From Nitratidesulfovibrio termitidis HI1 (lineage in GTDB: Bacteria; Desulfobacterota; Desulfovibrionia; Desulfovibrionales; Desulfovibrionaceae): DNA of 64,000 nucleotides. A program made the translations under genes and the position numbers. The stretch lies in NCBI RefSeq assembly GCF_000504305.1, contig NZ_KI632512.1:3957639-4021638 (forward strand), written 5' to 3'. The notes under the pieces are model-generated. The model had not been told where the DNA came from. It did no database searches and saw nothing but the letters and a program-made list of their open reading frames with translations. Positions 1 through 64,000 of the stretch are shown piece by piece. Numbering within the stretch: position 1 is the first letter of the stretch; every line of letters starts with the position of its first letter.

Positions 1-54
1 CTGGTGGCGTGCGTGAATTTGTATGCGGGGCGGAGGACCGAAGCCGGTAGTTAG
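1..54 (+). CDS. possible C-terminal tail of a gene entering from the left edge
   Basis: Frame 1 is open from the window edge to a TAG at 52-54 and reads as a short hydrophobic stretch followed by a basic end (LVACVNLYAGRRTEAGS). That is how many multi-pass membrane proteins finish, but 17 residues are too few to assign a family. Another frame is also open to 50, so this may equally be noncoding. It precedes the strong hairpin at 72-113, which would suit a gene end. Confidence 0.25.
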   Translation: MVACVNLYAGRRTEAGS

Positions 55-71
55 AGAGTGTTGGAAATGAA

Positions 72-113
72 CCGGGGGGAAGGAACCTTTTGGAAAAGGT
101 TCCTTCCCCCCGG
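72..113. repeat. 20-bp perfect inverted repeat (hairpin element)
   Basis: CCGGGGGGAAGGAACCTTTT (72-91) and its exact reverse complement (94-113) are separated by two bases. A C-rich stretch and then a run of T (about 134-141) follow, so transcripts from the left could terminate here. The near-perfect symmetry and the C-rich right flank suggest a mobile or repeated intergenic element as well as a terminator. Whether it is repeated elsewhere in the genome cannot be seen from this window. Confidence 0.65.
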
Positions 114-198
114 ACCCCCCAACCTCCCAAACTTTTTATTTGGGGTACGTATTCCAGGCATGGAGTCGTGCCTTTGCTCGAATTTTCAGGAGGTCAGC

Positions 199-1110
199 AT
201 GTCCGGTGCAACCATGCCCCGTGAAGGATACTACGCCCTGCGCGAGGGGCGGGTGCTGTGCATCGCCCATCGCGGCGCGCGCTCCGTGGCGCCCGAAAAC
301 ACCATCCTTGCCGCCCAGCGCGGGCTGGAAGAGGGCGCGGACCTGTGGGAACTGGACGTGCAGCTTACCGCTGACGGTCATCTGGTGGTGGTGCACGACG
401 ACACCCTGGACCGCACCACCGACGTGGCCACCCGCCCGGAATACGCAGGCCGAGCCCCGTGGCGGGTCTGCGACTTCACCCTGGACGAGGTGCGCGGACT
501 GGACACGGGCGGCTGGTATCAGGCTGCGGACCCGCACGGCCAGATTGCCTCGGGTGGAGTGACCGCCGACGACCTTGCCCTGTTCCCCGGCCTGCGCATC
601 CCCACGCTGGACGAGGCCCTGGCCTTCACGGCGGACCACGCCTGGCGCGTCAACGTGGAAATCAAGGACATGACCGTCAACGCGGACGGCAGCCCTGGCA
701 GCCCGAATTATCCGGGCGACGAGGCGGTGGTCCGCGCCGTGCTGGAATGCATCCGCGCGCATGGCCTGATGGAGCGGACGCTGCTGTCCTCCTTCCGGCA
801 CGACTGCCTGCGCCACGCGGCCCGCATGGAACCCGCGCTGGCCCTTGCCGCGCTGGTGGAGGACGTGCGCCCGGACGACCCGGTGGCCCTGTGCAGCGAA
901 CTTGGCGTGGTGGCCTACCACCCCGGCGACGACATCGTCACCGAAGCGGACGTGGCCGGGCTGCGGGCAATCGGCGTTGCCGTCAACGTCTGGACCGTGA
1001 ACGAAGAGGCGGACATGCGCCGGTTCATGGACTGGGGCGTGGCCGGGCTGATCACCGATGTTCCGCTGCTGTGCTGGGGTGTACTGCGCGAGAGGGGTTT
1101 GAGCGCGTAA
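199..1110 (+). CDS. glycerophosphodiester phosphodiesterase family protein
   Basis: A 303-residue GDPD-family enzyme, expected to hydrolyse glycerophosphodiesters to glycerol-3-phosphate and an alcohol. The TIM-barrel signature is complete: HRG at 24-26, PENT at 32-35, the metal ligands E51 and D53 in WELDVQ, and the second catalytic His in VVVHDD at 66. Near the end, NVWTVN and GLITDVP are typical of the last barrel strands. The start at 199 is chosen because AGGAGG lies just upstream, although the frame stays open to 58. No signal peptide is visible, so it is probably cytoplasmic. It stands alone; no transporter for glycerophosphodiesters lies next to it. Confidence 0.9.
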   Translation: MSGATMPREGYYALREGRVLCIAHRGARSVAPENTILAAQRGLEEGADLWELDVQLTADGHLVVVHDDTLDRTTDVATRPEYAGRAPWRVCDFTLDEVRGLDTGGWYQAADPHGQIASGGVTADDLALFPGLRIPTLDEALAFTADHAWRVNVEIKDMTVNADGSPGSPNYPGDEAVVRAVLECIRAHGLMERTLLSSFRHDCLRHAARMEPALALAALVEDVRPDDPVALCSELGVVAYHPGDDIVTEADVAGLRAIGVAVNVWTVNEEADMRRFMDWGVAGLITDVPLLCWGVLRERGLSA

Positions 1111-1380
1111 GGGGTGTTTGGGCGTTGCCTTGTCCGCCCCCTCCGTTTGAGAGGGCAGGGTAAGGGGGCTACGGACCGCGCCCCCCGTGCATTCCCGCTC
1201 GCGGAACAGCCTGCATATCCGGATGGTTGACCCGGCGCGCCACAAGGCGTAGGCCGTGCGCTCGGGCATCCGCGCCTGCCGTGGTGGCGGTGCGTGGTTC
1301 CCACCGCGACTTCCACGCAATCGTCAGGCAACCCGTGCGCCGGTCCCGTCCGGCCAGCTTCCGCCCTGCGGAGGAACCCC

Positions 1381-2370
1381 ATGCCCGCCCTCGGGACCGG
1401 CGAACTCGCCGCCCTGTCCACCGCCGCCCTCTGGGCGGTTTCGTGCCAGATCCACGCCATCCTTTCCCGGCGCCTTGGCGCCCACACCCTGATCCTGCTG
1501 CGTCTGCCCATCTGCATCGTGATGTTCGGCGCATGGTGGGGCGCATCCGTGCTCTTTTTCGGCGGCGGGGTGATGGTGCCCGGCGCGGGCAACTCGCCTG
1601 GCCTGACTGGCCTGACTGGCGCGGGCGGCCCCAGCACAGTGGCCTTGATATCGCTGGCCCTGTCCGGAGTGTTCGGCGTGGCCCTGTGCGACCTGCTGTT
1701 CTATTCCGGCGTGGTGCTGGTGGGCGCGCGGGTGGCCTTGCTGGTGCAGTCGTTGTCCACGGTGATCACCGCCGTGCTCGGCTACCTGTTTCTGGGCGAG
1801 GCCATCGGCCCCATGGGCATCGCGGGCATTCTCATCGCCACGGTCGGGGTGGCCTGGGTGGTGGGCGACGGCGGCACGGTGCCCGAGGGGGCGGTGCCCC
1901 TGTCCCGCGCCGTGCGTTTGCGCGGGGTGGGTCTGGCCTTTGCCTCGGCACTGGCGCTTTCCGGTGGCATGGTGCTGTCCAAGCAGGGGTTGAGCGAAGG
2001 GGTGGACCCGCTGTTCGCCGCACTGCTGCGCATGGTGGTGGCCATGGGTGTGTTCTGGCCCACGGCCATGCTGACCGGCAGGCTGCGCCCGGCGCTGGGC
2101 GTGGTGCGCGGAAGCAGTCAGGACCGCCGCAATTTCCGTCTGCTGCTGGTGGCCTCGCTTATCGGGCCGGTGGTGGGGGTGTGGCTGTCGCTGGTGGCCA
2201 TTGGTGCCACCAAGACTGGCATTGCCGCCACGCTCATAGGGCTGGAGCCCATTTTCATCATTCCCGTGGCCGCACTGGTGGAGCGGCGCTGGCCCACGCC
2301 CCGCGCCATTGCCGGGGCGGGCATCGCCTTCGTGGGCACGGCGTTGCTGTGCCTGCGGAATGTATTGTAG
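1381..2370 (+). CDS. EamA/DMT-family membrane transporter
   Basis: A 329-residue protein of about ten hydrophobic segments arranged as two EamA repeats, the usual layout of drug/metabolite-transporter (DMT) exporters. The first repeat ends near a glutamate in LGEAIGPMG and the second near the matching VERRWPTP, as expected for the duplicated fold. Substrate cannot be predicted. The start at 1381 follows GGAGG at 1370-1374; an in-frame ATG at 1294 lacks such a site. The 270 bases before it (1111-1380) hold no gene I can support. The gene ends at a bidirectional terminator shared with the HxlR gene. Confidence 0.85.
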   Translation: MPALGTGELAALSTAALWAVSCQIHAILSRRLGAHTLILLRLPICIVMFGAWWGASVLFFGGGVMVPGAGNSPGLTGLTGAGGPSTVALISLALSGVFGVALCDLLFYSGVVLVGARVALLVQSLSTVITAVLGYLFLGEAIGPMGIAGILIATVGVAWVVGDGGTVPEGAVPLSRAVRLRGVGLAFASALALSGGMVLSKQGLSEGVDPLFAALLRMVVAMGVFWPTAMLTGRLRPALGVVRGSSQDRRNFRLLLVASLIGPVVGVWLSLVAIGATKTGIAATLIGLEPIFIIPVAALVERRWPTPRAIAGAGIAFVGTALLCLRNVL

Positions 2371-2385
2371 GCACGGTTTGATCCC

Positions 2386-2430
2386 AAAAATAAAAAGCGC
2401 CCGGAGTTGCTCCGGGCGCTTTTTATTTTT
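2386..2430. terminator. bidirectional intrinsic terminator
   Basis: A 21-bp perfect inverted repeat (2386-2406 and 2410-2430) with a 3-base loop. It has a GC-rich core and A-rich/T-rich arms, so it would give a U-tract in both directions. It sits between the convergent EamA and HxlR genes. Confidence 0.92.
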
Positions 2431-2457
2431 GGGGGGCTGAAACGAGACGGCTGGCGG

Positions 2458-2895
2458 CTACACTTCGCCCACGGCCATGTCCAGGTCGTCGCCGATGGCT
2501 GCGGACTCGCCGCGCCCGGTGGCCTTGGCGCCAGTCATGTCGGTCGTGCCGTGATTCGCCTCGAAGGCGTGGCCCCACTTGCACATTTCGGACAGCACCG
2601 GCAGCACGCTGCGGCCAAGTTCGGTCAGCGAATATTCCACGCGGGGCGGCACCTGAGGGTACACCTCGCGGTGCAGCACGCCGTCCGATTCCAGTTCGCG
2701 CAGCTGCTGGGTGAGCATTTTCTGGGTGATGTTGGGCATGATGCGCCGCAGTTCGCTGAAGCGCAGCGTACCGTCCTGGCCCAGCCGCCACAGGATGATG
2801 GGCTTCCACTTGCCGCCGATGACCTGAAGGGTCAGTTCCAGCGAGCAGTAGTATTCCTTGCCCGCGCAGTGCTTGAGGGTGCATGCCGTGACCAT
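2458..2895 (-). CDS. HxlR-family winged-helix regulator, probably thiol-based
   Basis: A 145-residue HxlR (MarR-like) repressor. The family core is intact: GGKWKPIILWRL (27-38), the recognition region around RRIMPNITQKMLTQQLREL (50-68) and the wing EVYPQVPPRVEYSLTELG. Cysteines lie at 5, 10, 17 and 105. An N-terminal Cys just before the first helix is the redox switch in the YodB/HypR subgroup, which senses quinones and electrophiles. The start at 2895 has GGAGG 7 bases upstream; a longer start at 2925 adds ten residues without a site. It is divergent from the nitroreductase, and its own promoter overlaps one half of a long inverted repeat (2915-2970), suggesting autorepression. The last 30 residues are not conserved in the family as I know it. 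Confidence 0.92.
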   Translation of the reverse strand: MVTACTLKHCAGKEYYCSLELTLQVIGGKWKPIILWRLGQDGTLRFSELRRIMPNITQKMLTQQLRELESDGVLHREVYPQVPPRVEYSLTELGRSVLPVLSEMCKWGHAFEANHGTTDMTGAKATGRGESAAIGDDLDMAVGEV

Positions 2896-2912
2896 CTGGT
2901 ACCTCCGCGCGA

Positions 2913-2941
2913 AACATAGTATCATCTTCGGTATCTTTCAA
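2913..2941 (-). promoter_or_regulatory. predicted sigma-70 promoter of the HxlR gene
   Basis: On the minus strand TTGAAA (2936-2941) is followed after exactly 17 bases by TATGTT (2913-2918), 17 bases before the start codon at 2895. The -10 overlaps the operator half CATAGTATC (2915-2923). Confidence 0.6.
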
Positions 2942-2970
2942 GACCCTACAGTATGCTGCAGGATACTATG
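2915..2970. promoter_or_regulatory. likely HxlR operator: 9-bp inverted repeat in the divergent promoter region
   Basis: CATAGTATC (2915-2923) and its exact reverse complement GATACTATG (2962-2970) lie 38 bases apart. A smaller inverted pair, AGTAT (2950-2954) and ATACT (2963-2967), shares the right half. The outer halves face the regulator and the nitroreductase respectively, which would suit coordinate repression of both. Confidence 0.6.
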
Positions 2971-3186
2971 CCACAAAATGGTGCGTACTTGATGAAAAAT
3001 CCGAAGCAGGTATTTTGTGCCGTAGAGTTTCGCCATCTCTTGCCCGCGTTGCCTGTCCCGGCCACCGCCGCCTTGCCGCAGGGAGTCTCCGGCAGGGGCG
3101 GCGGCTGGCCGGGCACACGGCGATGCCGCAGGAATCATGCTCTGGCACCTCGCAAATCCGCGCCACACAGGGCGCAGGAGGGTTTC

Positions 3187-3696
3187 ATGGACATCCTTTC
3201 CGCCATCCACGGGCGCCGTTCCATTCGCAAGTACACCGAGGCCCCCGTTGCCGCGTCCGATGTGCGCGACATCCTGGCCGCCGCCATGTCCGCGCCCAGC
3301 GCGGGCAATGCCCAGCCGTGGCGCTTCGTGGTCGTGGACGACCGCGCGCTGCTGGAGGCCATTCCCGCGTTCAGCCAGTATGCCGCCATGGCCGCAAAGG
3401 CCCCGCTGGGCATTCTGGTGTGCGCCGACCTGACGGCGGAAAAGTACCCCGGCTACTGGGTGCAGGACTGCTCCGCCGCCGTGCAGAACATCCTGCTGGC
3501 CGTGCACGGCAAGGGGCTGGGCGCGGTGTGGACCGGCGTGCACCCCATGCAGGACCGCGAGGATGGCTTTCGCCGCCTGCTCGGCCTGCCGGACAACGTG
3601 GTGCCGCTGGGCTTCATCGTCATCGGCCACCCGGCTCAGGAACTGGCCCCGCAGGACCGCTACGACGAAGCCAAGGTCCACTGGAACGGGTGGTAG
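3187..3696 (+). CDS. nitroreductase-family FMN oxidoreductase
   Basis: A 169-residue protein of the nitroreductase family, FMN-dependent enzymes that reduce nitro compounds or quinones with NAD(P)H. The N-terminal RRSIRKYTE flavin-binding motif, APSAGNAQPWRFVVV and the late GLGAVWTGVHP and LGFIVIGHP segments are all present. At about 170 residues it belongs to the short nitroreductases. The start at 3187 follows GGAGG. It is the first gene of a plus-strand run divergent from the HxlR regulator. The next gene begins one base after its stop, so the two are almost certainly cotranscribed. Confidence 0.92.
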   Translation: MDILSAIHGRRSIRKYTEAPVAASDVRDILAAAMSAPSAGNAQPWRFVVVDDRALLEAIPAFSQYAAMAAKAPLGILVCADLTAEKYPGYWVQDCSAAVQNILLAVHGKGLGAVWTGVHPMQDREDGFRRLLGLPDNVVPLGFIVIGHPAQELAPQDRYDEAKVHWNGW

Positions 3697-3697
3697 C

Positions 3698-3886
3698 ATG
3701 CCCATCATCAGCGTGGTGGCCAACCCCATGGCAACGGAAGACAAGCGCGAACTGGTGCGCGAACTGACCGCCACGGCGGCGCGCGTCATGAAGTTGCCGC
3801 CGGAAACCATCACCGTGCTTATCGATTGTCGCCAGCCGGAAGACATCGGCGTGGCCGGTGTGCTGCTGGCCGACCGGAAGAAATGA
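3698..3886 (+). CDS. 4-oxalocrotonate tautomerase family protein
   Basis: A 62-residue member of the 4-OT family. After removal of Met the chain begins Pro-Ile-Ile, supplying the catalytic N-terminal proline. The body (VVANPMATEDKRELVRELTATAARV...PPETITVLI) follows the beta-alpha-beta fold, which works as a hexamer. A canonical Arg11 is not obvious by eye, so substrate preference is unknown. It follows the nitroreductase by one base. Small tautomerases are often found beside HxlR-controlled flavoenzymes. Confidence 0.85.
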   Translation: MPIISVVANPMATEDKRELVRELTATAARVMKLPPETITVLIDCRQPEDIGVAGVLLADRKK

Positions 3887-4002
3887 CGGGGGGCGGCAAC
3901 CCGCCGTCCGTTGTCCCGGCATTATCACCGGCAACATTTCGATTTTAGGAAACATTTACGCGCGGCCCCCCTTCGGGGCGGGTAGCGCATCACGGAGACC
4001 CA

Positions 4003-5121
4003 ATGAGCGCATCCATTTTCGCTCCCGTGCGCATCGGCAACCTGGAATCGCCCAACCGCTTCGTCCGTTCCGCCACCTGGGAAGGGCTGGCCACAGACGA
4101 CGGCCTGGCCACCCCGGCCCTGGCAGACGTGCTGGGCGCACTGGCCAAGGGTGGCGTGGGCGTGGTCATTCCCGGCCATGCCTACGTGGAAAAGCGCGGG
4201 CAGGCGGGCCCCCGCCAACTCGGCATCCACGACGACGCGTGCATTCCCGGTCTGCGCATGCTGGCGGACGCCGTGCACGCGGGCGGCGGGCGCATCGTGG
4301 CCCAACTGGCCCATGCGGGCGGTCTGGCCCATACCCCGGCCACCGGAGAACCCGGCATGACCGCCACCCCCTTCGAGCGGGAAGGCTTTCCGCCCATGCG
4401 TGAAATGACTGCAACGGACCTCGACGAGGTGGTGAGCGCCATTGCCGCCGCCGCGCGTCGCGCCGTGCAGGCGGGCTTTGACGGTGTACAGGTCCATGGC
4501 GCGCACGGCTACCTGCTGAGCCAGTTTCTGTCGCCCGCGCGCAACAAGCGCACCGACCAGTTCGGCGGCAGCCTGGAAAACCGCATGCGCCCCCTGCTGA
4601 TGGCGGTGCGCGCCGTGCGCGAGGCCGTGGGGCCGAGCTGTCCCGTGTGGGTGAAGCTGAACAATTCCGACTTCATGGACGGCGGATTCGAGGTGGACGA
4701 GATGCTGGAAACGGCCCGGCACGCCATATCCGCCGGGGTGGACGCCGTGGAAATGTCCGGCGGCACGGCCATGAACCCGCCGAGCCGCATGCCCGCCCGG
4801 GTGACCCGCATCCGCAAGCCGGAGGACGAGGCCTGGTACCGCGAGGCCGCCCGCCGCTTCAAGACCGAGGTGGGCGCGCCGCTGATCCTGGTGGGCGGCA
4901 TCCGTACCCCGCAGGTGGCGCAGCAACTGGTGGACGAGGGCACGGCGGACATGCTTTCCCTGTGCCGCCCGCTGATCCGCGAACCCGGCCTGGTGCGCCG
5001 CTGGGCGGAAGGCGACGACGCTCGCGCCACGTGCATCTCGTGCAACAAGTGTTACGGCCCCCTGCGCGAGAACCGGGGCTTCTACTGTCCCGTGGCGCGC
5101 GGCGAGGTGGCCGGGGAGTAA
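4003..5121 (+). CDS. old-yellow-enzyme-type NADH:flavin oxidoreductase
   Basis: A 372-residue single-domain OYE-family flavoprotein (COG1902), expected to reduce activated C=C bonds of enones or quinone-like electrophiles using FMN and NAD(P)H. Family signatures are QLAHAGG, the active-site stretch VQVHGAHGYLLSQFLSP, and RTDQFGGSLENRMR. Unlike long 2,4-dienoyl-CoA reductases, it stops shortly after a C-terminal CISCNKC cluster, which could hold metal or be vestigial from the Fe-S form. A 116-base gap separates it from the tautomerase gene. It fits the electrophile-response theme of its neighbours. Confidence 0.92.
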   Translation: MSASIFAPVRIGNLESPNRFVRSATWEGLATDDGLATPALADVLGALAKGGVGVVIPGHAYVEKRGQAGPRQLGIHDDACIPGLRMLADAVHAGGGRIVAQLAHAGGLAHTPATGEPGMTATPFEREGFPPMREMTATDLDEVVSAIAAAARRAVQAGFDGVQVHGAHGYLLSQFLSPARNKRTDQFGGSLENRMRPLLMAVRAVREAVGPSCPVWVKLNNSDFMDGGFEVDEMLETARHAISAGVDAVEMSGGTAMNPPSRMPARVTRIRKPEDEAWYREAARRFKTEVGAPLILVGGIRTPQVAQQLVDEGTADMLSLCRPLIREPGLVRRWAEGDDARATCISCNKCYGPLRENRGFYCPVARGEVAGE

Positions 5122-5267
5122 CGGGCCTGCCCGGCAGGCAGGGGAGCAGGACGGGGCCGTTGCCCGGTTTTGTCCCCTGCGGCAGGGCACTGGGGCCTTG
5201 AGCCAGACGGCGAAACCGCGTACCCGTCGTGGACCGGGTGCAACCCGAATTCCACCAGGAGCCGCGC

Positions 5268-5600
5268 ATGAAGATTCTCGCCATCGACAAGGTTCGCGAA
5301 GACGCCACCCCCGACGTCATCCGCGCCAACTTCCTGAAGGAAGTGGCCCATACCATCAAGATGTATCTCGCCGACGTGGTCCGCGAGGTGTACTTCCGGC
5401 AGGACCGCTCCGGCACCGTCATGGTGCTGGAAGCCCCCTCCATGGAAGAAGCGCAGTCGCTGATCAACACCCTGCCCCTGGTCAAGCAGGGGCAGATAGA
5501 GTTCGAACTGATTCCCCTTGGCCCGTACGTGCCGTTGGGCCTGCTTGTGGAAGAGGCCGACGGCCCGGCGGAAGAAACCGCCGCAGGCCCCGCGCAATAG
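5268..5600 (+). CDS. small dimeric alpha/beta-barrel-like protein
   Basis: A 110-residue soluble protein. The pattern of a strand, a helix containing RANFLKEVAHTIKMYLADVVREVYFR, a strand with GTVMVLEAPSMEEAQSLINTLPLV and a final strand resembles the muconolactone-isomerase-like ferredoxin fold (dimeric alpha/beta barrel). The middle block SMEEAQSLINTLPLVKQGQI is typical of that group. No catalytic residues can be named. The start at 5268 is preceded by AGGAG. An 18-bp inverted repeat follows directly downstream. Function is unknown; its place among quinone/enone-active enzymes is the only hint. Confidence 0.7.
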   Translation: MKILAIDKVREDATPDVIRANFLKEVAHTIKMYLADVVREVYFRQDRSGTVMVLEAPSMEEAQSLINTLPLVKQGQIEFELIPLGPYVPLGLLVEEADGPAEETAAGPAQ

Positions 5601-5609
5601 CCCGGATAC

Positions 5610-5669
5610 GGGCCGCGCGCCGTGCCCTGTTCCGCCTTCCCTGGCCGGAGCGGGCACGGCGCGCGGCCC
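5610..5669. other. 18-bp perfect stem-loop between two genes
   Basis: GGGCCGCGCGCCGTGCCC (5610-5627) pairs perfectly with 5652-5669 across a 24-base loop. It is extremely stable but has no T-run, so it is more likely an RNA processing or stability element, or a Rho-pausing site, than a classic terminator. Confidence 0.6.
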
Positions 5670-5736
5670 CGCCTCCGGGTGCGGTGCGGCCATGCGGCCA
5701 CCCATCATGTCCCCATCCCAACCGGAGGATATTTCC

Positions 5737-6351
5737 ATGCATGTCGTCGTCTTCAACGGCAGCCCCCGCAAGAACGGCAACACGTCCATCCTGCTCGGCG
5801 CCGTCCGGCGCGAGCTTGAGGCCGCAGGCGTCACCACCGAGGAATTCCGCGTGGGCGGCAAGGCCGTGCGCGGCTGCATCGCCTGCATGAAGTGTTTCGA
5901 AAAGCAGGACGGCCAGTGCATCCAGACCGGCGACCCCATGAACGAATGGATCGCCGCCATGCACAAGGCCGATGGCGTCATTCTGGGCTCCCCCACCTAT
6001 TTCGCCAACGTCTCCACGGAAATGAAGGCCCTCATCGACCGCGCGGGCATGGTCTCCATCGCCAACGGCGGCGCGCTGCGCATGAAGGTGGGCGCGCCCG
6101 TGGTGGCCGTGCGGCGCGGCGGCGCGCAGCAGGTGTACAACGGGCTGATGGCCTTCTTCGGCATCGCCGAGATGGTGGTGCCGTGTTCCAGCTACTGGAA
6201 CGTGGGCATCGGCCTGGCCCCCGGCGACGTCAACGGCGACGAGGAAGGCATCCGCACCATGGTCAACCTGGGCCGCAACATGGCCCACGTGCTCAAGTGT
6301 CTGAAGAGTGGGCCGGAAGCGCCTGCTTCCCTGAAGGGCGGCGAAGTCTAG
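5737..6351 (+). CDS. flavodoxin-like NAD(P)H-dependent FMN oxidoreductase
   Basis: A 204-residue flavodoxin-fold protein of the iron-sulfur-flavoprotein/NADPH-dependent FMN reductase group. FMN-phosphate loop NGSPRKNGNTS lies at residues 7-17. CIACMKCF (about 49-56) with a further Cys at about 62 resembles the compact cysteine motif that binds a 4Fe-4S cluster in ISF proteins. GSPTYFANVSTEMKALIDR is the second flavin-contact loop. The start at 5737 follows GGAGG. The chain lacks the longer ISF C-terminus, so cluster binding is plausible, not certain. It ends the run begun by the nitroreductase. Confidence 0.88.
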   Translation: MHVVVFNGSPRKNGNTSILLGAVRRELEAAGVTTEEFRVGGKAVRGCIACMKCFEKQDGQCIQTGDPMNEWIAAMHKADGVILGSPTYFANVSTEMKALIDRAGMVSIANGGALRMKVGAPVVAVRRGGAQQVYNGLMAFFGIAEMVVPCSSYWNVGIGLAPGDVNGDEEGIRTMVNLGRNMAHVLKCLKSGPEAPASLKGGEV

Positions 6352-6391
6352 GGCTAAACCCAGATTTGGAAACATCCCCCGGGATGCGAAG

Positions 6392-6415
6392 GGCGGGCCG
6401 CAAGCGCGGCCCGCC
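6392..6415. other. 10-bp GC-rich hairpin after the flavoprotein gene
   Basis: GGCGGGCCGC (6392-6401) and GCGGCCCGCC (6406-6415) flank the tetraloop AAGC. There is no T-run. It may end or stabilise the upstream transcript. Confidence 0.5.
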
Positions 6416-6519
6416 GGACCAGGCATGCCACGCGGCGCGGTCGGGCTTTTCGTCCCGTCCGCGCCGTGTTACGTGCGGGCAGGGTGGAACCGTGCACGGG
6501 GGGCGAAAGGTAACGGCGC

Positions 6520-7053
6520 ATGGGCGATGGTTCGCGGGGATTTCCGGTCGGGCTGCAACGGCAGGCGGACGCTGGGGGCTACGGCCTGCTGGTTCCGGAC
6601 GAGGCCTGGCGGCGCGTCCAGACCGGGGCGCTGAGCGTGGTGGACGTGCGCGATGCCCCGCAGTTCGAGGCCGGGCACGTTCCCGGCGCGCTGTGCTTTC
6701 CCCTGCCGCTCACCTGGGTGGCCCGCCTTCTGCGGCGCTGGTGGCTGCACAAGGTGCTGTGCGCCGCGCAGTGTCCATCCGTGGCCTTCGTGTGCGACGG
6801 GGCCACGTCCACCCGCAGCGATTCCGCCGCCCGCGCCGCCGTGGTGCAGGGCTTTGCCGTGGCCTACCGCATCGCGGGCGGCATGGACGCCTGGCATGCC
6901 GCCGGGCTGCCCGTGGAGTTCGGCCCCTGCGGGCCGTGCGCGCCGCCGGGCCAGTCGGGCCAGTCAGATCAGTCAGGCAATTCGGGCAGTGACATGTCGG
7001 ACAGGGGCGGGCGCGATGCCGCGCCCCGCACGGTCTGTTCCGGCGGCGGCTGA
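6520..7053 (+). CDS. rhodanese-like domain protein
   Basis: A 177-residue single-domain rhodanese-like protein. VVDVRDAPQFEAGHVPGALCFPL is the conserved N-terminal part, and YRIAGGMDAWHAAGLPVE is the conserved C-terminal part. Between them, the presumed active-site loop reads CDGATSTRS, longer than the usual CxxGxRS, so sulfurtransferase activity is uncertain. The last 40 residues are a G/S/Q-rich low-complexity tail built on short DNA repeats (around 6948-6985). The start at 6520 has only a weak upstream site. No partner gene is evident. Confidence 0.75.
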   Translation: MGDGSRGFPVGLQRQADAGGYGLLVPDEAWRRVQTGALSVVDVRDAPQFEAGHVPGALCFPLPLTWVARLLRRWWLHKVLCAAQCPSVAFVCDGATSTRSDSAARAAVVQGFAVAYRIAGGMDAWHAAGLPVEFGPCGPCAPPGQSGQSDQSGNSGSDMSDRGGRDAAPRTVCSGGG

Positions 7054-7164
7054 CGGCTGCGCTGAAGCGGCGCGGCGCGCCGTCCCCTGATGTATCGGCC
7101 CCTGGCCTTTAGATGACGGCGCTTTCACCGGCGGCATGGCCGCCGTTTTCATGCAGGATTTCTC

Positions 7165-7710
7165 ATGTCACCATTCGGGAGCGGTGTACCGCGCCCCCTG
7201 CATCCCCCACGCCCCCGGCGGCCCCTGAACGCATGGGCATTGCTGGCCCTGCTGGCCGGGCATCCGTGGCGGCCGGTCTGCACCCGGTGCGCCTGGGCGC
7301 TGGCCGTGGCCGTGGTGATGTATCAGTCGCTGATCCCCCAGCCGGACATGCTGCTGGACGTGCCGAACATCGACAAGGTGTGGCACGCGCTGGCCTATCT
7401 GGTGCTGGCGGTGCTGGCGGCGGGGTCGCTGTGGGGCAACCCGCCCACGCCCCTTCTGTCCCGTGCAGCGCGCCGGGCGGCATGGTCCATGGCCCTGCTG
7501 GGCGTGGCCATGGAGTGCGCGCAGGCCTTCCTGCCCGGCAGGATGGCCTTTGCGGCGGACGTGGCCGCCAACACGGCGGGCACATGGCTGGGCGTGCTGC
7601 TGGCAGGGGTGCTGGCACGGCATCTGGCCCGCTGGCATGGCGAGCTTTACGGTGAGGCAGCCATCGACCGGGAAGCGGCGTCCCCGTTTTTTTCGGTTTC
7701 CCCAGATTGA
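7165..7710 (+). CDS. VanZ-like family membrane protein
   Basis: A 181-residue protein with about four hydrophobic segments and the VanZ-like signatures IPQPD, NIDKVWHALAYLVLA and MECAQAFLPGRMAFAADVAANTAG. VanZ-like proteins are small membrane proteins of poorly known function; one member confers low-level teicoplanin resistance. The start at 7165 has GCAGGA upstream. The roughly 25 residues after the start are basic and proline-rich and probably cytoplasmic. Confidence 0.82.
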   Translation: MSPFGSGVPRPLHPPRPRRPLNAWALLALLAGHPWRPVCTRCAWALAVAVVMYQSLIPQPDMLLDVPNIDKVWHALAYLVLAVLAAGSLWGNPPTPLLSRAARRAAWSMALLGVAMECAQAFLPGRMAFAADVAANTAGTWLGVLLAGVLARHLARWHGELYGEAAIDREAASPFFSVSPD

Positions 7711-7848
7711 TGGACACCGGGATGGTCCGGATTTCGCGCGGACAGGAGCGCGGACAGTCCGGCCCGAGCGTTCTCCGGAGGGTCTTTCAGGCGAACGCGT
7801 GCGGGTCACCTGTGCCGGAAAAGGCCAGGTTTGCGGCCTGCAACGGAA

Positions 7849-7878
7849 ACCGGCGGACAGGTTGCCCTGACCGCCGGT
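7849..7878. terminator. hairpin between convergent vanZ-like and slyX genes
   Basis: ACCGGCGGACAGG (7849-7861) pairs with CCTGACCGCCGGT (7866-7878) around TTGC with one A/A mismatch. There is no clear T-run, so termination is inferred from position only. Confidence 0.45.
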
Positions 7879-7927
7879 GAGGCGAAATGCGCCAGTTGGG
7901 TGAAATTCACCAGCTGCGCGACGTTTC

Positions 7928-8149
7928 CTACAGATAATGCGGCGGCGGTCCCGTATCCTCTCCGCCGTCGTCCTCCATGGCCCGGGTCAGCGAGCGCAGT
8001 CGTTCGCGCGTGGCCTCCAGCAGCCGTTCTGTCTCGTCCAGTTGGGCCTGCTGGCGCACCAGCGCGTCGTTCAGTTCGCGCAGGGTCTGTTCCTGAAAAT
8101 AGACGGTTTCTTCCAGCCGGGTCAGGCGATCTTCCAGTTCCTTGGTCAT
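7928..8149 (-). CDS. slyX: SlyX-like coiled-coil protein
   Basis: A 73-residue protein that is almost entirely a coiled coil (KELEDRLTRLEETVYFQEQTLRELNDAL...) and ends in PPPHYL, the C-terminal signature of SlyX proteins. SlyX function is not established. An alternative start nine bases upstream (8158) would add three residues; neither has a strong ribosome site. It follows the EVE-domain gene by 92 bases on the same strand. Confidence 0.85.
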   Translation of the reverse strand: MTKELEDRLTRLEETVYFQEQTLRELNDALVRQQAQLDETERLLEATRERLRSLTRAMEDDGGEDTGPPPHYL

Positions 8150-8241
8150 GATATGCATCCGTGAAGTGGCGGTGGATGGTCCATGCCCGGCGCGCAGGCG
8201 CATCGGGGCATGGCGTGGACAATGGGGCGCGGGGCTGCGGC

Positions 8242-8709
8242 TCAGGCCGGGGCATCGGCCAGGCGCAGCACCGTGGCGTATTCCTGCGGACGTACCGGCT
8301 GCACCGAAAGGCGGCTGCCCTTGCGCAACAGTTCCATGTCCCCCAGTTCCGGCAGGGTGCGCAGCAGGGCCAGGGATACCGGCTGGGCAAAGGTGCGCAC
8401 CAGCCGCACGTCCACCATGAACCAGCGGGGCTTTTCCGGCGTGGATGCCGGGTCGAAGTGGCGGTCTTCCGGGTCCCACGCGGTGTGGTCGGGATAGGCC
8501 TCGCGCACGATTTCCACCACCCCCGCCACCGAGGGGTTGGTGACGCTGTGGTAGAACAGCCCAAGGTCGCCCAGGCGCATGTCGCGCATGAAGTTGCGGG
8601 CCTGGTAGTTGCGCACGCCGTCCCAACTGGTGGTTGCGCCGGGCAGGGCGGCCAGATGGGCGATGGAGAAGCAGCCGGGCTCGGTCTTGAACAGCCAGTG
8701 GCGGGGCAT
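8242..8709 (-). CDS. EVE-domain protein
   Basis: A 155-residue EVE-domain protein (PUA-like fold, thymocyte-nuclear-protein-1 type), a family thought to bind modified nucleobases in DNA or RNA. It begins with the diagnostic HWLFKTEPGCFSI, followed by TSWDGVRNYQARNFMRDM, LGLFYHSV and VGVVEIVREAYPD-type segments (here VAGVVEIVREAYPD). The length is normal. The start at 8709 is fixed by AAGGAGG five bases upstream. The upstream open frame to 8844 is not needed. Some EVE proteins accompany restriction systems, but none is present here. Confidence 0.93.
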   Translation of the reverse strand: MPRHWLFKTEPGCFSIAHLAALPGATTSWDGVRNYQARNFMRDMRLGDLGLFYHSVTNPSVAGVVEIVREAYPDHTAWDPEDRHFDPASTPEKPRWFMVDVRLVRTFAQPVSLALLRTLPELGDMELLRKGSRLSVQPVRPQEYATVLRLADAPA

Positions 8710-8916
8710 GACGCCTCCTTGCGGGGTTGCGTGGTCGATGCGCCGGACGATACCCGCGCCGCGCGCCCGCGTAAAGCCCGCGTCCCTTCGTAAGGCCCGC
8801 GTCACGCCCTGCCGTGCCTGCCGTGACGGGGCCGCGCGGCGCACTTGGCGATGGCTGCATTTTGGCGTAGGTGGTGGCTATGGACGAAAACCCGCCGGAA
8901 GTTCACCGGAGGTTCC

Positions 8917-11643
8917 ATGAAAGAGCGCAGGCCACCCCACCGCAAGGTGCTCCCCTTCCGCCGCACCCGCCGTGCTGGCGGAACCGGCGGTGATGCGCCG
9001 TACGGTGCGCCGCGCCCGTCTGGTCCGTCTGGCCCCGCAGGCCTGTCTGGCGCAACTGGCCTGTCGGGCGGCTTCGTGGCACCGGATGACGGCACCAGCC
9101 CCGCCAGTCCTGCCAACCCCGCCAGTCCTGCCAACCCCGCCAGTACGGGCAATCCTGCCGGTCCTGCTGGCCCCGATCTCCCCGATGATGCCCCCCGGTC
9201 GGGCGGTTCCCGCACCCCGCGTGGCGGCGGCACCCCGCCGGAACTGGTGGTGGTGCCCGGTCGAGGGGGCCGCAGCCGCGCCCCCCGGTCATTGGGCGCC
9301 GTGGCTCCGCCCGGGCCGTCCTTCCAGTGCATGGATGACCTTGCGGGTCTGGGAGGGGTCCTGGGGGTCGTGAATTCTTTGGATTCTGCCGGACCCGCAG
9401 ACATGCCGCGCCGCCCCGGCAGGCCGCCCACGTTGCGCCGCCTGCCCTTGCTCCGGCGCATCCTGTGCCGTTTTGCCGATGCCGCCGCCCGGCGCATCGG
9501 CACCCTGTGCGGGGTGGGCTGCGTGGTCACCCCCGACGAGACGCAACTGTGCGACATGGCCGGGTGCGCCGGGCTGCTGACGCGGCCCGCCATGCACCGC
9601 TTTGGCGTGGTGCCGCTGGAGGGCATGGCCGGGCTGCTGTTCGACCATTCCCTGCGCGATGCGCTTGCCTGGCTGGGGCTGGGCGTGGACCCTCGCTTGG
9701 TCATGAGTTCTCCGGGGGGATATCCGGTGGGATATCCGGTGTACGGACAGGCAGAGGGCCGGGCAAATGGCCTGGCAGGCCACCGGCCCGGTGGTTCCCC
9801 CGTTCCTGCGCTGCCGGGTTCGGGCAGTCGCAACGGCTGGCTGCCCGGCCATGCGGAGTCCGGGCTGTGCGTGCACCTTGGCCGGCAGTTGCAACTGGAT
9901 CTGGAATGGGCCTTCCTGCCCTATTTCGAAATCGAGACCTCCGGGTGCGATGCGCCCCCCGGCGAGCCGGGGCAGCCCGCCCACGCCCGCGAGGTCCTGC
10001 GCCCCGACTGGACGGCCCTTGGCGAGCCGCTGGTGGCCACGCCGTTCACGGTGGCGTTGCACTGGCTGTCGCCCGCAGTGGTTCCGCAACCGGAGCGGCC
10101 TGCGGGTTCGTCCCTTCCCCGTGAACTGGCCCTACCCCAGCCCCTGGTGACCTCCGCGACCGCGGCGACCTCTGCGTCTTCCACTTCCCCGATGTTTCCG
10201 CAGTCTCCCGAGCCGTGGACGGGACGGGTGATGCTGGTGCTGCCCCTGTCCATGCTGCTGCCGCTGGCGGACCTGCTGTCCGACGATACCGCGCTGCTGG
10301 CCCCGGAACAGACCGAATCCGCCGAATCGGCCCATGACCGCCTGCAGGTGTTGCCCGACGCGGAACTTGCCGCGCGCCTGGCGGAGGGGCACCCGCAGAC
10401 GGCGGCGGTGGTGGCGGCCCGGCTGGCCCCGCAGCGGCGCGATGTCGTACTGGCGCTGCTGGACCCGGAACTGGGCACGGAAGTGCGGCGGCGCATGGCC
10501 CGGCGGCGGCTGTTCCGGCAGGTGCTGTCGCCGGAGCAGCGTTTTGTGGTGCGCACCCTGGCCATGGGCGAGGTGCACGCCGCGCAGGCGCTGGCGGCCA
10601 TGCGTCCCGAGGCGGCGGCCCGTTTCGTGCGGGTCATGCGTGGTCTGGGGCGCGGACAGGGGTCGCTGTACGCGGAACAGGTGGAGGCCGTGCTGCGCGA
10701 AGACGGCGCGGGCGTGGCGGGCGCGGAGGATCTGGTGCTGGAAGGCGAGGCCCAGGTGCGTCGCCTGCTGATGCGGGCCCTGGGGCCGGACGACATGCGC
10801 ACGGTGCGGGCCTGCCTGGAGACGGAGGCGCGCCGCGCGATGGTTGCGCCATCGGCTGCGCCGCAAGCGCCGGGCATGGTGTCGGCCGGTCTGCCCCGTG
10901 AGGACGGCGGCAAAGGTGTGGCTGCCGCACGCGGAGATGTTGCGGTGGGCGATTTCGGCGACGGGGATGGGGGGAACGAGGCCGAACCGTTTGCCCCGCT
11001 GCTGGGGGTGCCCGCCGTTGCGCTGGCCCGTCTGCTGACGGCGGAGGGGCTGGCCGTGACCGTGGCCGTGCTGCGCCATCTGGCCGTGCGCGATGCGCGG
11101 CGGGCGGCGGCGGTGCTGGGCGCGCTGCCCACGGCCTGGGCCGGTCCGGTGGCGGTGGGGCTTTCGCCCGAAGTGGCGGATACCGGCGGCTGGATGCCGG
11201 AAACGAGGGGGGGCGAGGCCCCGGCCGGGAAGAACTGGCCGGACGGGGCGGATACGTTGGCGGAGCAGAGTGGCCAAGCCAGGCATTCGCCTCGTGCCGT
11301 GCGGTCCGGCTCGCTGGAGGCGTTGCTGGTGGCGGAAAACGCCCTGTGCCGTGCCCTGCCGGAGGAACACGCCTGCCGTGTGCTGGCCCTGCCCCTGAGC
11401 CGGGAAGAAAGCGGGCGCGATACCCCGCCCGCCACGGCCTTGGCCGCCCTGTTGCGCCATGGCGGCGATGCGGTGCGCGAGGCCGCGTTGCAGGCCCTGC
11501 GCCATCATCGTCCGGGCGGCGGAAAGGGAAGTCCCCGCATCCGCGAGGGCAGCAGGCCGGGTGGCGCGGAGCGTCCGGCACCGCCTGCCCGCCTTGCCGA
11601 TGAAGACGGCCCGCCGTTCCCTTCCGATGACGATGTGAGCTGA
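8917..11643 (+). CDS. large hypothetical protein with two FliG-middle-domain-like modules
   Basis: A 908-residue soluble protein I cannot assign to a named family. Residues 25-100 are low complexity (collagen-like GPSGPSGPAG and SPANPA repeats). A Cys-containing region (about 190-330) is followed by GRVMLVLPLSMLLPLADLL (about 437-455), reminiscent of FliM/FliN/CheC-type segments. Residues about 488-525 (EGHPQTAAVVAARLAPQRRD...) match the FliG middle-domain EHPQT helix pair. A second stretch at about 692-755 (LLGVPAVALARLLTAE..., VLRHLAVRDARRAAAVLGALP) looks like another copy. The start at 8917 follows CCGGAGG. No flagellar gene adjoins it. It could be a degenerate motor-switch paralogue or an ARM-repeat scaffold. 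Confidence 0.6.
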   Translation: MKERRPPHRKVLPFRRTRRAGGTGGDAPYGAPRPSGPSGPAGLSGATGLSGGFVAPDDGTSPASPANPASPANPASTGNPAGPAGPDLPDDAPRSGGSRTPRGGGTPPELVVVPGRGGRSRAPRSLGAVAPPGPSFQCMDDLAGLGGVLGVVNSLDSAGPADMPRRPGRPPTLRRLPLLRRILCRFADAAARRIGTLCGVGCVVTPDETQLCDMAGCAGLLTRPAMHRFGVVPLEGMAGLLFDHSLRDALAWLGLGVDPRLVMSSPGGYPVGYPVYGQAEGRANGLAGHRPGGSPVPALPGSGSRNGWLPGHAESGLCVHLGRQLQLDLEWAFLPYFEIETSGCDAPPGEPGQPAHAREVLRPDWTALGEPLVATPFTVALHWLSPAVVPQPERPAGSSLPRELALPQPLVTSATAATSASSTSPMFPQSPEPWTGRVMLVLPLSMLLPLADLLSDDTALLAPEQTESAESAHDRLQVLPDAELAARLAEGHPQTAAVVAARLAPQRRDVVLALLDPELGTEVRRRMARRRLFRQVLSPEQRFVVRTLAMGEVHAAQALAAMRPEAAARFVRVMRGLGRGQGSLYAEQVEAVLREDGAGVAGAEDLVLEGEAQVRRLLMRALGPDDMRTVRACLETEARRAMVAPSAAPQAPGMVSAGLPREDGGKGVAAARGDVAVGDFGDGDGGNEAEPFAPLLGVPAVALARLLTAEGLAVTVAVLRHLAVRDARRAAAVLGALPTAWAGPVAVGLSPEVADTGGWMPETRGGEAPAGKNWPDGADTLAEQSGQARHSPRAVRSGSLEALLVAENALCRALPEEHACRVLALPLSREESGRDTPPATALAALLRHGGDAVREAALQALRHHRPGGGKGSPRIREGSRPGGAERPAPPARLADEDGPPFPSDDDVS
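9103..9156 (+). repeat. 18-bp tandem repeat within the FliG-like gene
   Basis: GCCAGTCCTGCCAACCCC occurs at 9103-9120 and 9121-9138, with a degenerate third copy at 9139-9156. It encodes in-frame proline/alanine/serine repeats. Confidence 0.8.
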
Positions 11644-11700
11644 CGCCCTGCACATGCGGGGCGGCCCAGCGGTCACGACGCAGTCTGGGGCACCCGGTCC

Positions 11701-11727
11701 GATGTCCGGGGTGTACTGCCGGACATC
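11701..11727. terminator. hairpin between convergent genes
   Basis: GATGTCCGG (11701-11709) and CCGGACATC (11719-11727) form a perfect 9-bp stem with a 9-base loop between the FliG-like gene and the YgiQ gene. There is no T-run, so terminator function is inferred from position. Confidence 0.45.
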
Positions 11728-11745
11728 CCGTCAGGCCGGTCGGCG

Positions 11746-14109
11746 TCAGCGGGTTCTTCCGCCTCCTCCCTTGCTTCCGCGCCTGTCATTATGGGAACCG
11801 GGACCGGAGCCGGGACGCGAGCCGGGCCGGGAATCGGGGCGTGGGGCGTTGCGGCCCTCATTTCGCCCCTCATTTAGCTTGTCGCTGCGCGCACCGTGCC
11901 GGTTGGCATTGCGTGCGTCATTGTCCGGACCGTCAGGCCAGCCCGACCTGCCGCCCGGGTTGCCCCCCGATCGTTCTCCGTGGCCGCGTCGGTCGCGGCC
12001 CGCGTCATTCCCCCGTTCTCGCGGTTCCCGTCGTTCCTGTCCGCTGAATTTCCCGTTGGGCCTGCCCCCGGATTTCCCTCCCGGTCCGTCCGTCTGTCTG
12101 CCTCCCGCGCCCGGCGGCAGGCCGAAGTCGGGAATCAGGATGCGGTGCTGGCGCAGCCGCGCGGCATCGGTGCGGGCCACGGGCACGGGGTTGCCCGCAG
12201 GGTCGATGCCCGCGAAGAACATGGCCGTGGCCACGGTGCCGGGGGTGGGGATGAAACACTGCACCTGCCGGGGCGACCAGCCGCGCGCCGCCAGCCAGCG
12301 GGACAGGGTGCGCATGTCGTTGTCGGTGCAGCCAGGAAAGGCGCTGAGCAGGTAGGGCACCACGTACTGTTCCTTGCCCGCCGCCGTGGAATGGTCGGCG
12401 AAGGCGGTCAGGAAGCGCTCGAACACGGCAAGGCCGGGCTTGCGCATCAGGTCCAGCACGCTGTCGCAGATGTGTTCCGGGGCCACCTTCAACTGGCCGC
12501 CGGTGAATTCCATGGTATAGGCGCGCAGGGCGTCCGCGTCGCGCAGGGCCAGGTCGAAGCGCACCCCGCTGGCCAGGCGCACGTGGCGCACGCCGGGGGT
12601 GGCGCGCACCGCGCGCAGCAGTTCCACCGCCTCGGACTGGTCCACGGCAAAGCCGGGGCACACGCGCGGGTGCATGCAGCTTGCCCGGCGGCAGCGGGCC
12701 GGGTCCAGTGTGCAGCGGGCATTCCACATGTTGGCGCTGGGGCCGCCCACGTCGCTGACCGAACCGTTGAAGCGCTCCATGTCGTTCAGGCGGCGCGCCT
12801 CGTCCAGTACGGAATCACGGCTGCGCGAGGCGATGCGCCGCCCCTGGTGCAGGGCCAGCGAACAGAACGAGCAGCCGCCGCCGCAGCCCCGGTGGGTGGT
12901 GATGCTGGTGCGGATCATTTCCTCGGCGGGGACGGGTTCGCGGTGGGATGGATGCGCCCGTCGGGCAAAGGGCAGGGCGTACAGCGCGTCCATCTCTTCC
13001 GGCGACAGGGGCGGTGCGGGCGGGGCCAGCAGCACGGCGCGCGACGCGGGGGTGTCGTCCACGGGCTGGATGGCCCGGGCATCGCCCCGGTGCACGTGGC
13101 GCTCCAGCAGCAGGGTGGCGCGCATGAGCAGCGTCGGGTCCGCCGCGATGGCCGCGTGCGAAGGCAGGCGCATGAGGGGGGTGGCGTTCGGGCCACCGTC
13201 ACCCGCGCCGCCCTGGTCGTTGCCGTTCTGACCATCAAAGTCCGTGCGCTCATCGTTGCGGGCGTCGTCGTCCGGAGCGTCCCCAGCCCCATGTGCGGCA
13301 TCGTCCGCCGGGGCCACGCCCCACTCGGTCACCCGGCCCATGCGGGCCGTGCCGGGGATACCATCGAAAATTTCCGCAAGGGGCGGCAGCAGGGCGGCAT
13401 CGTAACTGTCCGCCCCCACGGCCTCCATGGCGTTGTCCAGCGCGCAGGCCGCGTCCAGCAGGGCGCGCTCGCCCATGCCCCACACCAGCAGGTCGGCCTT
13501 GGCATCCATGAGGATGGGCCGCCGCAGGGCGTCGGTCCAGAAATCGTAGTGGCTGATGCGCCGCAGGGATGCCTCTATGCCGCCCAGCACCACGGGCAGG
13601 CCGGGAAAGGCCTGGCGCGCCAGGTTGGCGTAGACGATGGCCGCCCGGTTGGGGCGCGCCCCGGCGCGGCCGCCGGGGGTAAAGGCGTCGTCGTGGCGCT
13701 TTTTCCGGAAGGCGGTGTAGTGGGCCAGCATGGAGTCGAGCGAGCCCGCCGAAATGCCGGTGAACAGGCGGGGGCGGCCCATGCGGGCCACATCGTCCGG
13801 AATGTCCCAGCGGGGCTGGGCCACGATGCCGGTGCGAAATCCGTGCGCCACCAGCCAGCGGCCCAGCAGGGCCATGGCAAAGGTGGGGTGGTCCACGTAG
13901 GCGTCGCCGGAAACGAGCAGCACGTCCAGCCGGTCCCAGCCAAGCTCGCGCATCTCGCGCGCGGTGGTGGGCAGAAAGGCGGGCTGGGGCAGGGGCGTGC
14001 GCCCGCGTTGCGGGGTGTACGCCTGGGGGCATGCCCCGGATTGCGCGGCGCGGCGCGGCATGGAACCGCCGGGCGTGGCGCGGCGGTGGTCGTGGCTGGA
14101 ATGTCGCAT
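11746..14109 (-). CDS. YgiQ family radical SAM protein
   Basis: A 787-residue YgiQ-type (UPF0313) radical SAM protein of unknown reaction. The N-terminal B12-binding-like region ([60 protein letters not shown]) is strongly conserved. The cluster motif CGGGCSFC (CxxxCxxC) lies near residue 405. Conserved [14 protein letters not shown] and [12 protein letters not shown] segments follow. Between the halves (about residues 265-345) is an Asp/Gly/Asn-rich insertion. The last 90 residues are a G/R/N-rich low-complexity tail (NEGRNEGRN...). The start at 14109 sits seven bases after a good -10 element, suggesting a leaderless message; 14061 is a second possible start. Confidence 0.9.
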
Positions 14110-14115
14110 GCGCGG

Positions 14116-14144
14116 ACTATAGTGGCGGGCAGGGGGGCAGGCAA
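14116..14144 (-). promoter_or_regulatory. predicted sigma-70 promoter of the YgiQ gene
   Basis: On the minus strand TTGCCT (14139-14144) and TATAGT (14116-14121) are 17 bases apart. The seventh base after the -10 is the A of the ATG at 14109, so the transcript may be leaderless. Confidence 0.6.
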
Positions 14145-14338
14145 GGACAAGACGGATGGTGTGATGGGGGAGCATGCGGATGATGCGTGGCGGATGATGC
14201 CTGCCGGATGGCGCGGGCTGCCGTTTGAGACCGGTTGAGGCCGTTTGAGGCCGACGGGCTCTGGGGCGGTTGCCTTCGCTCCCGGTTTCGCGCAGTATGC
14301 CGAGTGGCCCCGATACAGGGGAACCCCGTGAGGATGCC

Positions 14339-17300
14339 ATGCGCAAGGATGATGCCGACGGGGCCGCACAGCCCCGCCCCCGATCCCCGGAACATGTCTC
14401 GGAACATGTCTCGAATCGTGCTTCGGAGCATGCACCGGAGCATGCCGCCGGTGCGCGTGCCGGTGTGTGCGCCAGCGCGCCGGGCGGTGCGTCCGTGTCC
14501 GGCGATGCCGCCCAGGACCGCCTGCGCCTGCTGGAGGAGGAAAACCGCCGCCTGCGCGAGGCCCTGGGGTTGCGCCCCGACGACCACGTGCCGTGCGGCG
14601 TGCCGCTTCACTCCTCCCCCACCGCCCCCCCCGATGGAGGCCCCCGTCTGCCCCGTCCGGCGTCGGGCTGTTGGGCGGGCAGGCCCCTGTACGGCGTGGC
14701 CGACCCCTTCGTGGAAATGGTTGCCCCGGCTGCGGATGGCCTGGTCTGCGCCTATGTGTCCGACATCGATACCCACGAGGTCCTGCACGTCAATGCCGCC
14801 CTGCGCCGCCTGGTGGGCGACTGCGAGGGCCGCCGCTGCCACGAGGCCCTGCAGGGCCGCGATACCCCTTGCCCCTTCTGCAACAATGGCCGCCTGCGCG
14901 ACGAGCCGGAAAAGGCCCACGTCTGGGAGTTCCGCAACCCGGCCCTGAACCGCTGGTTCCGCTGCATCGACCGGCTGGTGCCGCTGGGCGACGGGCGTCT
15001 GGCCCGCTACGAACTGGCGGTGGACATCACCGACATGAAGGAGACGGAAGAGGCCATGCGCCGCTTCCGCGCCGCGCTGGACGCCACCGCCGAGGCCATC
15101 TTTCTCATCGATCCGGTGAGCGGGCTGCACGTGGACGTCAACCGCGGGGCCTGCGCCCTGCTGGGGCTTTCGCGCCAGCAGTTGCTGACCATGGGCCCCT
15201 GCGACATCAACCCCACCCTGACCCGCGACCGCTGCCTGGAAATCTCGCGCACCGTGCTTGGCGGCACGCCGCTGCTGGACCAGGAGACGCGCTACTGCCG
15301 GAGCGACGGTTCGCTGGTGCCGGTGGAACTCAGCACCAGCGCGTGGCATTCCGCGCGCGGGGACCTTATCGTGGCGGTGGCGCGCGACATTTCGGAACGG
15401 GTGCGCATCCGCAACGAGATGCAGTTGCGCCTGCTGTACGACCGGGTGCTGTCCACCTGCGCCCGCGACCTGCTGGCGCGCCCCTGCGCCGACGACACGC
15501 TGCGCGTGGTGCTGGAAAGCCTGCGCGAGGCGGCGGGGGCCTGCCGGGTGTACATTTTCGAGAATCATCAGGACGCGCAAGGCAAGCCGTGCTGTTCGCA
15601 GCGCTACGAACGGTGCGCGCCGGGGGTGCCGCCCCAGATCGACAACCCGCTGTTGCGCGACGTGCCGTACGCCACCGTCATTCCCCGCTGGCGGCACGAA
15701 CTGGAAGCGGGCCGGGTGATCCGGGGGCCGGTGGCCACCTTCCCCGAGTCGGAGCGGGTCGTCCTGGAATCGCAGGGCATCCGGTCGCTGCTGGTGCTGC
15801 CCATCGTGGCGCAGGGGCGGTGGTACGGGTTCATCGGTTTTGACGACACCCGCAGGCCCAGGGTGTGGGAATCCGTGGACCTCAAGTTTCTGCAGACGGC
15901 GGGCGAGATCATCGGCGCCGCGCTGGAGCGCCGCAGGACGGAACAGACCCTGGCCGAATCGGCGCGCGGACTGGAGGAAGCCAGCCGGGCCAAGAGCGAA
16001 TTCCTGGCCAACATGAGCCACGAGATACGCACCCCGCTCAACGCCATCATCGGCCTGACCGAACTTTCATTGCAAGAACACCTGCCTGCCGACGTGGCCG
16101 AGAACCTGCGCGCGGCGCTGGTTTCGGCAGAGGCGCTGCTGGGCATCGTCAACGATCTGCTGGATCTTTCGCGGGTGGAGGCGGGCAAGCTGCGCCTGGA
16201 ATGCATCGACTTCGCCCCGGCGCGGCTGGTGCGCGGGGTGATGCGCGTCATGGGCCACACGGCGGAACGCAAGGGCCTGGCCCTGACCCTGCACATCGAC
16301 CGCGACGTGCCCCGCCACCTGCGTGGCGACCCCGGCAGGCTGCGTCAGGTGCTGGTGAACTTCATCAGCAACGCCATCAAGTTCACCGATGAGGGCGGGG
16401 TGCATGTCGTGGTCTGCCGGGCGGAACCGCCCCATGTGCCTGGCACGCCCCATACGCCCCATACGCCCGATGTACCCGATCTGTCCGATGTGTCCGGAAT
16501 GGGTGGCGGCGCCGCACGGGGCGTGCCCGCGCCCGGGGCGTCTTCGGTGACGCCTGCGGACGGCGACACGCAATGGTTGTGCTTTTCGGTGCGGGATACG
16601 GGCATCGGCATTCCGGACGACAAGCATGAATTGATCTTCGAGAATTTCCGGCAGGCCGACGCCACCACGGCCCGGCGCTACGGCGGTTCCGGCCTTGGCC
16701 TTGCCATCTGCCGCAAGTTCACGGACATGATGGGCGGCCACATCGTGCTGGACAGCGCGCCGGGGCAGGGCAGCACCTTTCGCGTGCTGTTGCCCTTTGG
16801 CGTCTGCAACGCAGGTTCGCCTGCCCCGTCCCGGGATGCCGCCGCGCCGTCCACCCCCTGCGGGCAGCCAGGCATGCCGTCCGCCCCCTGCTCCGTTGCG
16901 GAGGGGCGTGCGGACCATGGTTGGCGAGAGGCCGGGGGGGCGCGGCTTACATCTCCGCCACGGCTGGTGGCCGCCGATCCGCTAAGGATACTGCTGGTGG
17001 AATCGGATGACGTGAATCGCCATGCCGTCAGCCGTGCCCTGGCGCGCGGCGGACATGACCCGGTCTCTGTGGTTACCGGGCACGAGGCACTGGAGATGGC
17101 CCGCACGCAGCGTTTCGACCTGGCCGTCGTTGACGCACACCCGCGCGACATGGACGGCGCCGACGTGGTGCGCGCCCTGCGCCGCCTGACCGATGCGCCC
17201 ACCCCCTCCGACGTGCCGGTGCTGCTCATGACCGGCGACCCCGCCGGAGTGGACCAGGCCGCGCTGGAGGCGGCGGGCGGAGTATCCGTGGCCCTGAAGC

Positions 17301-17842
17301 CGGTACGACTGAAGACCTTGCTGGCCGCCGTGGAAGGCATGGTGGGCGGCGCCGGGGAGGATACCCTGCGCCGGTCGTCGCCCGCGCCGGTGGATGAGCC
17401 CCCGGTGTTCAACGCCGCCACGCTGCTGGTGGGCGGCGACGAGGCCTCGCTGCGTTTCCTGCGCCAGTCGGGCACGCTGCGCGAAAGCCTGTGGTCGGCC
17501 ATGGACCGGGGCAGCCGGGTGGAACTCATCGCCCTGTCGCACCTGCTGCGCCTGGAGGCGGAGGCCATCGGCGCCGAACGGGTGCGCCAGATGGCCGAGC
17601 GGATGGAACTGCGCACCCGGTCCGCCGGTGCGGAAGAGACGCGCCCGGTGTTCATGCTGCTGATGGATGCCCTGAACCAGTTGGAGCATGAATTGCGCAA
17701 GATGCAGCGCGGCGCGGTGCCGGTGCACGAAGGTCCGCGTGCCGGGCCGGGTTCCGGACCTGACGCCGGGCCTGACGCCGGGCCTGCTGGCGCATCCGGC
17801 AGCGGACAGGAGGAAGGGCCGGGTTCGGGCGAAACGACGTAG
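14339..17842 (+). CDS. hybrid sensor histidine kinase (PAS-PAS-GAF-HisKA-HATPase-REC-HPt)
   Basis: An apparently soluble 1167-residue hybrid kinase. Rough domain order: low-complexity N-terminus with SEHAPEHA-type repeats (1-75); PAS with a CPFC motif (134-240); PAS (240-360); GAF (365-530); HisKA with [17 protein letters not shown] (about 553-570); HATPase with N box [13 protein letters not shown]1 DTGIGIP and G2 GGSGLGLAI (655-820); receiver with presumed phospho-Asp in [13 protein letters not shown] (883-1000); HPt-like end with [18 protein letters not shown] (1034-1120). A Pro/Thr/His-rich insertion (about 694-742) interrupts the HATPase domain. No transmembrane segment is seen. GAGG precedes the start; longer starts at 14270 are possible. 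It ends at a convergent terminator. Confidence 0.9.
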
Positions 17843-17933
17843 CCGCGAGTGCCCGACTGTTTTTCGGGCCGATGGGGCCGGGACGGGGCTCCGCCAGACG
17901 CGCCATGCACGCCATGGGTTGCCGATGACAAGC

Positions 17934-17962
17934 AAACGGGCCGGTACTGTACCGGCCCGTTT
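17934..17962. terminator. bidirectional intrinsic terminator
   Basis: AAACGGGCCGGTAC (17934-17947) and its reverse complement (17949-17962) form a near-continuous palindrome. It lies between the convergent hybrid kinase and EF-hand genes, with short A and T tracts at its ends. Confidence 0.8.
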
Positions 17963-18000
17963 CGCATTCAGGGGGGTGGGGTTGTGCCGTGGCGGCGCGG

Positions 18001-18354
18001 CTACTTGGAGGGGGGCTGGATGAGCGGGGCGGACCCCATGCCGCCCATGCCCTTGGGCATGTCCTTGGGCATGGTGGCGCCTTGCCCGTCCTTGGGGCCC
18101 ATGCCGCCGCCCATTCCCATGCCGCCCTGGCCGTGGTGGGCGCGGAAGGCGTCCCATTCCTCGTGGGTAATGGCCCCGCTGCCGTCGGTGTCCACGGCGT
18201 CGAAGGCGGGCTTTTTCATCTGCGGGAACGCGGCCGAGAACTCTTCCCAGGTCACGCTGGCGTTGCCGTCCTTGTCCATGGCGGAGAACTTGTCGTCGGC
18301 CTGGGCCGTGGCGGCGCACAGCAGCAGCACGGCGGCCGGGATGATGCGTTTCAT
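18001..18354 (-). CDS. secreted EF-hand calcium-binding protein
   Basis: A 117-residue protein with a clear Sec signal peptide (MKRIIPAAVLLLCAATAQA, cleavage after AQA). Two EF-hand loops follow: DKDGNASVTWEE and DTDGSGAITHEE, both with Asp at 1, 3 and Gly/Ser ligand positions and Glu at 12, so both should bind Ca2+. The C-terminal third is Met/Gly/Pro-rich (GGMGMGGGMGPKDG...). The protein should act in the periplasm as a calcium sensor or buffer. The start at 18354 has AGGAGG six bases upstream. It is monocistronic, with its own leader after the chemoreceptor terminator. Confidence 0.92.
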   Translation of the reverse strand: MKRIIPAAVLLLCAATAQADDKFSAMDKDGNASVTWEEFSAAFPQMKKPAFDAVDTDGSGAITHEEWDAFRAHHGQGGMGMGGGMGPKDGQGATMPKDMPKGMGGMGSAPLIQPPSK

Positions 18355-18581
18355 GGTGCCTCCTGCGGGCTTCGGGTTGCGGAGCGGGTGCTTATGCCGT
18401 GCGGCGTGTGCGCGCTCCGTACCGCCATGTATAGGCCCGTGGCCGTGTTGGTCAACAGTCCGAGGCGGTGCAAGGTGGTATGCGGCGGTGCAACGCTGCG
18501 GGGTTCGGCCGGGTACGGCGGGCGAGGTGGTGAAGACCTCCGGCTGCGGCGGCAGGGCAGGCCGGGCCTGCGGACGGAAAA
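18355..18581. other. intergenic leader of the EF-hand gene
   Basis: About 230 bases between the EF-hand start codon and the chemoreceptor terminator. Apart from the ribosome site at 18359-18364 I see no convincing promoter, palindrome or gene here. Confidence 0.4.
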
Positions 18582-18614
18582 GGGCCGGAACGGCGCGTAC
18601 CGCCGCTCCGGCCC
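18582..18614 (-). terminator. intrinsic terminator after the chemoreceptor gene
   Basis: Minus-strand GGGCCGGA...TCCGGCCC outer stem (18582-18589 with 18607-18614) encloses an inner CGGCG/CGCCG stem, and the strand then runs into TTTT (18578-18581). It lies about 95 bases after the stop of the methyl-accepting protein. Confidence 0.75.
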
Positions 18615-18708
18615 CGTGGTGTACCGGCATGCGCATCGGCATGTGCGGGACAGCCGCCCCGCATGCCATATCCTGCGCAGCGTGCCCGGAACCACCGTGT
18701 CCGGTTGG

Positions 18709-20763
18709 CTACGCGGTCGTGGCCTCGCTTTTCATGCCGTCGATGACGGTCTTCATCTCCTGCGACTGGCGGGCCAGTTCGGTGACGGCCACGGACGACT
18801 GGCGCATGGCGTCGGAGGTTTCCGCCGAAATGCGGCTGATGTCCTCGATGGAGTGGTTGATCTCCTCGCTGGTGGCGGACTGCTGTTCCGCCGCCGTGGC
18901 GATGGAGCGCACCTGTTCCGAGGTCACCTCCACCAGTTGCACGATGGATTGCAGCGCGTCGCCCGACTTGTTGGCGAGGCCGGTGGCGTTGTCGATGAGC
19001 TGCACCGCCTGCTCCACGTTGTCGATGTTGCGGCGGGTGCCGTGCTGGATGTTGCGGATGGCGTCGCCCACCTCGCGGGTGGCGTTCATGGTCTTTTCGG
19101 CCAGCTTGCGCACCTCGTCGGCCACCACGGCAAATCCGCGCCCGGCATCCCCGGCGCGGGCCGCCTCGATGGCCGCGTTCAGCGCCAGCAGGTTGGTCTG
19201 GTCGGCGATGTCGGTGATCACGTTCATGACCTGGCCAATGCCCTCGGCCTGCGATCCCAGGGTTTGCATGTCCTCCTTGAGGGACAGCGCCTGGGTCTGC
19301 GCCTCGGCGATGCTGCGCACCACGTCGGTGACCAGGGTGGCGCCGTTCTCGGCCCTGCCCTTGGCGTTTTCGGCGGATTCGGCGGCCTGCGAGGCGTTGC
19401 GCGCCACTTCCAGCACCGTGGCGTTCATTTCTTCCATGGCGGTGGCCGTCTCGCCCACGCGGGCGCTCTGGTTTTCCGCGCCCTTGCTGGACTGTTCAAC
19501 CTGGGCGGACAGTTCCTCGGAGGCGGAGGTGACGATTTCCACCACGCTCTCCAGTTTGGCCGCGGCTTGCAGCATGCCTTCGGCACGGGCGCGCACGGCA
19601 GCGGCGCGGGCTTCTTCCGCCTCGCGTCCCGCCTTGGCGGCGCGGGCAGATTCCTCGTTGGCCATGCGGGTCTTTTCATCGGCCTCGGCTATCTTGCCTT
19701 TCAGGCTGCCCACCATGGTGCGCAGGCTGTCGGCCAGCTTGCCGATTTCGTTGCGCTGAGCAAGGTCCAGGGTGTCGTCCAGGTTGCCCGCCGCCACGGT
19801 GGAGGCATAGCCTTCCAGCTTCTTGATGGGGCGCACGGCGATGCGGTCGAGGGCGAACAGGCTGACGCCGATGAGCGCCACGATGGCGGCGATGCCCATG
19901 GCGATCATGTAGTTGCGCTGGGCCACTGCGGGGGCGGCGATTTCTTCCATGTCCATGGAAATGCCCAGGATCCAGTTCCAGTTGGGCACGCGGGTCCAGG
20001 TCTGCATCACTTCGCGCCCGTCGCGCATGATGCTGTTCTGGCCGTCGGGCGCGGCGATCATTTCGGCAATGCCGGGGGTGCCGGCAATGTCCTTGAGGAT
20101 CATGGCGTCATCGGGGTGGCCGATGACGATGCCCTTGGGCGAAAGGAAGAAGGGGCGACCGGTGTCGCCAATCTTCACGGAGTCGATGTAGTTTTCCACC
20201 AGCCCGTCGATGGCGTAGGACATGCCCACGCCGCCCAGCACCCGGCCCGACTCGTCGAAGATGGGGGCGGTGACGCTGACGATGAGCTTGCCGGTGGCCA
20301 GGCTTTTGGTGGGGGACGAACTGTAGCCTTCCTTGCCGGACAGCGCGGCCTTGATGTATTCGCGGTCGGCCAGATGGTTGGGCTTGCCCGGCTTGCCCTG
20401 GGCCCGCAGGATGACCTGGCTGCCCTGCGCGTTGAACAGATAGTAGGTGTTCACGCCGGGCGCCGCCTGGGACATGGCCGTGACGACTTCCGCCGCAGCC
20501 CCTTCGAGCGAGGCGTCGCCCTGCAGGAACTGGCGCAGCACCGGCGCCTTCGAGACCCCGCGCATCATGTCCACCTGGCGCAGACCGAAATCGGACACGG
20601 ATTTGGAAATGGTTTCGGCCATCAGGCGCATTTCGCGCTTCTTTTCCGCCAGCCCGTCATCGTAGCCGGTTTTCGCCACCACCACGACCAGCGCCGATTG
20701 TATCAGCAATACAACACTGGCAATGATGATGAGCATGGTCGTACGGATGCTCTGCGAGACCAT
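18709..20763 (-). CDS. methyl-accepting chemotaxis protein with periplasmic Cache domain
   Basis: A 684-residue chemoreceptor. TM1 is at about 8-30 (LIIIASVVLLIQSALVVVVA). A periplasmic dCache-type region follows (about 35-280) with TYYLFNAQGSQV-like and KIGDTGRPFFLSPKGIVIGHP motifs. TM2 (NYMIAMGIAAIVALIGVSLF) leads into HAMP (RPIKKLEGYASTVAAGNL...), then the signalling domain with the hairpin-tip block FAVVADEVRKLAEKT and DQTNLLALNAAIEAARAG. There is no C-terminal CheR-tethering pentapeptide. Ligand unknown, though Cache domains usually bind small organic molecules. The start at 20763 has GGAGAGGA upstream; the longer open frame to 20946 is unlikely. A 25-bp palindrome lies about 113 bases upstream. 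Confidence 0.93.
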   Translation of the reverse strand: MVSQSIRTTMLIIIASVVLLIQSALVVVVAKTGYDDGLAEKKREMRLMAETISKSVSDFGLRQVDMMRGVSKAPVLRQFLQGDASLEGAAAEVVTAMSQAAPGVNTYYLFNAQGSQVILRAQGKPGKPNHLADREYIKAALSGKEGYSSSPTKSLATGKLIVSVTAPIFDESGRVLGGVGMSYAIDGLVENYIDSVKIGDTGRPFFLSPKGIVIGHPDDAMILKDIAGTPGIAEMIAAPDGQNSIMRDGREVMQTWTRVPNWNWILGISMDMEEIAAPAVAQRNYMIAMGIAAIVALIGVSLFALDRIAVRPIKKLEGYASTVAAGNLDDTLDLAQRNEIGKLADSLRTMVGSLKGKIAEADEKTRMANEESARAAKAGREAEEARAAAVRARAEGMLQAAAKLESVVEIVTSASEELSAQVEQSSKGAENQSARVGETATAMEEMNATVLEVARNASQAAESAENAKGRAENGATLVTDVVRSIAEAQTQALSLKEDMQTLGSQAEGIGQVMNVITDIADQTNLLALNAAIEAARAGDAGRGFAVVADEVRKLAEKTMNATREVGDAIRNIQHGTRRNIDNVEQAVQLIDNATGLANKSGDALQSIVQLVEVTSEQVRSIATAAEQQSATSEEINHSIEDISRISAETSDAMRQSSVAVTELARQSQEMKTVIDGMKSEATTA

Positions 20764-20875
20764 CTGTGTCCTCTCCCTGTTCGATAGGTGAGTGTGTTCT
20801 GTAATGAGAGGTCTTGTATCTAGCATCAGTCTTGGAGTGGTGTCTATCAACCGGTGTTGTGCGTAATCGCTCGTG

Positions 20876-20900
20876 CGCATTGGCATGACATGCCAATGCG
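20876..20900. promoter_or_regulatory. 25-bp perfect palindrome upstream of the chemoreceptor gene
   Basis: CGCATTGGCATG (20876-20887) and its exact reverse complement (20889-20900) surround a single A. The symmetry and size fit a dimeric transcription-factor site. It does not fit the sigma-54 GG-GC spacing, and there is no T-run for a terminator. The regulator is unknown. Confidence 0.6.
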
Positions 20901-21044
20901 GATGCCGAAGAAATTGTTTTTCACGGGGATACGGTGCCCTTGTCATGGGGGATCGCCCCCGGAAAAATGCGGAAGCAGGGGGCGAGAGGGGCGGTGGCCG
21001 AAGAATAGGGGGGAAGAGGGGGCGCTGCCCGCATGTGGATGCAA

Positions 21045-21076
21045 AAAAGGCGCATGACCTGAATCATGCGCCTTTT
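21045..21076 (-). terminator. intrinsic terminator after tRNA-Asn
   Basis: AAAAGGCGCATGA (21045-21057) and TCATGCGCCTTTT (21064-21076) form a 13-bp stem with a 6-base loop, just after the tRNA 3' end on the minus strand, followed by a T-rich stretch (21043-21048 read in complement). Confidence 0.88.
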
Positions 21077-21082
21077 GCATTC

Positions 21083-21158
21083 TGGCTCCCCGGGACGGAC
21101 TTGAACCGCCAACCTAGTGATTAACAGTCACCCGCTCTGCCGATTGAGCCACCGGGGA
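21083..21158 (-). tRNA. tRNA-Asn (anticodon GTT)
   Basis: A 76-base tRNA with CCA encoded. The acceptor arms TCCCCGG/CCGGGGA pair perfectly. The anticodon stem GGTGA/TCACT frames loop CTGTTAA, giving GTT (Asn). The T-arm contains the universal GGTTCAAGTCC. It differs from the copy at 29671-29746 by one base in the D region (C versus T on the transcribed strand). Confidence 0.97.
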
Positions 21159-21185
21159 ACGTGGCCGTCGTTGCGGCGAAGAAGG

Positions 21186-21214
21186 TGTGTATGGTGAAGC
21201 GGCTTCTTTGTCAA
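21186..21214 (-). promoter_or_regulatory. promoter of the left tRNA-Asn
   Basis: Minus-strand TTGACA (21209-21214), a 17-base spacer and TACACA (21186-21191), located 28 bases before the mature tRNA 5' end. Confidence 0.7.
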
Positions 21215-21260
21215 GCGCGTGGGGCAGGTTTTCACGCTGGTGAGGCCCCCGCGCGCGCCG

Positions 21261-22643
21261 TCAGGGGATGCGGGCCTCCGTCTGGTCAGGCTGCTGCGGG
21301 GCGGTGCGCAGCACCAGCCAGCCGCACACCCCGGCCACCAGAGAGGCGGAGAGAATGCCCACCTTGGCGTAGTCCAGCGTGAGCGCATCGGCGTAGGCCA
21401 GTTGCGCCACGAACAGGGCCATGGTGAACCCGATGCCTGCCAGCAGGGCCACGCCGTACACGTGTCGCCAGGTCATGCCGCGGGGCAGCCGGGCCAGCCC
21501 CAGCTTCACCGGCAGCCACACGGCGGCCAGCACCCCAAGCTGCTTGCCGAAGAACAGGCCCGCCGCCACCCCAAGGGTTACCGGGTTGCCAAGGCCACCC
21601 AGCAGGTCGGGGCTGATGGACACCCCGGCATTGGCCAGGGCGAACACCGGCATGATGCCCCAGGCTACCCACGGGGCCAACGCATGCTCCAGCCTGCGCA
21701 GGGGGGTGGAAGCGTGGCGGGCGGCGGTTTCCATGGCCTCGACGGCGGCATGGCGGTGGGCATCGGCCAGCAGGTGGGCGTCGGATGCCCCGTTTTCCAG
21801 GGTGTCCAGCAGGTGGCGCCCGGCGTTCACGAGATCGCCGGGGGTGGCCCGTGCGCGAGCGGGTATGCAGAAGGCCAGCAGCACGCCCGCCACCGTGGCA
21901 TGCACGCCGGATTTCAGGAAGGCCACCCAGGTCACGGCGCCCGCCAGCACGTAGAACAGGGTGCGCACCACCCCCAGCCAGTTGCCCAGCGCGGCCACGG
22001 CCAGCGCGGCAAAGCCGATGCCCAGCGCCACCAGCGAAATGTCCGCCGTGTAGAACAGGGCGATGGCCAGCACCGCGCCGATGTCGTCGGCAATGGCCAG
22101 GGCGGTCAGGAACACCTTGACCGAAAGGGGCACCCTGTCCCCGGCCAGCGAAAGCACGCCGAGGGCAAAGGCGATGTCGGTGGCCATGGGCACGGCCCAG
22201 CCCTGCGCAATGCCGGAAGGATGGCCCATGTTGAAGGCCAGGTAGACCAGGGCCGGGGCCGCCATGCCGCCCGCAGCGGCCAGCACTGGCGGCAGCGCCT
22301 GGGCGGGGCTGGCCAGTTCTCCGGCCAGCATCTCGCGCTTGATTTCCAGGCCCACCAGAAAGAAGAAGATGGCCATAAGGCCGTCGTTCACCCAGAGGAT
22401 CAGCGCCTTGCGCAGTTCGAAGCCTTCCGGCCCCATGGCGAAGGGGTGTTGCCAGAAGGCATGCCAGGCAGGGGCCAGGGGCGAATTGGCCGCGCACAGC
22501 GCAAGTACGGTGCAGGCCAGCAGCAGGATGCCGCTGGCTGCCTCCATGCGCATGAAGGACAGGAAGGGGTCGAGCAGGCGATCGGCAGGGGTCGCAGGCC
22601 GTGCGTAAGAGGATCGCAGGTCGTGACCGGTGTCGTGCGTCAT
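21261..22643 (-). CDS. nhaA: Na+/H+ antiporter NhaA
   Basis: A 460-residue NhaA-family antiporter that expels Na+ in exchange for protons and is regulated by pH in the family. The diagnostic motifs are present: MATDIAFALGVLSL (the Asp of TM IV), FLTALAIADDIGAVLAIALFY (paired Asp of TM V), LWVNDGLMAIFFFLVGLEIKRE and GIGFTMALFVAQLAY. It is longer than E. coli NhaA because of a cytoplasmic His/Ala-rich insertion (DAHLLADAHRHAAVEAMETAAR) before STPLRRLEHALAPWV. The start at 22643 has GGAG nine bases upstream. It lies inside the interval bracketed by the two tRNA-Asn genes, and no sodium-sensing NhaR regulator adjoins it. Confidence 0.95.
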   Translation of the reverse strand: MTHDTGHDLRSSYARPATPADRLLDPFLSFMRMEAASGILLLACTVLALCAANSPLAPAWHAFWQHPFAMGPEGFELRKALILWVNDGLMAIFFFLVGLEIKREMLAGELASPAQALPPVLAAAGGMAAPALVYLAFNMGHPSGIAQGWAVPMATDIAFALGVLSLAGDRVPLSVKVFLTALAIADDIGAVLAIALFYTADISLVALGIGFAALAVAALGNWLGVVRTLFYVLAGAVTWVAFLKSGVHATVAGVLLAFCIPARARATPGDLVNAGRHLLDTLENGASDAHLLADAHRHAAVEAMETAARHASTPLRRLEHALAPWVAWGIMPVFALANAGVSISPDLLGGLGNPVTLGVAAGLFFGKQLGVLAAVWLPVKLGLARLPRGMTWRHVYGVALLAGIGFTMALFVAQLAYADALTLDYAKVGILSASLVAGVCGWLVLRTAPQQPDQTEARIP

Positions 22644-23057
22644 GTGGACTCCAATTGAAGGTTTGAAGGTGTAACTTTTGATACTATGCATGCGTTGTGG
22701 ACAGTCAAGAAAATCTGGTCGCGTTTTCTGCGCATGCCGCAATCCGGAATGGGGTGTGCCGCATGCATCCGTCCGGCATGATTGTCTGCATGATGCTGGC
22801 TGTGTCTTTGCGCGTCGGTGACATTCGGGGATTTGGGGCATCAGGGTATCAGGGTATCAGGGGCATCAGGAATACTTGGGGCATCAGGAATACCTGGGGG
22901 CAAGCCCGACGGTGACGGTGGCGACAAGGGAGGAAGGGGGCGATGGGGGAATCGCACCGGTTGCTGGGGGGCGCCGGGAAGGAAGGGGGCTTCCCTCATG
23001 GCTGGCGATTCGGGTATGATGCAGGCGTGGAAAACCCTTCGGCATGGAGGTTGCGCC
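22644..23057. other. intergenic region with short tandem repeats, nhaA upstream region
   Basis: The region between divergent nhaA and the methyltransferase-like gene. The nhaA-proximal part contains TTGAAGG and TGATACTATG-type AT-rich sequence that may hold its promoter. The middle holds the GGCATCAGG repeats. I see no gene, and no riboswitch fold I can recognise. Confidence 0.4.
22839..22896. repeat. tandem repeats (TATCAGGG and 18-bp GGGCATCAGGAATAC units)
   Basis: Short TATCAGGG units (about 22839-22860) run into two 18-bp copies of GGGCATCAGGAATACYTG (22861-22878 and 22879-22896). Confidence 0.8.
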
Positions 23058-23756
23058 ATGAAGCACGATCATCTGGACATCGCGCACGAGTACTCCGCGC
23101 TGCTGCGCACCGACGAGGCGGACGACCGGCAGCCGGGTTCCTTCCGTCTGCCGCATGACGAGGCCGGGCACACCGACGAGAACGGGAATTCCGGCGAGCC
23201 CGGCGCGGGCGGCGATGGTCCGGTCATTCCCCACGTGGTGCCGTCGCACGAGGACGAACGCGCCGGGGGCGTGGTGCCGGAAGAGTTTTCGCTGTGGGGC
23301 GCGGGACCGCGCATCGTGGTGCCCGCCTTGCTGGCGCAGCTTGGCGGGGCGGGGCTTACCCTGGCCCTGCCGGGGCCTTTCGGCATGGAGATGCTGCCCC
23401 ATTGGGCCTGGGTGCTCATGGGACTGTGTGCCCTGCTGCTGGGCACGCTGGCCGTGCGCCGCGCCTGGGCGGAACTGAAGCCGGGCCGGCAGCGGGGGCG
23501 TCTGGTCACCAGCGGCCCGTACCGGATAACCCGCAACCCCATCTACGCGGCATGGATTCTGGGCATTCTGCCGGGCATCGCGCTGTGCTTCGCCTCGTGG
23601 CCCATGCTGGCCGGGCCGGTGGTGGCCTGGGCGCTGTTCCGCGAGACGGTGGGGGTGGAGGAATCGTTTCTGGCCGCCCGCTTCGGCGAGGAATGGGACC
23701 TTTACGCCACCCGGGTGAACCGCCTGTGGCCCAACCCGTTCCGCAAGCACGGCTAG
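23058..23756 (+). CDS. isoprenylcysteine carboxylmethyltransferase-family membrane protein
   Basis: A 232-residue protein. The first 90 residues are hydrophilic, acidic and His/Asp-rich. The rest has four or so transmembrane helices and ends with the ICMT/PEMT-like signature: RGRLVTSGPYRITRNPIYAAW, then EESFLAARFGEEWDLYATRVNRLWP. In bacteria this family is usually of unknown substrate; it binds S-adenosylmethionine in characterised members. The start at 23058 follows GGAGG. It is convergent with the choline-binding-protein gene across a 28-bp palindrome. The hydrophilic N-terminal extension is not typical and has no recognisable domain. Confidence 0.82.
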   Translation: MKHDHLDIAHEYSALLRTDEADDRQPGSFRLPHDEAGHTDENGNSGEPGAGGDGPVIPHVVPSHEDERAGGVVPEEFSLWGAGPRIVVPALLAQLGGAGLTLALPGPFGMEMLPHWAWVLMGLCALLLGTLAVRRAWAELKPGRQRGRLVTSGPYRITRNPIYAAWILGILPGIALCFASWPMLAGPVVAWALFRETVGVEESFLAARFGEEWDLYATRVNRLWPNPFRKHG

Positions 23757-23829
23757 GTGGCTTTCCTGCGTCCGGTACACGCCGGGCACGCCATCCGGAC
23801 AACGGCTTCGGGTTCACGGACATCGCAAG

Positions 23830-23857
23830 GGGGCGCACGGCCATGGCCGTGCGCCCC
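23830..23857. terminator. 28-bp palindromic terminator-like element
   Basis: GGGGCGCACGGCC (23830-23842) and GGCCGTGCGCCCC (23845-23857) surround AT, with CAAG and CTTG further out. It is placed between two convergent genes, so it probably ends both transcripts; the T-tracts are weak. Confidence 0.65.
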
Positions 23858-24034
23858 TGCTTGCTGACCGTCGCATGGCGGGCACTGCCTCCCTGCCCGG
23901 CGCGCTGTTGCCGCGCGGGGCGTCTCCCCTGAGGGTCGTGGGGGGCGTCTCTACTGACGGCCGCACAGGGCGTCCTGTTTCACACCCGGCTCCACCCGGC
24001 TCCACCCGGCCCCATCGTCTGCGCCAGGGGGTGC

Positions 24035-24979
24035 CTAGCGGTGTTGTTCCATCCAGGCGGTGAAGACCGGCAGGGCGGGCTTGCCGTCGGCGGTGGTCAC
24101 GCCGTCAAGCCATGCCCGCACCCGTTCCGGATGCTGTCGGAGCCACGCCATGCCCGCGTCCAGGTGGGTCAGCTGCTTGTCGGCATGCATGGCCGCCATG
24201 ATCTGATTCATCATGTCGATGGGAAAGATCAGGTTCTTCAGGAACTTCGTCACGTTGGGCCGGGCTTCGGGAAATCCCTTGCGCACGTTGGTGTAGATGG
24301 TGGCCATGCCGTCGCTTGCGCCAAAGGTTTCGGCCGTGCTGCCGGTAAGGTACTTCATGTCGATGAGTTCGTTCATGTAGTGCGGGGTCCAGCCCAGAAA
24401 GACGACCCACTTCCCGCGCTTCGCGAAGTCCTGCACCTGCAGGAGCATGCCCGCCTCGCTGGACGGCACCAGTTGGAACTTGCCGAGGCCGAACATGTTC
24501 TTCCTGATCATGTCCAGGATCACCTCGTTGCCGTCGTTGCCTTCCTCGATGCCGTAAATCTTCCAGTCCAGCCGGTCGCCGAACCTGGCGATGTCGGCGA
24601 AGTCCCGGAGCCCGCCGTCCACCACGTAGGAGGGTGCGGCCAGGGTGTACTGCGCGCCGGGCATGTTGGCCACGAGCTGGATGACGCTGCCCTTGTCGAA
24701 GAGCGGCTGGGCCACGGTGGTCATGGTGGGCATCCAGTTGCCCAGAAAGGCATCCATTTCGCCCATGTCCAGGGCCTTGTAGACCACGGGCAGGGCAAGC
24801 ATGGTGTCGCTGGCCTCGTACCCGAGCACCTGCAGGATTTTCACCGCAAGCTGGGTCTTTACGGTGACGCCGGTCCAGCTGACGCTGGCGAAGCGGACGG
24901 CGGGCCTGGCGTCGGCAAGCTGCGCGCCGCCAAGGACAAGTGACGCGGCGAGCACGCACAGCAGAAGAACCTTACGCAT
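24035..24979 (-). CDS. choline/glycine betaine ABC transporter substrate-binding protein
   Basis: A 314-residue periplasmic binding protein of the OpuAC type. The signal peptide MRKVLLLCVLAASLVLGGAQLADA ends at ADA. The mature chain carries VSWTGVTVKTQLAVKILQVLGYE, MGEMDAFLGNWMPTM and VVFLGWTPHYMNE, the pattern of ChoX-type choline binders with ligand-caging tryptophans. No permease or ATPase gene is adjacent, so this receptor would have to use a transporter encoded elsewhere. The start at 24979 has AAGGAG nearby. It is the last gene of the choline cluster, 55 bases after betB. Confidence 0.9.
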   Translation of the reverse strand: MRKVLLLCVLAASLVLGGAQLADARPAVRFASVSWTGVTVKTQLAVKILQVLGYEASDTMLALPVVYKALDMGEMDAFLGNWMPTMTTVAQPLFDKGSVIQLVANMPGAQYTLAAPSYVVDGGLRDFADIARFGDRLDWKIYGIEEGNDGNEVILDMIRKNMFGLGKFQLVPSSEAGMLLQVQDFAKRGKWVVFLGWTPHYMNELIDMKYLTGSTAETFGASDGMATIYTNVRKGFPEARPNVTKFLKNLIFPIDMMNQIMAAMHADKQLTHLDAGMAWLRQHPERVRAWLDGVTTADGKPALPVFTAWMEQHR

Positions 24980-25034
24980 GGATCGCTCCTTGGTTACGGG
25001 TTGCGGGCGGCCCCGGCGGGCCGGGAAGGCGGCA

Positions 25035-26513
25035 TCAGACGCCGAACCAGTGTACGACCGAGGGAGCGTGGTTCTGGTAGATGTGTTTGACCTCGGTGTA
25101 TTCCTCAAGCCCCAGCCGGCCCAGTTCGCGGCCCATGCCGCTCTGCTTGTAGCCGCCCCAGGGCGCCTGGGTGAAATAGACGTTGAAGTCGTTGACCCAC
25201 ACCGTGCCAAAACGCAGGGCGCGGGAAACGCGGTGGATGCGGTCCGGGTCGCGGGTCCAGAATCCGGCGGAAAGCCCGTAGATGGTGCCGTTTGCCCTGT
25301 CCACGGCCTCGGCCTCGGTCTCGAAGCGCTCCACGGTGATCACCGGGCCGAAGACTTCCTCCTGCACGATGCGCATGGTGTGTTCGCAGTCGGTGAACAG
25401 GGTGGGTTCGTAGAAAAAACCCTTGCCCAGCGCGGGATCGGCGGGCCGCCCGCCGCCCAGCACCAGCCGGGCGCCTTCCTGCTGCGCCATGGCCACGTGG
25501 CGCTCCACCTTGTCCCGGTGCACGGCGGAGATCAGCGGCCCCATCTGGGTGCCGGGGGCCATGCCGTTGCCGAGCCTGATGCGCCGCATGCGCGCGGCCA
25601 GGGCCTGCACGAAACGGTCATGGATGGGGGCCTCCACCATCAGCCGCGCCCCTGCGGAGCATATCTGCCCGGCGTGGAAGAACACGGCGTTGAGGGCGTA
25701 ATCCACGGCCACGTCGAAGTCGGCGTCGGCGAAGACGATGTTCGGGTTCTTGCCGCCCAGTTCCAGGGCGACCTTCTTCACGTTGTCCGCCGCCGCCCGG
25801 ATGATGGATTTGCCGGTGACGATGCCGCCGGTGAAGGACACGAAGTCCACGTCCCGACTCTCGGCCATTTCGGCCCCCACCTCGGGACCGGGCCCGAGGA
25901 CCAGGTTGACCACGCCCTCCGGAAAACCGGCCTCGTGGGCCAGTTCGACGATGCGGGCGGTGGTCAGGGGGGTGATTTCGCTGGGCTTCATCACCAGGGT
26001 GCAGCCCGCCGCCAGGGCCGGGGCCATCTTCCACGACGCCTGGAGCAGGGGATAGTTCCAGGGCGATATCTGGGCGCAGACGCCGATGGGCTCGCGCACC
26101 ACCAGGCTGGTGCTGTCGGGCTTGGGCGACGCGATGACCTCCCCTTCGCCGCCGGTAAAGGCCAGACCGCCGAAGTAGGTGAAGATGTCGGCGATGTCGG
26201 CCATGTCCCAGCGGCTTTCCTCCAGGGTCTTGCCCGTATCCAGCGTTTCCAGTTCGGCCAGTTCCGGGGTCTTGTCGCGGACCAGGCGGGCCAGTTCCAG
26301 CAGCCTGGCCCCGCGTTCGGGGCCGGGGGTATGCGGCCACGGGCCGTGGTCGAAGGCCCGACGGGCCGCGGCAATGGCGTCGCGGGCGTCCTCGCGGTCG
26401 CTTTCGGCGGCCACGGCCACCACGGACTGGTCGAAGGGATTGATGATCTCCCGCACGGCGCCGGTCCTGGCATCCTGCCAGACGCCGTTGATGCAGTTCT
26501 TCGGCATGCGCAT
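25035..26513 (-). CDS. betB: betaine aldehyde dehydrogenase
   Basis: A 492-residue NAD(P)-dependent aldehyde dehydrogenase. Catalytic Cys285 sits in FFHAGQICSAGARL and the general base Glu251 in VALELGGKNPN. The cofactor region ISPWNYPLLQASWKMAPALA and C-terminal VWVNDFNVYFTQAPWGGYKQSGMGRELG are characteristic of BetB. It oxidises betaine aldehyde to glycine betaine. AAGGAG lies six bases before the ATG at 26513. It begins ten bases after the betA stop, so the two form an operon. The assignment as BetB, among related aldehyde dehydrogenases, leans on the betA neighbour. Confidence 0.93.
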   Translation of the reverse strand: MRMPKNCINGVWQDARTGAVREIINPFDQSVVAVAAESDREDARDAIAAARRAFDHGPWPHTPGPERGARLLELARLVRDKTPELAELETLDTGKTLEESRWDMADIADIFTYFGGLAFTGGEGEVIASPKPDSTSLVVREPIGVCAQISPWNYPLLQASWKMAPALAAGCTLVMKPSEITPLTTARIVELAHEAGFPEGVVNLVLGPGPEVGAEMAESRDVDFVSFTGGIVTGKSIIRAAADNVKKVALELGGKNPNIVFADADFDVAVDYALNAVFFHAGQICSAGARLMVEAPIHDRFVQALAARMRRIRLGNGMAPGTQMGPLISAVHRDKVERHVAMAQQEGARLVLGGGRPADPALGKGFFYEPTLFTDCEHTMRIVQEEVFGPVITVERFETEAEAVDRANGTIYGLSAGFWTRDPDRIHRVSRALRFGTVWVNDFNVYFTQAPWGGYKQSGMGRELGRLGLEEYTEVKHIYQNHAPSVVHWFGV

Positions 26514-26523
26514 GCGTTACTCC

Positions 26524-28203
26524 TTACGAGCTTGCCGCGCCGGTGGCGGCGTGCCGGTGGAAGGGGGCGTCGGATGGCGCCAGGGGGGTGTTGCCCAGGA
26601 TCAGGTCAGCGGCCTTTTCCGCGATCATCATGACAGGTGCGTAGATGTTGCCGTTGGTGATGGCGGGCATGACCGAGGCGTCCACCACGCGCAGGCCCGT
26701 CAGGCCGTGCACCCGCAGCTCCGGATCGACCACGGCCATGGGGTCCGTGCCCATCTTGCAGGTGCAACTGGGGTGGTAGGCGCTTTCGCCCTCGCGCGCC
26801 ACGAAGTCCAGAATCTCCTCGTCGCTCTCCACGCCGGGGCCGGGGGCGATCTCCGCCCCGCGAAAGCGGTCGAAGGCGGGCTGGGTCATGATCCTGCGCG
26901 TGCAGCGGATGGCCTCCACCCACTCGCGCCGTTCCTGTTCCGTGGAAAGGTAGTTGAACTGTATGGCCGGGTGGGCCAGGGGGTCTGCCGACTTGAGCCG
27001 CACGTGGCCGCGCACGTCGGTGTTCATGGGCCCCACGTGAACCTGATAGCCGTGGGACTGGTTGGCGACGGAGCCGTCGTAGCGGATGGCGATGGGCAGG
27101 AAATGGTATTGCAGGTTGGGGTAGGCGACCCTGTCGTTGCCACGGATGAAACCGCCCGCCTCGAAGTGGTTGCTGGCGCCCGCGCCCTTGCCCCGGAAAA
27201 GCCAGTCGAGCCCGATCATGGGCTGGTTCCACCACTGGAGCGCGGGGAACAGGCTGACCGGTTCCTTGCACTGGTACTGGACGTAGACTTCCAGATGATC
27301 CTGCAGGTTCTCGCCCACGCCGGGCAGGTCGGTCGTGACCCCAAGGCCCAGCGCCCGCAGGTCGTCGGCCCGCCCCACGCCGGAAAGTTGCAGAAGCTGC
27401 GGGGAATTGATGGCCCCGCCGCAGCAGACGACCTCGCTGGCGTAGGCGCGCCTGAGAACCGGCTTTCTGCCGAAGGGCCGCCAGACGGCATATTCCACGC
27501 CCACGGCCCGCGTGCCGTCGAAAAGGATGCGCGTGGCCTGCGCGCGGGTGACGATACGCAGGTTGCGGCGGTTCTTCACCGGGTGCACGTAGGCCCGCGC
27601 CGCGTTCCAGCGTCGCCCCCGGTAGGTGGTGCGGTCGAAGCGGCCAAAGCCTTCCTGCCGGTATCCGTTCACGTCGTCGGTCAGGGGGTGCCCGGCTTCC
27701 TGCACGGCCTTGAAGAAGGCGTCAAAGAGCGGGTTGGCGCAGTCCGGCGTGGTCAGATAGAGCGGCCCTGCGGGCCCCTGATATTCGTCCGCCCCATTGA
27801 GCCGGTATTCGAAGCGGCGGAAATAGGGCAGGCAGTGGGCGTAGTCCCAACCGGACAGGCCGGGGTCGTCGTTGGCCCACTTCTCGTAGTCCATGGCGTT
27901 GCCGCGGATGTGGATCATGCCGTTGATGCAGCTGGAGCCGCCCAGCACCTTGCCCCGGGGCTGGTAGATGCGGCGGTTGTGCATGCAGGGTTCCGGCTCT
28001 GATTCGTACCACCAGTTGTAGAAGCGCCCGGCCAGCGGATAGGTGAGGGCTGCGGGCATGTGGATGCGAAAGTCCAGGGTGTAGTCGGGGCGGCCCGCTT
28101 CCAGCACCAGAACCTTGTGCCCGGGGTTGGCGCTCAGGCGGTTGGCCAGGACGCTGCCTGCCGAGCCGCCGCCGATGATGAGAAAATCGTATTGCGTGGG
28201 CAT
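26524..28203 (-). CDS. betA: choline dehydrogenase (GMC oxidoreductase)
   Basis: A 559-residue GMC-family flavoprotein. The FAD-binding FLIIGGGSAGSVLANRL (residues 7-23) is followed by PRGKVLGGSSCINGMIHIRGN (GMC signature 1) and GAINSPQLLQLSGVG (signature 2). The catalytic His lies in AYHPSCTCKMG, with VDASVMPAITNGNIYAP near the end. It oxidises choline to betaine aldehyde and passes electrons to the membrane quinone pool in characterised enzymes. The start at 28203 has AAGGGGG upstream. It is preceded by 273 noncoding bases with two inverted repeats, and by the FadR-like regulator gene. Confidence 0.93.
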   Translation of the reverse strand: MPTQYDFLIIGGGSAGSVLANRLSANPGHKVLVLEAGRPDYTLDFRIHMPAALTYPLAGRFYNWWYESEPEPCMHNRRIYQPRGKVLGGSSCINGMIHIRGNAMDYEKWANDDPGLSGWDYAHCLPYFRRFEYRLNGADEYQGPAGPLYLTTPDCANPLFDAFFKAVQEAGHPLTDDVNGYRQEGFGRFDRTTYRGRRWNAARAYVHPVKNRRNLRIVTRAQATRILFDGTRAVGVEYAVWRPFGRKPVLRRAYASEVVCCGGAINSPQLLQLSGVGRADDLRALGLGVTTDLPGVGENLQDHLEVYVQYQCKEPVSLFPALQWWNQPMIGLDWLFRGKGAGASNHFEAGGFIRGNDRVAYPNLQYHFLPIAIRYDGSVANQSHGYQVHVGPMNTDVRGHVRLKSADPLAHPAIQFNYLSTEQERREWVEAIRCTRRIMTQPAFDRFRGAEIAPGPGVESDEEILDFVAREGESAYHPSCTCKMGTDPMAVVDPELRVHGLTGLRVVDASVMPAITNGNIYAPVMMIAEKAADLILGNTPLAPSDAPFHRHAATGAASS

Positions 28204-28225
28204 GAAACCCCCTTGTGCGTGGCTT

Positions 28226-28355
28226 GAATCGAGGATTCGTGAATGAGGAAGGTGGGGAGCCGGGCCACAACGGGCTGTTTTCGAACGGTTTTTCCGCGCA
28301 CTGGCCGTGCGGGCTTCGCCGGTTGTTCCGGATGCACGCAATGATGCATGCGTGC
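28226..28355. promoter_or_regulatory. inverted repeats upstream of betA
   Basis: GAATC-GAG-GATTC (28226-28238) lies 23 bases before the betA start, and GCACGCA/TGCGTGC (28334-28340 and 28349-28355) lies further upstream. Both are candidates for operator sites of the bet promoter. Neither matches the TGG-N5-CCA site found before the regulator. Confidence 0.35.
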
Positions 28356-28476
28356 GCATGGCGGGCGTGCTCCCCGTGTCGGCGAACGGAAACCCCGGGC
28401 CGGAAATGGTCCCGAAGGCCGATTCCGGCCGCCGTTGCCGCAACTGCGGCTTGATCTGGTCCGGTCGGTGCGGTGG

Positions 28477-29259
28477 CTAGGAGACCGGTTGTCCGATGCC
28501 GGGGCGGGCGTGGTCCGGGGCGGGCGGCACGGCGTTCTCGTGCACGCAGCGGCCCAGCAGCAGGTAGTGGCGGCTGATGCAGGCCAGCGCCTGCATGGGT
28601 TCGTTGGCCGCAATGGCCCGGGCCGTGTCGCACCAGTTGGCGGCTGTGGCCTCCCGGTATTCGGGCGACTCGTACAACCGGTAGTCGTGTGAGCTGAAAC
28701 CGGCCTGCAACGCGGCCATTACCCATTCGAAGATGGGGTTGCGGGCCATGTGCGCCAGCATCAGGTTCAACTGGCGGTCGATCTCGCCCACGGCGTCAAG
28801 GTCGGGCCGGTTCGCACGCAGCTCGGCGGCCAGCCGGTCGGCCTGGGCCACCAGGGCTTCCCGTTCCCGCGGCGTGGCCCGGGCGATGGCCAGGGTGGTG
28901 ATGCTGCGGTCGATGCTTTCGCGAAATTCGATCAGGCTGGCGGGCGCGAACGGATGCTGCTTCAGGAACAGGGCGAGGGATTCGCTGACCTGGGCGACGT
29001 CGATCTGCTTGACGTAGGCCCCGCCCCTGGACCCTTTGCGGATTTCCAGCAGGCCTTTCTGGGTAAGGGCGCGCAGGGCTTCACGGATGACGCCCCGGCT
29101 GGTCCGGAACTGCATGTGCAGGTCGCGTTCGCTGGGCAGGCACTGGCCGGGCAGGATGCGGCCCTCAATGATGGCCGCCTCTATCTGCAGGGCGACATCC
29201 TGGCCTGCCCTGCCGACCTCGGCGGGAGTGAAGAGTGGTTCCGTGGTGTCGTTATGCAT
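28477..29259 (-). CDS. FadR/GntR-family transcriptional regulator of the choline cluster
   Basis: A 260-residue GntR regulator of the FadR subfamily. The N-terminal winged helix (IIEGRILPGQCLPSERDLHMQF, SRGVIREALRALTQKGLLEIRKGSRGGAYV) is followed by an all-helical FCD-type effector domain (about 100-245) containing FRESIDRSITTLAIARAT and EIDRQLNLMLAHMARNPIFEWV. In most bacteria bet genes are controlled by the TetR-type BetI; a FadR-type regulator here is unusual. It is the first gene of the minus-strand cluster. A perfect TGGTACTACCA site within its promoter implies autoregulation. The ribosome site before 29259 is weak. Confidence 0.88.
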   Translation of the reverse strand: MHNDTTEPLFTPAEVGRAGQDVALQIEAAIIEGRILPGQCLPSERDLHMQFRTSRGVIREALRALTQKGLLEIRKGSRGGAYVKQIDVAQVSESLALFLKQHPFAPASLIEFRESIDRSITTLAIARATPREREALVAQADRLAAELRANRPDLDAVGEIDRQLNLMLAHMARNPIFEWVMAALQAGFSSHDYRLYESPEYREATAANWCDTARAIAANEPMQALACISRHYLLLGRCVHENAVPPAPDHARPGIGQPVS

Positions 29260-29272
29260 GCTGGAAGGCTAC

Positions 29273-29295
29273 AATGGTACTACCATTTGGGTCAA
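29273..29295 (-). promoter_or_regulatory. FadR-type operator inside the regulator promoter
   Basis: AATGGTA-C-TACCATT (29273-29287) contains the family consensus TGG-N5-CCA. It begins just after a minus-strand TTGACC (-35, 29290-29295), so bound repressor would cover the spacer. Confidence 0.65.
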
Positions 29296-29339
29296 TGCCT
29301 TTCGGCTATTTTGTGTGTTCTCACAGCCATTCGCTGTGT

Positions 29340-29400
29340 GCTGACAATTTTTATTTTTATATTTAACAGTATTACGATGTAATTGTTTTCATTTTGGCCA
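29340..29400. other. AT-rich block upstream of the choline regulator
   Basis: About 60 bases that are mostly A and T, including long T runs and TATATTTAA, in an otherwise very GC-rich sequence. It may act as an upstream promoter element or mark a recombination boundary. Confidence 0.6.
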
Positions 29401-29445
29401 GTGGCCTAGCAGGGCGAATCGAAGGAGCGTGGATGTCCTTGTACG

Positions 29446-29461
29446 TATAATGGTAGTGCCT
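29446..29461 (+). promoter_or_regulatory. second FadR-like half-perfect site next to a TATAAT element
   Basis: TATAAT (29446-29451) overlaps TGGTAGTGCCT (29451-29461), which matches the left half and spacing of the TGGTACTACCA operator with one mismatch on the right. No good -35 is seen and no gene follows before the terminator at 29600. Confidence 0.4.
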
Positions 29462-29599
29462 AATAGCGTACATTGGCAGATTGGCACGTTGGCGGGCGGG
29501 GGAGGCGGGGCTGCGGAGGGGGCGTCCCGTGGGGGGGCACACCGCCGTGCCGAGGGCGGGATGTTCACTGCCGGGCTGTCCGGTGCCCGGCGAAAACGC

Positions 29600-29635
29600 C
29601 GAAAGCCCCTGACGCTGTTGCGTCAGGGGCTTTCG
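29600..29635. terminator. strong intrinsic terminator after the right tRNA-Asn
   Basis: CGAAAGCCCCTGACGC (29600-29615) and its reverse complement (29620-29635) form a 16-bp stem with a TGTT loop. It would stop the minus-strand tRNA transcript and also any plus-strand transcript. Confidence 0.88.
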
Positions 29636-29670
29636 TTCAAATGGAGCCGTATTGATACGGCGTTGTTCTC

Positions 29671-29746
29671 TGGCTCCCCGGGACGGACTTGAACCGCCAA
29701 CCTAGTGATTAACAGTCACCCGCTCTGCCAATTGAGCCACCGGGGA
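29671..29746 (-). tRNA. tRNA-Asn (anticodon GTT), second copy
   Basis: A 76-base gene with the same cloverleaf, loop CTGTTAA and encoded CCA as the copy at 21083-21158; the only difference is one base in the D region. Identity extends only about 2 and 7 bases past the tRNA ends. Confidence 0.97.
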
Positions 29747-29781
29747 ACGTGGCGCGCCGGGTGTTTTCCGGCGCGGAGGGT

Positions 29782-29810
29782 GAAGTACCCGCAACGGGCA
29801 GGACGGTCAA
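29782..29810 (-). promoter_or_regulatory. promoter of the right tRNA-Asn
   Basis: Minus-strand TTGACC (29805-29810), a 17-base spacer and TACTTC (29782-29787), 36 bases before the tRNA. Confidence 0.55.
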
Positions 29811-29866
29811 GCAAAAAAACGTGCAGCGCGAGAAAACTGTTGACGAACGAGCGCCTTGGGCGTTTC

Positions 29867-29895
29867 TTGACTGCCGCACTCAATTGGCATACCCG
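29867..29895 (+). promoter_or_regulatory. possible lysS promoter
   Basis: TTGACT (29867-29872) and a poor -10, TACCCG (29890-29895), lie 17 bases apart, about 47 bases before the lysS start. TTGACG at 29840-29845 is an alternative -35. Confidence 0.35.
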
Positions 29896-29942
29896 TAGCA
29901 GTCCGGCATCCGGCAGAATCAACAGGTCCACGGAGAACGTCC

Positions 29943-31526
29943 TTGAGCAGTCAGGAACAGTCGAAGCGCAAGCGGATCAAGCTTGCCACCAAGTCCGAGC
30001 GGGCGGAGTATTTCATGCCCATGCTCGAAAGTCTGGAAACCCGCGACGAACTGAACGAAGTCGTCAAGAACCGGGTGGTCAAATCCTGTGAACTGCTGGA
30101 CGACGGCGTTGCCCTGTACCCCAACGGTTTCGTGAAACAGCACGACGTGGCGGCCATTTCGGCCGAATACGAAGGTTTGACCGCCGAGGAACTGGAAAAC
30201 GTCGACACGCGCTTTACCTGCGCGGGGCGCATCGTCTCGCAGCGCTCGTTCGGCAAGGTGACCTTCTTCCATCTAATGGATAAGAGTGGCCGCCTGCAGT
30301 GCTACACCGCGCGAGAAGTGCTGGGCGAAGACCTGTATCGCAACTTCAAGAAGCTGGATACCGGCGACATCGTGGGCGTTTCCGGCACGCTGTTCCGCAC
30401 CAAGACGGGTGAACTGACCCTGTCGTGCGACCAGTGCGTCCTGCTCACCAAGTCCATCCGCCCCCTGCCCGAAAAGTACCACGGCCTGAAGGACGTGGAG
30501 ACCCGCTACCGCCAGCGCTACGTGGACCTTATCGTCACGCCGCGCACGCGCGAGATTTTCCGCAAGCGCACCATGATCGTGCGCGAATTCCGCCGCTTCC
30601 TGGAGGAAAAGGGCTTCATGGAGGTGGAAACCCCCATGATGCAGCCCATTCCCGGCGGCGCCACGGCCATGCCGTTCATCACCCACCACAACGCGCTGGA
30701 CATGCAGCTGTATATGCGCATCGCGCCGGAGCTGTACCTGAAGCGCCTGCTGGTGGGCGGGTTCGAGAAGGTGTTCGAGATCAACCGCAACTTCCGCAAC
30801 GAAGGCATCTCGACCCGGCACAACCCGGAATTCACCATGTGTGAATTCTACTGGGCGTACGCCACCTTCGAGGACCTCATGGACCTGACCGAACAGCTGT
30901 TCGCCCATGTGGCGGAGAAGGTGTGCGGTTCGTACGTGGTGACCTATCAGGGCCAGGAAGTGGACCTTACGCCGGGCCGCTGGACGCGTCTTTCGTTCCA
31001 TGATTCGCTGGAGAAGATCGGCGGGCACAAGCCGGAATTCTACAACGATTATGACGCGGTGCGAAAGTATATCCGTGAACGCGGCGAAAAGGTGGTGGAC
31101 GGCGAGAAGATGGCCAAGCTGCAGGCCAAGCTGTTCGACCTGGACGTGGAAGGCAAGCTGATCCAGCCCACCTTCATCTATCATTACCCCACCGACATCT
31201 CGCCGCTGTCGCGCCGCAACAACGAGCGGCCCGACGTTACGGACCGCTTCGAACTGTTCATCACCGGGCGCGAACTGGGCAACGCCTTCTCCGAACTGAA
31301 CGACCCCGTGGACCAGCGCATGCGCTTCATGGACCAGGTTGCCGAAAAGGAAGCGGGCGACGCCGAGGCGCACTTCATGGACGAGGACTACCTGCGTGCC
31401 CTGGAGTACGGCATGCCGCCCGCGGCAGGACAGGGGGTGGGCATCGACCGGCTGGTCATGCTGCTGACCGACTCGCCCTCCATCCGCGAGGTCATCCTGT
31501 TCCCGCTGCTGAAGCCGGAAAGCTAG
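29943..31526 (+). CDS. lysS: lysyl-tRNA synthetase, class II
   Basis: A 527-residue class II LysRS that charges tRNA-Lys. An OB-fold anticodon-binding domain (about 65-180, with VSQRSFGKVTFFHLMDKSGRLQ) precedes the catalytic core: motif 1 around EVETPMMQPIPGGATAMPF, motif 2 FEINRNFRNEGISTRHNPEFT and motif 3 GVGIDRLVMLLTDS. The start codon is TTG at 29943, with GGAGA upstream; the next in-frame ATG would remove conserved N-terminal sequence. A basic N-terminus (SKRKRIKLATKS) is seen. lolC follows after ten bases, so lysS leads the envelope gene run. Confidence 0.97.
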   Translation: MSSQEQSKRKRIKLATKSERAEYFMPMLESLETRDELNEVVKNRVVKSCELLDDGVALYPNGFVKQHDVAAISAEYEGLTAEELENVDTRFTCAGRIVSQRSFGKVTFFHLMDKSGRLQCYTAREVLGEDLYRNFKKLDTGDIVGVSGTLFRTKTGELTLSCDQCVLLTKSIRPLPEKYHGLKDVETRYRQRYVDLIVTPRTREIFRKRTMIVREFRRFLEEKGFMEVETPMMQPIPGGATAMPFITHHNALDMQLYMRIAPELYLKRLLVGGFEKVFEINRNFRNEGISTRHNPEFTMCEFYWAYATFEDLMDLTEQLFAHVAEKVCGSYVVTYQGQEVDLTPGRWTRLSFHDSLEKIGGHKPEFYNDYDAVRKYIRERGEKVVDGEKMAKLQAKLFDLDVEGKLIQPTFIYHYPTDISPLSRRNNERPDVTDRFELFITGRELGNAFSELNDPVDQRMRFMDQVAEKEAGDAEAHFMDEDYLRALEYGMPPAAGQGVGIDRLVMLLTDSPSIREVILFPLLKPES

Positions 31527-31536
31527 GCCCCGCCGC

Positions 31537-32814
31537 ATGAGCTTCGAACTGTTCGTGGCCTTGCGCTACCTGTTCGCACGGCGCAGGCAGACCTTCATAT
31601 CCGTCATTTCCGTCACCTCCATTCTGGGGGTGGCGCTGGGGGTGGCGTCGCTGATCGTGGTGCTGGGCGTCATGAACGGCTTCACCACCGACCTGCGCGA
31701 CAAGATCCTGGGCGCCAACGCCCACGGCATCGTCATGTCCGCCGACCGCACCGGTCTTTCCGACGCGCCGCATCTCATCGAGAAGATCCGGCAGGTGGAC
31801 GGGGTGCGCGGCGCGACGCCGTTCATCTATTCCGAAGTCATGCTTTCCACCCCCCACGGGGTGAAGGGGCTGGTGCTGCGCGGCATAGATCCGCAGACCG
31901 CTCCTTCCGTGCTGGGCATCCTTTCCAACATGACCAAGGGCAACGTGGCCGACCTTGCGCCGCGTGCAGGCGCGGAGGGCGCGTCTCCCACAGGGGGCGC
32001 TGGCGCTCCCTCCGGCCCGCCCGGCGTGATCATCGGCGACGAACTGGCCCAGCGCCTGGGCGTGGTGGTGGGCAGCCGGGTGAACCTGCTGTCGCCCGCC
32101 GGGCAGAAGACATCCGCCGGGTTCGCCCCGCGCATTCGCCCCTTTATGGTGGTGGGCGTGTTCTCCACCGGCATGTTCGAATACGATTCTTCGCTGGGAT
32201 TCGTGTCGCTTGATGCCGCGCGCGACGTGCTGGGCCTGCCGGACGGCGCCGTCTCGGGCGTGGAGCTTGCCGTCACCGACGTGTACAAGGCGGACGAGGT
32301 GGCCGAACGGGTTACCCGCGCCGTGGGCGGTTACCCGCTGTACACCCGCCACTGGATGGAGATGAACGCCAACCTGTTCGCCGCGCTGAAGCTGGAAAAG
32401 ACGGCCATGGCGGTGATTCTGGTGCTCATCGTGCTGGTGGGCTCGTTTTCGATCATCACCACGCTGGTCATGCTGGTCATGGAAAAGACGCGCGACATCG
32501 CCATACTCATGTCCATGGGGGCCACGCGGGGCATGATCCGGCGCATCTTCATGCTGCAGGGCACGGTCATCGGGGCCATCGGCACCTGCCTCGGCTACGC
32601 GCTGGGGCTGGGCGTGGCGGAACTTCTGAAGCGCTATCAGTTCATCAAGCTGCCGCACGGCGTCTATTCGCTGGACCACCTGCCGGTGCTGCTGCAATGG
32701 CCCGACATGCTGGCCATTGGCGCAAGCTCGATGCTGCTGTGCTTCTTCGCCACCATCTATCCGGCGCGCCAGGCTGCCAGCCTGGAACCCGCCGAAGCGC
32801 TGCGCTACGAATGA
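31537..32814 (+). CDS. lolC: lipoprotein-releasing ABC transporter permease LolC/E
   Basis: A 425-residue inner-membrane permease. It has the FtsX/MacB layout: TM1 (about 22-45, FISVISVTSILGVALGVASLIVVLGVMNGF), a large periplasmic domain, then three helices with ILVLIVLVGSFSIITTLVMLVMEKTRDIAILMSMGATRGMI and a final LEPAEALRYE. With LolD it extracts outer-membrane lipoproteins for transfer to LolA. A single LolC/E-type gene appears here instead of separate lolC and lolE. A Gly/Ala/Pro-rich insertion (about residues 146-164) is likely a loop. Its TGA overlaps the ATG of lolD. Confidence 0.93.
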   Translation: MSFELFVALRYLFARRRQTFISVISVTSILGVALGVASLIVVLGVMNGFTTDLRDKILGANAHGIVMSADRTGLSDAPHLIEKIRQVDGVRGATPFIYSEVMLSTPHGVKGLVLRGIDPQTAPSVLGILSNMTKGNVADLAPRAGAEGASPTGGAGAPSGPPGVIIGDELAQRLGVVVGSRVNLLSPAGQKTSAGFAPRIRPFMVVGVFSTGMFEYDSSLGFVSLDAARDVLGLPDGAVSGVELAVTDVYKADEVAERVTRAVGGYPLYTRHWMEMNANLFAALKLEKTAMAVILVLIVLVGSFSIITTLVMLVMEKTRDIAILMSMGATRGMIRRIFMLQGTVIGAIGTCLGYALGLGVAELLKRYQFIKLPHGVYSLDHLPVLLQWPDMLAIGASSMLLCFFATIYPARQAASLEPAEALRYE

Positions 32815-33563
32815 GCACCGATTTTCTGCGCATGACCGCCCCCGGCCATGGCCCGGACGCGTCCTCCCCCATCTCCGGGGACGAGCCGCTGTACCGCCTT
32901 GCCGGAGTGGACAAAGAGTACGAGGGGCCGGCCGAGCAGGTGACCATCCTGCGCGGGGTGGACCTTTCCATCCGCCAGGGGGAATCGGTGGCCATTGTCG
33001 GAGCATCCGGCTCGGGCAAGTCCACCCTCTTGCATCTGCTGGGTACCCTTGATACTCCCTCACAGGGACAGGTGCTGTTTCAGGGCCGGGACATGGGAAC
33101 CATGTCGCCGGACGAGAAGGCGGGGCTGCGCAACCGCGATATCGGCTTCGTCTTCCAGTTCCATCACCTGCTTCCGGAATTCGATACATTGGAAAACGTG
33201 GCCATGCAGGCCATCATCGCGGGCATGCCGCGCGCACAGGCCCTTGCACGGGCGCGCGACACCCTGGCCCTGGTCGGCCTGTCCGACCGGACCGCGCACC
33301 GGGTTACCACGCTGTCGGGGGGCGAGCGTCAGCGCGCCGCCATAGCGCGGGCCATCCTGATGCGGCCAAAGGTGCTGCTGGCCGACGAACCCACGGGCAA
33401 TCTCGACGCGCGTACCGGCGACGTGGTGGCCCGCCTGCTGCTTGAACTCAACCGGGATCTGGGCATGACGCTCGTCATCGTCACCCATAACCGGGAATTG
33501 GCAGACATCATGGGCAGATGCCTAGAACTCAGAGCCGGAGAGCTGTATGACCAGACTCGCTAG
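32811..33563 (+). CDS. lolD: lipoprotein-releasing ABC transporter ATPase LolD
   Basis: A 250-residue ABC ATPase. Walker A GASGSGKST is at 64-72, the Q-loop Gln at about 116, the signature LSGGERQR at 168-175, Walker B VLLADE at 188-193, and the switch His in VIVTHNRE. It powers LolC-type permeases to release lipoproteins from the inner membrane. The first 25 residues (through SPISGDEP) are an extension before the usual start of the domain. It overlaps lolC by four bases (ATGA) and bamA by 17 bases, indicating tight translational coupling. Confidence 0.95.
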   Translation: MSTDFLRMTAPGHGPDASSPISGDEPLYRLAGVDKEYEGPAEQVTILRGVDLSIRQGESVAIVGASGSGKSTLLHLLGTLDTPSQGQVLFQGRDMGTMSPDEKAGLRNRDIGFVFQFHHLLPEFDTLENVAMQAIIAGMPRAQALARARDTLALVGLSDRTAHRVTTLSGGERQRAAIARAILMRPKVLLADEPTGNLDARTGDVVARLLLELNRDLGMTLVIVTHNRELADIMGRCLELRAGELYDQTR

Positions 33564-36237
33564 ATGGGGGCGCATCCTTGCGGTGGCCCTGCTTGTGCTC
33601 GCACACGCGGCAACCTCTCCGGCCCAGACGCCGAGGGACACCACCGTCATTGTCCTGCCTTTCCAGGTGAATGCCGGACCGGACCTCGAATATCTCAACG
33701 ACGACCTGCCGGAACTCGTCTCGCAGCGCCTGGTGGCGCGCGGGCTTACCGTCATTGCCCGGCAGGATACCCAGGCCCTGGTGCGCGACCAGCGCGTGAC
33801 CAATCTGGACGTGTCCATCGCGCGCGACCTGTCCGTGCTGGCGGGCGCGGGCGTTGCCGTGTACGGCAGCTTCAACCAGGTGGGCGAAGGCTTCAGCATC
33901 GACGTGCGCGTGGTGGACGCCCTGGGCATCCGCGCCGCGCGGCCCTTCTTCATCCAGAAGGAAGGGCTCATCAACATCCTGCCCGCCGTGGATGAACTGG
34001 CCGAGCGCATCGCGTCCGACCTGTTGCGCCGCAACACCCTGGCCGACGTCAAGGTGCGCGGCACCAAGGTGCTGGACCCCGACGTGGTGCTGATGCGCCT
34101 GACCACCCGCAAGGGCGACCCGGTGGACCCGGCAGCCATCAACCGCGAAGTGAAGCGCATCTGGGATCTTGGCTACTTCAGCGATGTGCAGGCCAACGTG
34201 GAGCAGGACGGTGAAGGCCTGATCCTCGTGTACACGGTGCAGGAAAAGCCGCGCATCGAAAACGTCACCGTAGAGGGCTCGGACAAGGTGGACGTGGACG
34301 ACATTCTTGCCGCCATGAGCACCAAGACCGGTTCGGTCCTCAACGAAAAACTGCTTGCGCAAGACCTGCAGAAGGTCACCGAACTCTACCGCAAGGAAGG
34401 CTACTACCTGGCCAAGGTCTCGCACCGCATCGATTCGCGTGCGGGCGGGTCGGGCGCCAGCCTGGTGCTGAAGGTGGAGGAAGGCAAGAAGCTGTACATC
34501 AAGAAGGTGGCCTTCGAAGGCATTGAAAAGCTGGATGCCGACGACCTGAAGAAGCAGCTGGCGCTGTCCGAGCGCGGCATGTTCTCGTGGATCACCGGTT
34601 CCGGCGTGCTCAAGGACGAACATCTGGAGCGCGATTCTGCCGCCATCACCGCCTACTGCATGAACCACGGCTATCTCGACGCCATGGTGGCCGCGCCCAA
34701 GGTGGACTACGAAGAGGACGGCATCATCGTCACCTTCGCCATCAAGGAAGGCCCGCGCTACAAGCTGGGCGAGGTGACCTTTGCGGGCGACCTCATCGAG
34801 CCCGACACCCGCCTGTCTGAAATCGTCAAGCTGGACGACGTGAAGAAGGAAGACGGCTACTTCCGCTTCAACGTGATGCAGGAAGACAACAAGGCCCTTA
34901 CCGACTTTTACGCCGACTACGGCTATGCCTTCGCCGAGGTGAACCCCCGTACCAGGAAGCACGAGGACGAGCCCGTGGTGGACGTGGCCTACACCGTGAA
35001 CAAGCGGCAGAAGGTGTACATTCGCCGCGCCCTGGTGGAAGGCAACGACAAGACCCGCGACAACGTCATCCTGCGTGAACTGCGCATCACCGACGGTGAC
35101 ATGTTCGAGGGCAAGAAGCTGCGCCGCAGCGCGGAACGCCTGAACAGGCTGCAGTACTTCGAAGCCGTGAGCACGGAACTGGTGCCCACCGACCATGAAG
35201 ACGAAGTGGACCTGAAGGTCAAGGTGAAGGAGAAGAACACCGGCGCGCTCATCGGCGGCATCGGGTACTCCACCTACTACGAGTTTGGCGTGTCCGGCAC
35301 CATCATGGAACGCAACCTGTTCGGCAAGGGGTACCAGACGTCGTTCATGGCCCTGTTCTCCGGTCGCCGTACCGCGTACCAGTGGTCCTTCACCAACCCG
35401 CGCTACAACGACACCAACCTGTCGGTGGGCTACGACGCGTACAACATTCGCGACGAGTACACGGACTTCAGCAAGAACACCATCGGCAACACCGTCCGTT
35501 TCGCCTACCCCATCGGTGAATACACCACCGTGGGTTGGGGCTACCGGCTCGACTTCTACAAGCTGTACGACGTCGAGGACGACGCGGCAGATATCATCCA
35601 CGAGCGAGAAGGCGATAACGTGTCCAGCGTCGTGCATGGCCGTATCACCCGCGACACCACGGACAGCAAGGAAAACCCGACCCGGGGCAATATCACCAAG
35701 ATATTCACCGAATACGGCGGCGGTGTCCTGATGGGTGACGACAACTTCTTCAAGCCCACGGTACAGACCGAACAGTACTACCAGTGGCGTCCCAACCATG
35801 TGCTGCACGGTCGCGTGCGCGGCGGCGTGGTGCTGGAAACCAAGAATGACGAGGAAGTGCCGGTGTTCGAACGGTTCTACATCGGTGGCATCGATTCCAT
35901 TCGCGGTTACAGTTCCAAGGACATCTCGCCGCGCGACAAGGATTCCGGCGACCGCATCGGCGGCGACCGCATGGCCTTTGCCAACATGGAGTACATCTGG
36001 GTGTTCGAGCCGGATTTGGGGCTTGCCCTGGTGCCGTTCTTCGACGTGGGCTTCAACGCGGACTCGTCCGAGGAATTCACCTGGGATGACGAGATCAAGA
36101 AGTCGGTGGGGCTTGAATTCAGGTGGCGTTCGCCCATGGGCGACCTGCGCTTTGCCTACGGCTATCCGCTTGACGAAAACCGCGAAGGCGACAAGACCAA
36201 CGGCCGCTTCGAGTTCTCCATGGGCCAGTTCTTCTAG
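33547..36237 (+). CDS. bamA: outer membrane protein assembly factor BamA with extra N-terminal domain
   Basis: An 896-residue Omp85 protein, the central insertase for outer-membrane beta-barrels. The signal peptide MTRLARWGRILAVALLVLAH... is cleaved near SPAQ. Residues about 30-160 form an additional alpha/beta domain (TVIVLPFQVNAGPDLEYLNDDL, LVARGLTVIARQDT) resembling TolB-N/CsgG-FlgO folds. Five POTRA domains follow from about 165, then the 16-strand barrel ending in FEFSMGQFF, the aromatic C-terminal beta-signal. VRGYSSKDISPRD-type loop 6 is present as IRGYSSKDI. It is longer than E. coli BamA by about 86 residues, mainly from the added domain. A terminator follows. Confidence 0.95.
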   Translation: MTRLARWGRILAVALLVLAHAATSPAQTPRDTTVIVLPFQVNAGPDLEYLNDDLPELVSQRLVARGLTVIARQDTQALVRDQRVTNLDVSIARDLSVLAGAGVAVYGSFNQVGEGFSIDVRVVDALGIRAARPFFIQKEGLINILPAVDELAERIASDLLRRNTLADVKVRGTKVLDPDVVLMRLTTRKGDPVDPAAINREVKRIWDLGYFSDVQANVEQDGEGLILVYTVQEKPRIENVTVEGSDKVDVDDILAAMSTKTGSVLNEKLLAQDLQKVTELYRKEGYYLAKVSHRIDSRAGGSGASLVLKVEEGKKLYIKKVAFEGIEKLDADDLKKQLALSERGMFSWITGSGVLKDEHLERDSAAITAYCMNHGYLDAMVAAPKVDYEEDGIIVTFAIKEGPRYKLGEVTFAGDLIEPDTRLSEIVKLDDVKKEDGYFRFNVMQEDNKALTDFYADYGYAFAEVNPRTRKHEDEPVVDVAYTVNKRQKVYIRRALVEGNDKTRDNVILRELRITDGDMFEGKKLRRSAERLNRLQYFEAVSTELVPTDHEDEVDLKVKVKEKNTGALIGGIGYSTYYEFGVSGTIMERNLFGKGYQTSFMALFSGRRTAYQWSFTNPRYNDTNLSVGYDAYNIRDEYTDFSKNTIGNTVRFAYPIGEYTTVGWGYRLDFYKLYDVEDDAADIIHEREGDNVSSVVHGRITRDTTDSKENPTRGNITKIFTEYGGGVLMGDDNFFKPTVQTEQYYQWRPNHVLHGRVRGGVVLETKNDEEVPVFERFYIGGIDSIRGYSSKDISPRDKDSGDRIGGDRMAFANMEYIWVFEPDLGLALVPFFDVGFNADSSEEFTWDDEIKKSVGLEFRWRSPMGDLRFAYGYPLDENREGDKTNGRFEFSMGQFF

Positions 36238-36280
36238 CCAACTGCGGCGCCCCACGGGGCGGAGCAGCATACGCAACATG

Positions 36281-36308
36281 ACGGGGCGCGGCGCAGGCCG
36301 CGCCCCGT
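36281..36308 (+). terminator. hairpin after bamA
   Basis: ACGGGGCGCGGC (36281-36292) and its reverse complement (36297-36308) around GCAG, followed by TT and a partial outer pairing. A moderate terminator or attenuator. Confidence 0.6.
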
Positions 36309-36614
36309 TTGCGTGGCAGGCGGCAGCGCGTGGCGGCATGCCATGTGGACGCCGGATGCCGCTCGCCCGCCGGGCCTGATGGCTTCGCCGTCCGCTTCGT
36401 CGTCCGCTTCGTCGTCCGCTTCGTCGTCTGGGTGCGGCGCTTGTCGGCATACGTGTCGGCCAGCGCGTTCGGCAGATCTGCCCGGCAGGCCCGCGCGCGG
36501 GTACGGGTTGCCAACGATGCGCGGGTTGCGGTAGGGTTTGCCGCCGCCGCAGCCCGTCCGGGGTGCTGCAGGCTGCACTGCGCCGTGGCCGCCCGGCGGA
36601 ACCCAGGAACGGAC
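36309..36614. other. bamA-amidase intergenic region
   Basis: About 300 bases holding the 12-bp tandem repeat (36382-36429) and the amidase leader. The frame is open into the amidase, but no ribosome site supports an earlier start. Confidence 0.5.
36382..36429. repeat. 12-bp tandem repeat, four copies
   Basis: GCTTCGTCGTCC repeated at 36382, 36394, 36406 and 36418, with single mismatches in the first and last copies. Confidence 0.9.
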
Positions 36615-38999
36615 ATGCACAGGTTTTTCGCTCTCCTTCTGCTTTCCCTCACATTCGTTTACTGCATCGGCCTTCCCGCACCGGCGAAGGCCGCCGATGC
36701 CGCGTCCGCGTACGCCGCCGCCAAGAAAGAGCTGGAGTCCCTGAAGCGGGATGCCCGGCGCGGCGCGCTGCGCGAACCGTGGGAACGGGTCGTGTCGCGG
36801 TTCGACGGCACGGTCCGCGACTATCCGCGCTGGCCCAACGTGCCCGCCGCCATGTTTCACGGCGCGCTGGCCGTGGAAGAACTGGCCAGCCGCTCCTATC
36901 GCAAGACCGACTTCGAGGATGCGGCCCGCCGTTTCGAGCGGGTGGCGGCCAAATATGCCTGGCATGTGCTGGCCGACGACGCGTTGCTGCACGCGGCGGA
37001 CATCCGGGGCAACCGCCTTGGGGATGTTGCGGCCTCGCGCAAACTGCTGGACACCATCCTGACCCGCTATCCCAGCGGCGACATGGCCGACCCAGCCCGC
37101 GACCTGTTGGCGGCGCTTTCCGGCACGCCCGGCGGTGATGCGCCCACGGCGCCGGTGGCCGTGGGGCGGTCCGGGCGTCTGGAGCAGGACGGCGACGTGC
37201 CCGCCGCCAAGGTGACGGGCGATTCCGCACGGTCTTCGGACGGCGGGGTGGCGGTGGCCTCTGCATCGGACGGCGTTCCGACCCCCAAGGCACCCGCCAA
37301 GGCGAAGAAGGCCGCCCGCAGCGACCCGGCCAAGGCCGCGAAGCTGTATGCGGAGGCCCGCAAGGAACTGGAGGCCGTGCGCGGCGACGCCAAACGGGCG
37401 GCCCTGCGCGAGCCGTGGCTGCGCGTGATGGCCCTGTACGAGGGCGCCCGGGATGCCGCGCCGGAAGGGGATCTGGCCCCCAACTCCGCCTACGGCATGG
37501 CCGTGGCGCAAGAGGAACTGGCCTCGCGCTCGTGGCGGAAGGACGATTTTCTCACGGCGGTGACCCGCTATAACGAGGTGGTGGCCGCCTACCCCGACGA
37601 TTCGCTGGCCGACGACTGCATGCTGCGGGCCGCGCGGTTGCGGGTCACCCGGCTGGACGACGCCGAGGGGGCGCACCAGTTGCTGGAAGCGCAGTTGCGC
37701 CGCTACCCCAAGGGCGACATGGCCGGAGAGGCCCGCGCCCTGCTGGCGGACCTGACCGCCGCGCGCATCACGGCATCTGCCCGGCAGGGCGCGCCTGGTT
37801 CAGCCGTTCCGTCTGGGCAGTCGGGAAAGGCCGCGTCTCCTGCCGCGCCCGCGCGCGGTGGCAAGCCCGCAGTGCTGCGCCAGGTGTCGTGGCGCGCGGA
37901 CAACGACCGGGCCACCATCACCATCGAGCTTTCGCGCGAGACGGAATGGCGCAGCCAGTATGCCGCGCCGGACAATGGCGCGGGGCGTCCGCCGCGCCTG
38001 TACATCGACTTTTCCGATGCCCTGCCCGACGACGCCGTGAAGCCCGGCGCCAAGGTGTCCGGCGCGCTGCTGACGCGGGTGCGTTCCGACCAGCCCTCGT
38101 CCGGCCACACCCGGGTCATCCTGGATTTCAAGGCGCTCAGGCGCTACAAGGTGCAGGCCGTGCGCAATCCGTATCGGGTGGTCATAGAGGTGGGGGCCAC
38201 CGACGCGGCTCTGCCCGATGGCCAGCGGCCCGACGACAGCCGCGTGTCCGTGCCGGTGCGTGAGGCGGACAGGGCCACGCCCTCCGCCCCGCCCAAGGAC
38301 CTGGTGGAACAACTGGGCCTGACCGTGCATACCGTGCTGATCGACGCAGGCCACGGCGGCAAGGACCCCGGCGCCATGGGGAACGGCATCGTGGAACGAA
38401 ACCTGACGCTCAAGATGGCCAAGATGGTGGGCGAACGCTTGCGCCGCATGGGCTTTTCGGTCATCTACACCCGCGACAAGGATGTTTTCGTGCCGTTGGA
38501 CAGGCGCACCGCCAACGCCAACGACAAGAAGGCCGACCTGTTCCTGTCGCTGCACGTCAACGCCAATACCGACCCGCGCATCTGCGGCTTCGAGACCTAC
38601 TACCTCGACCTTGCGCGATCGGACAGCGCCACCCGTGTGGCCGCGCGCGAAAACGCCGTCAGCGAGAAAAGCCTCAGCGACCTGCAATTCATCCTCACGG
38701 ATCTCATGCTCAACGCCAAGACGCAGGAATCGCGCGACGTGGCCAACTTCGTGCAGGATTCCGCCCTGGGGCGGTTGCGGCGCGGGGGTTTTCCCGCCCA
38801 TGACAACGGCGTGCGTTCGGCCCCGTTCTATGTGCTGATGGGGGCGCGCATGCCCTCGGTGCTGGTGGAGCTTGGCTACTGCACCAACCCCGACGAGGCC
38901 CGCCGTCTGAACTCTGAAAAGTACCTCTCCACGCTGGCCGACGGCATCGCCGAGGGCGTGGCCTCGTACAAGCGCAAACTTGCCCGTTTTTCGCAGTGA
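36615..38999 (+). CDS. N-acetylmuramoyl-L-alanine amidase (AmiC type) with duplicated N-terminal repeat domain
   Basis: A 794-residue exported amidase that would cleave the lactyl-peptide bond of peptidoglycan during cell separation. A signal peptide ends near APAKAAD. Two homologous helical TPR-like modules follow (about 36-165 and 245-375), sharing REPW, EELASRS and the end RYPxGDMAxxARxLLA. An AMIN domain (about 415-525, VSWRADNDRATITIELSRETEW) leads to Amidase_3 (about 575-790) with zinc/catalytic residues in IDAGHGGKDPGA, GIVERNL, SLHVNAN and LVELGYCTNPDE. The start at 36615 follows AGGAACGG. Its place between bamA and skp is characteristic of this genus-type cluster. Confidence 0.93.
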   Translation: MHRFFALLLLSLTFVYCIGLPAPAKAADAASAYAAAKKELESLKRDARRGALREPWERVVSRFDGTVRDYPRWPNVPAAMFHGALAVEELASRSYRKTDFEDAARRFERVAAKYAWHVLADDALLHAADIRGNRLGDVAASRKLLDTILTRYPSGDMADPARDLLAALSGTPGGDAPTAPVAVGRSGRLEQDGDVPAAKVTGDSARSSDGGVAVASASDGVPTPKAPAKAKKAARSDPAKAAKLYAEARKELEAVRGDAKRAALREPWLRVMALYEGARDAAPEGDLAPNSAYGMAVAQEELASRSWRKDDFLTAVTRYNEVVAAYPDDSLADDCMLRAARLRVTRLDDAEGAHQLLEAQLRRYPKGDMAGEARALLADLTAARITASARQGAPGSAVPSGQSGKAASPAAPARGGKPAVLRQVSWRADNDRATITIELSRETEWRSQYAAPDNGAGRPPRLYIDFSDALPDDAVKPGAKVSGALLTRVRSDQPSSGHTRVILDFKALRRYKVQAVRNPYRVVIEVGATDAALPDGQRPDDSRVSVPVREADRATPSAPPKDLVEQLGLTVHTVLIDAGHGGKDPGAMGNGIVERNLTLKMAKMVGERLRRMGFSVIYTRDKDVFVPLDRRTANANDKKADLFLSLHVNANTDPRICGFETYYLDLARSDSATRVAARENAVSEKSLSDLQFILTDLMLNAKTQESRDVANFVQDSALGRLRRGGFPAHDNGVRSAPFYVLMGARMPSVLVELGYCTNPDEARRLNSEKYLSTLADGIAEGVASYKRKLARFSQ

Positions 39000-39247
39000 T
39001 GTCGCGTCGCTTGACGCCCCACCGACAAGGGGATAACTGACCGCGAACCCCTGCATATCGCGCCCCTTGGCGCGGCATGCGGCAGGTACCGGGGGAATGG
39101 TGCCGGTCGGGCGTCGGGCGGCGTCCGGTAACGTCGGGCAACGCTCGGGGCGCCCGCGAATCGGCATCCGCCACATCGCATTCATTGCAAGCTACGCCGG
39201 TTTCCGGCTGCAACTCATCCAAGGTGTTTTCAAAGGAGTCGCTTCGC

Positions 39248-39775
39248 ATGCGTAGAGTTCTCATCCTGGCCGCGGCCTTCGTCCTTGCCTGGACCGCCGT
39301 TGCCGTTGCCGCCGACATGAAGATCGCCATCGTCAACATGCAGGCCATCGCCTCCCAGAGCGAAGCCGCGCAGGACGCCCAGAAGAAGATGAAGGCCACC
39401 TTCGGCGCAGAAAGGGACCAGCTGGAAAAGCAGGCCAACGACCTGAAGAAGAAGGCCGAGGACATGAAGGTCCAGTCCGCCGCTCTGTCCGCTGAAGCCA
39501 AGGAAGACAAGAAGGTGGAGTTCATCCGCCTGAAGCGCGACCTTGAAGACAAGACCCGCGCCTTTGCCCGCAAGGTCGAATCCGCCGAAGTGCGCGTGCG
39601 CCAGGAAATGGCCGCCATCATCCTGAAGGCCGCCAAGGAATACGGCGAGAAGAAGGGCTACACCCTGATTCTCGACGGTGCCGCCGCTGGCGTGGTGCAT
39701 GCCGACAAGACCATCGACGTGACCAAGGAACTGCTGGACGAAGTGAACCGCGTGTACCGCGCGGGCAAGAAGTAG
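39248..39775 (+). CDS. skp: OmpH/Skp family periplasmic chaperone
   Basis: A 175-residue periplasmic protein. The signal peptide [22 protein letters not shown] precedes the mature start [21 protein letters not shown] long Lys/Glu/Ala-rich coiled-coil tentacle (about 45-125) and a C-terminal [22 protein letters not shown] strand region give the jellyfish-like trimer of Skp, which holds unfolded outer-membrane proteins for BamA. The start at 39248 has AAGGAG upstream. lpxD begins ten bases after its stop, and the location downstream of bamA fits the role. Confidence 0.93.
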
Positions 39776-39785
39776 CGGGGGGCTG

Positions 39786-40817
39786 ATGGCCAGACTGCTT
39801 TCCGAGTTGGCGGGGCTGCTGGGACTCGAACTGCGTGGTGAAGACCGCGCGATCGAGGGTGTGAACACCCTTGAGGCGGCGGGCCCCGCCGAGGTGAGCT
39901 TTCTGGCGAACCCCAGGTACACCCATCTGCTGGCGACCACCCGCGCAGGCGCGGTGATCGTGGCGGCGGAGCATGCGGACGCCGTGCCGTGCGCCCTGAT
40001 CAGCGCCAATCCGTACTTCGACTTCGGGCGTACCCTGGCCCTGTTTTCCAAGGCGCAGGGCAGTCTTTCGGGCGTGAGCGACATGGCGTTCGTGCACCCC
40101 GAGGCGGAACTGGGCGAAGGCTGCACCGTCTATCCCTTTGCATTCGTCGGACCCCGTGCGCATATCGGCGCGGGGTCCGTTCTCTTTCCCGGCGTGTACG
40201 TGGGCGAGGACTGCCACGTGGGGTCCGGCTGCCTGCTGTACCCCAATGCGGTGCTGATGGCCGGGACCGAAATCGGCAGCGGCTGCATCCTGCATGCCGG
40301 GGTGGTGCTGGGGGCCGATGGCTTCGGTTTTGCCCGCACCGACTTCGGCATCCAGAAGATTCCGCAGGTGGGCACCGTGCGCCTTGGCAACGATGTGGAG
40401 GTAGGCGCCAACTCCGCCATCGACCGCTCGGTGCTGGGCGTGACCTGCGTGGGCGACGGGACCAAGATCGACAATCTGGTGCAGATCGGCCATAACGTCG
40501 AAATGGGACGCAACTGCCTGATCGTTTCGCAGGTGGGCATTTCCGGCTCCACCAAGGTGGGCGACGACGTGACCATGGCCGGGCAGGTAGGCGTGGCCGG
40601 GCATCTTTCCATCGGCAACGGGGTGACCCTGGGGCCCAAGTCGGGCGTGGCCAAGAGCATTCCCGACGGCGAAACCATGGGCGGCGCACCCGCCGTGGAC
40701 AAGTCCACCTACATGCGCACCCTGACCGTGATGCCCAAGCTCCCCGACATGTACAAGCGCATCGGCAAGCTCGAAAAAGAGCTTGAGGAACTGAAAAAGC
40801 TCGCCGCCAAGGAATGA
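39786..40817 (+). CDS. lpxD: UDP-3-O-(3-hydroxyacyl)glucosamine N-acyltransferase
   Basis: A 343-residue LpxD, the third enzyme of lipid A synthesis. The N-terminal uridine-binding domain (about 1-100, [26 protein letters not shown]) is followed by a left-handed beta-helix of hexapeptide repeats with the catalytic His in [13 protein letters not shown] and downstream [11 protein letters not shown]. The C-terminal helix ([15 protein letters not shown]) completes the trimer. It is one base from fabZ, consistent with an operon. Confidence 0.97.
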
Positions 40818-40818
40818 C

Positions 40819-41282
40819 ATGACCGACCCCGCACAGAACATCCTCGATATCCGCCAGATTCTGGGCCTTCTGCCCCATCGCTATCCCTTTCTGCTGGTGG
40901 ACAGGGTGACGGAATACGTCCCCGGCGAGTACATCAAGGGATACAAGAACGTGACCATGAACGAGCCGTTCTTCGAGGGGCACTTTCCCGGCGTGCCCGT
41001 GATGCCGGGCGTGCTGATCATGGAAGCCCTGGCCCAGGCCGGTGGCATTCTGGTGGTCAAGAGCACCGACACCCCCGTGGAGGACAAGCTGTTCCTGTTC
41101 ACCGGCATCGAGTCGGTGCGCTTCCGCAAGCCGGTCTACCCCGGCGACAAGCTGGAACTGCACTGCCGCCTGCTGCGCCACAAGCTGAAGCTGTGGAAGA
41201 TGGAAGGCTTCGCCTACGTGGACGGCAAGCTGGCCGCAGAGGCTGTGATGACCGCCGCCGTGACCAACAGGGAGGACATGTA

Positions 41283-41283
<1 letters not shown>
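40819..41283 (+). CDS. fabZ: 3-hydroxyacyl-ACP dehydratase FabZ
   Basis: A 154-residue hot-dog-fold dehydratase. LPHRYPFLLVDRV (19-31) and FFEGHFPGVPVMPGVLIMEALAQ carry catalytic His55 and Glu69. It dehydrates 3-hydroxyacyl-ACP and so balances phospholipid against lipid A synthesis, which is why it sits between lpxD and lpxA. Its TAG overlaps the GTG start of lpxA by one base. Confidence 0.97.
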
Positions 41284-43215
<1,932 letters not shown>

Positions 43216-43336
43216 CGCCTGTCGTCACGGAGTTACGGACAGCCTCAAAAGTTTCACCGCATATCCGGCAGACCCCACGCGGGCCGGTTGCCCGCACAGA
43301 TACGTGCCGTCCAGAGTGATGGCGGAGGATACAGCG

Positions 43337-44521
43337 ATGCGTCTTGCCCAACGCATGGAAAGCGTGCCCCGTTCCTACATCCGTGAAATCCTGAAGGTGA
43401 CGGCGCAACCGGACATCATTTCCTTTGCCGGGGGGCTGCCGCACCCGGCGTCGTTTCCGGTGGACGCGGTGGCCAGCGCGGCGGCCAGCGTGCTGGAAGA
43501 GGCCGGGCCGGAAGCCCTGCAATACACCACCACCGAAGGTTTTCCGCCCCTGCGGCAGTGGATCGCCGACCGCTACAAGCGGCAGGGCATCCATGTCTCG
43601 CCCGACGACATCCTGATCACCACCGGCTCGCAGCAGGCCCTGGACCTGGTGGCCAAGGCGTGCATCGACCGGGGCGGCAAGGTGGTCATGGAACGTCCCG
43701 GCTACCTGGGGGCCATCCAGTGTTTTGCCGTGTTCGGGCCGGACTTCGTCACCGTGCCCCTGACCCCGCGCGGGGTGGATACGGATGCCCTGCGCAAGGC
43801 GGCCAAGGGCGCGCAGGTGTTCTACGCCGTGCCCAGCTTCCAGAATCCGTCCGGCATCACCTATGACGAGCAGACCCGCCGCGAGGTGGCCGACATCATG
43901 GCCGAAGCCGGCTGCCTGCTGGTGGAGGACAACCCCTATGGCGAGCTGCGCTTCATGGGGCAGCACCTGCCGCCGGTGCGGGCCTACGCCAGTGCGCCGT
44001 CCGTGCTGCTGGGCTCGTTCTCCAAGGTGGTGTCGCCGGGGTTGCGCCTGGGCTGGGTGTGCGCGCCGCAGGAGGTGCTGAACCCCATGATCACCGCCAA
44101 ACAGGCCAGCGACCTGCACACCCCCGGTTTTACCCAGCGCATCCTGCACCGCTACCTGACGGACAACGACGTGGACACCCACATCGCGTCCATCCGCGCC
44201 CGTTACGGCGCCCAGCGCGACGCCATGGTGCAGGCCATCCGCCAGCATTTTCCGGAAGAGGTGGCCTACACCGAGCCGGAAGGCGGCATGTTCCTGTGGT
44301 GTACCCTGCCCGAGGGCATTTCCGCCGAGGCGCTGTTCCACAAGGCCATCGAGCGCAAGGTGGCCTTCGTGCCGGGGCGTCCGTTCTACGTGGACGAGAC
44401 CGACGACACCTTCCGCCTGAACTTCTCCAACTCCAGCCCGGAACTGATCGACGAGGGCATCGCGCGCCTCGGGCAGTGCCTGCGCGAGTACCTTGGCAAG
44501 GGGCAGGCAAGCGCGTCCTAA
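43337..44521 (+). CDS. PLP-dependent aminotransferase (class I/II, 2-aminoadipate-aminotransferase-like)
   Basis: A 394-residue fold-type I aminotransferase of the LysN/MocR-catalytic-domain type. The internal aldimine Lys is in LLGSFSKVVSPGLRLGW; ITTGSQQALDLVAK, YAVPSFQNPSGITY and VEDNPYGELRF are the cofactor-binding segments. FRLNFSNSSPELI carries the carboxylate-binding Arg. Substrate is uncertain (aromatic, branched or 2-aminoadipate). ATG 43337 has GGAGG about ten bases upstream; ATG 43319 is an alternative. It follows lpxI by 121 bases without a visible terminator. Confidence 0.9.
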   Translation: MRLAQRMESVPRSYIREILKVTAQPDIISFAGGLPHPASFPVDAVASAAASVLEEAGPEALQYTTTEGFPPLRQWIADRYKRQGIHVSPDDILITTGSQQALDLVAKACIDRGGKVVMERPGYLGAIQCFAVFGPDFVTVPLTPRGVDTDALRKAAKGAQVFYAVPSFQNPSGITYDEQTRREVADIMAEAGCLLVEDNPYGELRFMGQHLPPVRAYASAPSVLLGSFSKVVSPGLRLGWVCAPQEVLNPMITAKQASDLHTPGFTQRILHRYLTDNDVDTHIASIRARYGAQRDAMVQAIRQHFPEEVAYTEPEGGMFLWCTLPEGISAEALFHKAIERKVAFVPGRPFYVDETDDTFRLNFSNSSPELIDEGIARLGQCLREYLGKGQASAS

Positions 44522-44608
44522 CCGCGTCCTAACCGCGCCTGGGCATCGTTGCTGGCGGACCCCGCGTTCGCCCGCCGACGCCGCAGCGATGATCGTTGCC
44601 ATGACGAT

Positions 44609-44643
44609 GGGGCGCTCCACCATGCCGGTGGGGCGCCCCTTTT
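44609..44643. terminator. intrinsic terminator between convergent genes
   Basis: GGGGCGCTCCACC (44609-44621) pairs with GGTGGGGCGCCCC (44627-44639), one T-G wobble, followed by TTTT on the plus strand. It ends the aminotransferase transcript. Confidence 0.82.
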
Positions 44644-44695
44644 CGTGTGCCGCGTCATGCCGTCAACGGGCGAAAAGGCAACGCAGGGACAGTCC

Positions 44696-45169
44696 CTAGG
44701 CGGGATAGAACTTGCCCGTGCACGACGTGACGTTCACGGCGATGACGGCGGTCATCTTCAGCATGTTGGGCGGGTACCCCTTGCCGGCGTGCTGCGGGGT
44801 GTACTTGGCGACAATGGCGTCCAGCACGCGGCTCACGGCGGCGGTGTCCTGCACCACCGACGCCCGGCCCCGGATGATCACGCTTTCGTAGGCGGTGTTG
44901 GTGTCGCAGGGCAGGTCGGGGTGGTGGATGAGCGAGAGGATCTTGTCCACCTCGAACCCGACCATGGGGTCGCGCTTGATGTTGTTCAGCTTTTCGCCCG
45001 CGGCCAGTCCGTGGATGTAGACGGTGCCGTCCATGACGGCGAAATGGACCGGCGTGACGTACGGGCAGCCGTCGGCGCCGTTGGTGGCCAGCCTGCCCAC
45101 AAGTTCCGTGTCCAGCAGGTGGGCTATCTGCTCCGGCGAGAGGGGGTAGTCTTTCATTCTTGCCTGCAT
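44696..45169 (-). CDS. pyridoxamine 5'-phosphate oxidase-family FMN-binding protein
   Basis: A 157-residue split-barrel flavoprotein of the PNPOx-like/NimA-like group. LVGRLATNGADGCPYVTPVHFAVMDGTVYIHG is the flavin-binding barrel start, followed by KLNNIKRDPMVGFEVD and a late VTSCTGKFYPA. Such proteins bind FMN or haem and are often reductases or detoxification proteins; true PNP oxidase activity is unlikely at this length. The start at 45169 has GGAGG five bases upstream. It is divergent from a MocR-type regulator, which probably controls it. Confidence 0.88.
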   Translation of the reverse strand: MQARMKDYPLSPEQIAHLLDTELVGRLATNGADGCPYVTPVHFAVMDGTVYIHGLAAGEKLNNIKRDPMVGFEVDKILSLIHHPDLPCDTNTAYESVIIRGRASVVQDTAAVSRVLDAIVAKYTPQHAGKGYPPNMLKMTAVIAVNVTSCTGKFYPA

Positions 45170-45192
45170 GGGAACCTCCGGGTAGATGTTTT

Positions 45193-45262
45193 CTGTCCCC
45201 GCAATTAGTGCATTTATGCTGCATATGGGTAGGGACAGTTTGCTTTTATGGCAGCGGACAGT
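45193..45262. promoter_or_regulatory. GGACAG repeats between the PNPOx-like and MocR genes
   Basis: GGACAGT occurs as a direct repeat at 45233-45239 and 45256-45262 (23 bases apart), with an inverted GGGACAG at 45193-45199. MocR/PdxR regulators typically bind direct repeats in such divergent regions. Confidence 0.5.
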
Positions 45263-45312
45263 CTTTTGGGCCGATAGTCGCCAATTCCGCCACCGTACCG
45301 CCGGAGTGTTCC

Positions 45313-46758
45313 ATGCTGCATCTGGATGCCACCGCCGCTGCACCGCTTTACCAGCAGATTTACGACCAGTTGAAGCAGGACATCCTTTCCGGCGCGCTGC
45401 CGCAGGGCATGCGCCTGCCGTCCATCCGCGCCCTGGCCCGCGATCTGCGCGCCGGAAAGAACACGGTGGAAAACGCTTACGCCCAACTGGTGCTGGAAGG
45501 ATACGTGTCGGTGTTGCCGCGTTCCGGGTACCGGGTGAACGTGATCCAGCGCGACCTGCACGCGGCGGAACGCCCTGCGGCGCAAGGCGGCGGCAATGTC
45601 GGACACGGACGTGCCCCCGCCATCCGGCGTTCGCCGGACTACGATTTTCACTACGGCAATCTGGATGCCTCCACCTTTCCCTATGCCGTCTGGCGCAAGC
45701 TGCTGTTCGCGGTGATGGAGGAGGCGCGGACCGGGCGCGTCGCCTCCGACGGCATGCATGTGTATGGCGATGCCCACGGCGACCGCCACCTGCGGGCGGA
45801 ACTGGCGGCCTACCTGTACCGCAGCCGGGGCGTGCGCTGCACCGAGGACCAGGTGGTCATGTGCAGCGGACTGCAGCCGTCGATCATGGCGGTGACGCGC
45901 CTGCTGCACCACGAGCACGGGCAGGTCGCGCTGGAAGACCCCGCCTACAACGGAGCCAGGCGGGCCTATGAATGCTTCGGCTTTCGCACCATTCCCATCC
46001 CCGTCTCCGAGGACGGCATCGACGTGACCGCGCTGCGCGCGTCGTCCGCGCGGGTGGTGCACATCGCCCCGTCGCACCAGTTTCCCACCGGCGCGGTGAC
46101 GCCCATCTGCCGCCGCATGGAAATTCTCAACTGGGCCACGGAGCGTGGCGCGTGGATCGTGGAGGACGACTACGACAGCGAACTGCGCTACGACGGCAGG
46201 CCCATTCCCTCGTTGCAGTCCATCGACCGGCATGGCCGGGTCATCTACACCGGCACCTTTTCCAAAACCCTCTCGCCCGGCATGCGCATGTCGTACATGG
46301 TGCTGCCGGAGCAACTGGCGGACAGGTTCCGCTCGGTATTTGCGGGGTTCCAGTGCACGGTGCCCTGGCTGGAGCAGGCCGTGCTGGCCCGCTTCATGGC
46401 CGAAGGGCATTGGGAACGGCATCTGCGGCGGATATGCCTGGCCAAGAAGCGCAAGCACGATGTGTTCGTGGGCATGGCCAGCCGCCTGATGGGTGATGGA
46501 CTGCGCATCCACGGACACAATGCGGGGCTGCATTTGCTGCTGGAGGTTCCCGGCGGGCCGGGCGAGGCCGCGCTGGTGGAACGGGCGGCGGCCCACGGCG
46601 TGCGGGTATACCCGGCATCGCCGTTCTGGGCGGATGCGCGGCGGTATCCCGGCAACTGTCTGTTCATCGGGTACGGCATGCTGTCCGAGGCGGACATCGC
46701 GGCGGCACTGGAACGGTTGCGGCAGGCGTGGTTTCCGGCCACCGCATTGCGGGGTTGA
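45313..46758 (+). CDS. MocR/PdxR-type GntR regulator with aminotransferase domain
   Basis: A 481-residue MocR-family regulator. An N-terminal GntR winged helix (about 5-75: PLYQQIYDQLKQDILSGALPQGMRLPSIRALARDL, NTVENAYAQLVLEGYV) is fused to a fold-type I aminotransferase-like domain (about 105-475). The PLP lysine is in YTGTFSKTLSPGMRMSYMV, and VEDDYDSELRYDGRPIPSL is the family fingerprint. These proteins sense PLP or amino acids rather than catalyse. GGAG lies eight bases before 45313. It is divergent from the PNPOx-like gene, its likely target. Confidence 0.93.
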   Translation: MLHLDATAAAPLYQQIYDQLKQDILSGALPQGMRLPSIRALARDLRAGKNTVENAYAQLVLEGYVSVLPRSGYRVNVIQRDLHAAERPAAQGGGNVGHGRAPAIRRSPDYDFHYGNLDASTFPYAVWRKLLFAVMEEARTGRVASDGMHVYGDAHGDRHLRAELAAYLYRSRGVRCTEDQVVMCSGLQPSIMAVTRLLHHEHGQVALEDPAYNGARRAYECFGFRTIPIPVSEDGIDVTALRASSARVVHIAPSHQFPTGAVTPICRRMEILNWATERGAWIVEDDYDSELRYDGRPIPSLQSIDRHGRVIYTGTFSKTLSPGMRMSYMVLPEQLADRFRSVFAGFQCTVPWLEQAVLARFMAEGHWERHLRRICLAKKRKHDVFVGMASRLMGDGLRIHGHNAGLHLLLEVPGGPGEAALVERAAAHGVRVYPASPFWADARRYPGNCLFIGYGMLSEADIAAALERLRQAWFPATALRG

Positions 46759-46866
46759 CGCGGCGTCCGCCGTTCGTAAGATGCGGAAGCGATTCCGGGA
46801 AATTTCGAAGTTTCCGTTGCCTGCCCTGGCAGGGACGACACGAGCAGTTCATCACAAGGAGGGCGC

Positions 46867-47670
46867 ATGCCCCATACCGAGCATATATGGCGCAACGTGG
46901 ACGCCGTACGGCGTCAGGCTCCGCTGGTGCACAGCATCACCAATTTCGTGGTCATGAACGTCACCGCCAACGCGCTGCTGGCCGCCGGGGCCTCGCCCAT
47001 CATGGCCCACGCGCGCGAGGAGATGGCGGAACTGGTCAACATCGTTGCCGCGCTGGTGCTGAACATCGGCACCCTGAGCGCGCCGTGGATCGACAGCATG
47101 TTCCTGGCCGGGGCCGCCGCGCGCGAGCGGGGCATACCCGTGGTGCTCGACCCGGTGGGCGCGGGCGCGTCCACCCTGCGCACCACCACCGCCGCGCAGC
47201 TCATGGAGCGGGTGCGCCCGGCCATCGTCCGCGGCAACGGCTCGGAAATCATGGCCCTGGCCGGTGCGGCGGGGGCCACGCGCGGGGTGGATTCCACCCG
47301 CGACGCGCACGCCGCCGCCGATTCCGCGCGGGCCTTGTCGCGCCGCCACCACTGCGTCACCGTGGTCAGCGGGCCGGTGGACCTGATCACCGACGGGGAC
47401 GAGGTGGTGCTGGTCACCGGCGGGCATGAACTGATGCCCCGCGTCACCGGCATGGGCTGCACCGCCACGGTGCTGGTGGCCGCCCACGCCGCCGTGGCCG
47501 CCAGCCCGCTGGAAGGCGCGGTGAGCGGCATGGCCGCCATGTCCGCCGCCGGAAGCATGGCGGCGGAGCGCGCCGCCGGGCCGGGCAGCTTTGCCATGCA
47601 CTTCATCGACGCCCTGTACACCCTGTCGGAAGCGGACATCCGCGCCCGCGTGCGGGTGGGCCGCCCGTGA
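46867..47670 (+). CDS. thiM: hydroxyethylthiazole kinase
   Basis: A 267-residue ThiM, which phosphorylates hydroxyethylthiazole for thiamin salvage. Conserved QAPLVHSITNFVVMNVTANALLAAGASPIMAHA and PVVLDPVGAGASTLRT lie in the first half. IVRGNGSEIMALAG and the catalytic-Cys region MPRVTGMGCTATVLVAAHAA complete the ribokinase-like fold. The start at 46867 has AAGGAGGG upstream. It overlaps thiE by four bases. I find no TPP riboswitch signature in the 108 bases before it. Confidence 0.96.
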   Translation: MPHTEHIWRNVDAVRRQAPLVHSITNFVVMNVTANALLAAGASPIMAHAREEMAELVNIVAALVLNIGTLSAPWIDSMFLAGAAARERGIPVVLDPVGAGASTLRTTTAAQLMERVRPAIVRGNGSEIMALAGAAGATRGVDSTRDAHAAADSARALSRRHHCVTVVSGPVDLITDGDEVVLVTGGHELMPRVTGMGCTATVLVAAHAAVAASPLEGAVSGMAAMSAAGSMAAERAAGPGSFAMHFIDALYTLSEADIRARVRVGRP

Positions 47671-48317
47671 GCGCTCTGCGGCGGGATGCGGATTACGGGG
47701 TATATCTGGTCACCGACCGCGCCCTGTGCCGGGGGCGCGCCCTGATCGACGTGGTGACGGCGGCGGTGGCGGGCGGCGTGACCGTGGTGCAACTGCGCGA
47801 AAAGCACGTGGACACGCGCGAATTCGTGGAACTGGCCCGCGCGCTGAAGGCGCTGCTGGCCCCGCGCGGCGTGCCCCTGCTGATCAACGACCGGGTGGAC
47901 GTGGCCCTGGCCTGCGGGGCCGACGGCGTGCACGTGGGGCAGGGCGACATGCACCCCGCCGACGTGCGCGCGCTGCTGGGGGGCGATGCCCTTGTGGGGT
48001 TGTCCGTGGAGACCATGGAGCAGGTGCGCGAGGCCGAGACGCTGGACGTGGACTACCTGGGGGTGAGCCCGGTGTTCGCCACCCCCACCAAGACGGACAC
48101 CGCGCCGCCATGGGGGCTGGACGGCCTGGCCCGGCTGCGTGCGGCCACGGGGCGCACGCTGGTGGCCATCGGCGGCATTGGTGTGACCAACGCGGCAGAG
48201 GTGTTGCGTGCCGGGGCAGACGGGCTGGCCGTGGTATCCGCCTTGTGCGCGGCGGACGACCCGGAGCGGACGGCAAGGGAACTGCGCGACGCGGTGCGCG
48301 GCGTGCGGGGTTGGTAG
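47667..48317 (+). CDS. thiE: thiamine-phosphate synthase
   Basis: A 216-residue TIM-barrel ThiE, joining HMP-pyrophosphate and thiazole phosphate into thiamin phosphate. VYLVTDRALCRGR, VVQLREKHVDTREFV, LLINDRVDVALACGADGVHVGQGD, DYLGVSPVFATPTKTD and AIGGIGVTNAAEVLRAGADGLAVVSAL are the expected strand-end motifs. GTG is the start codon, overlapping the thiM stop. With thiM this forms a two-gene salvage operon. Confidence 0.96.
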   Translation: MSALRRDADYGVYLVTDRALCRGRALIDVVTAAVAGGVTVVQLREKHVDTREFVELARALKALLAPRGVPLLINDRVDVALACGADGVHVGQGDMHPADVRALLGGDALVGLSVETMEQVREAETLDVDYLGVSPVFATPTKTDTAPPWGLDGLARLRAATGRTLVAIGGIGVTNAAEVLRAGADGLAVVSALCAADDPERTARELRDAVRGVRGW

Positions 48318-48562
48318 CAGGGTGGGATGGTCGGGTGCGGATGGTCGGGCCGATGGTTGAGGCTGCCGGGGGGGGGGCGTACCGGCAACTGGCCGGATAT
48401 TGGCCGGATATTGGCCGGGCGCTGGCCTGGTCGGGCGCCGCTACATGTGGCCGTCACATGCTGTTGGCGCGGCGAGCGGGCCGTGCAGTTCGAACAGGCC
48501 GACTGTTGGCGGGCACGGCGTTTCGGAGGCGCATCAATAACAGGAAAACCCAAGGAGGAGCC

Positions 48563-48898
48563 ATGCGCATTGCCGTGGCGGCGGACGGGCCCCGGCCCGA
48601 CAGCAACGTGGAGCCGGTGTTCGGCCGGGCGGAATGGTTCGTGGTGACCGATACGGAAACCGAGGGTGTCATTGCCGTGCGCAACGCGCACCGCGACGAC
48701 CGCGAAGGTGCCGGGCGCTCGGTGGCGCAACTGCTGTCCGCCGCGCGGGCCACGGTGGTGCTGTGCGGTGAATGCGGCCCCAAGGCGCGGCTGGCCCTGG
48801 CCGATGCGGGCATCGAGGTGCTGGCGGCCAGCAGCGGGCTGGTCAGCGAGGCGGTGGCCCGGTATCGGGAACTTGTCGGTAGCGTCCCGCAGCAGTAG
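48563..48898 (+). CDS. NifX/NafY-type (dinitrogenase cofactor-binding family) small protein
   Basis: A 111-residue protein of the Di-Nase_FeMo-co family (NifX/NifB C-terminal domain type). It begins MRIAVAADGPRPDSNVEPVFGRAEWFVV, the usual strand and loop, and has VVLCGECGPKARLALADAGIEV in the second half with two cysteines. Single-domain members are common in anaerobes lacking nitrogen fixation and are thought to handle Fe-S or molybdenum clusters. The start at 48563 follows AAGGAGG. It is convergent with the flavoprotein gene at 48970. Confidence 0.87.
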   Translation: MRIAVAADGPRPDSNVEPVFGRAEWFVVTDTETEGVIAVRNAHRDDREGAGRSVAQLLSAARATVVLCGECGPKARLALADAGIEVLAASSGLVSEAVARYRELVGSVPQQ

Positions 48899-48969
48899 AT
48901 AGTGTTATTCCGGCATGTTGACTGCGCGTTGGCATACGCCCGCAGGGTGCGGCGCATCATGCGCGCAGG

Positions 48970-49734
48970 CTACGAAAAGACGAACTGCTCCGTCTCCACG
49001 CCGCCGGTGTCCACTCCGAAGGCATGCAATTCGTCCAGCACGTGCTGCTGCATGGGGCCGGGACCGCACAGGTAGAACGAGGCCGTGGCCGATTGCACGT
49101 GACGGCCCAGCATCTCGCGCGAGAGGCGTCCCTTTTCGAAGAACACGGCGGGCAGTTCCGGGTCGGCATAGTGGTGCGGATTCGTCTCGCGCGTGAGCAC
49201 ATGCACCACGGTCAGGTCCAGCCGCCGGGTCATGGCTTCCAGTTCCTCGGCGGCAAAGGCGTCGCCATAGGTCTTGTTGGACCAGAACAGCACCACCCGG
49301 TTGGTCGCCCCGGCCTGGTCGAAGCTGCGCAGCACGCTGAGGAACGGCGTGATGCCCACCCCGCCCGCGATGAGCACGATCTGCTCCTGCCGTTCGATGT
49401 CGCGGCAGAACACCCCGTAAGGCCCTGCGCAGCGCACTTCGTCGCCGTCGCGCAGGCCCGGCACCAGTTCCGACGTGAAGTGCCCCTTGCCCCGGATGGT
49501 CAGCCGCACGGTGTCACCGGGCGCGGCGGCGATGGTGAAGGGATGGGCATCGCTCCAGCCATCCTCCTCCATCACCCGCAGGGTGGCGAACTGCCCCGGA
49601 CGGAAGGTGCGGAAGCGCTCATCGTCGCCCGTGTCGATGTACACGGAGGTGGTGTTGTCGTCCTCGCGCACGGTGCGCAGGATGCGGGCCTTGTGTGCCT
49701 TGGGGCCCTTGGAATGTGTCGAATCGTCGCTCAT
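48970..49734 (-). CDS. ferredoxin-NADP reductase-family FAD/NAD(P) oxidoreductase
   Basis: A 254-residue two-domain flavoprotein. The FAD domain has RPGQFATLRV (45-54) and HPFTIA (64-69), the RxYS-like site replaced by HPFT as in some ferric-reductase relatives. The NAD(P) domain has GGVGITPFLSVL (124-135) and YLCGPGPMQQHV near the end, terminating in EQFVFS. No Fe-S domain is attached, so an unlinked partner carries the electrons. The start at 49734 follows GGGAGCG. Upstream is a 10-bp tandem array and then a sigma-54 activator gene on the same strand. Confidence 0.9.
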   Translation of the reverse strand: MSDDSTHSKGPKAHKARILRTVREDDNTTSVYIDTGDDERFRTFRPGQFATLRVMEEDGWSDAHPFTIAAAPGDTVRLTIRGKGHFTSELVPGLRDGDEVRCAGPYGVFCRDIERQEQIVLIAGGVGITPFLSVLRSFDQAGATNRVVLFWSNKTYGDAFAAEELEAMTRRLDLTVVHVLTRETNPHHYADPELPAVFFEKGRLSREMLGRHVQSATASFYLCGPGPMQQHVLDELHAFGVDTGGVETEQFVFS

Positions 49735-49904
49735 GTCTCGCTCCCTGCGGTGCGTGCGGTGCGGTGGCCGCCGGGCGGATGGCGGCCAGTCCGCAGTCTC
49801 GCCCCTTAGTTTCGCCCATGACGGCGGGCATGACAAGCGGGGCACGCAAAGATGGGCGTAAATATCACCGCCAGGTCCCGCACTGCCGGACGAGGCCTGC
49901 GTGC

Positions 49905-50020
49905 CGGATCATAACGGATCATAACGGATCATGGCGGGTCATAACGGATCATGGCCGATCATGGCGGATCAGGGCGGATCAGGGCGGGTCATAACGGATC
50001 ATGGCGGATCAGGGCGGATA
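49905..50020. repeat. 10-bp tandem repeat array, about 11.6 copies
   Basis: Units CGGATCATAA, CGGATCATGG, CGGATCAGGG and CGGGTCATAA follow one another without spacers from 49905. The array lies 171 to 286 bases upstream of the flavoprotein start on the minus strand, and 62 bases after the 3' end of the sigma-54 activator gene. Confidence 0.95.
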
Positions 50021-50081
50021 CTCCCAGGGCTCGCCAAGGCATGCCGAGGGGCCTTGGTTTCCGGCAACGCCCCGTGCGGGT

Positions 50082-51905
50082 TCAGCGTCCGCGCAGCCCC
50101 AGTGTCTTCATGCGCGATTGCAGGGTGGTGGGCGGCAGGCCCAGCAGTTCCGCCGCGCCGCCGGGTCCGTGCACGCGTCCGCCCGTCGCCGCGAGGGCGC
50201 GTTCGATGTTGACGCGCTGCAATTCACGCCAGCGGGCTTCGGAAATGATGCCCGTGGGGGCGTAGGCGTCCAGTGGCCCCGTTTGCCCGGAACCGTCGGC
50301 TAGTTCGGCGTACCCGCGTTTTCCCGTTTCCCATGGCGCTTCGTTGGGTCCGCTCCCTTCCGCGTATCCCGCACCCCCTGACATGCCGAATGCGGCGCCG
50401 GGCGGAACGGGCTGCATCGCGCCTTCCGGCGGCAGGTCCAGCACCAGCACGCCGCCCTCGGCCATGATCACCCCGCGCTCGATGACGTTCTGCAATTCGC
50501 GCACGTTGCCTGGCCAGGGATAGGATTGCAGTTCGGCCATCTGGCGATGGGCGATGCGCGGCTCCGGCAGGTTCAGGCGGCGGCACGAGGCCCGCACGAA
50601 GTGCCGTGCCAGCAAGGGGATGTCGTCGCGCCGGGCACGCAGGGAGGGCAGGGCCACGGGGAACACGCTGAGCCGGAAGAACAGATCCTGCCGGAAGCGT
50701 CCATGCTCCACGTCGGCCCGCAGGTCGCGGTTGGTGGCGGCGATGATGCGCACGTCCACGCTGCGGCTGCGTTCCTCGCCCACCCGCTCGAACACCCCCT
50801 CTTGCAGCACACGCAGCAGCTTGCCTTGCAATTCCAGCGGTATTTCGCCCACTTCGTCCAGGAACAGGGTGCCGCCGTCGGCCAGTTGAAAGCGGCCCAC
50901 GCGGTCGCGCAGGGCGCCGGTGAAGGCGCCCTTCACGTGGCCGAAGAATTCGCTTTCGAACAGTTCGCGCGGGATGGCCGAACAGTTCACCCGCACCAGC
51001 GGGGCGGCGGCGCGCTGGCTGCGGTCGTGGATGGCCTGGGCCACCAGTTCCTTGCCGGTGCCCGATTCGCCCAGCAGCAGCACGGTGGCGTCGGTGGGGG
51101 CCACCATGTCCACCTGCTCCAGGGCCCGGCGCAGGGGTGGGCTGTCGCCCACGATGGAGTGCGGGGCGCGGGCGCGGCGCACCTCGCCGCGCAGGTGCTC
51201 GTTTTCCAGTTCCAGCGCCCGGCGCAGGTGCTGGATTTCCTCGAAGGAGCGGGCGTTGACCACGGCGGCGGACAGCGAATCGGCGAAAATCTTGTGCATC
51301 TTGCGGTGCAGCAGCATCAGGTCGGCCAGCACCCCGCGCATGGGGCGGTCGTAGAACACGGCCATGACCCCGATCATGTTGCCCTTGAACTGCAACGGAT
51401 AGGCCGCGTAGGCGTGGATGGCCTCGTCCACGGCCCAGGCGGGGCGGGCCCAGTCCTCGGGCGATGCCGCCCACGTGGGTTCGCCGCGCGCGGCCACCTG
51501 CCCCACCAGCAATTCGGACAGCGGCACCACGGCGTAGGTGCCCTCGGCGTGGCGCCAGTCGCGCACCGGGGTGGCGGTGTGTCCGGCCACGGTCATCAGG
51601 CGCAGGACGTGGTCTCCCTCGCCGGGGCCGGAGGTGACGCCGGAGGCCTGGGGCGGCGTATCCACGAACCAGATGCACCCGCACATGACGTGGGTGCCCC
51701 GGTTGACGCGGTGGGTCAGCTCCAGCAGGCCTTCCACGGTGCGTTCCCGGGCCACGTTGAGCATCATGTCCAGGAACGGGCTGATGTCGAACTGCCGGAG
51801 CACCGAATGGGCCAGGGCGGGGTCCGTGGCGTCGGGCGTCTGCTGGCGGGATGGAGCGTCTCCGGTCAGGGCGAACGGGGAGGGCATGGGGGACGTGGGG
51901 GACAT
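50082..51905 (-). CDS. sigma-54-dependent transcriptional activator (GAF-AAA-Fis)
   Basis: A 607-residue enhancer-binding protein. A GAF sensor domain (about 45-220, with [11 protein letters not shown]-like helices and [13 protein letters not shown]) precedes the AAA+ domain: Walker A GESGTGKE near 281, the sigma-54-contact loop GAFTGA near 329, Walker [11 protein letters not shown], and [21 protein letters not shown] Gly-rich linker leads to a C-terminal Fis helix-turn-helix ([36 protein letters not shown]). The layout resembles NorR and FhlA-like activators. GAGG lies before 51905. Its promoter region holds three palindromes. Confidence 0.95.
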
Positions 51906-51978
51906 GGGAACCTCGGTGATTGCGGGGCAGGCGTCTGGCTTGCAACAGGGCCGTGGTGTCGCCTGTGCATGTTTTTCA

Positions 51979-52023
51979 CGATATATCGTTACGAAAATTC
52001 GTCAATACCGAAATTTCGTAACG
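51979..52023. promoter_or_regulatory. cluster of palindromes upstream of the sigma-54 activator
   Basis: CGATATATCG (51979-51988), ACGAA-AA-TTCGT (51991-52002) and CGAAATTTCG (52009-52018) lie within 45 bases. CGTTACGAAA (51987-51996) and TTTCGTAACG (52014-52023) also form a 10-bp inverted repeat. A related GTAACGAAA is at 52111. Likely operators. Confidence 0.65.
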
Positions 52024-52404
52024 ACAAGAGGCGTCGCCTTGCGCGGCAACCCCTTGTCAGCTCTGGATCGGGCGATTGTCACCTGTCTGGCACGGGTTGT
52101 GCTAACTGCCGTAACGAAAGACGGTGCTGCCGTTCTTTTCGGTGCCGAGTCCGTGCATTCCCTCGTGCCCGGACTTATGATTCAGTCGCTTCATTCCGAC
52201 AAAGCCCCGGTGTTCCCCTCACCGGGGTTTTGGCATTTTTTGTTCCTGTATTTTTTCAGCCTGTTGCGACCTGTGTGGTTGGGCGCATGCGCCAACCCGC
52301 CAGCCGGACATACGCCGGGTGCGGGCGGCGCCCCATGGCGTCACGGACAGTATCGCCCACCGGACCGCCGGGCGCGGGTATTTGCGTCCGATGGCAATTG
52401 GCGT
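52024..52404. other. noncoding region upstream of the HDOD gene
   Basis: Nearly 400 bases with no supported gene. It contains the GTAACGAAA motif (52111) and a complete intrinsic terminator on the plus strand (52205-52231), implying a short transcript or leader that ends there. The HDOD frame is open through this region, but I see no ribosome site. Confidence 0.45.
52205..52231 (+). terminator. orphan intrinsic terminator before the HDOD gene
   Basis: CCCCGGTG (52205-52212) and CACCGGGG (52220-52227) with a 7-base loop and TTTT directly after. No plus-strand gene lies upstream. Confidence 0.75.
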
Positions 52405-53553
52405 ATGGGAAAGGCGTCAGTGGATGATCTTGTGTCCGATATCCTTTCGGGGGTGGCTGTGTCGCAGGCGACGGGGTTGGGAGTGCAGGGCGGCTGTGGC
52501 CGCGACGTGCAGGAAATCGCCGAGGAGGCGGTGGCGCTGCGGTTCCGGCTTTCCGGCACGGCGCACCCGCTGCTGGTGCTGTTGCGGCGCAGGGCGGTGG
52601 AGGCGCTTGCGCAGTCCCTGCGGGCCGGTGTCTCGTGCCAATTGCCCGCCCCGCGCATGCCCCTGCCGCCAGAGGTCATCCACGAGGCCAACAGCGGACT
52701 GGCCCCCGGCGATCTGGACGGGCTGGCCGAACGCGCCCGCCTGCCCGCCCTGCCGCAGGTGTTTCTGGAATTGCAGCACGCCATGGAGCGCGAGGAACCC
52801 TCGTACGAGGAACTGGCGGCCATCATTTCCAAGGATCCCCGCCTGGCCGCTTCGTTGTTGCGGCTGGTCAACGGGCCGCTGTTCGGCTTCCGGACGCCGG
52901 TGGAAACGGTGAGCCGCGCGGTGGCGGCGGCGGGCACCCGCCGGGTGACCTCGCTGGCTCTCGGCACCTTCGTGCTGGGGCTGTTCCGCGAACGGCCTCC
53001 CCATGTGGTCAACCTGCACGATTTCTGGCTGCATTCGGTGGCCACCGCGCTCATGGCGCGGGCCCTGGCCACCCGCATGGGCCGTGATGATCCGGAACGC
53101 TACTTCGTGGCCGGGCTGCTGCACGACATCGGCTGGCTGGCCATTTGCGCCGTGTGGCCCGCCGGGGCGGAGCGGGTGCTGGACCGTTGCCGCGACCTGG
53201 GGGAACCGCTGACCGAGGCGGAACGTGCGGAACTGGGCATGACCCACGGCGAAATGGGCGCGGCGATGCTGCGGCGCTGGAATCTGCCGTCCGTGCTGGT
53301 GGACGCGGTGCAGGCTCATCATGCCCCGTCCGAGGCGCCGGCCAGCGACGAGGCCCTGCTGGTGCACCTGGCCGACGAGGCGGTGAAGGCCTTCGGCATC
53401 GGCGGCACCGGCGACGACTGCGTGCAGCCGCTGGATGTCGATGCGGCGGGTCTGCTGTCCGTATCGGCGCACGACCTGGACGCTGCCTGCGCGTTGCTGC
53501 TGGAAGGTGTGGACGAGATGTATGCGGTGCTGGGGGCGGGTTCCAGAGGCTGA
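52405..53553 (+). CDS. HDOD-domain signalling protein
   Basis: A 382-residue protein with an HDOD domain (about 108-310), an HD-GYP-related non-catalytic output domain. LPALPQVFLELQ, ISKDPRLAASLLRLVNGPLFGF, ETVSRAVAAAGTRRVTSLALGTFV and FWLHSVATALMARALA are the usual helices; FVAGLLHDIGWLAI retains an HD pair, and MTHGEMGAAMLRRWNLP follows. The N-terminal 105 residues form a helical region with no recognised domain. The start is uncertain: 52405 lacks a clear ribosome site and the frame is open far upstream. Confidence 0.82.
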   Translation: MGKASVDDLVSDILSGVAVSQATGLGVQGGCGRDVQEIAEEAVALRFRLSGTAHPLLVLLRRRAVEALAQSLRAGVSCQLPAPRMPLPPEVIHEANSGLAPGDLDGLAERARLPALPQVFLELQHAMEREEPSYEELAAIISKDPRLAASLLRLVNGPLFGFRTPVETVSRAVAAAGTRRVTSLALGTFVLGLFRERPPHVVNLHDFWLHSVATALMARALATRMGRDDPERYFVAGLLHDIGWLAICAVWPAGAERVLDRCRDLGEPLTEAERAELGMTHGEMGAAMLRRWNLPSVLVDAVQAHHAPSEAPASDEALLVHLADEAVKAFGIGGTGDDCVQPLDVDAAGLLSVSAHDLDAACALLLEGVDEMYAVLGAGSRG

Positions 53554-53592
53554 CACGGCGTGCCCCCGTGCGCTTGCGATGTCCGACGACGG

Positions 53593-53630
53593 CTGATCCG
53601 CTCACTCCCGCACGGGGATGGGCGGATCAG
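53593..53630. terminator. hairpin between HDOD and cotH genes
   Basis: CTGATCCGC (53593-53601) and GCGGATCAG (53622-53630) with an inner CCCG/CGGG stem, overlapping the cotH stop codon. TCGTTT follows on the plus strand. It probably ends the HDOD transcript. Confidence 0.55.
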
Positions 53631-55294
53631 TCGTTTGTGCAGACGGCGCGGATGCGCAGGGACGAGCGCACGTCAATGTCGAGTTGTCCCGCCTCGCGGG
53701 GGGTGTCGTCCACTTCCCAGTGCAGCAGCCTGGCGCAGCCTTCGGCGGGGGGCGCCACGGTGATCCGTTGTCCCTCGAAGTAGCGCCCGGTGTAGTCGGT
53801 GTAGCCGGGTTCGCCGTCAATGCGCATCGGGCCGGGTGCGCTTACCTGCACCGTGTGCCAGCGGGGCGCCTTGAGGTCGCGCACGGTTTCCTCCAGCACT
53901 TCGTCGGCCCGGTTGGCCAGCATCCGGCGGGCCAGGGCCTCGTCGAACATGGTGTTCCCGGCCTGGCGGTCCAGGGCTTCGTACCGGGCAAACAGCCGTT
54001 CGCGCGCCGCGTCGTTCAGGGTGTGGTTCAGCGCATGGGTGACGAAATGCAGGAAGAAGTCGCGGAATTCCGGCGATTCTTTCCACAGCCGCAAGAACAG
54101 GCGCATGCGCACGGCCTTCTTTTCATCCAGGGCGTATTTCCAGCCGGGGCGCTGGTCCAGCGGGCCGCCGGGGACCAGATGCTGGAAGGCCTCGTCCAGA
54201 TCCCAGGCGATGTTGGTCCAGCGCGGATCTGGCTGGTTCTTGTCCAGCAGAAAGGCGCCCTGGTCCCAGTCGGACTCGCCCAGGTACACGGCGCCGAAGA
54301 TGATGGCGCACATGCTGCGCAGGTCCATGCGGCGCTCGGCCTGCTGCATGGTCATGGGGGCGGGCAGCAGGCGGAGCCACAGGTACAGTTCGCGCAGGGC
54401 CGCGAATTCCGCCCGGTCGTTGCCCTTGCGAATGGAGTAGAGCAGGAAGTTGCCGTGTCCCAGCCTGCGTTTCCAGTGGGCTTCGGCGATGTGCTCGCTG
54501 ACCATGGAAAGCCCCATGTCCTTGCCGTTCACCGAGAACACGGCGGGCACGAACCGGGGCGTTTCCGCGCCCAGCATGCCCATGATGTCCAGCCCCAGCA
54601 TGTTGATGAAGCCGGGGATGGTGGTTTTTTCCTTGCGCAGCACCAGGCGTTTCAGCGTGCCTTCCGCGTCGTGGAAGAACAGGTCGGCTGGCTGCGTCGA
54701 TGTGCCGTAGGCATTGCGGAAATAGAGGCGATAGCCGATGCCGAGGTCGCGCGAGCCGCCGCCGTGCAGGCGAAGTCCCACGCCGGTGGCCAGGCGTTCC
54801 TGCCCGTCGCGGTAGTAGACCACGGCTGCCGGGCGTTCCCATTCCCGGCCACGTTCCTTGTGGTTGACATTGATGCCGGATTCCGGGTCGTTCAGGCTGG
54901 CGTCGTCGGTGCGCACGGCGAACACGGGCCAGCCGCTGGCCACCATGGCGGGATCCGCGTCGCGGCGGGCCTGTTCCAGCAGTTCCAGGGTGTGGGCCCT
55001 GTTTTCCGGGGCCACGGCGTGCACATCGGGCAGGCCCATTTCGGCCAGCAGTTGCCGCTTGCGGGGCGAACCCAGCGCATCCTTTCTGGTGGCCATGTCC
55101 AGCGACACGAAACGGTACTGCCGGATGGCGGACGTGCGTTCCAGCAGCAGCCCGGCGCACAGCAGGGCGGCAACGAACAGTGCCGCCGCCCATAACGAAA
55201 TGCGGGGGACGTGGCCTGGTGCGCGCGGGCCGGATGGCGGCGCGGTGCCGCCCCCCTGTGGCGGGCTACTGGGCGGCGTGGTCGAAATAGACAT
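53627..55294 (-). CDS. CotH kinase-family protein
   Basis: A 555-residue CotH-type protein. After a short Pro/Ser-rich cytoplasmic start there is one transmembrane anchor (about 35-52, ISLWAAALFVAALLCAGLLL), so the body should face the periplasm. The kinase core includes GVGLRLHGGGSRDLG, LKRLVLRKEK (presumed ATP Lys), FGAVYLGESDWDQGAFLLD and TNIAWDLDEAFQHL; the acidic residues in SDWDQ and WDLDEA match catalytic and metal positions of CotH. CotH phosphorylates serines of spore-coat proteins in Bacillus; Gram-negative targets are unknown. A C-terminal beta domain (about 480-555) follows. The start overlaps the DUF4956 gene by 29 bases; TTG 55315 is an alternative. Confidence 0.88.
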   Translation of the reverse strand: MSISTTPPSSPPQGGGTAPPSGPRAPGHVPRISLWAAALFVAALLCAGLLLERTSAIRQYRFVSLDMATRKDALGSPRKRQLLAEMGLPDVHAVAPENRAHTLELLEQARRDADPAMVASGWPVFAVRTDDASLNDPESGINVNHKERGREWERPAAVVYYRDGQERLATGVGLRLHGGGSRDLGIGYRLYFRNAYGTSTQPADLFFHDAEGTLKRLVLRKEKTTIPGFINMLGLDIMGMLGAETPRFVPAVFSVNGKDMGLSMVSEHIAEAHWKRRLGHGNFLLYSIRKGNDRAEFAALRELYLWLRLLPAPMTMQQAERRMDLRSMCAIIFGAVYLGESDWDQGAFLLDKNQPDPRWTNIAWDLDEAFQHLVPGGPLDQRPGWKYALDEKKAVRMRLFLRLWKESPEFRDFFLHFVTHALNHTLNDAARERLFARYEALDRQAGNTMFDEALARRMLANRADEVLEETVRDLKAPRWHTVQVSAPGPMRIDGEPGYTDYTGRYFEGQRITVAPPAEGCARLLHWEVDDTPREAGQLDIDVRSSLRIRAVCTND

Positions 55295-55988
55295 TGATTT
55301 CGGCGCCGGGGGCAAGCCCGTCGGTCAGTGCGGTCAGGCGCTGCACCAGGGTTTCGTCGGAGCGGGCGAAGGTGGCGATGACGGTGCGCCGCGCGCCGTC
55401 GCCCGAAATGCTGGCCACGCTCAGTTCCGGCAGGGTGTCGCGCAGGGCTGGCAGCAAGGCCGCATCGGCCTCGCGTTCGGATGCCGGGTAGGAGATGACG
55501 GCCGTGCCGCTGCGCCGGGCCACGCGGCCCCGCCGGAAGCGGTGCGCCACCGCCAGTCCGGCCGTGACCACGCCCAGGAACAGCGCCAGGATGACGATGT
55601 TCAGGGTGGCGCAGCAGATGGCCGTGGCGATGTTCACCATGATGAAGCCTACCTCTTCCGGTTCCTTGATGGGGGTACGGAAGCGGATGATGGACAGCGC
55701 GCCCAAAAGGCCCAGGGACAGCGGCAGCGAGAACTGCACGCAGATGAAGATGGCGGTGATGGACGGCCCCAGCAGCAGGAAGCTGCGGTGCACCAGGCTG
55801 CCCGTGCCCCGGCTTTCATAGAAGCGGGAGTAGAGCAGCGCGGTGTACTGGGAGGTGAGCAGGGAGATGAGCAGGGCCAGCAGGAAGGTGCCCGCCCCGA
55901 TGTCTGCCGCCTGCTTGGAACCGAAGCCGGTCACGGCGACCAGCGCCTGGTAGGAACTGCCGAGAACGTCGAAGAGTGATTCAACCAT
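55266..55988 (-). CDS. DUF4956 membrane protein
   Basis: A 240-residue integral membrane protein with about four helices (GTFLLALLISLLTSQYTALLY, SFLLLGPSITAIFICVQFSL, GLLGALSIIRFRTPIKEPEE, IATAICCATLNIVILALFLG). It ends in a soluble ferredoxin-like domain (about 165-240, GTAVISYPASEREADAALLP...). SIIRFRTPIKEPEEVGFI is the family fingerprint. DUF4956 has no proven function but is repeatedly found beside VTC and CotH genes, as here. It overlaps cotH. Confidence 0.9.
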   Translation of the reverse strand: MVESLFDVLGSSYQALVAVTGFGSKQAADIGAGTFLLALLISLLTSQYTALLYSRFYESRGTGSLVHRSFLLLGPSITAIFICVQFSLPLSLGLLGALSIIRFRTPIKEPEEVGFIMVNIATAICCATLNIVILALFLGVVTAGLAVAHRFRRGRVARRSGTAVISYPASEREADAALLPALRDTLPELSVASISGDGARRTVIATFARSDETLVQRLTALTDGLAPGAEINVYFDHAAQ

Positions 55989-56105
55989 GGGAATGACGAC
56001 CTTGCATGGGTAGTGTGTCCGGGGGATGTATCAGGGCAGGGCGGACCGCACGCGTGCCCGCCGGTTGGATGTCCTGGTGGCTGCCAGCCGGGAGTCGGCC
56101 GGGCG

Positions 56106-56837
56106 TCAGGCGCGATGCGGGGGCGGAGCCGCCGGGGCGAAGCAGGTATACCCGCCGGGCACTCCGGTAGAACAGAACAGCATGTCGTGGCATGCAAGAT
56201 ATTTGGAAAACGTCTCCCGCCGGAAGTGAACGGTGTTCACGGCATGCAGCGAGCGCGGCATTTCGCGCAGGCTGCCTTTTACCTCCAGCACGGCCACGGG
56301 CAGGGGCGTGGGATTGTGCCGGGCGATGAAGGCCGGATTGGTGCGGGGCACGTGAATGCCCGTGTCCACGGCGATGCGCGCCCCGGTGGTCGGATCGATG
56401 AAGCGGTGGCGGGTGTAGCGCAGGATGAACAGGGGAAAGAGAGGGCGGGGGAAGGGAATGCCCGCTTCCGCCAGATGTTCCGGCAGGCGGCACAGCAAGG
56501 GGTCCGTCAACGGGGTGTTCCACAGGGTGTCCCCGTCCAGGGGCAGCAGCACGCGGGCCTTGTCGCGCGCGGCGCCTTCCTTGCGCTTGGCCTCCAGGAA
56601 CACGGCGCGCTCCATCGCCGTTCCCCGCACGGCGCCGTACCAGCGGCAGCGTATCTTGGTCTTCAGATAGTCGCTGTTGCGCTTTTCTTCCAGCAGGGCG
56701 CGCGCGGGCGTGTCGTAGTAGAGTGAAAAGACGTCCGCCGCCGGAAACGCGGGGTCGGGACGGCACACCGCACCCAGCAGGTCCACGACCGCAGGGGCGA
56801 AGGCAGGGGCGAAGGTGTATTTTATCTCGTTGCTCAC
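56106..56837 (-). CDS. VTC-domain polyphosphate polymerase-like protein
   Basis: A 243-residue VTC-domain protein, related to the catalytic tunnel of yeast Vtc4, which makes polyphosphate from ATP. Tunnel-fold strands are visible in order: NEIKYTFAP, VFSLYYDTPARALLEEKR, LKTKIRCRWYG, AVFLEAKRKEGAARDKARV, LRYTRHRFIDPTTGARIAVDTG and LPVAVLEVKGSLREMP, rich in the basic and acidic residues that bind nucleotide and metal. GTG at 56837 is the likely start (VSNEIKYTF); upstream sequence is not family-like. The SPX and membrane domains of eukaryotic VTC are absent. DUF4956 follows after 117 bases. Confidence 0.88.
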   Translation of the reverse strand: MSNEIKYTFAPAFAPAVVDLLGAVCRPDPAFPAADVFSLYYDTPARALLEEKRNSDYLKTKIRCRWYGAVRGTAMERAVFLEAKRKEGAARDKARVLLPLDGDTLWNTPLTDPLLCRLPEHLAEAGIPFPRPLFPLFILRYTRHRFIDPTTGARIAVDTGIHVPRTNPAFIARHNPTPLPVAVLEVKGSLREMPRSLHAVNTVHFRRETFSKYLACHDMLFCSTGVPGGYTCFAPAAPPPHRA

Positions 56838-57065
56838 GATGGAATCCGCCACGGGTGCGAGAGGATGGTGGTTCCGGGGGGGGATGCCGGGCCCGCGCAA
56901 AGGGGCACGGCAGGCGGGCCGGAAGGTTGGCGCAGCTCCGGATGGTGACGCACTCGTGTTACGGGATATCGTGCCGAAAGTCCATTTCACCGCGCGGCGG
57001 GGACATGTGCGGTGTTCCGTCGCGGTGTGAAGGCCCATTGCATGGATGATGTGCCGAGGGGGAGG

Positions 57066-58334
57066 CTATGGCTTCTCTTGCGTCATCGCGGGCAGCGACG
57101 TGGACAGTGCGGTGAGGTGTCGCAGCAGTCGTTCGTTATCGCTGCGGCAGCGAACCTGCATTCTTATATAGCCGTTGGGCATGCCGGGTATGTTGTCGCA
57201 GGATCGTACCAGTATGCCGTGGTGCAAGAGTTCGCTACGTACCATTTCCGCCGTGACGCCGATGCGCAGCAGTTCATCGGCCAGGCGGCAGGTTACGAAG
57301 CTGGGGCCCGCATCGGTGGCCTGGGGGGCGAACACGCCCGATCGGCGCAGACCGTCGAGAAGAGCGGAACGGTCGGCACGCAGGGTGGTCAGGTGCGCCC
57401 GGTAGTCCGGCAGGGCGTGCAGAAAGCGCCTGCCCATGGCCTCGGCAAAGGGGGATACCATCCACGGCGGACGCAGGGCCTGCAGGATATCCAGCAGGTC
57501 CTTCGGCCCGGTCAGGTAGCCCAGGCGTATCCCCGTGCAGTGGAAGAATTTGGTGAAGCTGTGCAGGCACAGCAGCGTATCGCCTGTGTGGTGGGCCGGG
57601 CTGGCCACTTTAGGCTGACGGGCCTGACAGGCCGCCGCGAGGGCCGCGTGGCGGTGGGCATCGTGTTCCGGGGTGGACCACAGGAAGTCGCGGTAGGTCA
57701 GGTCGGCCAGCACGGTGCGAAAGCCCGACCGGAACAGGGCGGCCACCAGGGCGGGCAGGTCGGGCGCGGCAACCGGGCAGGGATTGCCCGGCGAGCAGAG
57801 CACCACCAGTTCATCGTCGGCATCGGCTGCGGTGCCGGGCCGGAAATCCGGCGCGGGGGCGTCCAGCGCGTGCATGGGGTGGGCATGCAGCACCCGCCAC
57901 GGTATGGCGTGGGTCTCGCAGGCGCGGGCGTATTCGGAAAAGGTGGGACCCAGCAGGGTGACCCGGCCGGGCCGCAGCACGCGCAGGATCAGCCAGATGA
58001 GTTCGGACGAGCCGTTGCCCACCATGATGTTGCCCGGGGCAAGCCCCTCGTGCGCGGCCAGTTCCTCGCGCAGGGCGGCGCTGGAACTGTCCGGATAGTG
58101 CTCGAAGGGATGGGGCAGCGTCTCGACCAGGGCGCGGGTCAATTCCAGCACATGGGCGAAGCCGTTGCTGCTGCAATCCAGGATGTGCTCCGGGGCCACG
58201 CCCAGTTCGCGGGCCACGCGGTAGATTTCGCCGCCGTGCGTACCCTGCCTCGGGGCGGAATGCGGTGCGCCATCACGGGGGGCAGCGGGGTGCGGCGCAA
58301 AGGAGGCATGAGGGGGATGTCCGGCATCAGGCAT
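57066..58334 (-). CDS. PLP-dependent aminotransferase/decarboxylase, CobD-HisC type
   Basis: A 422-residue fold-type I enzyme closest by eye to threonine-phosphate decarboxylase (CobD) and histidinol-phosphate aminotransferase. HGGEIYRVARELGVAPEHILDCSSNGF resembles the CobD N-terminus; VGNGSSELIWLILR, LCSPGNPCPVAAP and LHSFTKFFHCTGIRLGYLTGP (PLP Lys) follow. YIRMQVRCRSDNERLL carries the substrate-carboxylate Arg. The ATG overlaps the stop of the upstream glycosyltransferase by eight bases, so it belongs to the glycan operon. No cobalamin gene is nearby, so a role in making an amino-alcohol or amino group for the glycan is an inference. Confidence 0.82.
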   Translation of the reverse strand: MPDAGHPPHASFAPHPAAPRDGAPHSAPRQGTHGGEIYRVARELGVAPEHILDCSSNGFAHVLELTRALVETLPHPFEHYPDSSSAALREELAAHEGLAPGNIMVGNGSSELIWLILRVLRPGRVTLLGPTFSEYARACETHAIPWRVLHAHPMHALDAPAPDFRPGTAADADDELVVLCSPGNPCPVAAPDLPALVAALFRSGFRTVLADLTYRDFLWSTPEHDAHRHAALAAACQARQPKVASPAHHTGDTLLCLHSFTKFFHCTGIRLGYLTGPKDLLDILQALRPPWMVSPFAEAMGRRFLHALPDYRAHLTTLRADRSALLDGLRRSGVFAPQATDAGPSFVTCRLADELLRIGVTAEMVRSELLHHGILVRSCDNIPGMPNGYIRMQVRCRSDNERLLRHLTALSTSLPAMTQEKP

Positions 58335-59421
58335 CGGGCAGTCCCCGGCGTTGCAGCAGCGTGCGGTACAATGCCTCGTAGCGCGCGACGCGCGCATCGG
58401 TGGAAAAGTCCGGTGCGATGGCGCGGCTGGCTGCGGCCCAGGTGGCGCGTAACCCGGCATCGTCCATGACCGAGGCCAACGCGCGTGCCAGTGCGGGCAC
58501 GTCGCCGGGCGGCGCCAGCAGGCCGTTGCCCCGCACCAGTTCGGGTACGCCGCCCACCTGCGAGGCAATGACCGGCAGGCCGGAGCAGATGGCCTCCAGC
58601 AGGGTGTTGGGCATGGATTCGGACAGCGAGGGCAGCACGAAGGCGTCGAGCAGCTGCAGATAGTCGGCCACGCAGTTGCTGTGCTTCACCAGCCGGACGC
58701 GGCCCGTGATGCCCAGTTCCGTGCACAGCGGCTGCCACCGGCCAGGGGTGACCCCCACCACGATCAGATGCGGGCCGCCGTCCTGACGGTTGTTCGGGCC
58801 GCAGGCCAGGGCAAAGGCCCGCAGCAGCGGGTCCACGCCCTTCACCTCCTTGTCCCCGGCCACGCATCCCAGCAATGTGGAGCCTGCGGGCAGATCCAGT
58901 TCCGCGCGCACGGCGTCCGCAGCGCGCCCGGGCATCAGCCGCACGGCGGGAATGCCGTTGTGGATGACCGCAAGGCGACGTTCCCCCACGCCCATGCCGC
59001 GCAGTACCTTGGCGCAGGCGTGCGAATTGGCCACGAAGGCATCCAGCCCCGGTGACCAGTAGGTCAGCGGGTTGCCGGGGCGGTAGACCACCCCCCGGTA
59101 GCCCACGCAGACCACGCCGCGCCGCCGCCAGAACAGCCCGTGCCAGGCCAGGCGCTTCACCGCCTTGTTGTGGAAGGCCTGCACGATGCAGGGGCCCTGG
59201 CCCGGCGCGGGCATGGCCGCCTCCAGCGTGGCCTTCCACCTGCCGGGTGCTTCGGGCAGATCGGCCCAGGGCATGGTGTCCGACAGGGTACGCAGCGTGG
59301 AGTTGGGCGGGGTGAAGACAGTAACCTGGTGGCCGTGTTCCAGCAGCCCTTCGGCAAGGTACAGGGCCTGGCGGGCGCCGCCGCTGCGGGTGGAAGACGA
59401 GGTGACGAGCAGTATGCGCAT
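58327..59421 (-). CDS. glycosyltransferase, GT4-like
   Basis: A 364-residue GT-B glycosyltransferase. MRILLVTSSSTRSGGARQALYLAEGLLEHGHQVTVFTPP is a typical N-terminal nucleotide-fold start; the C-terminal half has LLGCVAGDKEVKGVDPLLRAF, LLDAFVLPSLSESMPNTLLEAICSGLPVIAS and VGGVPELV, the donor-binding EX7E-like region. The acceptor and sugar are unknown. It starts directly after the preceding gene's TAA (TAAATG) and overlaps the next gene, so the three are cotranscribed. Confidence 0.9.
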   Translation of the reverse strand: MRILLVTSSSTRSGGARQALYLAEGLLEHGHQVTVFTPPNSTLRTLSDTMPWADLPEAPGRWKATLEAAMPAPGQGPCIVQAFHNKAVKRLAWHGLFWRRRGVVCVGYRGVVYRPGNPLTYWSPGLDAFVANSHACAKVLRGMGVGERRLAVIHNGIPAVRLMPGRAADAVRAELDLPAGSTLLGCVAGDKEVKGVDPLLRAFALACGPNNRQDGGPHLIVVGVTPGRWQPLCTELGITGRVRLVKHSNCVADYLQLLDAFVLPSLSESMPNTLLEAICSGLPVIASQVGGVPELVRGNGLLAPPGDVPALARALASVMDDAGLRATWAAASRAIAPDFSTDARVARYEALYRTLLQRRGLPDA

Positions 59422-60564
59422 TTACGTGCGGGGGGCGTGCTGCCGCAGCAGGTGGTGGTACAGGGCGCGGGTGCGGTCGGCCATGGCCTGGATGGAGAAG
59501 TGCGCGCGCAGCCGGGTCGGGTCGGGCCGGGGGGCGGCCAGTGCGGCGGTCAGTGCGGCGGACAGTTCCTGTGCGGGATCGCTGCCATCGGTGATGAAGT
59601 GGAATCCGTCGTACCATTCGGCCATTTCTTCCAGCGTATCGGTGCGGATGGCCACGACGGGCATGCCGAACGAGGCCGCTTCCAGCACCGCGCCGGGCAT
59701 CCCTTCGGAACCTGGAGGCGAGGTGAAGATGAACGCGTCGAAGATGTTGTAGTAGTCGCCGGGGTGCGGCGTCTCGCCGGGGCAGAACACCTTGTCGCCA
59801 ATGCCCATTTCGTGCGCCTGGCGGCACAGTCCCTCGGCCTGCCGCTGGCTGCCTCCAACGATGACGAAGACCATGTCCGGATCCTGCGCCAGGGCGCTGG
59901 CGGCAGTGGACAGAATCAGTTCCAGGCGCTTGCACCCCGTGACACGGCCCACGTTGCCGATGACGCGGACATGGGGGGGGATGCCGAGTTCCGAACGCAA
60001 CCGGGCGGCCTCCTTGCGGGGGGCCAGCGCAGAAAAGTCCACTCCATTGTGCAGCAGCTCGAACTTGGCGGCGGCAAGCGGCATCTGCGCGGCGAAGTAC
60101 CGCAGGCTTTCGCGCGAGACGTGCAGCACCCGTGTCGAAAGAATCCGGTGGATGAGCATCTCTTCGATGCGTTGCTTGGCGCGGTGGGCGGGGTTGTCGT
60201 ACCAGTGGCTTTGCAGCGTGTGGATCTGCCCGATGCGCACGGGCGTGCCCGCCAGCGCCCCGGCCAGCGCCCCGGTGACGTTGGCGGAAAAGGAGTGGTT
60301 GTGCAGTACCGAAGCACCGTGGGCGCGCAGCATCCTCGCCAGACGTGCGATGCCCGTGGGGCTCCATTTGGTGGGAATGGGCAGGTGGTGCACCCGTACG
60401 CCCCTGTCGGCCAGTTCCGGCGCAAAGGCGCCCGGCGTGCGGTAGGTGACCACATGCACTTCGAATTCATCGAGCAGCAGGGGCAGGATGGCCCGCAAGC
60501 GCGAGGCAACGCCTCCGTAGTGCAGGCTGCTGGTCAGGCGGAAGACGACTGGGCGCATGTGCAT
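59422..60564 (-). CDS. glycosyltransferase, GT4-like
   Basis: A 380-residue GT-B glycosyltransferase. RLTSSLHYGGVASRLRAILPLL begins the acceptor domain and LHNHSFSANVTGALAGALAGTPVRIGQIHT follows. The donor domain holds VIGNVGRVTGCKRLELIL, YYNIFDAFIFTSPPGSEGMPGAVLEAASFGMPVVAI. Start at 60564 or six bases later at 60558; no strong ribosome site distinguishes them. It lies 96 bases after the next upstream gene of the glycan run. Confidence 0.9.
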   Translation of the reverse strand: MHMRPVVFRLTSSLHYGGVASRLRAILPLLLDEFEVHVVTYRTPGAFAPELADRGVRVHHLPIPTKWSPTGIARLARMLRAHGASVLHNHSFSANVTGALAGALAGTPVRIGQIHTLQSHWYDNPAHRAKQRIEEMLIHRILSTRVLHVSRESLRYFAAQMPLAAAKFELLHNGVDFSALAPRKEAARLRSELGIPPHVRVIGNVGRVTGCKRLELILSTAASALAQDPDMVFVIVGGSQRQAEGLCRQAHEMGIGDKVFCPGETPHPGDYYNIFDAFIFTSPPGSEGMPGAVLEAASFGMPVVAIRTDTLEEMAEWYDGFHFITDGSDPAQELSAALTAALAAPRPDPTRLRAHFSIQAMADRTRALYHHLLRQHAPRT

Positions 60565-60660
60565 GGGGGGATGTCTTGATGGTTCTTGTGGCTGGCGGCG
60601 TGTACCCACGGTGGGCAGCGGTGCGCATTCGCAGCGCGGGTGAGGGCCGTGAGCGCGTTC

Positions 60661-61719
60661 TCAGCGGGAGGGGGCAGTCAATTCGCGCAGCCAAGCTTCC
60701 AGTTCGCGAGCCTTGCTGTCAAGCTCGCAGTGGGTGGCGCAAGCGTGGCGAGCGGCGCGCTTCAGCTGCAGCAGATCCTCGTCCGGCAGGGCCAGCGCCT
60801 TGCGCAGCATATCCGCGAATTCCGCGGGCCCGGCGGCATTGGGCAACAGCCAGGGTTCCAGTTCCGGGGTGTACACCTCGCGCACGCCGCCCACGTCGCG
60901 GGCCACGGGCAACAGCCCCTGGGCCAGAGCCTCTTGCAGGGTGTTGGGCAAGCCCTCGCGGAGCGAGGCCAGCAGGAACACGTCGGCGCGTTCCAGCAGT
61001 TCCGGCACACGGGTGGTGAAGCCGTGCCAACGGATGCGTTCGGCAATGCCCAGCGAAACGGCAAGGTCCTTCAGGTACGCTTCGTGCGAGCCGGTGCCCG
61101 CCACGTCCAGTTCGAAGGGGGTGTCCAGGCTTGCCAGGGCGCGCAGCAGCGTCTCGTGCCCCTTGTCGGGGTTCAGTTGCTGCGTGGCCACCAGCCGCCG
61201 GGGCGTGGACACGGACAGCGGTCCGGTGGCCACCCGTTTGGCCGTGAGCACCACGTGCAGGTCCTCTGCCCGCAGGTAGGGCAGGCTGGTCAGAAAACCG
61301 TCGGCTATGTACTGGCAGGAGCAGAGGAATTTCGGGGCGATCCAGGCGTGCAGCAGGCGCGTCTTGAGGCGGTGGGGGATGTCGCCGGGCAGGCCGATCT
61401 GCTGCACCACGGGAATGTTCAGCAGCCGGGCGGCAACCCCGGCGGTGGCCAGGTCCTTGCCGATGTTGGTGATCACCACGTCGGTGCGGTGTTCGCTGAA
61501 CTGGCGGCGGAACCAGGCGATGGTGGCCGGGTTCAGGTCGAATCCGAAGCTGGCGGCCACTCCATGGCCCACGCGTCGCCTGGCTTCGTCCACGAAGGCC
61601 TGCTGGCGACCGTAGACGCGCACGTCATGCCCGTAGGCAGAGAGCCGCTCGGCGAAATCGAGAATCCAGGTCTTCACTCCGCCCCATTTGCGGGTGCTGT
61701 TGACGAAGGCGATATTCAT
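60661..61719 (-). CDS. glycosyltransferase, GT4-like
   Basis: A 352-residue GT-B enzyme beginning MNIAFVNSTRKWGGVKTWILDFAERLSAYGHDV. The donor half contains VATQQLNPDKGHETLLRAL, LLERADVFLLASLREGLPNTLQEALAQGLLPVARDVGGVREV. The C-terminus is a Lys/Arg/Glu-rich helix. Its ATG overlaps the stop of the O-antigen-ligase-type gene by four bases (ATGA), implying translational coupling. Confidence 0.92.
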   Translation of the reverse strand: MNIAFVNSTRKWGGVKTWILDFAERLSAYGHDVRVYGRQQAFVDEARRRVGHGVAASFGFDLNPATIAWFRRQFSEHRTDVVITNIGKDLATAGVAARLLNIPVVQQIGLPGDIPHRLKTRLLHAWIAPKFLCSCQYIADGFLTSLPYLRAEDLHVVLTAKRVATGPLSVSTPRRLVATQQLNPDKGHETLLRALASLDTPFELDVAGTGSHEAYLKDLAVSLGIAERIRWHGFTTRVPELLERADVFLLASLREGLPNTLQEALAQGLLPVARDVGGVREVYTPELEPWLLPNAAGPAEFADMLRKALALPDEDLLQLKRAARHACATHCELDSKARELEAWLRELTAPSR

Positions 61720-63089
61720 GAGTTGTTCCCGGTTTCGTGGGGGTGCGCCCCCACTGGTGCGGCAGAAATGCTGTCGGCGTTGTTGGCGGTGTTGTTGTCT
61801 GCGTTGACGACGGCGCCGATCATCACGCCAAGGTGTCCCATGGACACGGCCAGCCACCATGTGCGCAGGAAGTCGTGTGCGAACAGCGCCTCCATCAGGT
61901 AGCACAGCCACCCGGCCAGGAAGAAGGCCGCCATGGTCCACATGTCATACGGCGCGCCGGGGCGCGGGACGTTGCGGTATATCCGCCGCAGCCCCCAGGC
62001 CAGCATGCCGAACATGAAGGCCATGGCAATGGCGAAGCCCACCACCCCGGTGTCCACCAGGAACTGGATGTACACCGAATGCGGGTGCTGGATGCGCGGC
62101 GAATTGATGACCGGATGCAACCCCAGCGTCTTGAACGCCGGGGCGAACATGCCCATGCCCCACCCGGTCAGGGGGCGGGCCTCGATGACCTGCCATGCCA
62201 TGCGCCACAGCTCGATGCGGCCGTCTTGCATGGCCGTTTCCAGGGTGATGCGCTGCGGGCCGAACAGTACGGCCAGAATGCCGATGCCAACGGGCGCCAG
62301 CAGATACACGGGTTTCGGACGGGTGAACAGGCACCACAGCAGGAACAGGGCGGCCACGACGCCCAGGTAGCCGCTGCGGGCCTGGGCGAATATCCACAGG
62401 TAGATGCCCGGCGCCAGGATCAGCGCGGTGACGGCGGCCCTGCGCCATGCGGAACGCGTTTGGGACTGCATGGCCCACAGGCCGCAGGCGGGCACCAGGA
62501 TGAGCGCCATGTAGTCGCCCACCCGGTAGGTGGACAGGGAACCCGTGAGTCGGCCCGCCATGATGCTCGTGCCCTTGATGAGGTCGTAGCCGGTGACGTG
62601 CTGGTAGATGCCGTCCAGGCCCTCGTAGATGCTGGCCACGGCAAAGGCCAGGACAAGGCGGCGCATGTCCCGCGTGTCCCGCACGCATTCCATGGCCACG
62701 AAGGGCAGGGCGAAGCCCTTCCAGATGTTGGGCAGCACATAGACAAGGCTTTGGCGCGGGTCCAGCGACAGGGCCGTCTTCACGCAGATGAGCCCGTAGA
62801 AAAGCACGAACAGCCACTTGAGCGGAAAGCGGCACAGGGTGGACTGCCGGTACCCCCAATAGTGGTAGGCAAGCAGGGCGGCCAGGCAAAGGATGGGGCC
62901 GGTTTCGCGAAAGGCCTGCCCCAGCGGAAACGTGGCGCTGGAAAGCCAGAACAGCCAGAACAGCGCCGTGCGTGCCCATTCCGCCTTCTGCCGGTTGGGG
63001 GCAGCCCGGAAGCTGTCCGGGGCCGTGCGGATGCTGTCCAGGGCGGCAGCCAGTCTGGCTGCGACGGTACGGGGGCGAGTGTCGGTCAT
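61716..63089 (-). CDS. O-antigen ligase (WaaL/Wzy)-family membrane protein
   Basis: A 457-residue protein with about eleven hydrophobic segments and the Wzy_C/WaaL periplasmic loop (about 285-350) carrying ELWRMAWQVIEARPLTGWGMGMF and the HPHSVYIQFLVDTGVVGFAI block. The His of PRIQHPHSVYIQ and an Arg in IFAQARSGYLG are the residues usually needed for ligation. It would attach polysaccharide to lipid A core, or polymerise repeat units; sequence alone cannot decide. It is coupled to the following glycosyltransferase. Confidence 0.88.
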   Translation of the reverse strand: MTDTRPRTVAARLAAALDSIRTAPDSFRAAPNRQKAEWARTALFWLFWLSSATFPLGQAFRETGPILCLAALLAYHYWGYRQSTLCRFPLKWLFVLFYGLICVKTALSLDPRQSLVYVLPNIWKGFALPFVAMECVRDTRDMRRLVLAFAVASIYEGLDGIYQHVTGYDLIKGTSIMAGRLTGSLSTYRVGDYMALILVPACGLWAMQSQTRSAWRRAAVTALILAPGIYLWIFAQARSGYLGVVAALFLLWCLFTRPKPVYLLAPVGIGILAVLFGPQRITLETAMQDGRIELWRMAWQVIEARPLTGWGMGMFAPAFKTLGLHPVINSPRIQHPHSVYIQFLVDTGVVGFAIAMAFMFGMLAWGLRRIYRNVPRPGAPYDMWTMAAFFLAGWLCYLMEALFAHDFLRTWWLAVSMGHLGVMIGAVVNADNNTANNADSISAAPVGAHPHETGNNS

Positions 63090-63168
63090 GCGCCACTCTT
63101 ATCCCACCCCGCGGGTTGCGGGAAGTGTCGTATGCGCCTGGCTGTGAAAACGTGCGGCAACGTAGTGA

Positions 63169-64000
63169 TCACCGTGTGCTTCCGGCAGGGTGTCCGGAGA
63201 TCAGGTCGGCATAGATTCCGTGCAGGGCCACGGCGTAGCGGTCCATGGTGTGCGGGGCGGACAGGCGGCGCGCCGCATCGGACAGGCGCTGGCGCAAGGG
63301 CGCGTCACGCAGGATGGCGAGCAGTTTGTCCGCAATGTCGGCAGGTTCGGTTTCGCACACCAGGGAAGCCTCCCCGGCCAGTTCCAGCATGGGCACGTGG
63401 CGGGAAACCACGCACGGCAGCCCGCAGTACATGGCTTCCAACTGGGCGATGAGGAACCCTTCGAACTGCGAGGGCATGGCGAACACGTCCGCCGCCTTGT
63501 AGAAGGCGGCCACGTCGGGCCGAAAGCCGGTCAGCGCCACGTGGTCGTGCAGGCCCAGTTCGTCGCGCAGGGCCTCTAGCCGGGACCGTTCCCCGCCTTC
63601 GCCCACCAGCGCCAGCGTGGCGGGCACGCCCGCATCACGCACCATGCGGATGGCCCGGATGAGCAGGTCGAAATTCTTCTGCCGCACGTAGCGCCCCACG
63701 GCCACCACCACCGGGCCGCCCAGGCCGAAGGCGGTGTGCAGGTCCAGCGGGGGCACGTTGAAGCGGCTCGCGTCGATGGCGTTGTACAGCACCTTCACCG
63801 GCCGGCCTGCCAGGTTGTGATCGGTGGCGACCACATCGGCCACGGCCTTGGACACGGCGAGGTACAACGTGGTGGAGTAGGACAGCAGCTTGTCGGAAAG
63901 TCTGCGGTGCAGGCGCTTCTCGTGCTTGGTGTTGCGCAGGTGGGTGATGACGGGAATACCCAGCCCCAGTGCGGCGATGCGTCCCAGATGGTTGGCGCTG
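63169..64000 (-). CDS. glycosyltransferase, GT4-like (5' end beyond the window)
   Basis: A partial GT-B protein; the frame stays open to the right edge, so the N-terminus is missing. The visible part begins SANHLGRIAALGLGIPVITHLRNTKHEKRLHRRL and continues with VLYNAIDASRFNVPP, VVAVGRYVRQKNFDLLIRAIRMV, YKAADVFAMPSQFEGFLIAQLEAMYCGLPCVVSRHVPML, a complete donor-binding half. It is 79 bases upstream of the O-antigen-ligase-type gene on the same strand. Confidence 0.92.
   Translation of the reverse strand, partial: SANHLGRIAALGLGIPVITHLRNTKHEKRLHRRLSDKLLSYSTTLYLAVSKAVADVVATDHNLAGRPVKVLYNAIDASRFNVPPLDLHTAFGLGGPVVVAVGRYVRQKNFDLLIRAIRMVRDAGVPATLALVGEGGERSRLEALRDELGLHDHVALTGFRPDVAAFYKAADVFAMPSQFEGFLIAQLEAMYCGLPCVVSRHVPMLELAGEASLVCETEPADIADKLLAILRDAPLRQRLSDAARRLSAPHTMDRYAVALHGIYADLISGHPAGSTR

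Follow-up and report, generated by a model that had tools for sequence, protein, structure and literature searches.

An accessory gene group, cotH-PPP-DUF4956(-DUF4832), has been described in Gram-positive pelDEADAFG loci, where CotH was guessed to regulate Pel (PMC7112168), and VTC-CotH neighbours have been listed in Clostridium perfringens (PMC2879425). In yeast Vtc4, the discharge and movement of polyphosphate depend on basic trans-membrane residues (PMC9911596). In Bacillus subtilis, replacement of D228 and D251 inactivates CotH (PMC7821199). Neither a functional study of a bacterial VTC-DUF4956 pair nor biochemistry on a bacterial VTC of the present type was found in the literature searched, which covered few subscription journals. 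We analysed a locus that carries the same three families in a window of 64,000 nucleotides (the whole stretch of DNA under study).

Gene arrangement and the upstream block

The first-pass annotation had placed VTC, DUF4956 and cotH side by side on the minus strand and noted that cotH overlaps the DUF4956 gene, and both the Pfam assignments and a 29-nt overlap confirmed this layout. The VTC-domain polyphosphate polymerase (56106..56837, minus strand; 243 aa) matched PF09359 with E = 3.4e-17 and is a soluble, presumably cytosolic protein; its GTG start at 56837 coincided with the onset of coding conservation in seven genomes of the genus. The DUF4956 membrane protein (55266..55988, minus strand; 240 aa) matched PF16316 (E = 2.2e-13), and the CotH-type kinase-fold protein (53627..55294, minus strand; 555 aa, with one N-terminal membrane anchor) matched PF08757 (E = 1.4e-11). 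All three assignments were above the curated cut-offs. The cotH ATG at 55294 lies within the DUF4956 frame, so that the two genes share 29 nt (55266..55294, minus strand), and congeners also have an overlap. This overlap suggests translational coupling of DUF4956 and cotH.

Of the 8 genomes compared in the genus, 7 kept the trio in synteny, and in one of these 7 a contig end splits the trio. The dN/dS ratios against congeners ranged from 0.08 to 0.17 for VTC, from 0.12 to 0.24 for DUF4956 and from 0.17 to 0.39 for CotH; purifying selection acts on all three genes.

A conserved block of 42 nt, AATGGACTTTCGGCACGATATCCCGTAACACGAGTGCGTCAC (56945..56986, minus strand), was located 108-149 nt upstream of the VTC start. 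It was near-identical in the seven trio-carrying genomes of the genus, was missing from the trio-less eighth, and occurred once per genome, except for one additional match with 3 mismatches in two genomes. By its position and conservation, the block is likely the trio's own promoter or operator. No RNA family of Rfam matched the region upstream of VTC, the sigma-70 scan of that region returned 0 promoters, the terminator scan remained at chance level, and a sigma-54 consensus was not seen by eye in the block. The block and the gene overlap together suggest that the trio is its own unit, apart from the upstream glycosyltransferase and CobD-like genes. Independent transcription of the three genes, which the first-pass annotation had named as a finding that would speak against a joint system, left no sign.

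Distribution and evolution of the trio

A scan of 84,980 species genomes with the DUF4956 alignment yielded 80 loci, all chosen by likeness to the window protein. Iterated profiles for the three families were applied to the 45 loci whose flanks each extended for at least 4.5 kb. VTC was found in 41 of these 45 loci, CotH in 38, and both partners in 35, in varying gene orders; complete trios came from at least 11 phyla (by record title). Conservation in other genomes, proposed at first pass as a check on the trio, was observed. The surprise expressed there at a Gram-negative, non-sporulating context proved smaller than claimed, as the same group occurs in non-sporulating streptococci and bifidobacteria (PMC7112168) and in the phyla counted here.

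Because the scan loci had been selected by likeness, 198 Bacteroidota genomes were sampled by Pfam family instead. DUF4956 was present in 59 of them, VTC in 37 and CotH in 81. Every VTC-bearing genome (37/37) had both DUF4956 and CotH, and 41 of the 42 VTC matches had a same-strand DUF4956 gene less than 4 kb away, the exception being a 162-bp match. Co-occurrence of the trio is far beyond chance (Fisher tests, which ignore shared ancestry: VTC with DUF4956, P = 5e-25; VTC with CotH, P = 8e-18). DUF4956 occurred without VTC in 22 of the 59 DUF4956-bearing genomes, and in six such regions that were inspected VTC and CotH were absent nearby; these genes indicate that DUF4956 has other roles too.

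Within the host's phylum, DUF4956 was found in 4 of 198 genomes. This patchy occurrence, together with close relatives in other phyla, suggests horizontal transfer. A plasmid search returned no near-identical copies of the trio and only 5 distant DUF4956 proteins, one of them listed with a polyphosphate polymerase. A search of the loci for a fourth gene that is always present found none; the commonest neighbour cluster, which was phosphoesterase-like, occurred in only 11.

The eight nearest relatives were identical for VTC and DUF4956, and the distances of these two proteins were correlated (rho = 0.80); CotH distances correlated less with those of VTC and DUF4956 (rho = 0.49-0.54). The DUF4956-cotH pair was tandemly duplicated in two congeners, in which the DUF4956 copies were 100% and 99% identical and the CotH copies 74% and 70% identical. 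VTC and DUF4956 act as a core, and CotH is the part that is swapped, is duplicated and evolves fast. Homogenised DUF4956 duplicates beside diverged CotH fit a constant core for one VTC with a diversifying output. The predicted topology, with a soluble VTC, a polytopic DUF4956 and a CotH that is anchored outside, was constant and supports the same division.

Predicted properties of the three proteins

The VTC profile matched the yeast Vtc4 structures 3g3q and 5iiq (E = 5e-18), whereas a PDB search with the single VTC sequence returned nothing useful. The tunnel motifs ExK, RxRWY, ExK, R..R..D, ExK and SKY were all present, the TTM/VTC profile was matched, and E4, K6, Y40, D42, K61, R63, R65, E82, K84, K93, R143, R154, D158, E185, K187, S211 and K212 were invariant among 36 proteins (the window protein included). 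The catalytic residues are intact, and homology with yeast Vtc4 points to the synthesis of polyphosphate from ATP. None of 63 VTC homologues had a hydrophobic segment. Neither PPK1 nor PPK2 had a match in the host genome, which leaves VTC as the one recognised polyphosphate polymerase there.

The DUF4956 protein of the window scored 50.7 bits against PF16316 (cut-off, 30.6), and hydrophobic segments were found in all 82 of 82 DUF4956 proteins. In its AlphaFold2 model (pLDDT 87), five long helices, which are predicted to be membrane-spanning, were followed by a C-terminal beta-alpha-beta-beta-alpha-beta domain (ferredoxin/ACT-like). When compared by hhalign, the DUF4956 and MgtC profiles aligned over 198 columns (probability 97, E = 3e-11); each of the two halves, membrane and C-terminal, also matched the MgtC profile when taken separately, and the controls (16 reversed or shuffled profiles and the VTC profile) scored at most 22, against 76 for DUF4956-MgtC. 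The Foldseek hits of the model included 2lqj, the C-terminal domain of MgtC. The profile comparison and the predicted fold make DUF4956 a distant homologue of MgtC, at the level of the MgtC/SapB fold; this homology was not found in the literature searched and appears new. Assignment to the MgtC/SapB family proper (PF02308) was rejected, the best score being 15.2 bits in one DUF4956 homologue (cut-off, 31.4), with no match for the window protein. A PDB profile search with DUF4956 returned designed proteins only, and Foldseek with the model against viral models gave nothing meaningful. With VIA-align, the only match of the model was to the common ferredoxin fold of its C-terminal domain, and the membrane part was thus not probed.

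The most conserved DUF4956 motif was GALSIIRFRTPIKEP (IIRFRTPIKEP), in which R102 and R104 were invariant and K108 was nearly invariant. In Anaerolineae, the DUF4956 N-terminus is a signal peptide followed by an extracellular LamG-like domain, which puts the N-terminus outside and, combined with five helices, would place the ACT-like C-terminal domain and the RFRTPIKEP loop inside. A basic stretch after the last helix agrees with a C-terminus on the inside.

The CotH profile matched PDB 5jd9 (E = 1e-44) and the AlphaFold2 model of the window CotH matched 5jda and 5jd9 (Foldseek, E = 2e-11), whereas a PDB search with the single CotH sequence returned nothing useful. D342 and D365 aligned with B. 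subtilis D228 and D251 and had the 23-residue spacing of 5JD9. The catalytic-loop Asn (Asp+5; Asn in 5JD9) was replaced by A347 in the window CotH and by Ala in four other trio CotH proteins. The first-pass statement that the key residues of both domains are intact consequently holds for all those of VTC and for the catalytic Asp pair of CotH, but not for this Asn. Two main types of trio CotH were distinguished: an Asp-type (approximately 32 proteins) and a His-type (29 proteins, about 40% of trio CotH), in which an invariant His replaces the catalytic Asp. The Pfam model covered only part of the His-type proteins, at least one of which was fused to a right-handed beta-helix; the type appears to be a new addition. 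Kinase activity of CotH is not assured, because the catalytic-loop Asn is missing from the window protein and the catalytic Asp is His in about 40% of trio CotH, and ATP-dependent protein phosphorylation by CotH is putative. With an N-terminal hydrophobic segment in 57 of 63 proteins, CotH is predicted to be anchored outside the cytoplasm.

Candidate function and comparison with known systems

Two kinds of neighbour bear on where the product of VTC may act. In 4 loci, which belong to two phyla, VTC had an inorganic pyrophosphatase with an N-terminal export signal or lipobox nearby, and in 3 of them this neighbour abutted or overlapped VTC. Calcineurin-like phosphoesterase-family proteins were found near the trio in 11 loci, most with export signals; these signals were judged by eye in all neighbours, and the phosphoesterase domain was confirmed by Pfam in one member and missed in another. 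Extracytoplasmic enzymes that cut phosphoanhydrides are expected if polyphosphate or pyrophosphate arrives outside.

We tentatively read the trio as a membrane module for phosphoryl export and modification, with a probability of roughly 0.4. VTC would make polyphosphate from ATP on the cytosolic side, as its homology suggests. DUF4956, with its invariant arginines at the cytosolic edge, would dock VTC at the RFRTPIKEP loop and, on the anatomy only, might pass the chain through the membrane, as the yeast VTC trans-membrane helices do. The anchored CotH outside might then, again going by anatomy, use the polyphosphate as phosphate donor or as transferred group, on a target that would be an envelope or exopolysaccharide component. 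In this scheme the core, VTC and DUF4956, would be constant, and the output, CotH, would be exchangeable. The claim at first pass that the three genes form one envelope system is, on its genomic side, well supported (conserved module, soluble VTC, membrane DUF4956, CotH predicted outside, own upstream block). The stricter version, in which the MgtC-like protein exports polyphosphate in place of ATP as the donor for a kinase outside, and in which that kinase has a remodelled, His-type active site in about 40% of the systems, is unlikely.

For MgtC proteins, regulatory roles are better known than a channel function, and DUF4956 could therefore regulate instead. VTC would then make polyphosphate as an intracellular store, DUF4956 would be an MgtC-like regulator or sensor that tunes phosphate or ATP metabolism by way of its ACT-like domain, and CotH would be a pseudokinase that reports the state of the envelope to DUF4956. 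The homology to MgtC is consistent with this, as are the ferredoxin/ACT-like C-terminal fold, which is common among ligand-sensing domains, the missing catalytic Asn of the window CotH and the missing catalytic Asp of many trio CotH. However, the near-obligate pairing of VTC with DUF4956 and the exported pyrophosphatases beside VTC favour a product outside the cytoplasm, and the window CotH keeps its catalytic Asp residues in a gene under purifying selection; we consider regulation rather improbable.

Somewhat more doubtful still is a role of CotH in exopolysaccharide systems as an ATP-independent phosphotransferase acting on glycans or proteins, with VTC-DUF4956 exporting tri- or pyrophosphate and not long polyphosphate. 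The association with Pel loci (PMC7112168), the presence of at least one locus where a His-type CotH is fused to a beta-helix domain, and the exported pyrophosphatases would all suit such an enzyme. Glycosyltransferase and O-antigen ligase genes were likewise found near the trio in the genus of the window and at a number of further loci, but no constant glycan neighbour was found in the window's own clade of loci. That the genes are only neighbours, held together by shared regulation or as passengers, is very improbable: DUF4956 and CotH each also occur outside the trio, but the trio recurs, in several gene orders, across at least 11 phyla, the DUF4956-cotH pair was duplicated jointly with homogenisation of DUF4956, and VTC and DUF4956 share their nearest relatives.

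ATP is scarce outside the cytoplasm, and the module bears on how bacterial extracytoplasmic proteins or glycans are phosphorylated. One operon in at least 11 phyla makes extracytoplasmic phosphorylation, the function of DUF4956 and that of bacterial VTC directly testable, and it sets MgtC-type proteins beside phosphate-polymer chemistry.

The polymerase domain of the yeast VTC complex Vtc1/3/4 (PMC9911596) is homologous and has the same active-site residues, and the complex needs a membrane part that carries basic residues. The window VTC differs in being a single domain of 243 aa, without an SPX domain or Vtc1-type trans-membrane helices; its membrane partner is MgtC-like and encoded by a separate gene, and the prediction puts a kinase-like protein on the opposite side of the membrane. 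Proteins of the MgtC/SapB family (PF02308) resemble DUF4956 in having helices followed by a C-terminal ferredoxin-like domain, with a significant profile match, whereas the MgtC signature residues are absent from DUF4956, which is tied to VTC, and the host genome has a separate true MgtC. The Bacillus spore-coat kinase CotH (5JD9/5JDA; PMC7821199) shares the kinase-like fold and both catalytic Asp positions with the window CotH, which is membrane-anchored, presumably outside, has Ala for Asn and belongs to a host without a spore coat. The Gram-positive Pel accessory group (PMC7112168) has the same three families adjoining one another, in streptococci, clostridia and bifidobacteria, whereas the trio described here stands alone, in a Desulfovibrionaceae-like genome and in many other phyla. 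The grouping was thus already known in the Pel setting; its breadth and its core-and-output structure appear to be additions.

Domain variation and duplication within the trio

In two congeners, the gene order was VTC-DUF4956-cotH-DUF4956-cotH (L116, positions 10080-14983; L117, positions 5384-10227). The paired DUF4956 copies were identical or nearly identical, and the paired cotH copies were 70-74% identical, as if gene conversion were holding the DUF4956 copies alike and the cotH copies were drifting apart. In one group of CotH proteins, which mostly escapes Pfam, an invariant His replaces the catalytic Asp (loci L056, L058, L020, and L036, and 25 further trio CotH); at least one of these His-type proteins is fused to a right-handed beta-helix. 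The Anaerolineae DUF4956 proteins (L024, L031, L032, L047, and L073) carry an N-terminal signal peptide and a LamG/3-keto-disaccharide-hydrolase-like domain, which is outside the membrane. No trio partners were found near the DUF4956 relatives of VTC-less Bacteroidota genomes (L129-L134), and the gene contexts of these relatives varied; thus, the family serves other uses too.

Sequences flanking the trio

The 42-nt conserved block upstream of VTC (window 56945-56986) occurred once per trio-bearing genome, except for one extra match with three mismatches in two genomes. Congener versions contain the palindrome CCCGTAACACGGG. A CobD/HisC-like PLP enzyme gene (57066-58334) is sited in a surface-glycan cluster, after three glycosyltransferases and an O-antigen-ligase-like gene. 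Elsewhere in the window, the 10-bp unit CGGATCATGG is repeated in tandem approximately 11 times (49905-50019), upstream of gene 48970-49845 and downstream of a sigma-54 activator gene.

Pyrophosphatases near VTC

Inorganic pyrophosphatases (PF00719) were found near VTC in four loci (L060, 5040-5645; L084, 14254-14919; L048, 14127-14756; L056, 16822-17436). Judged by eye, these proteins bear an N-terminal export signal or lipobox; PF00719 enzymes are cytosolic as a rule.
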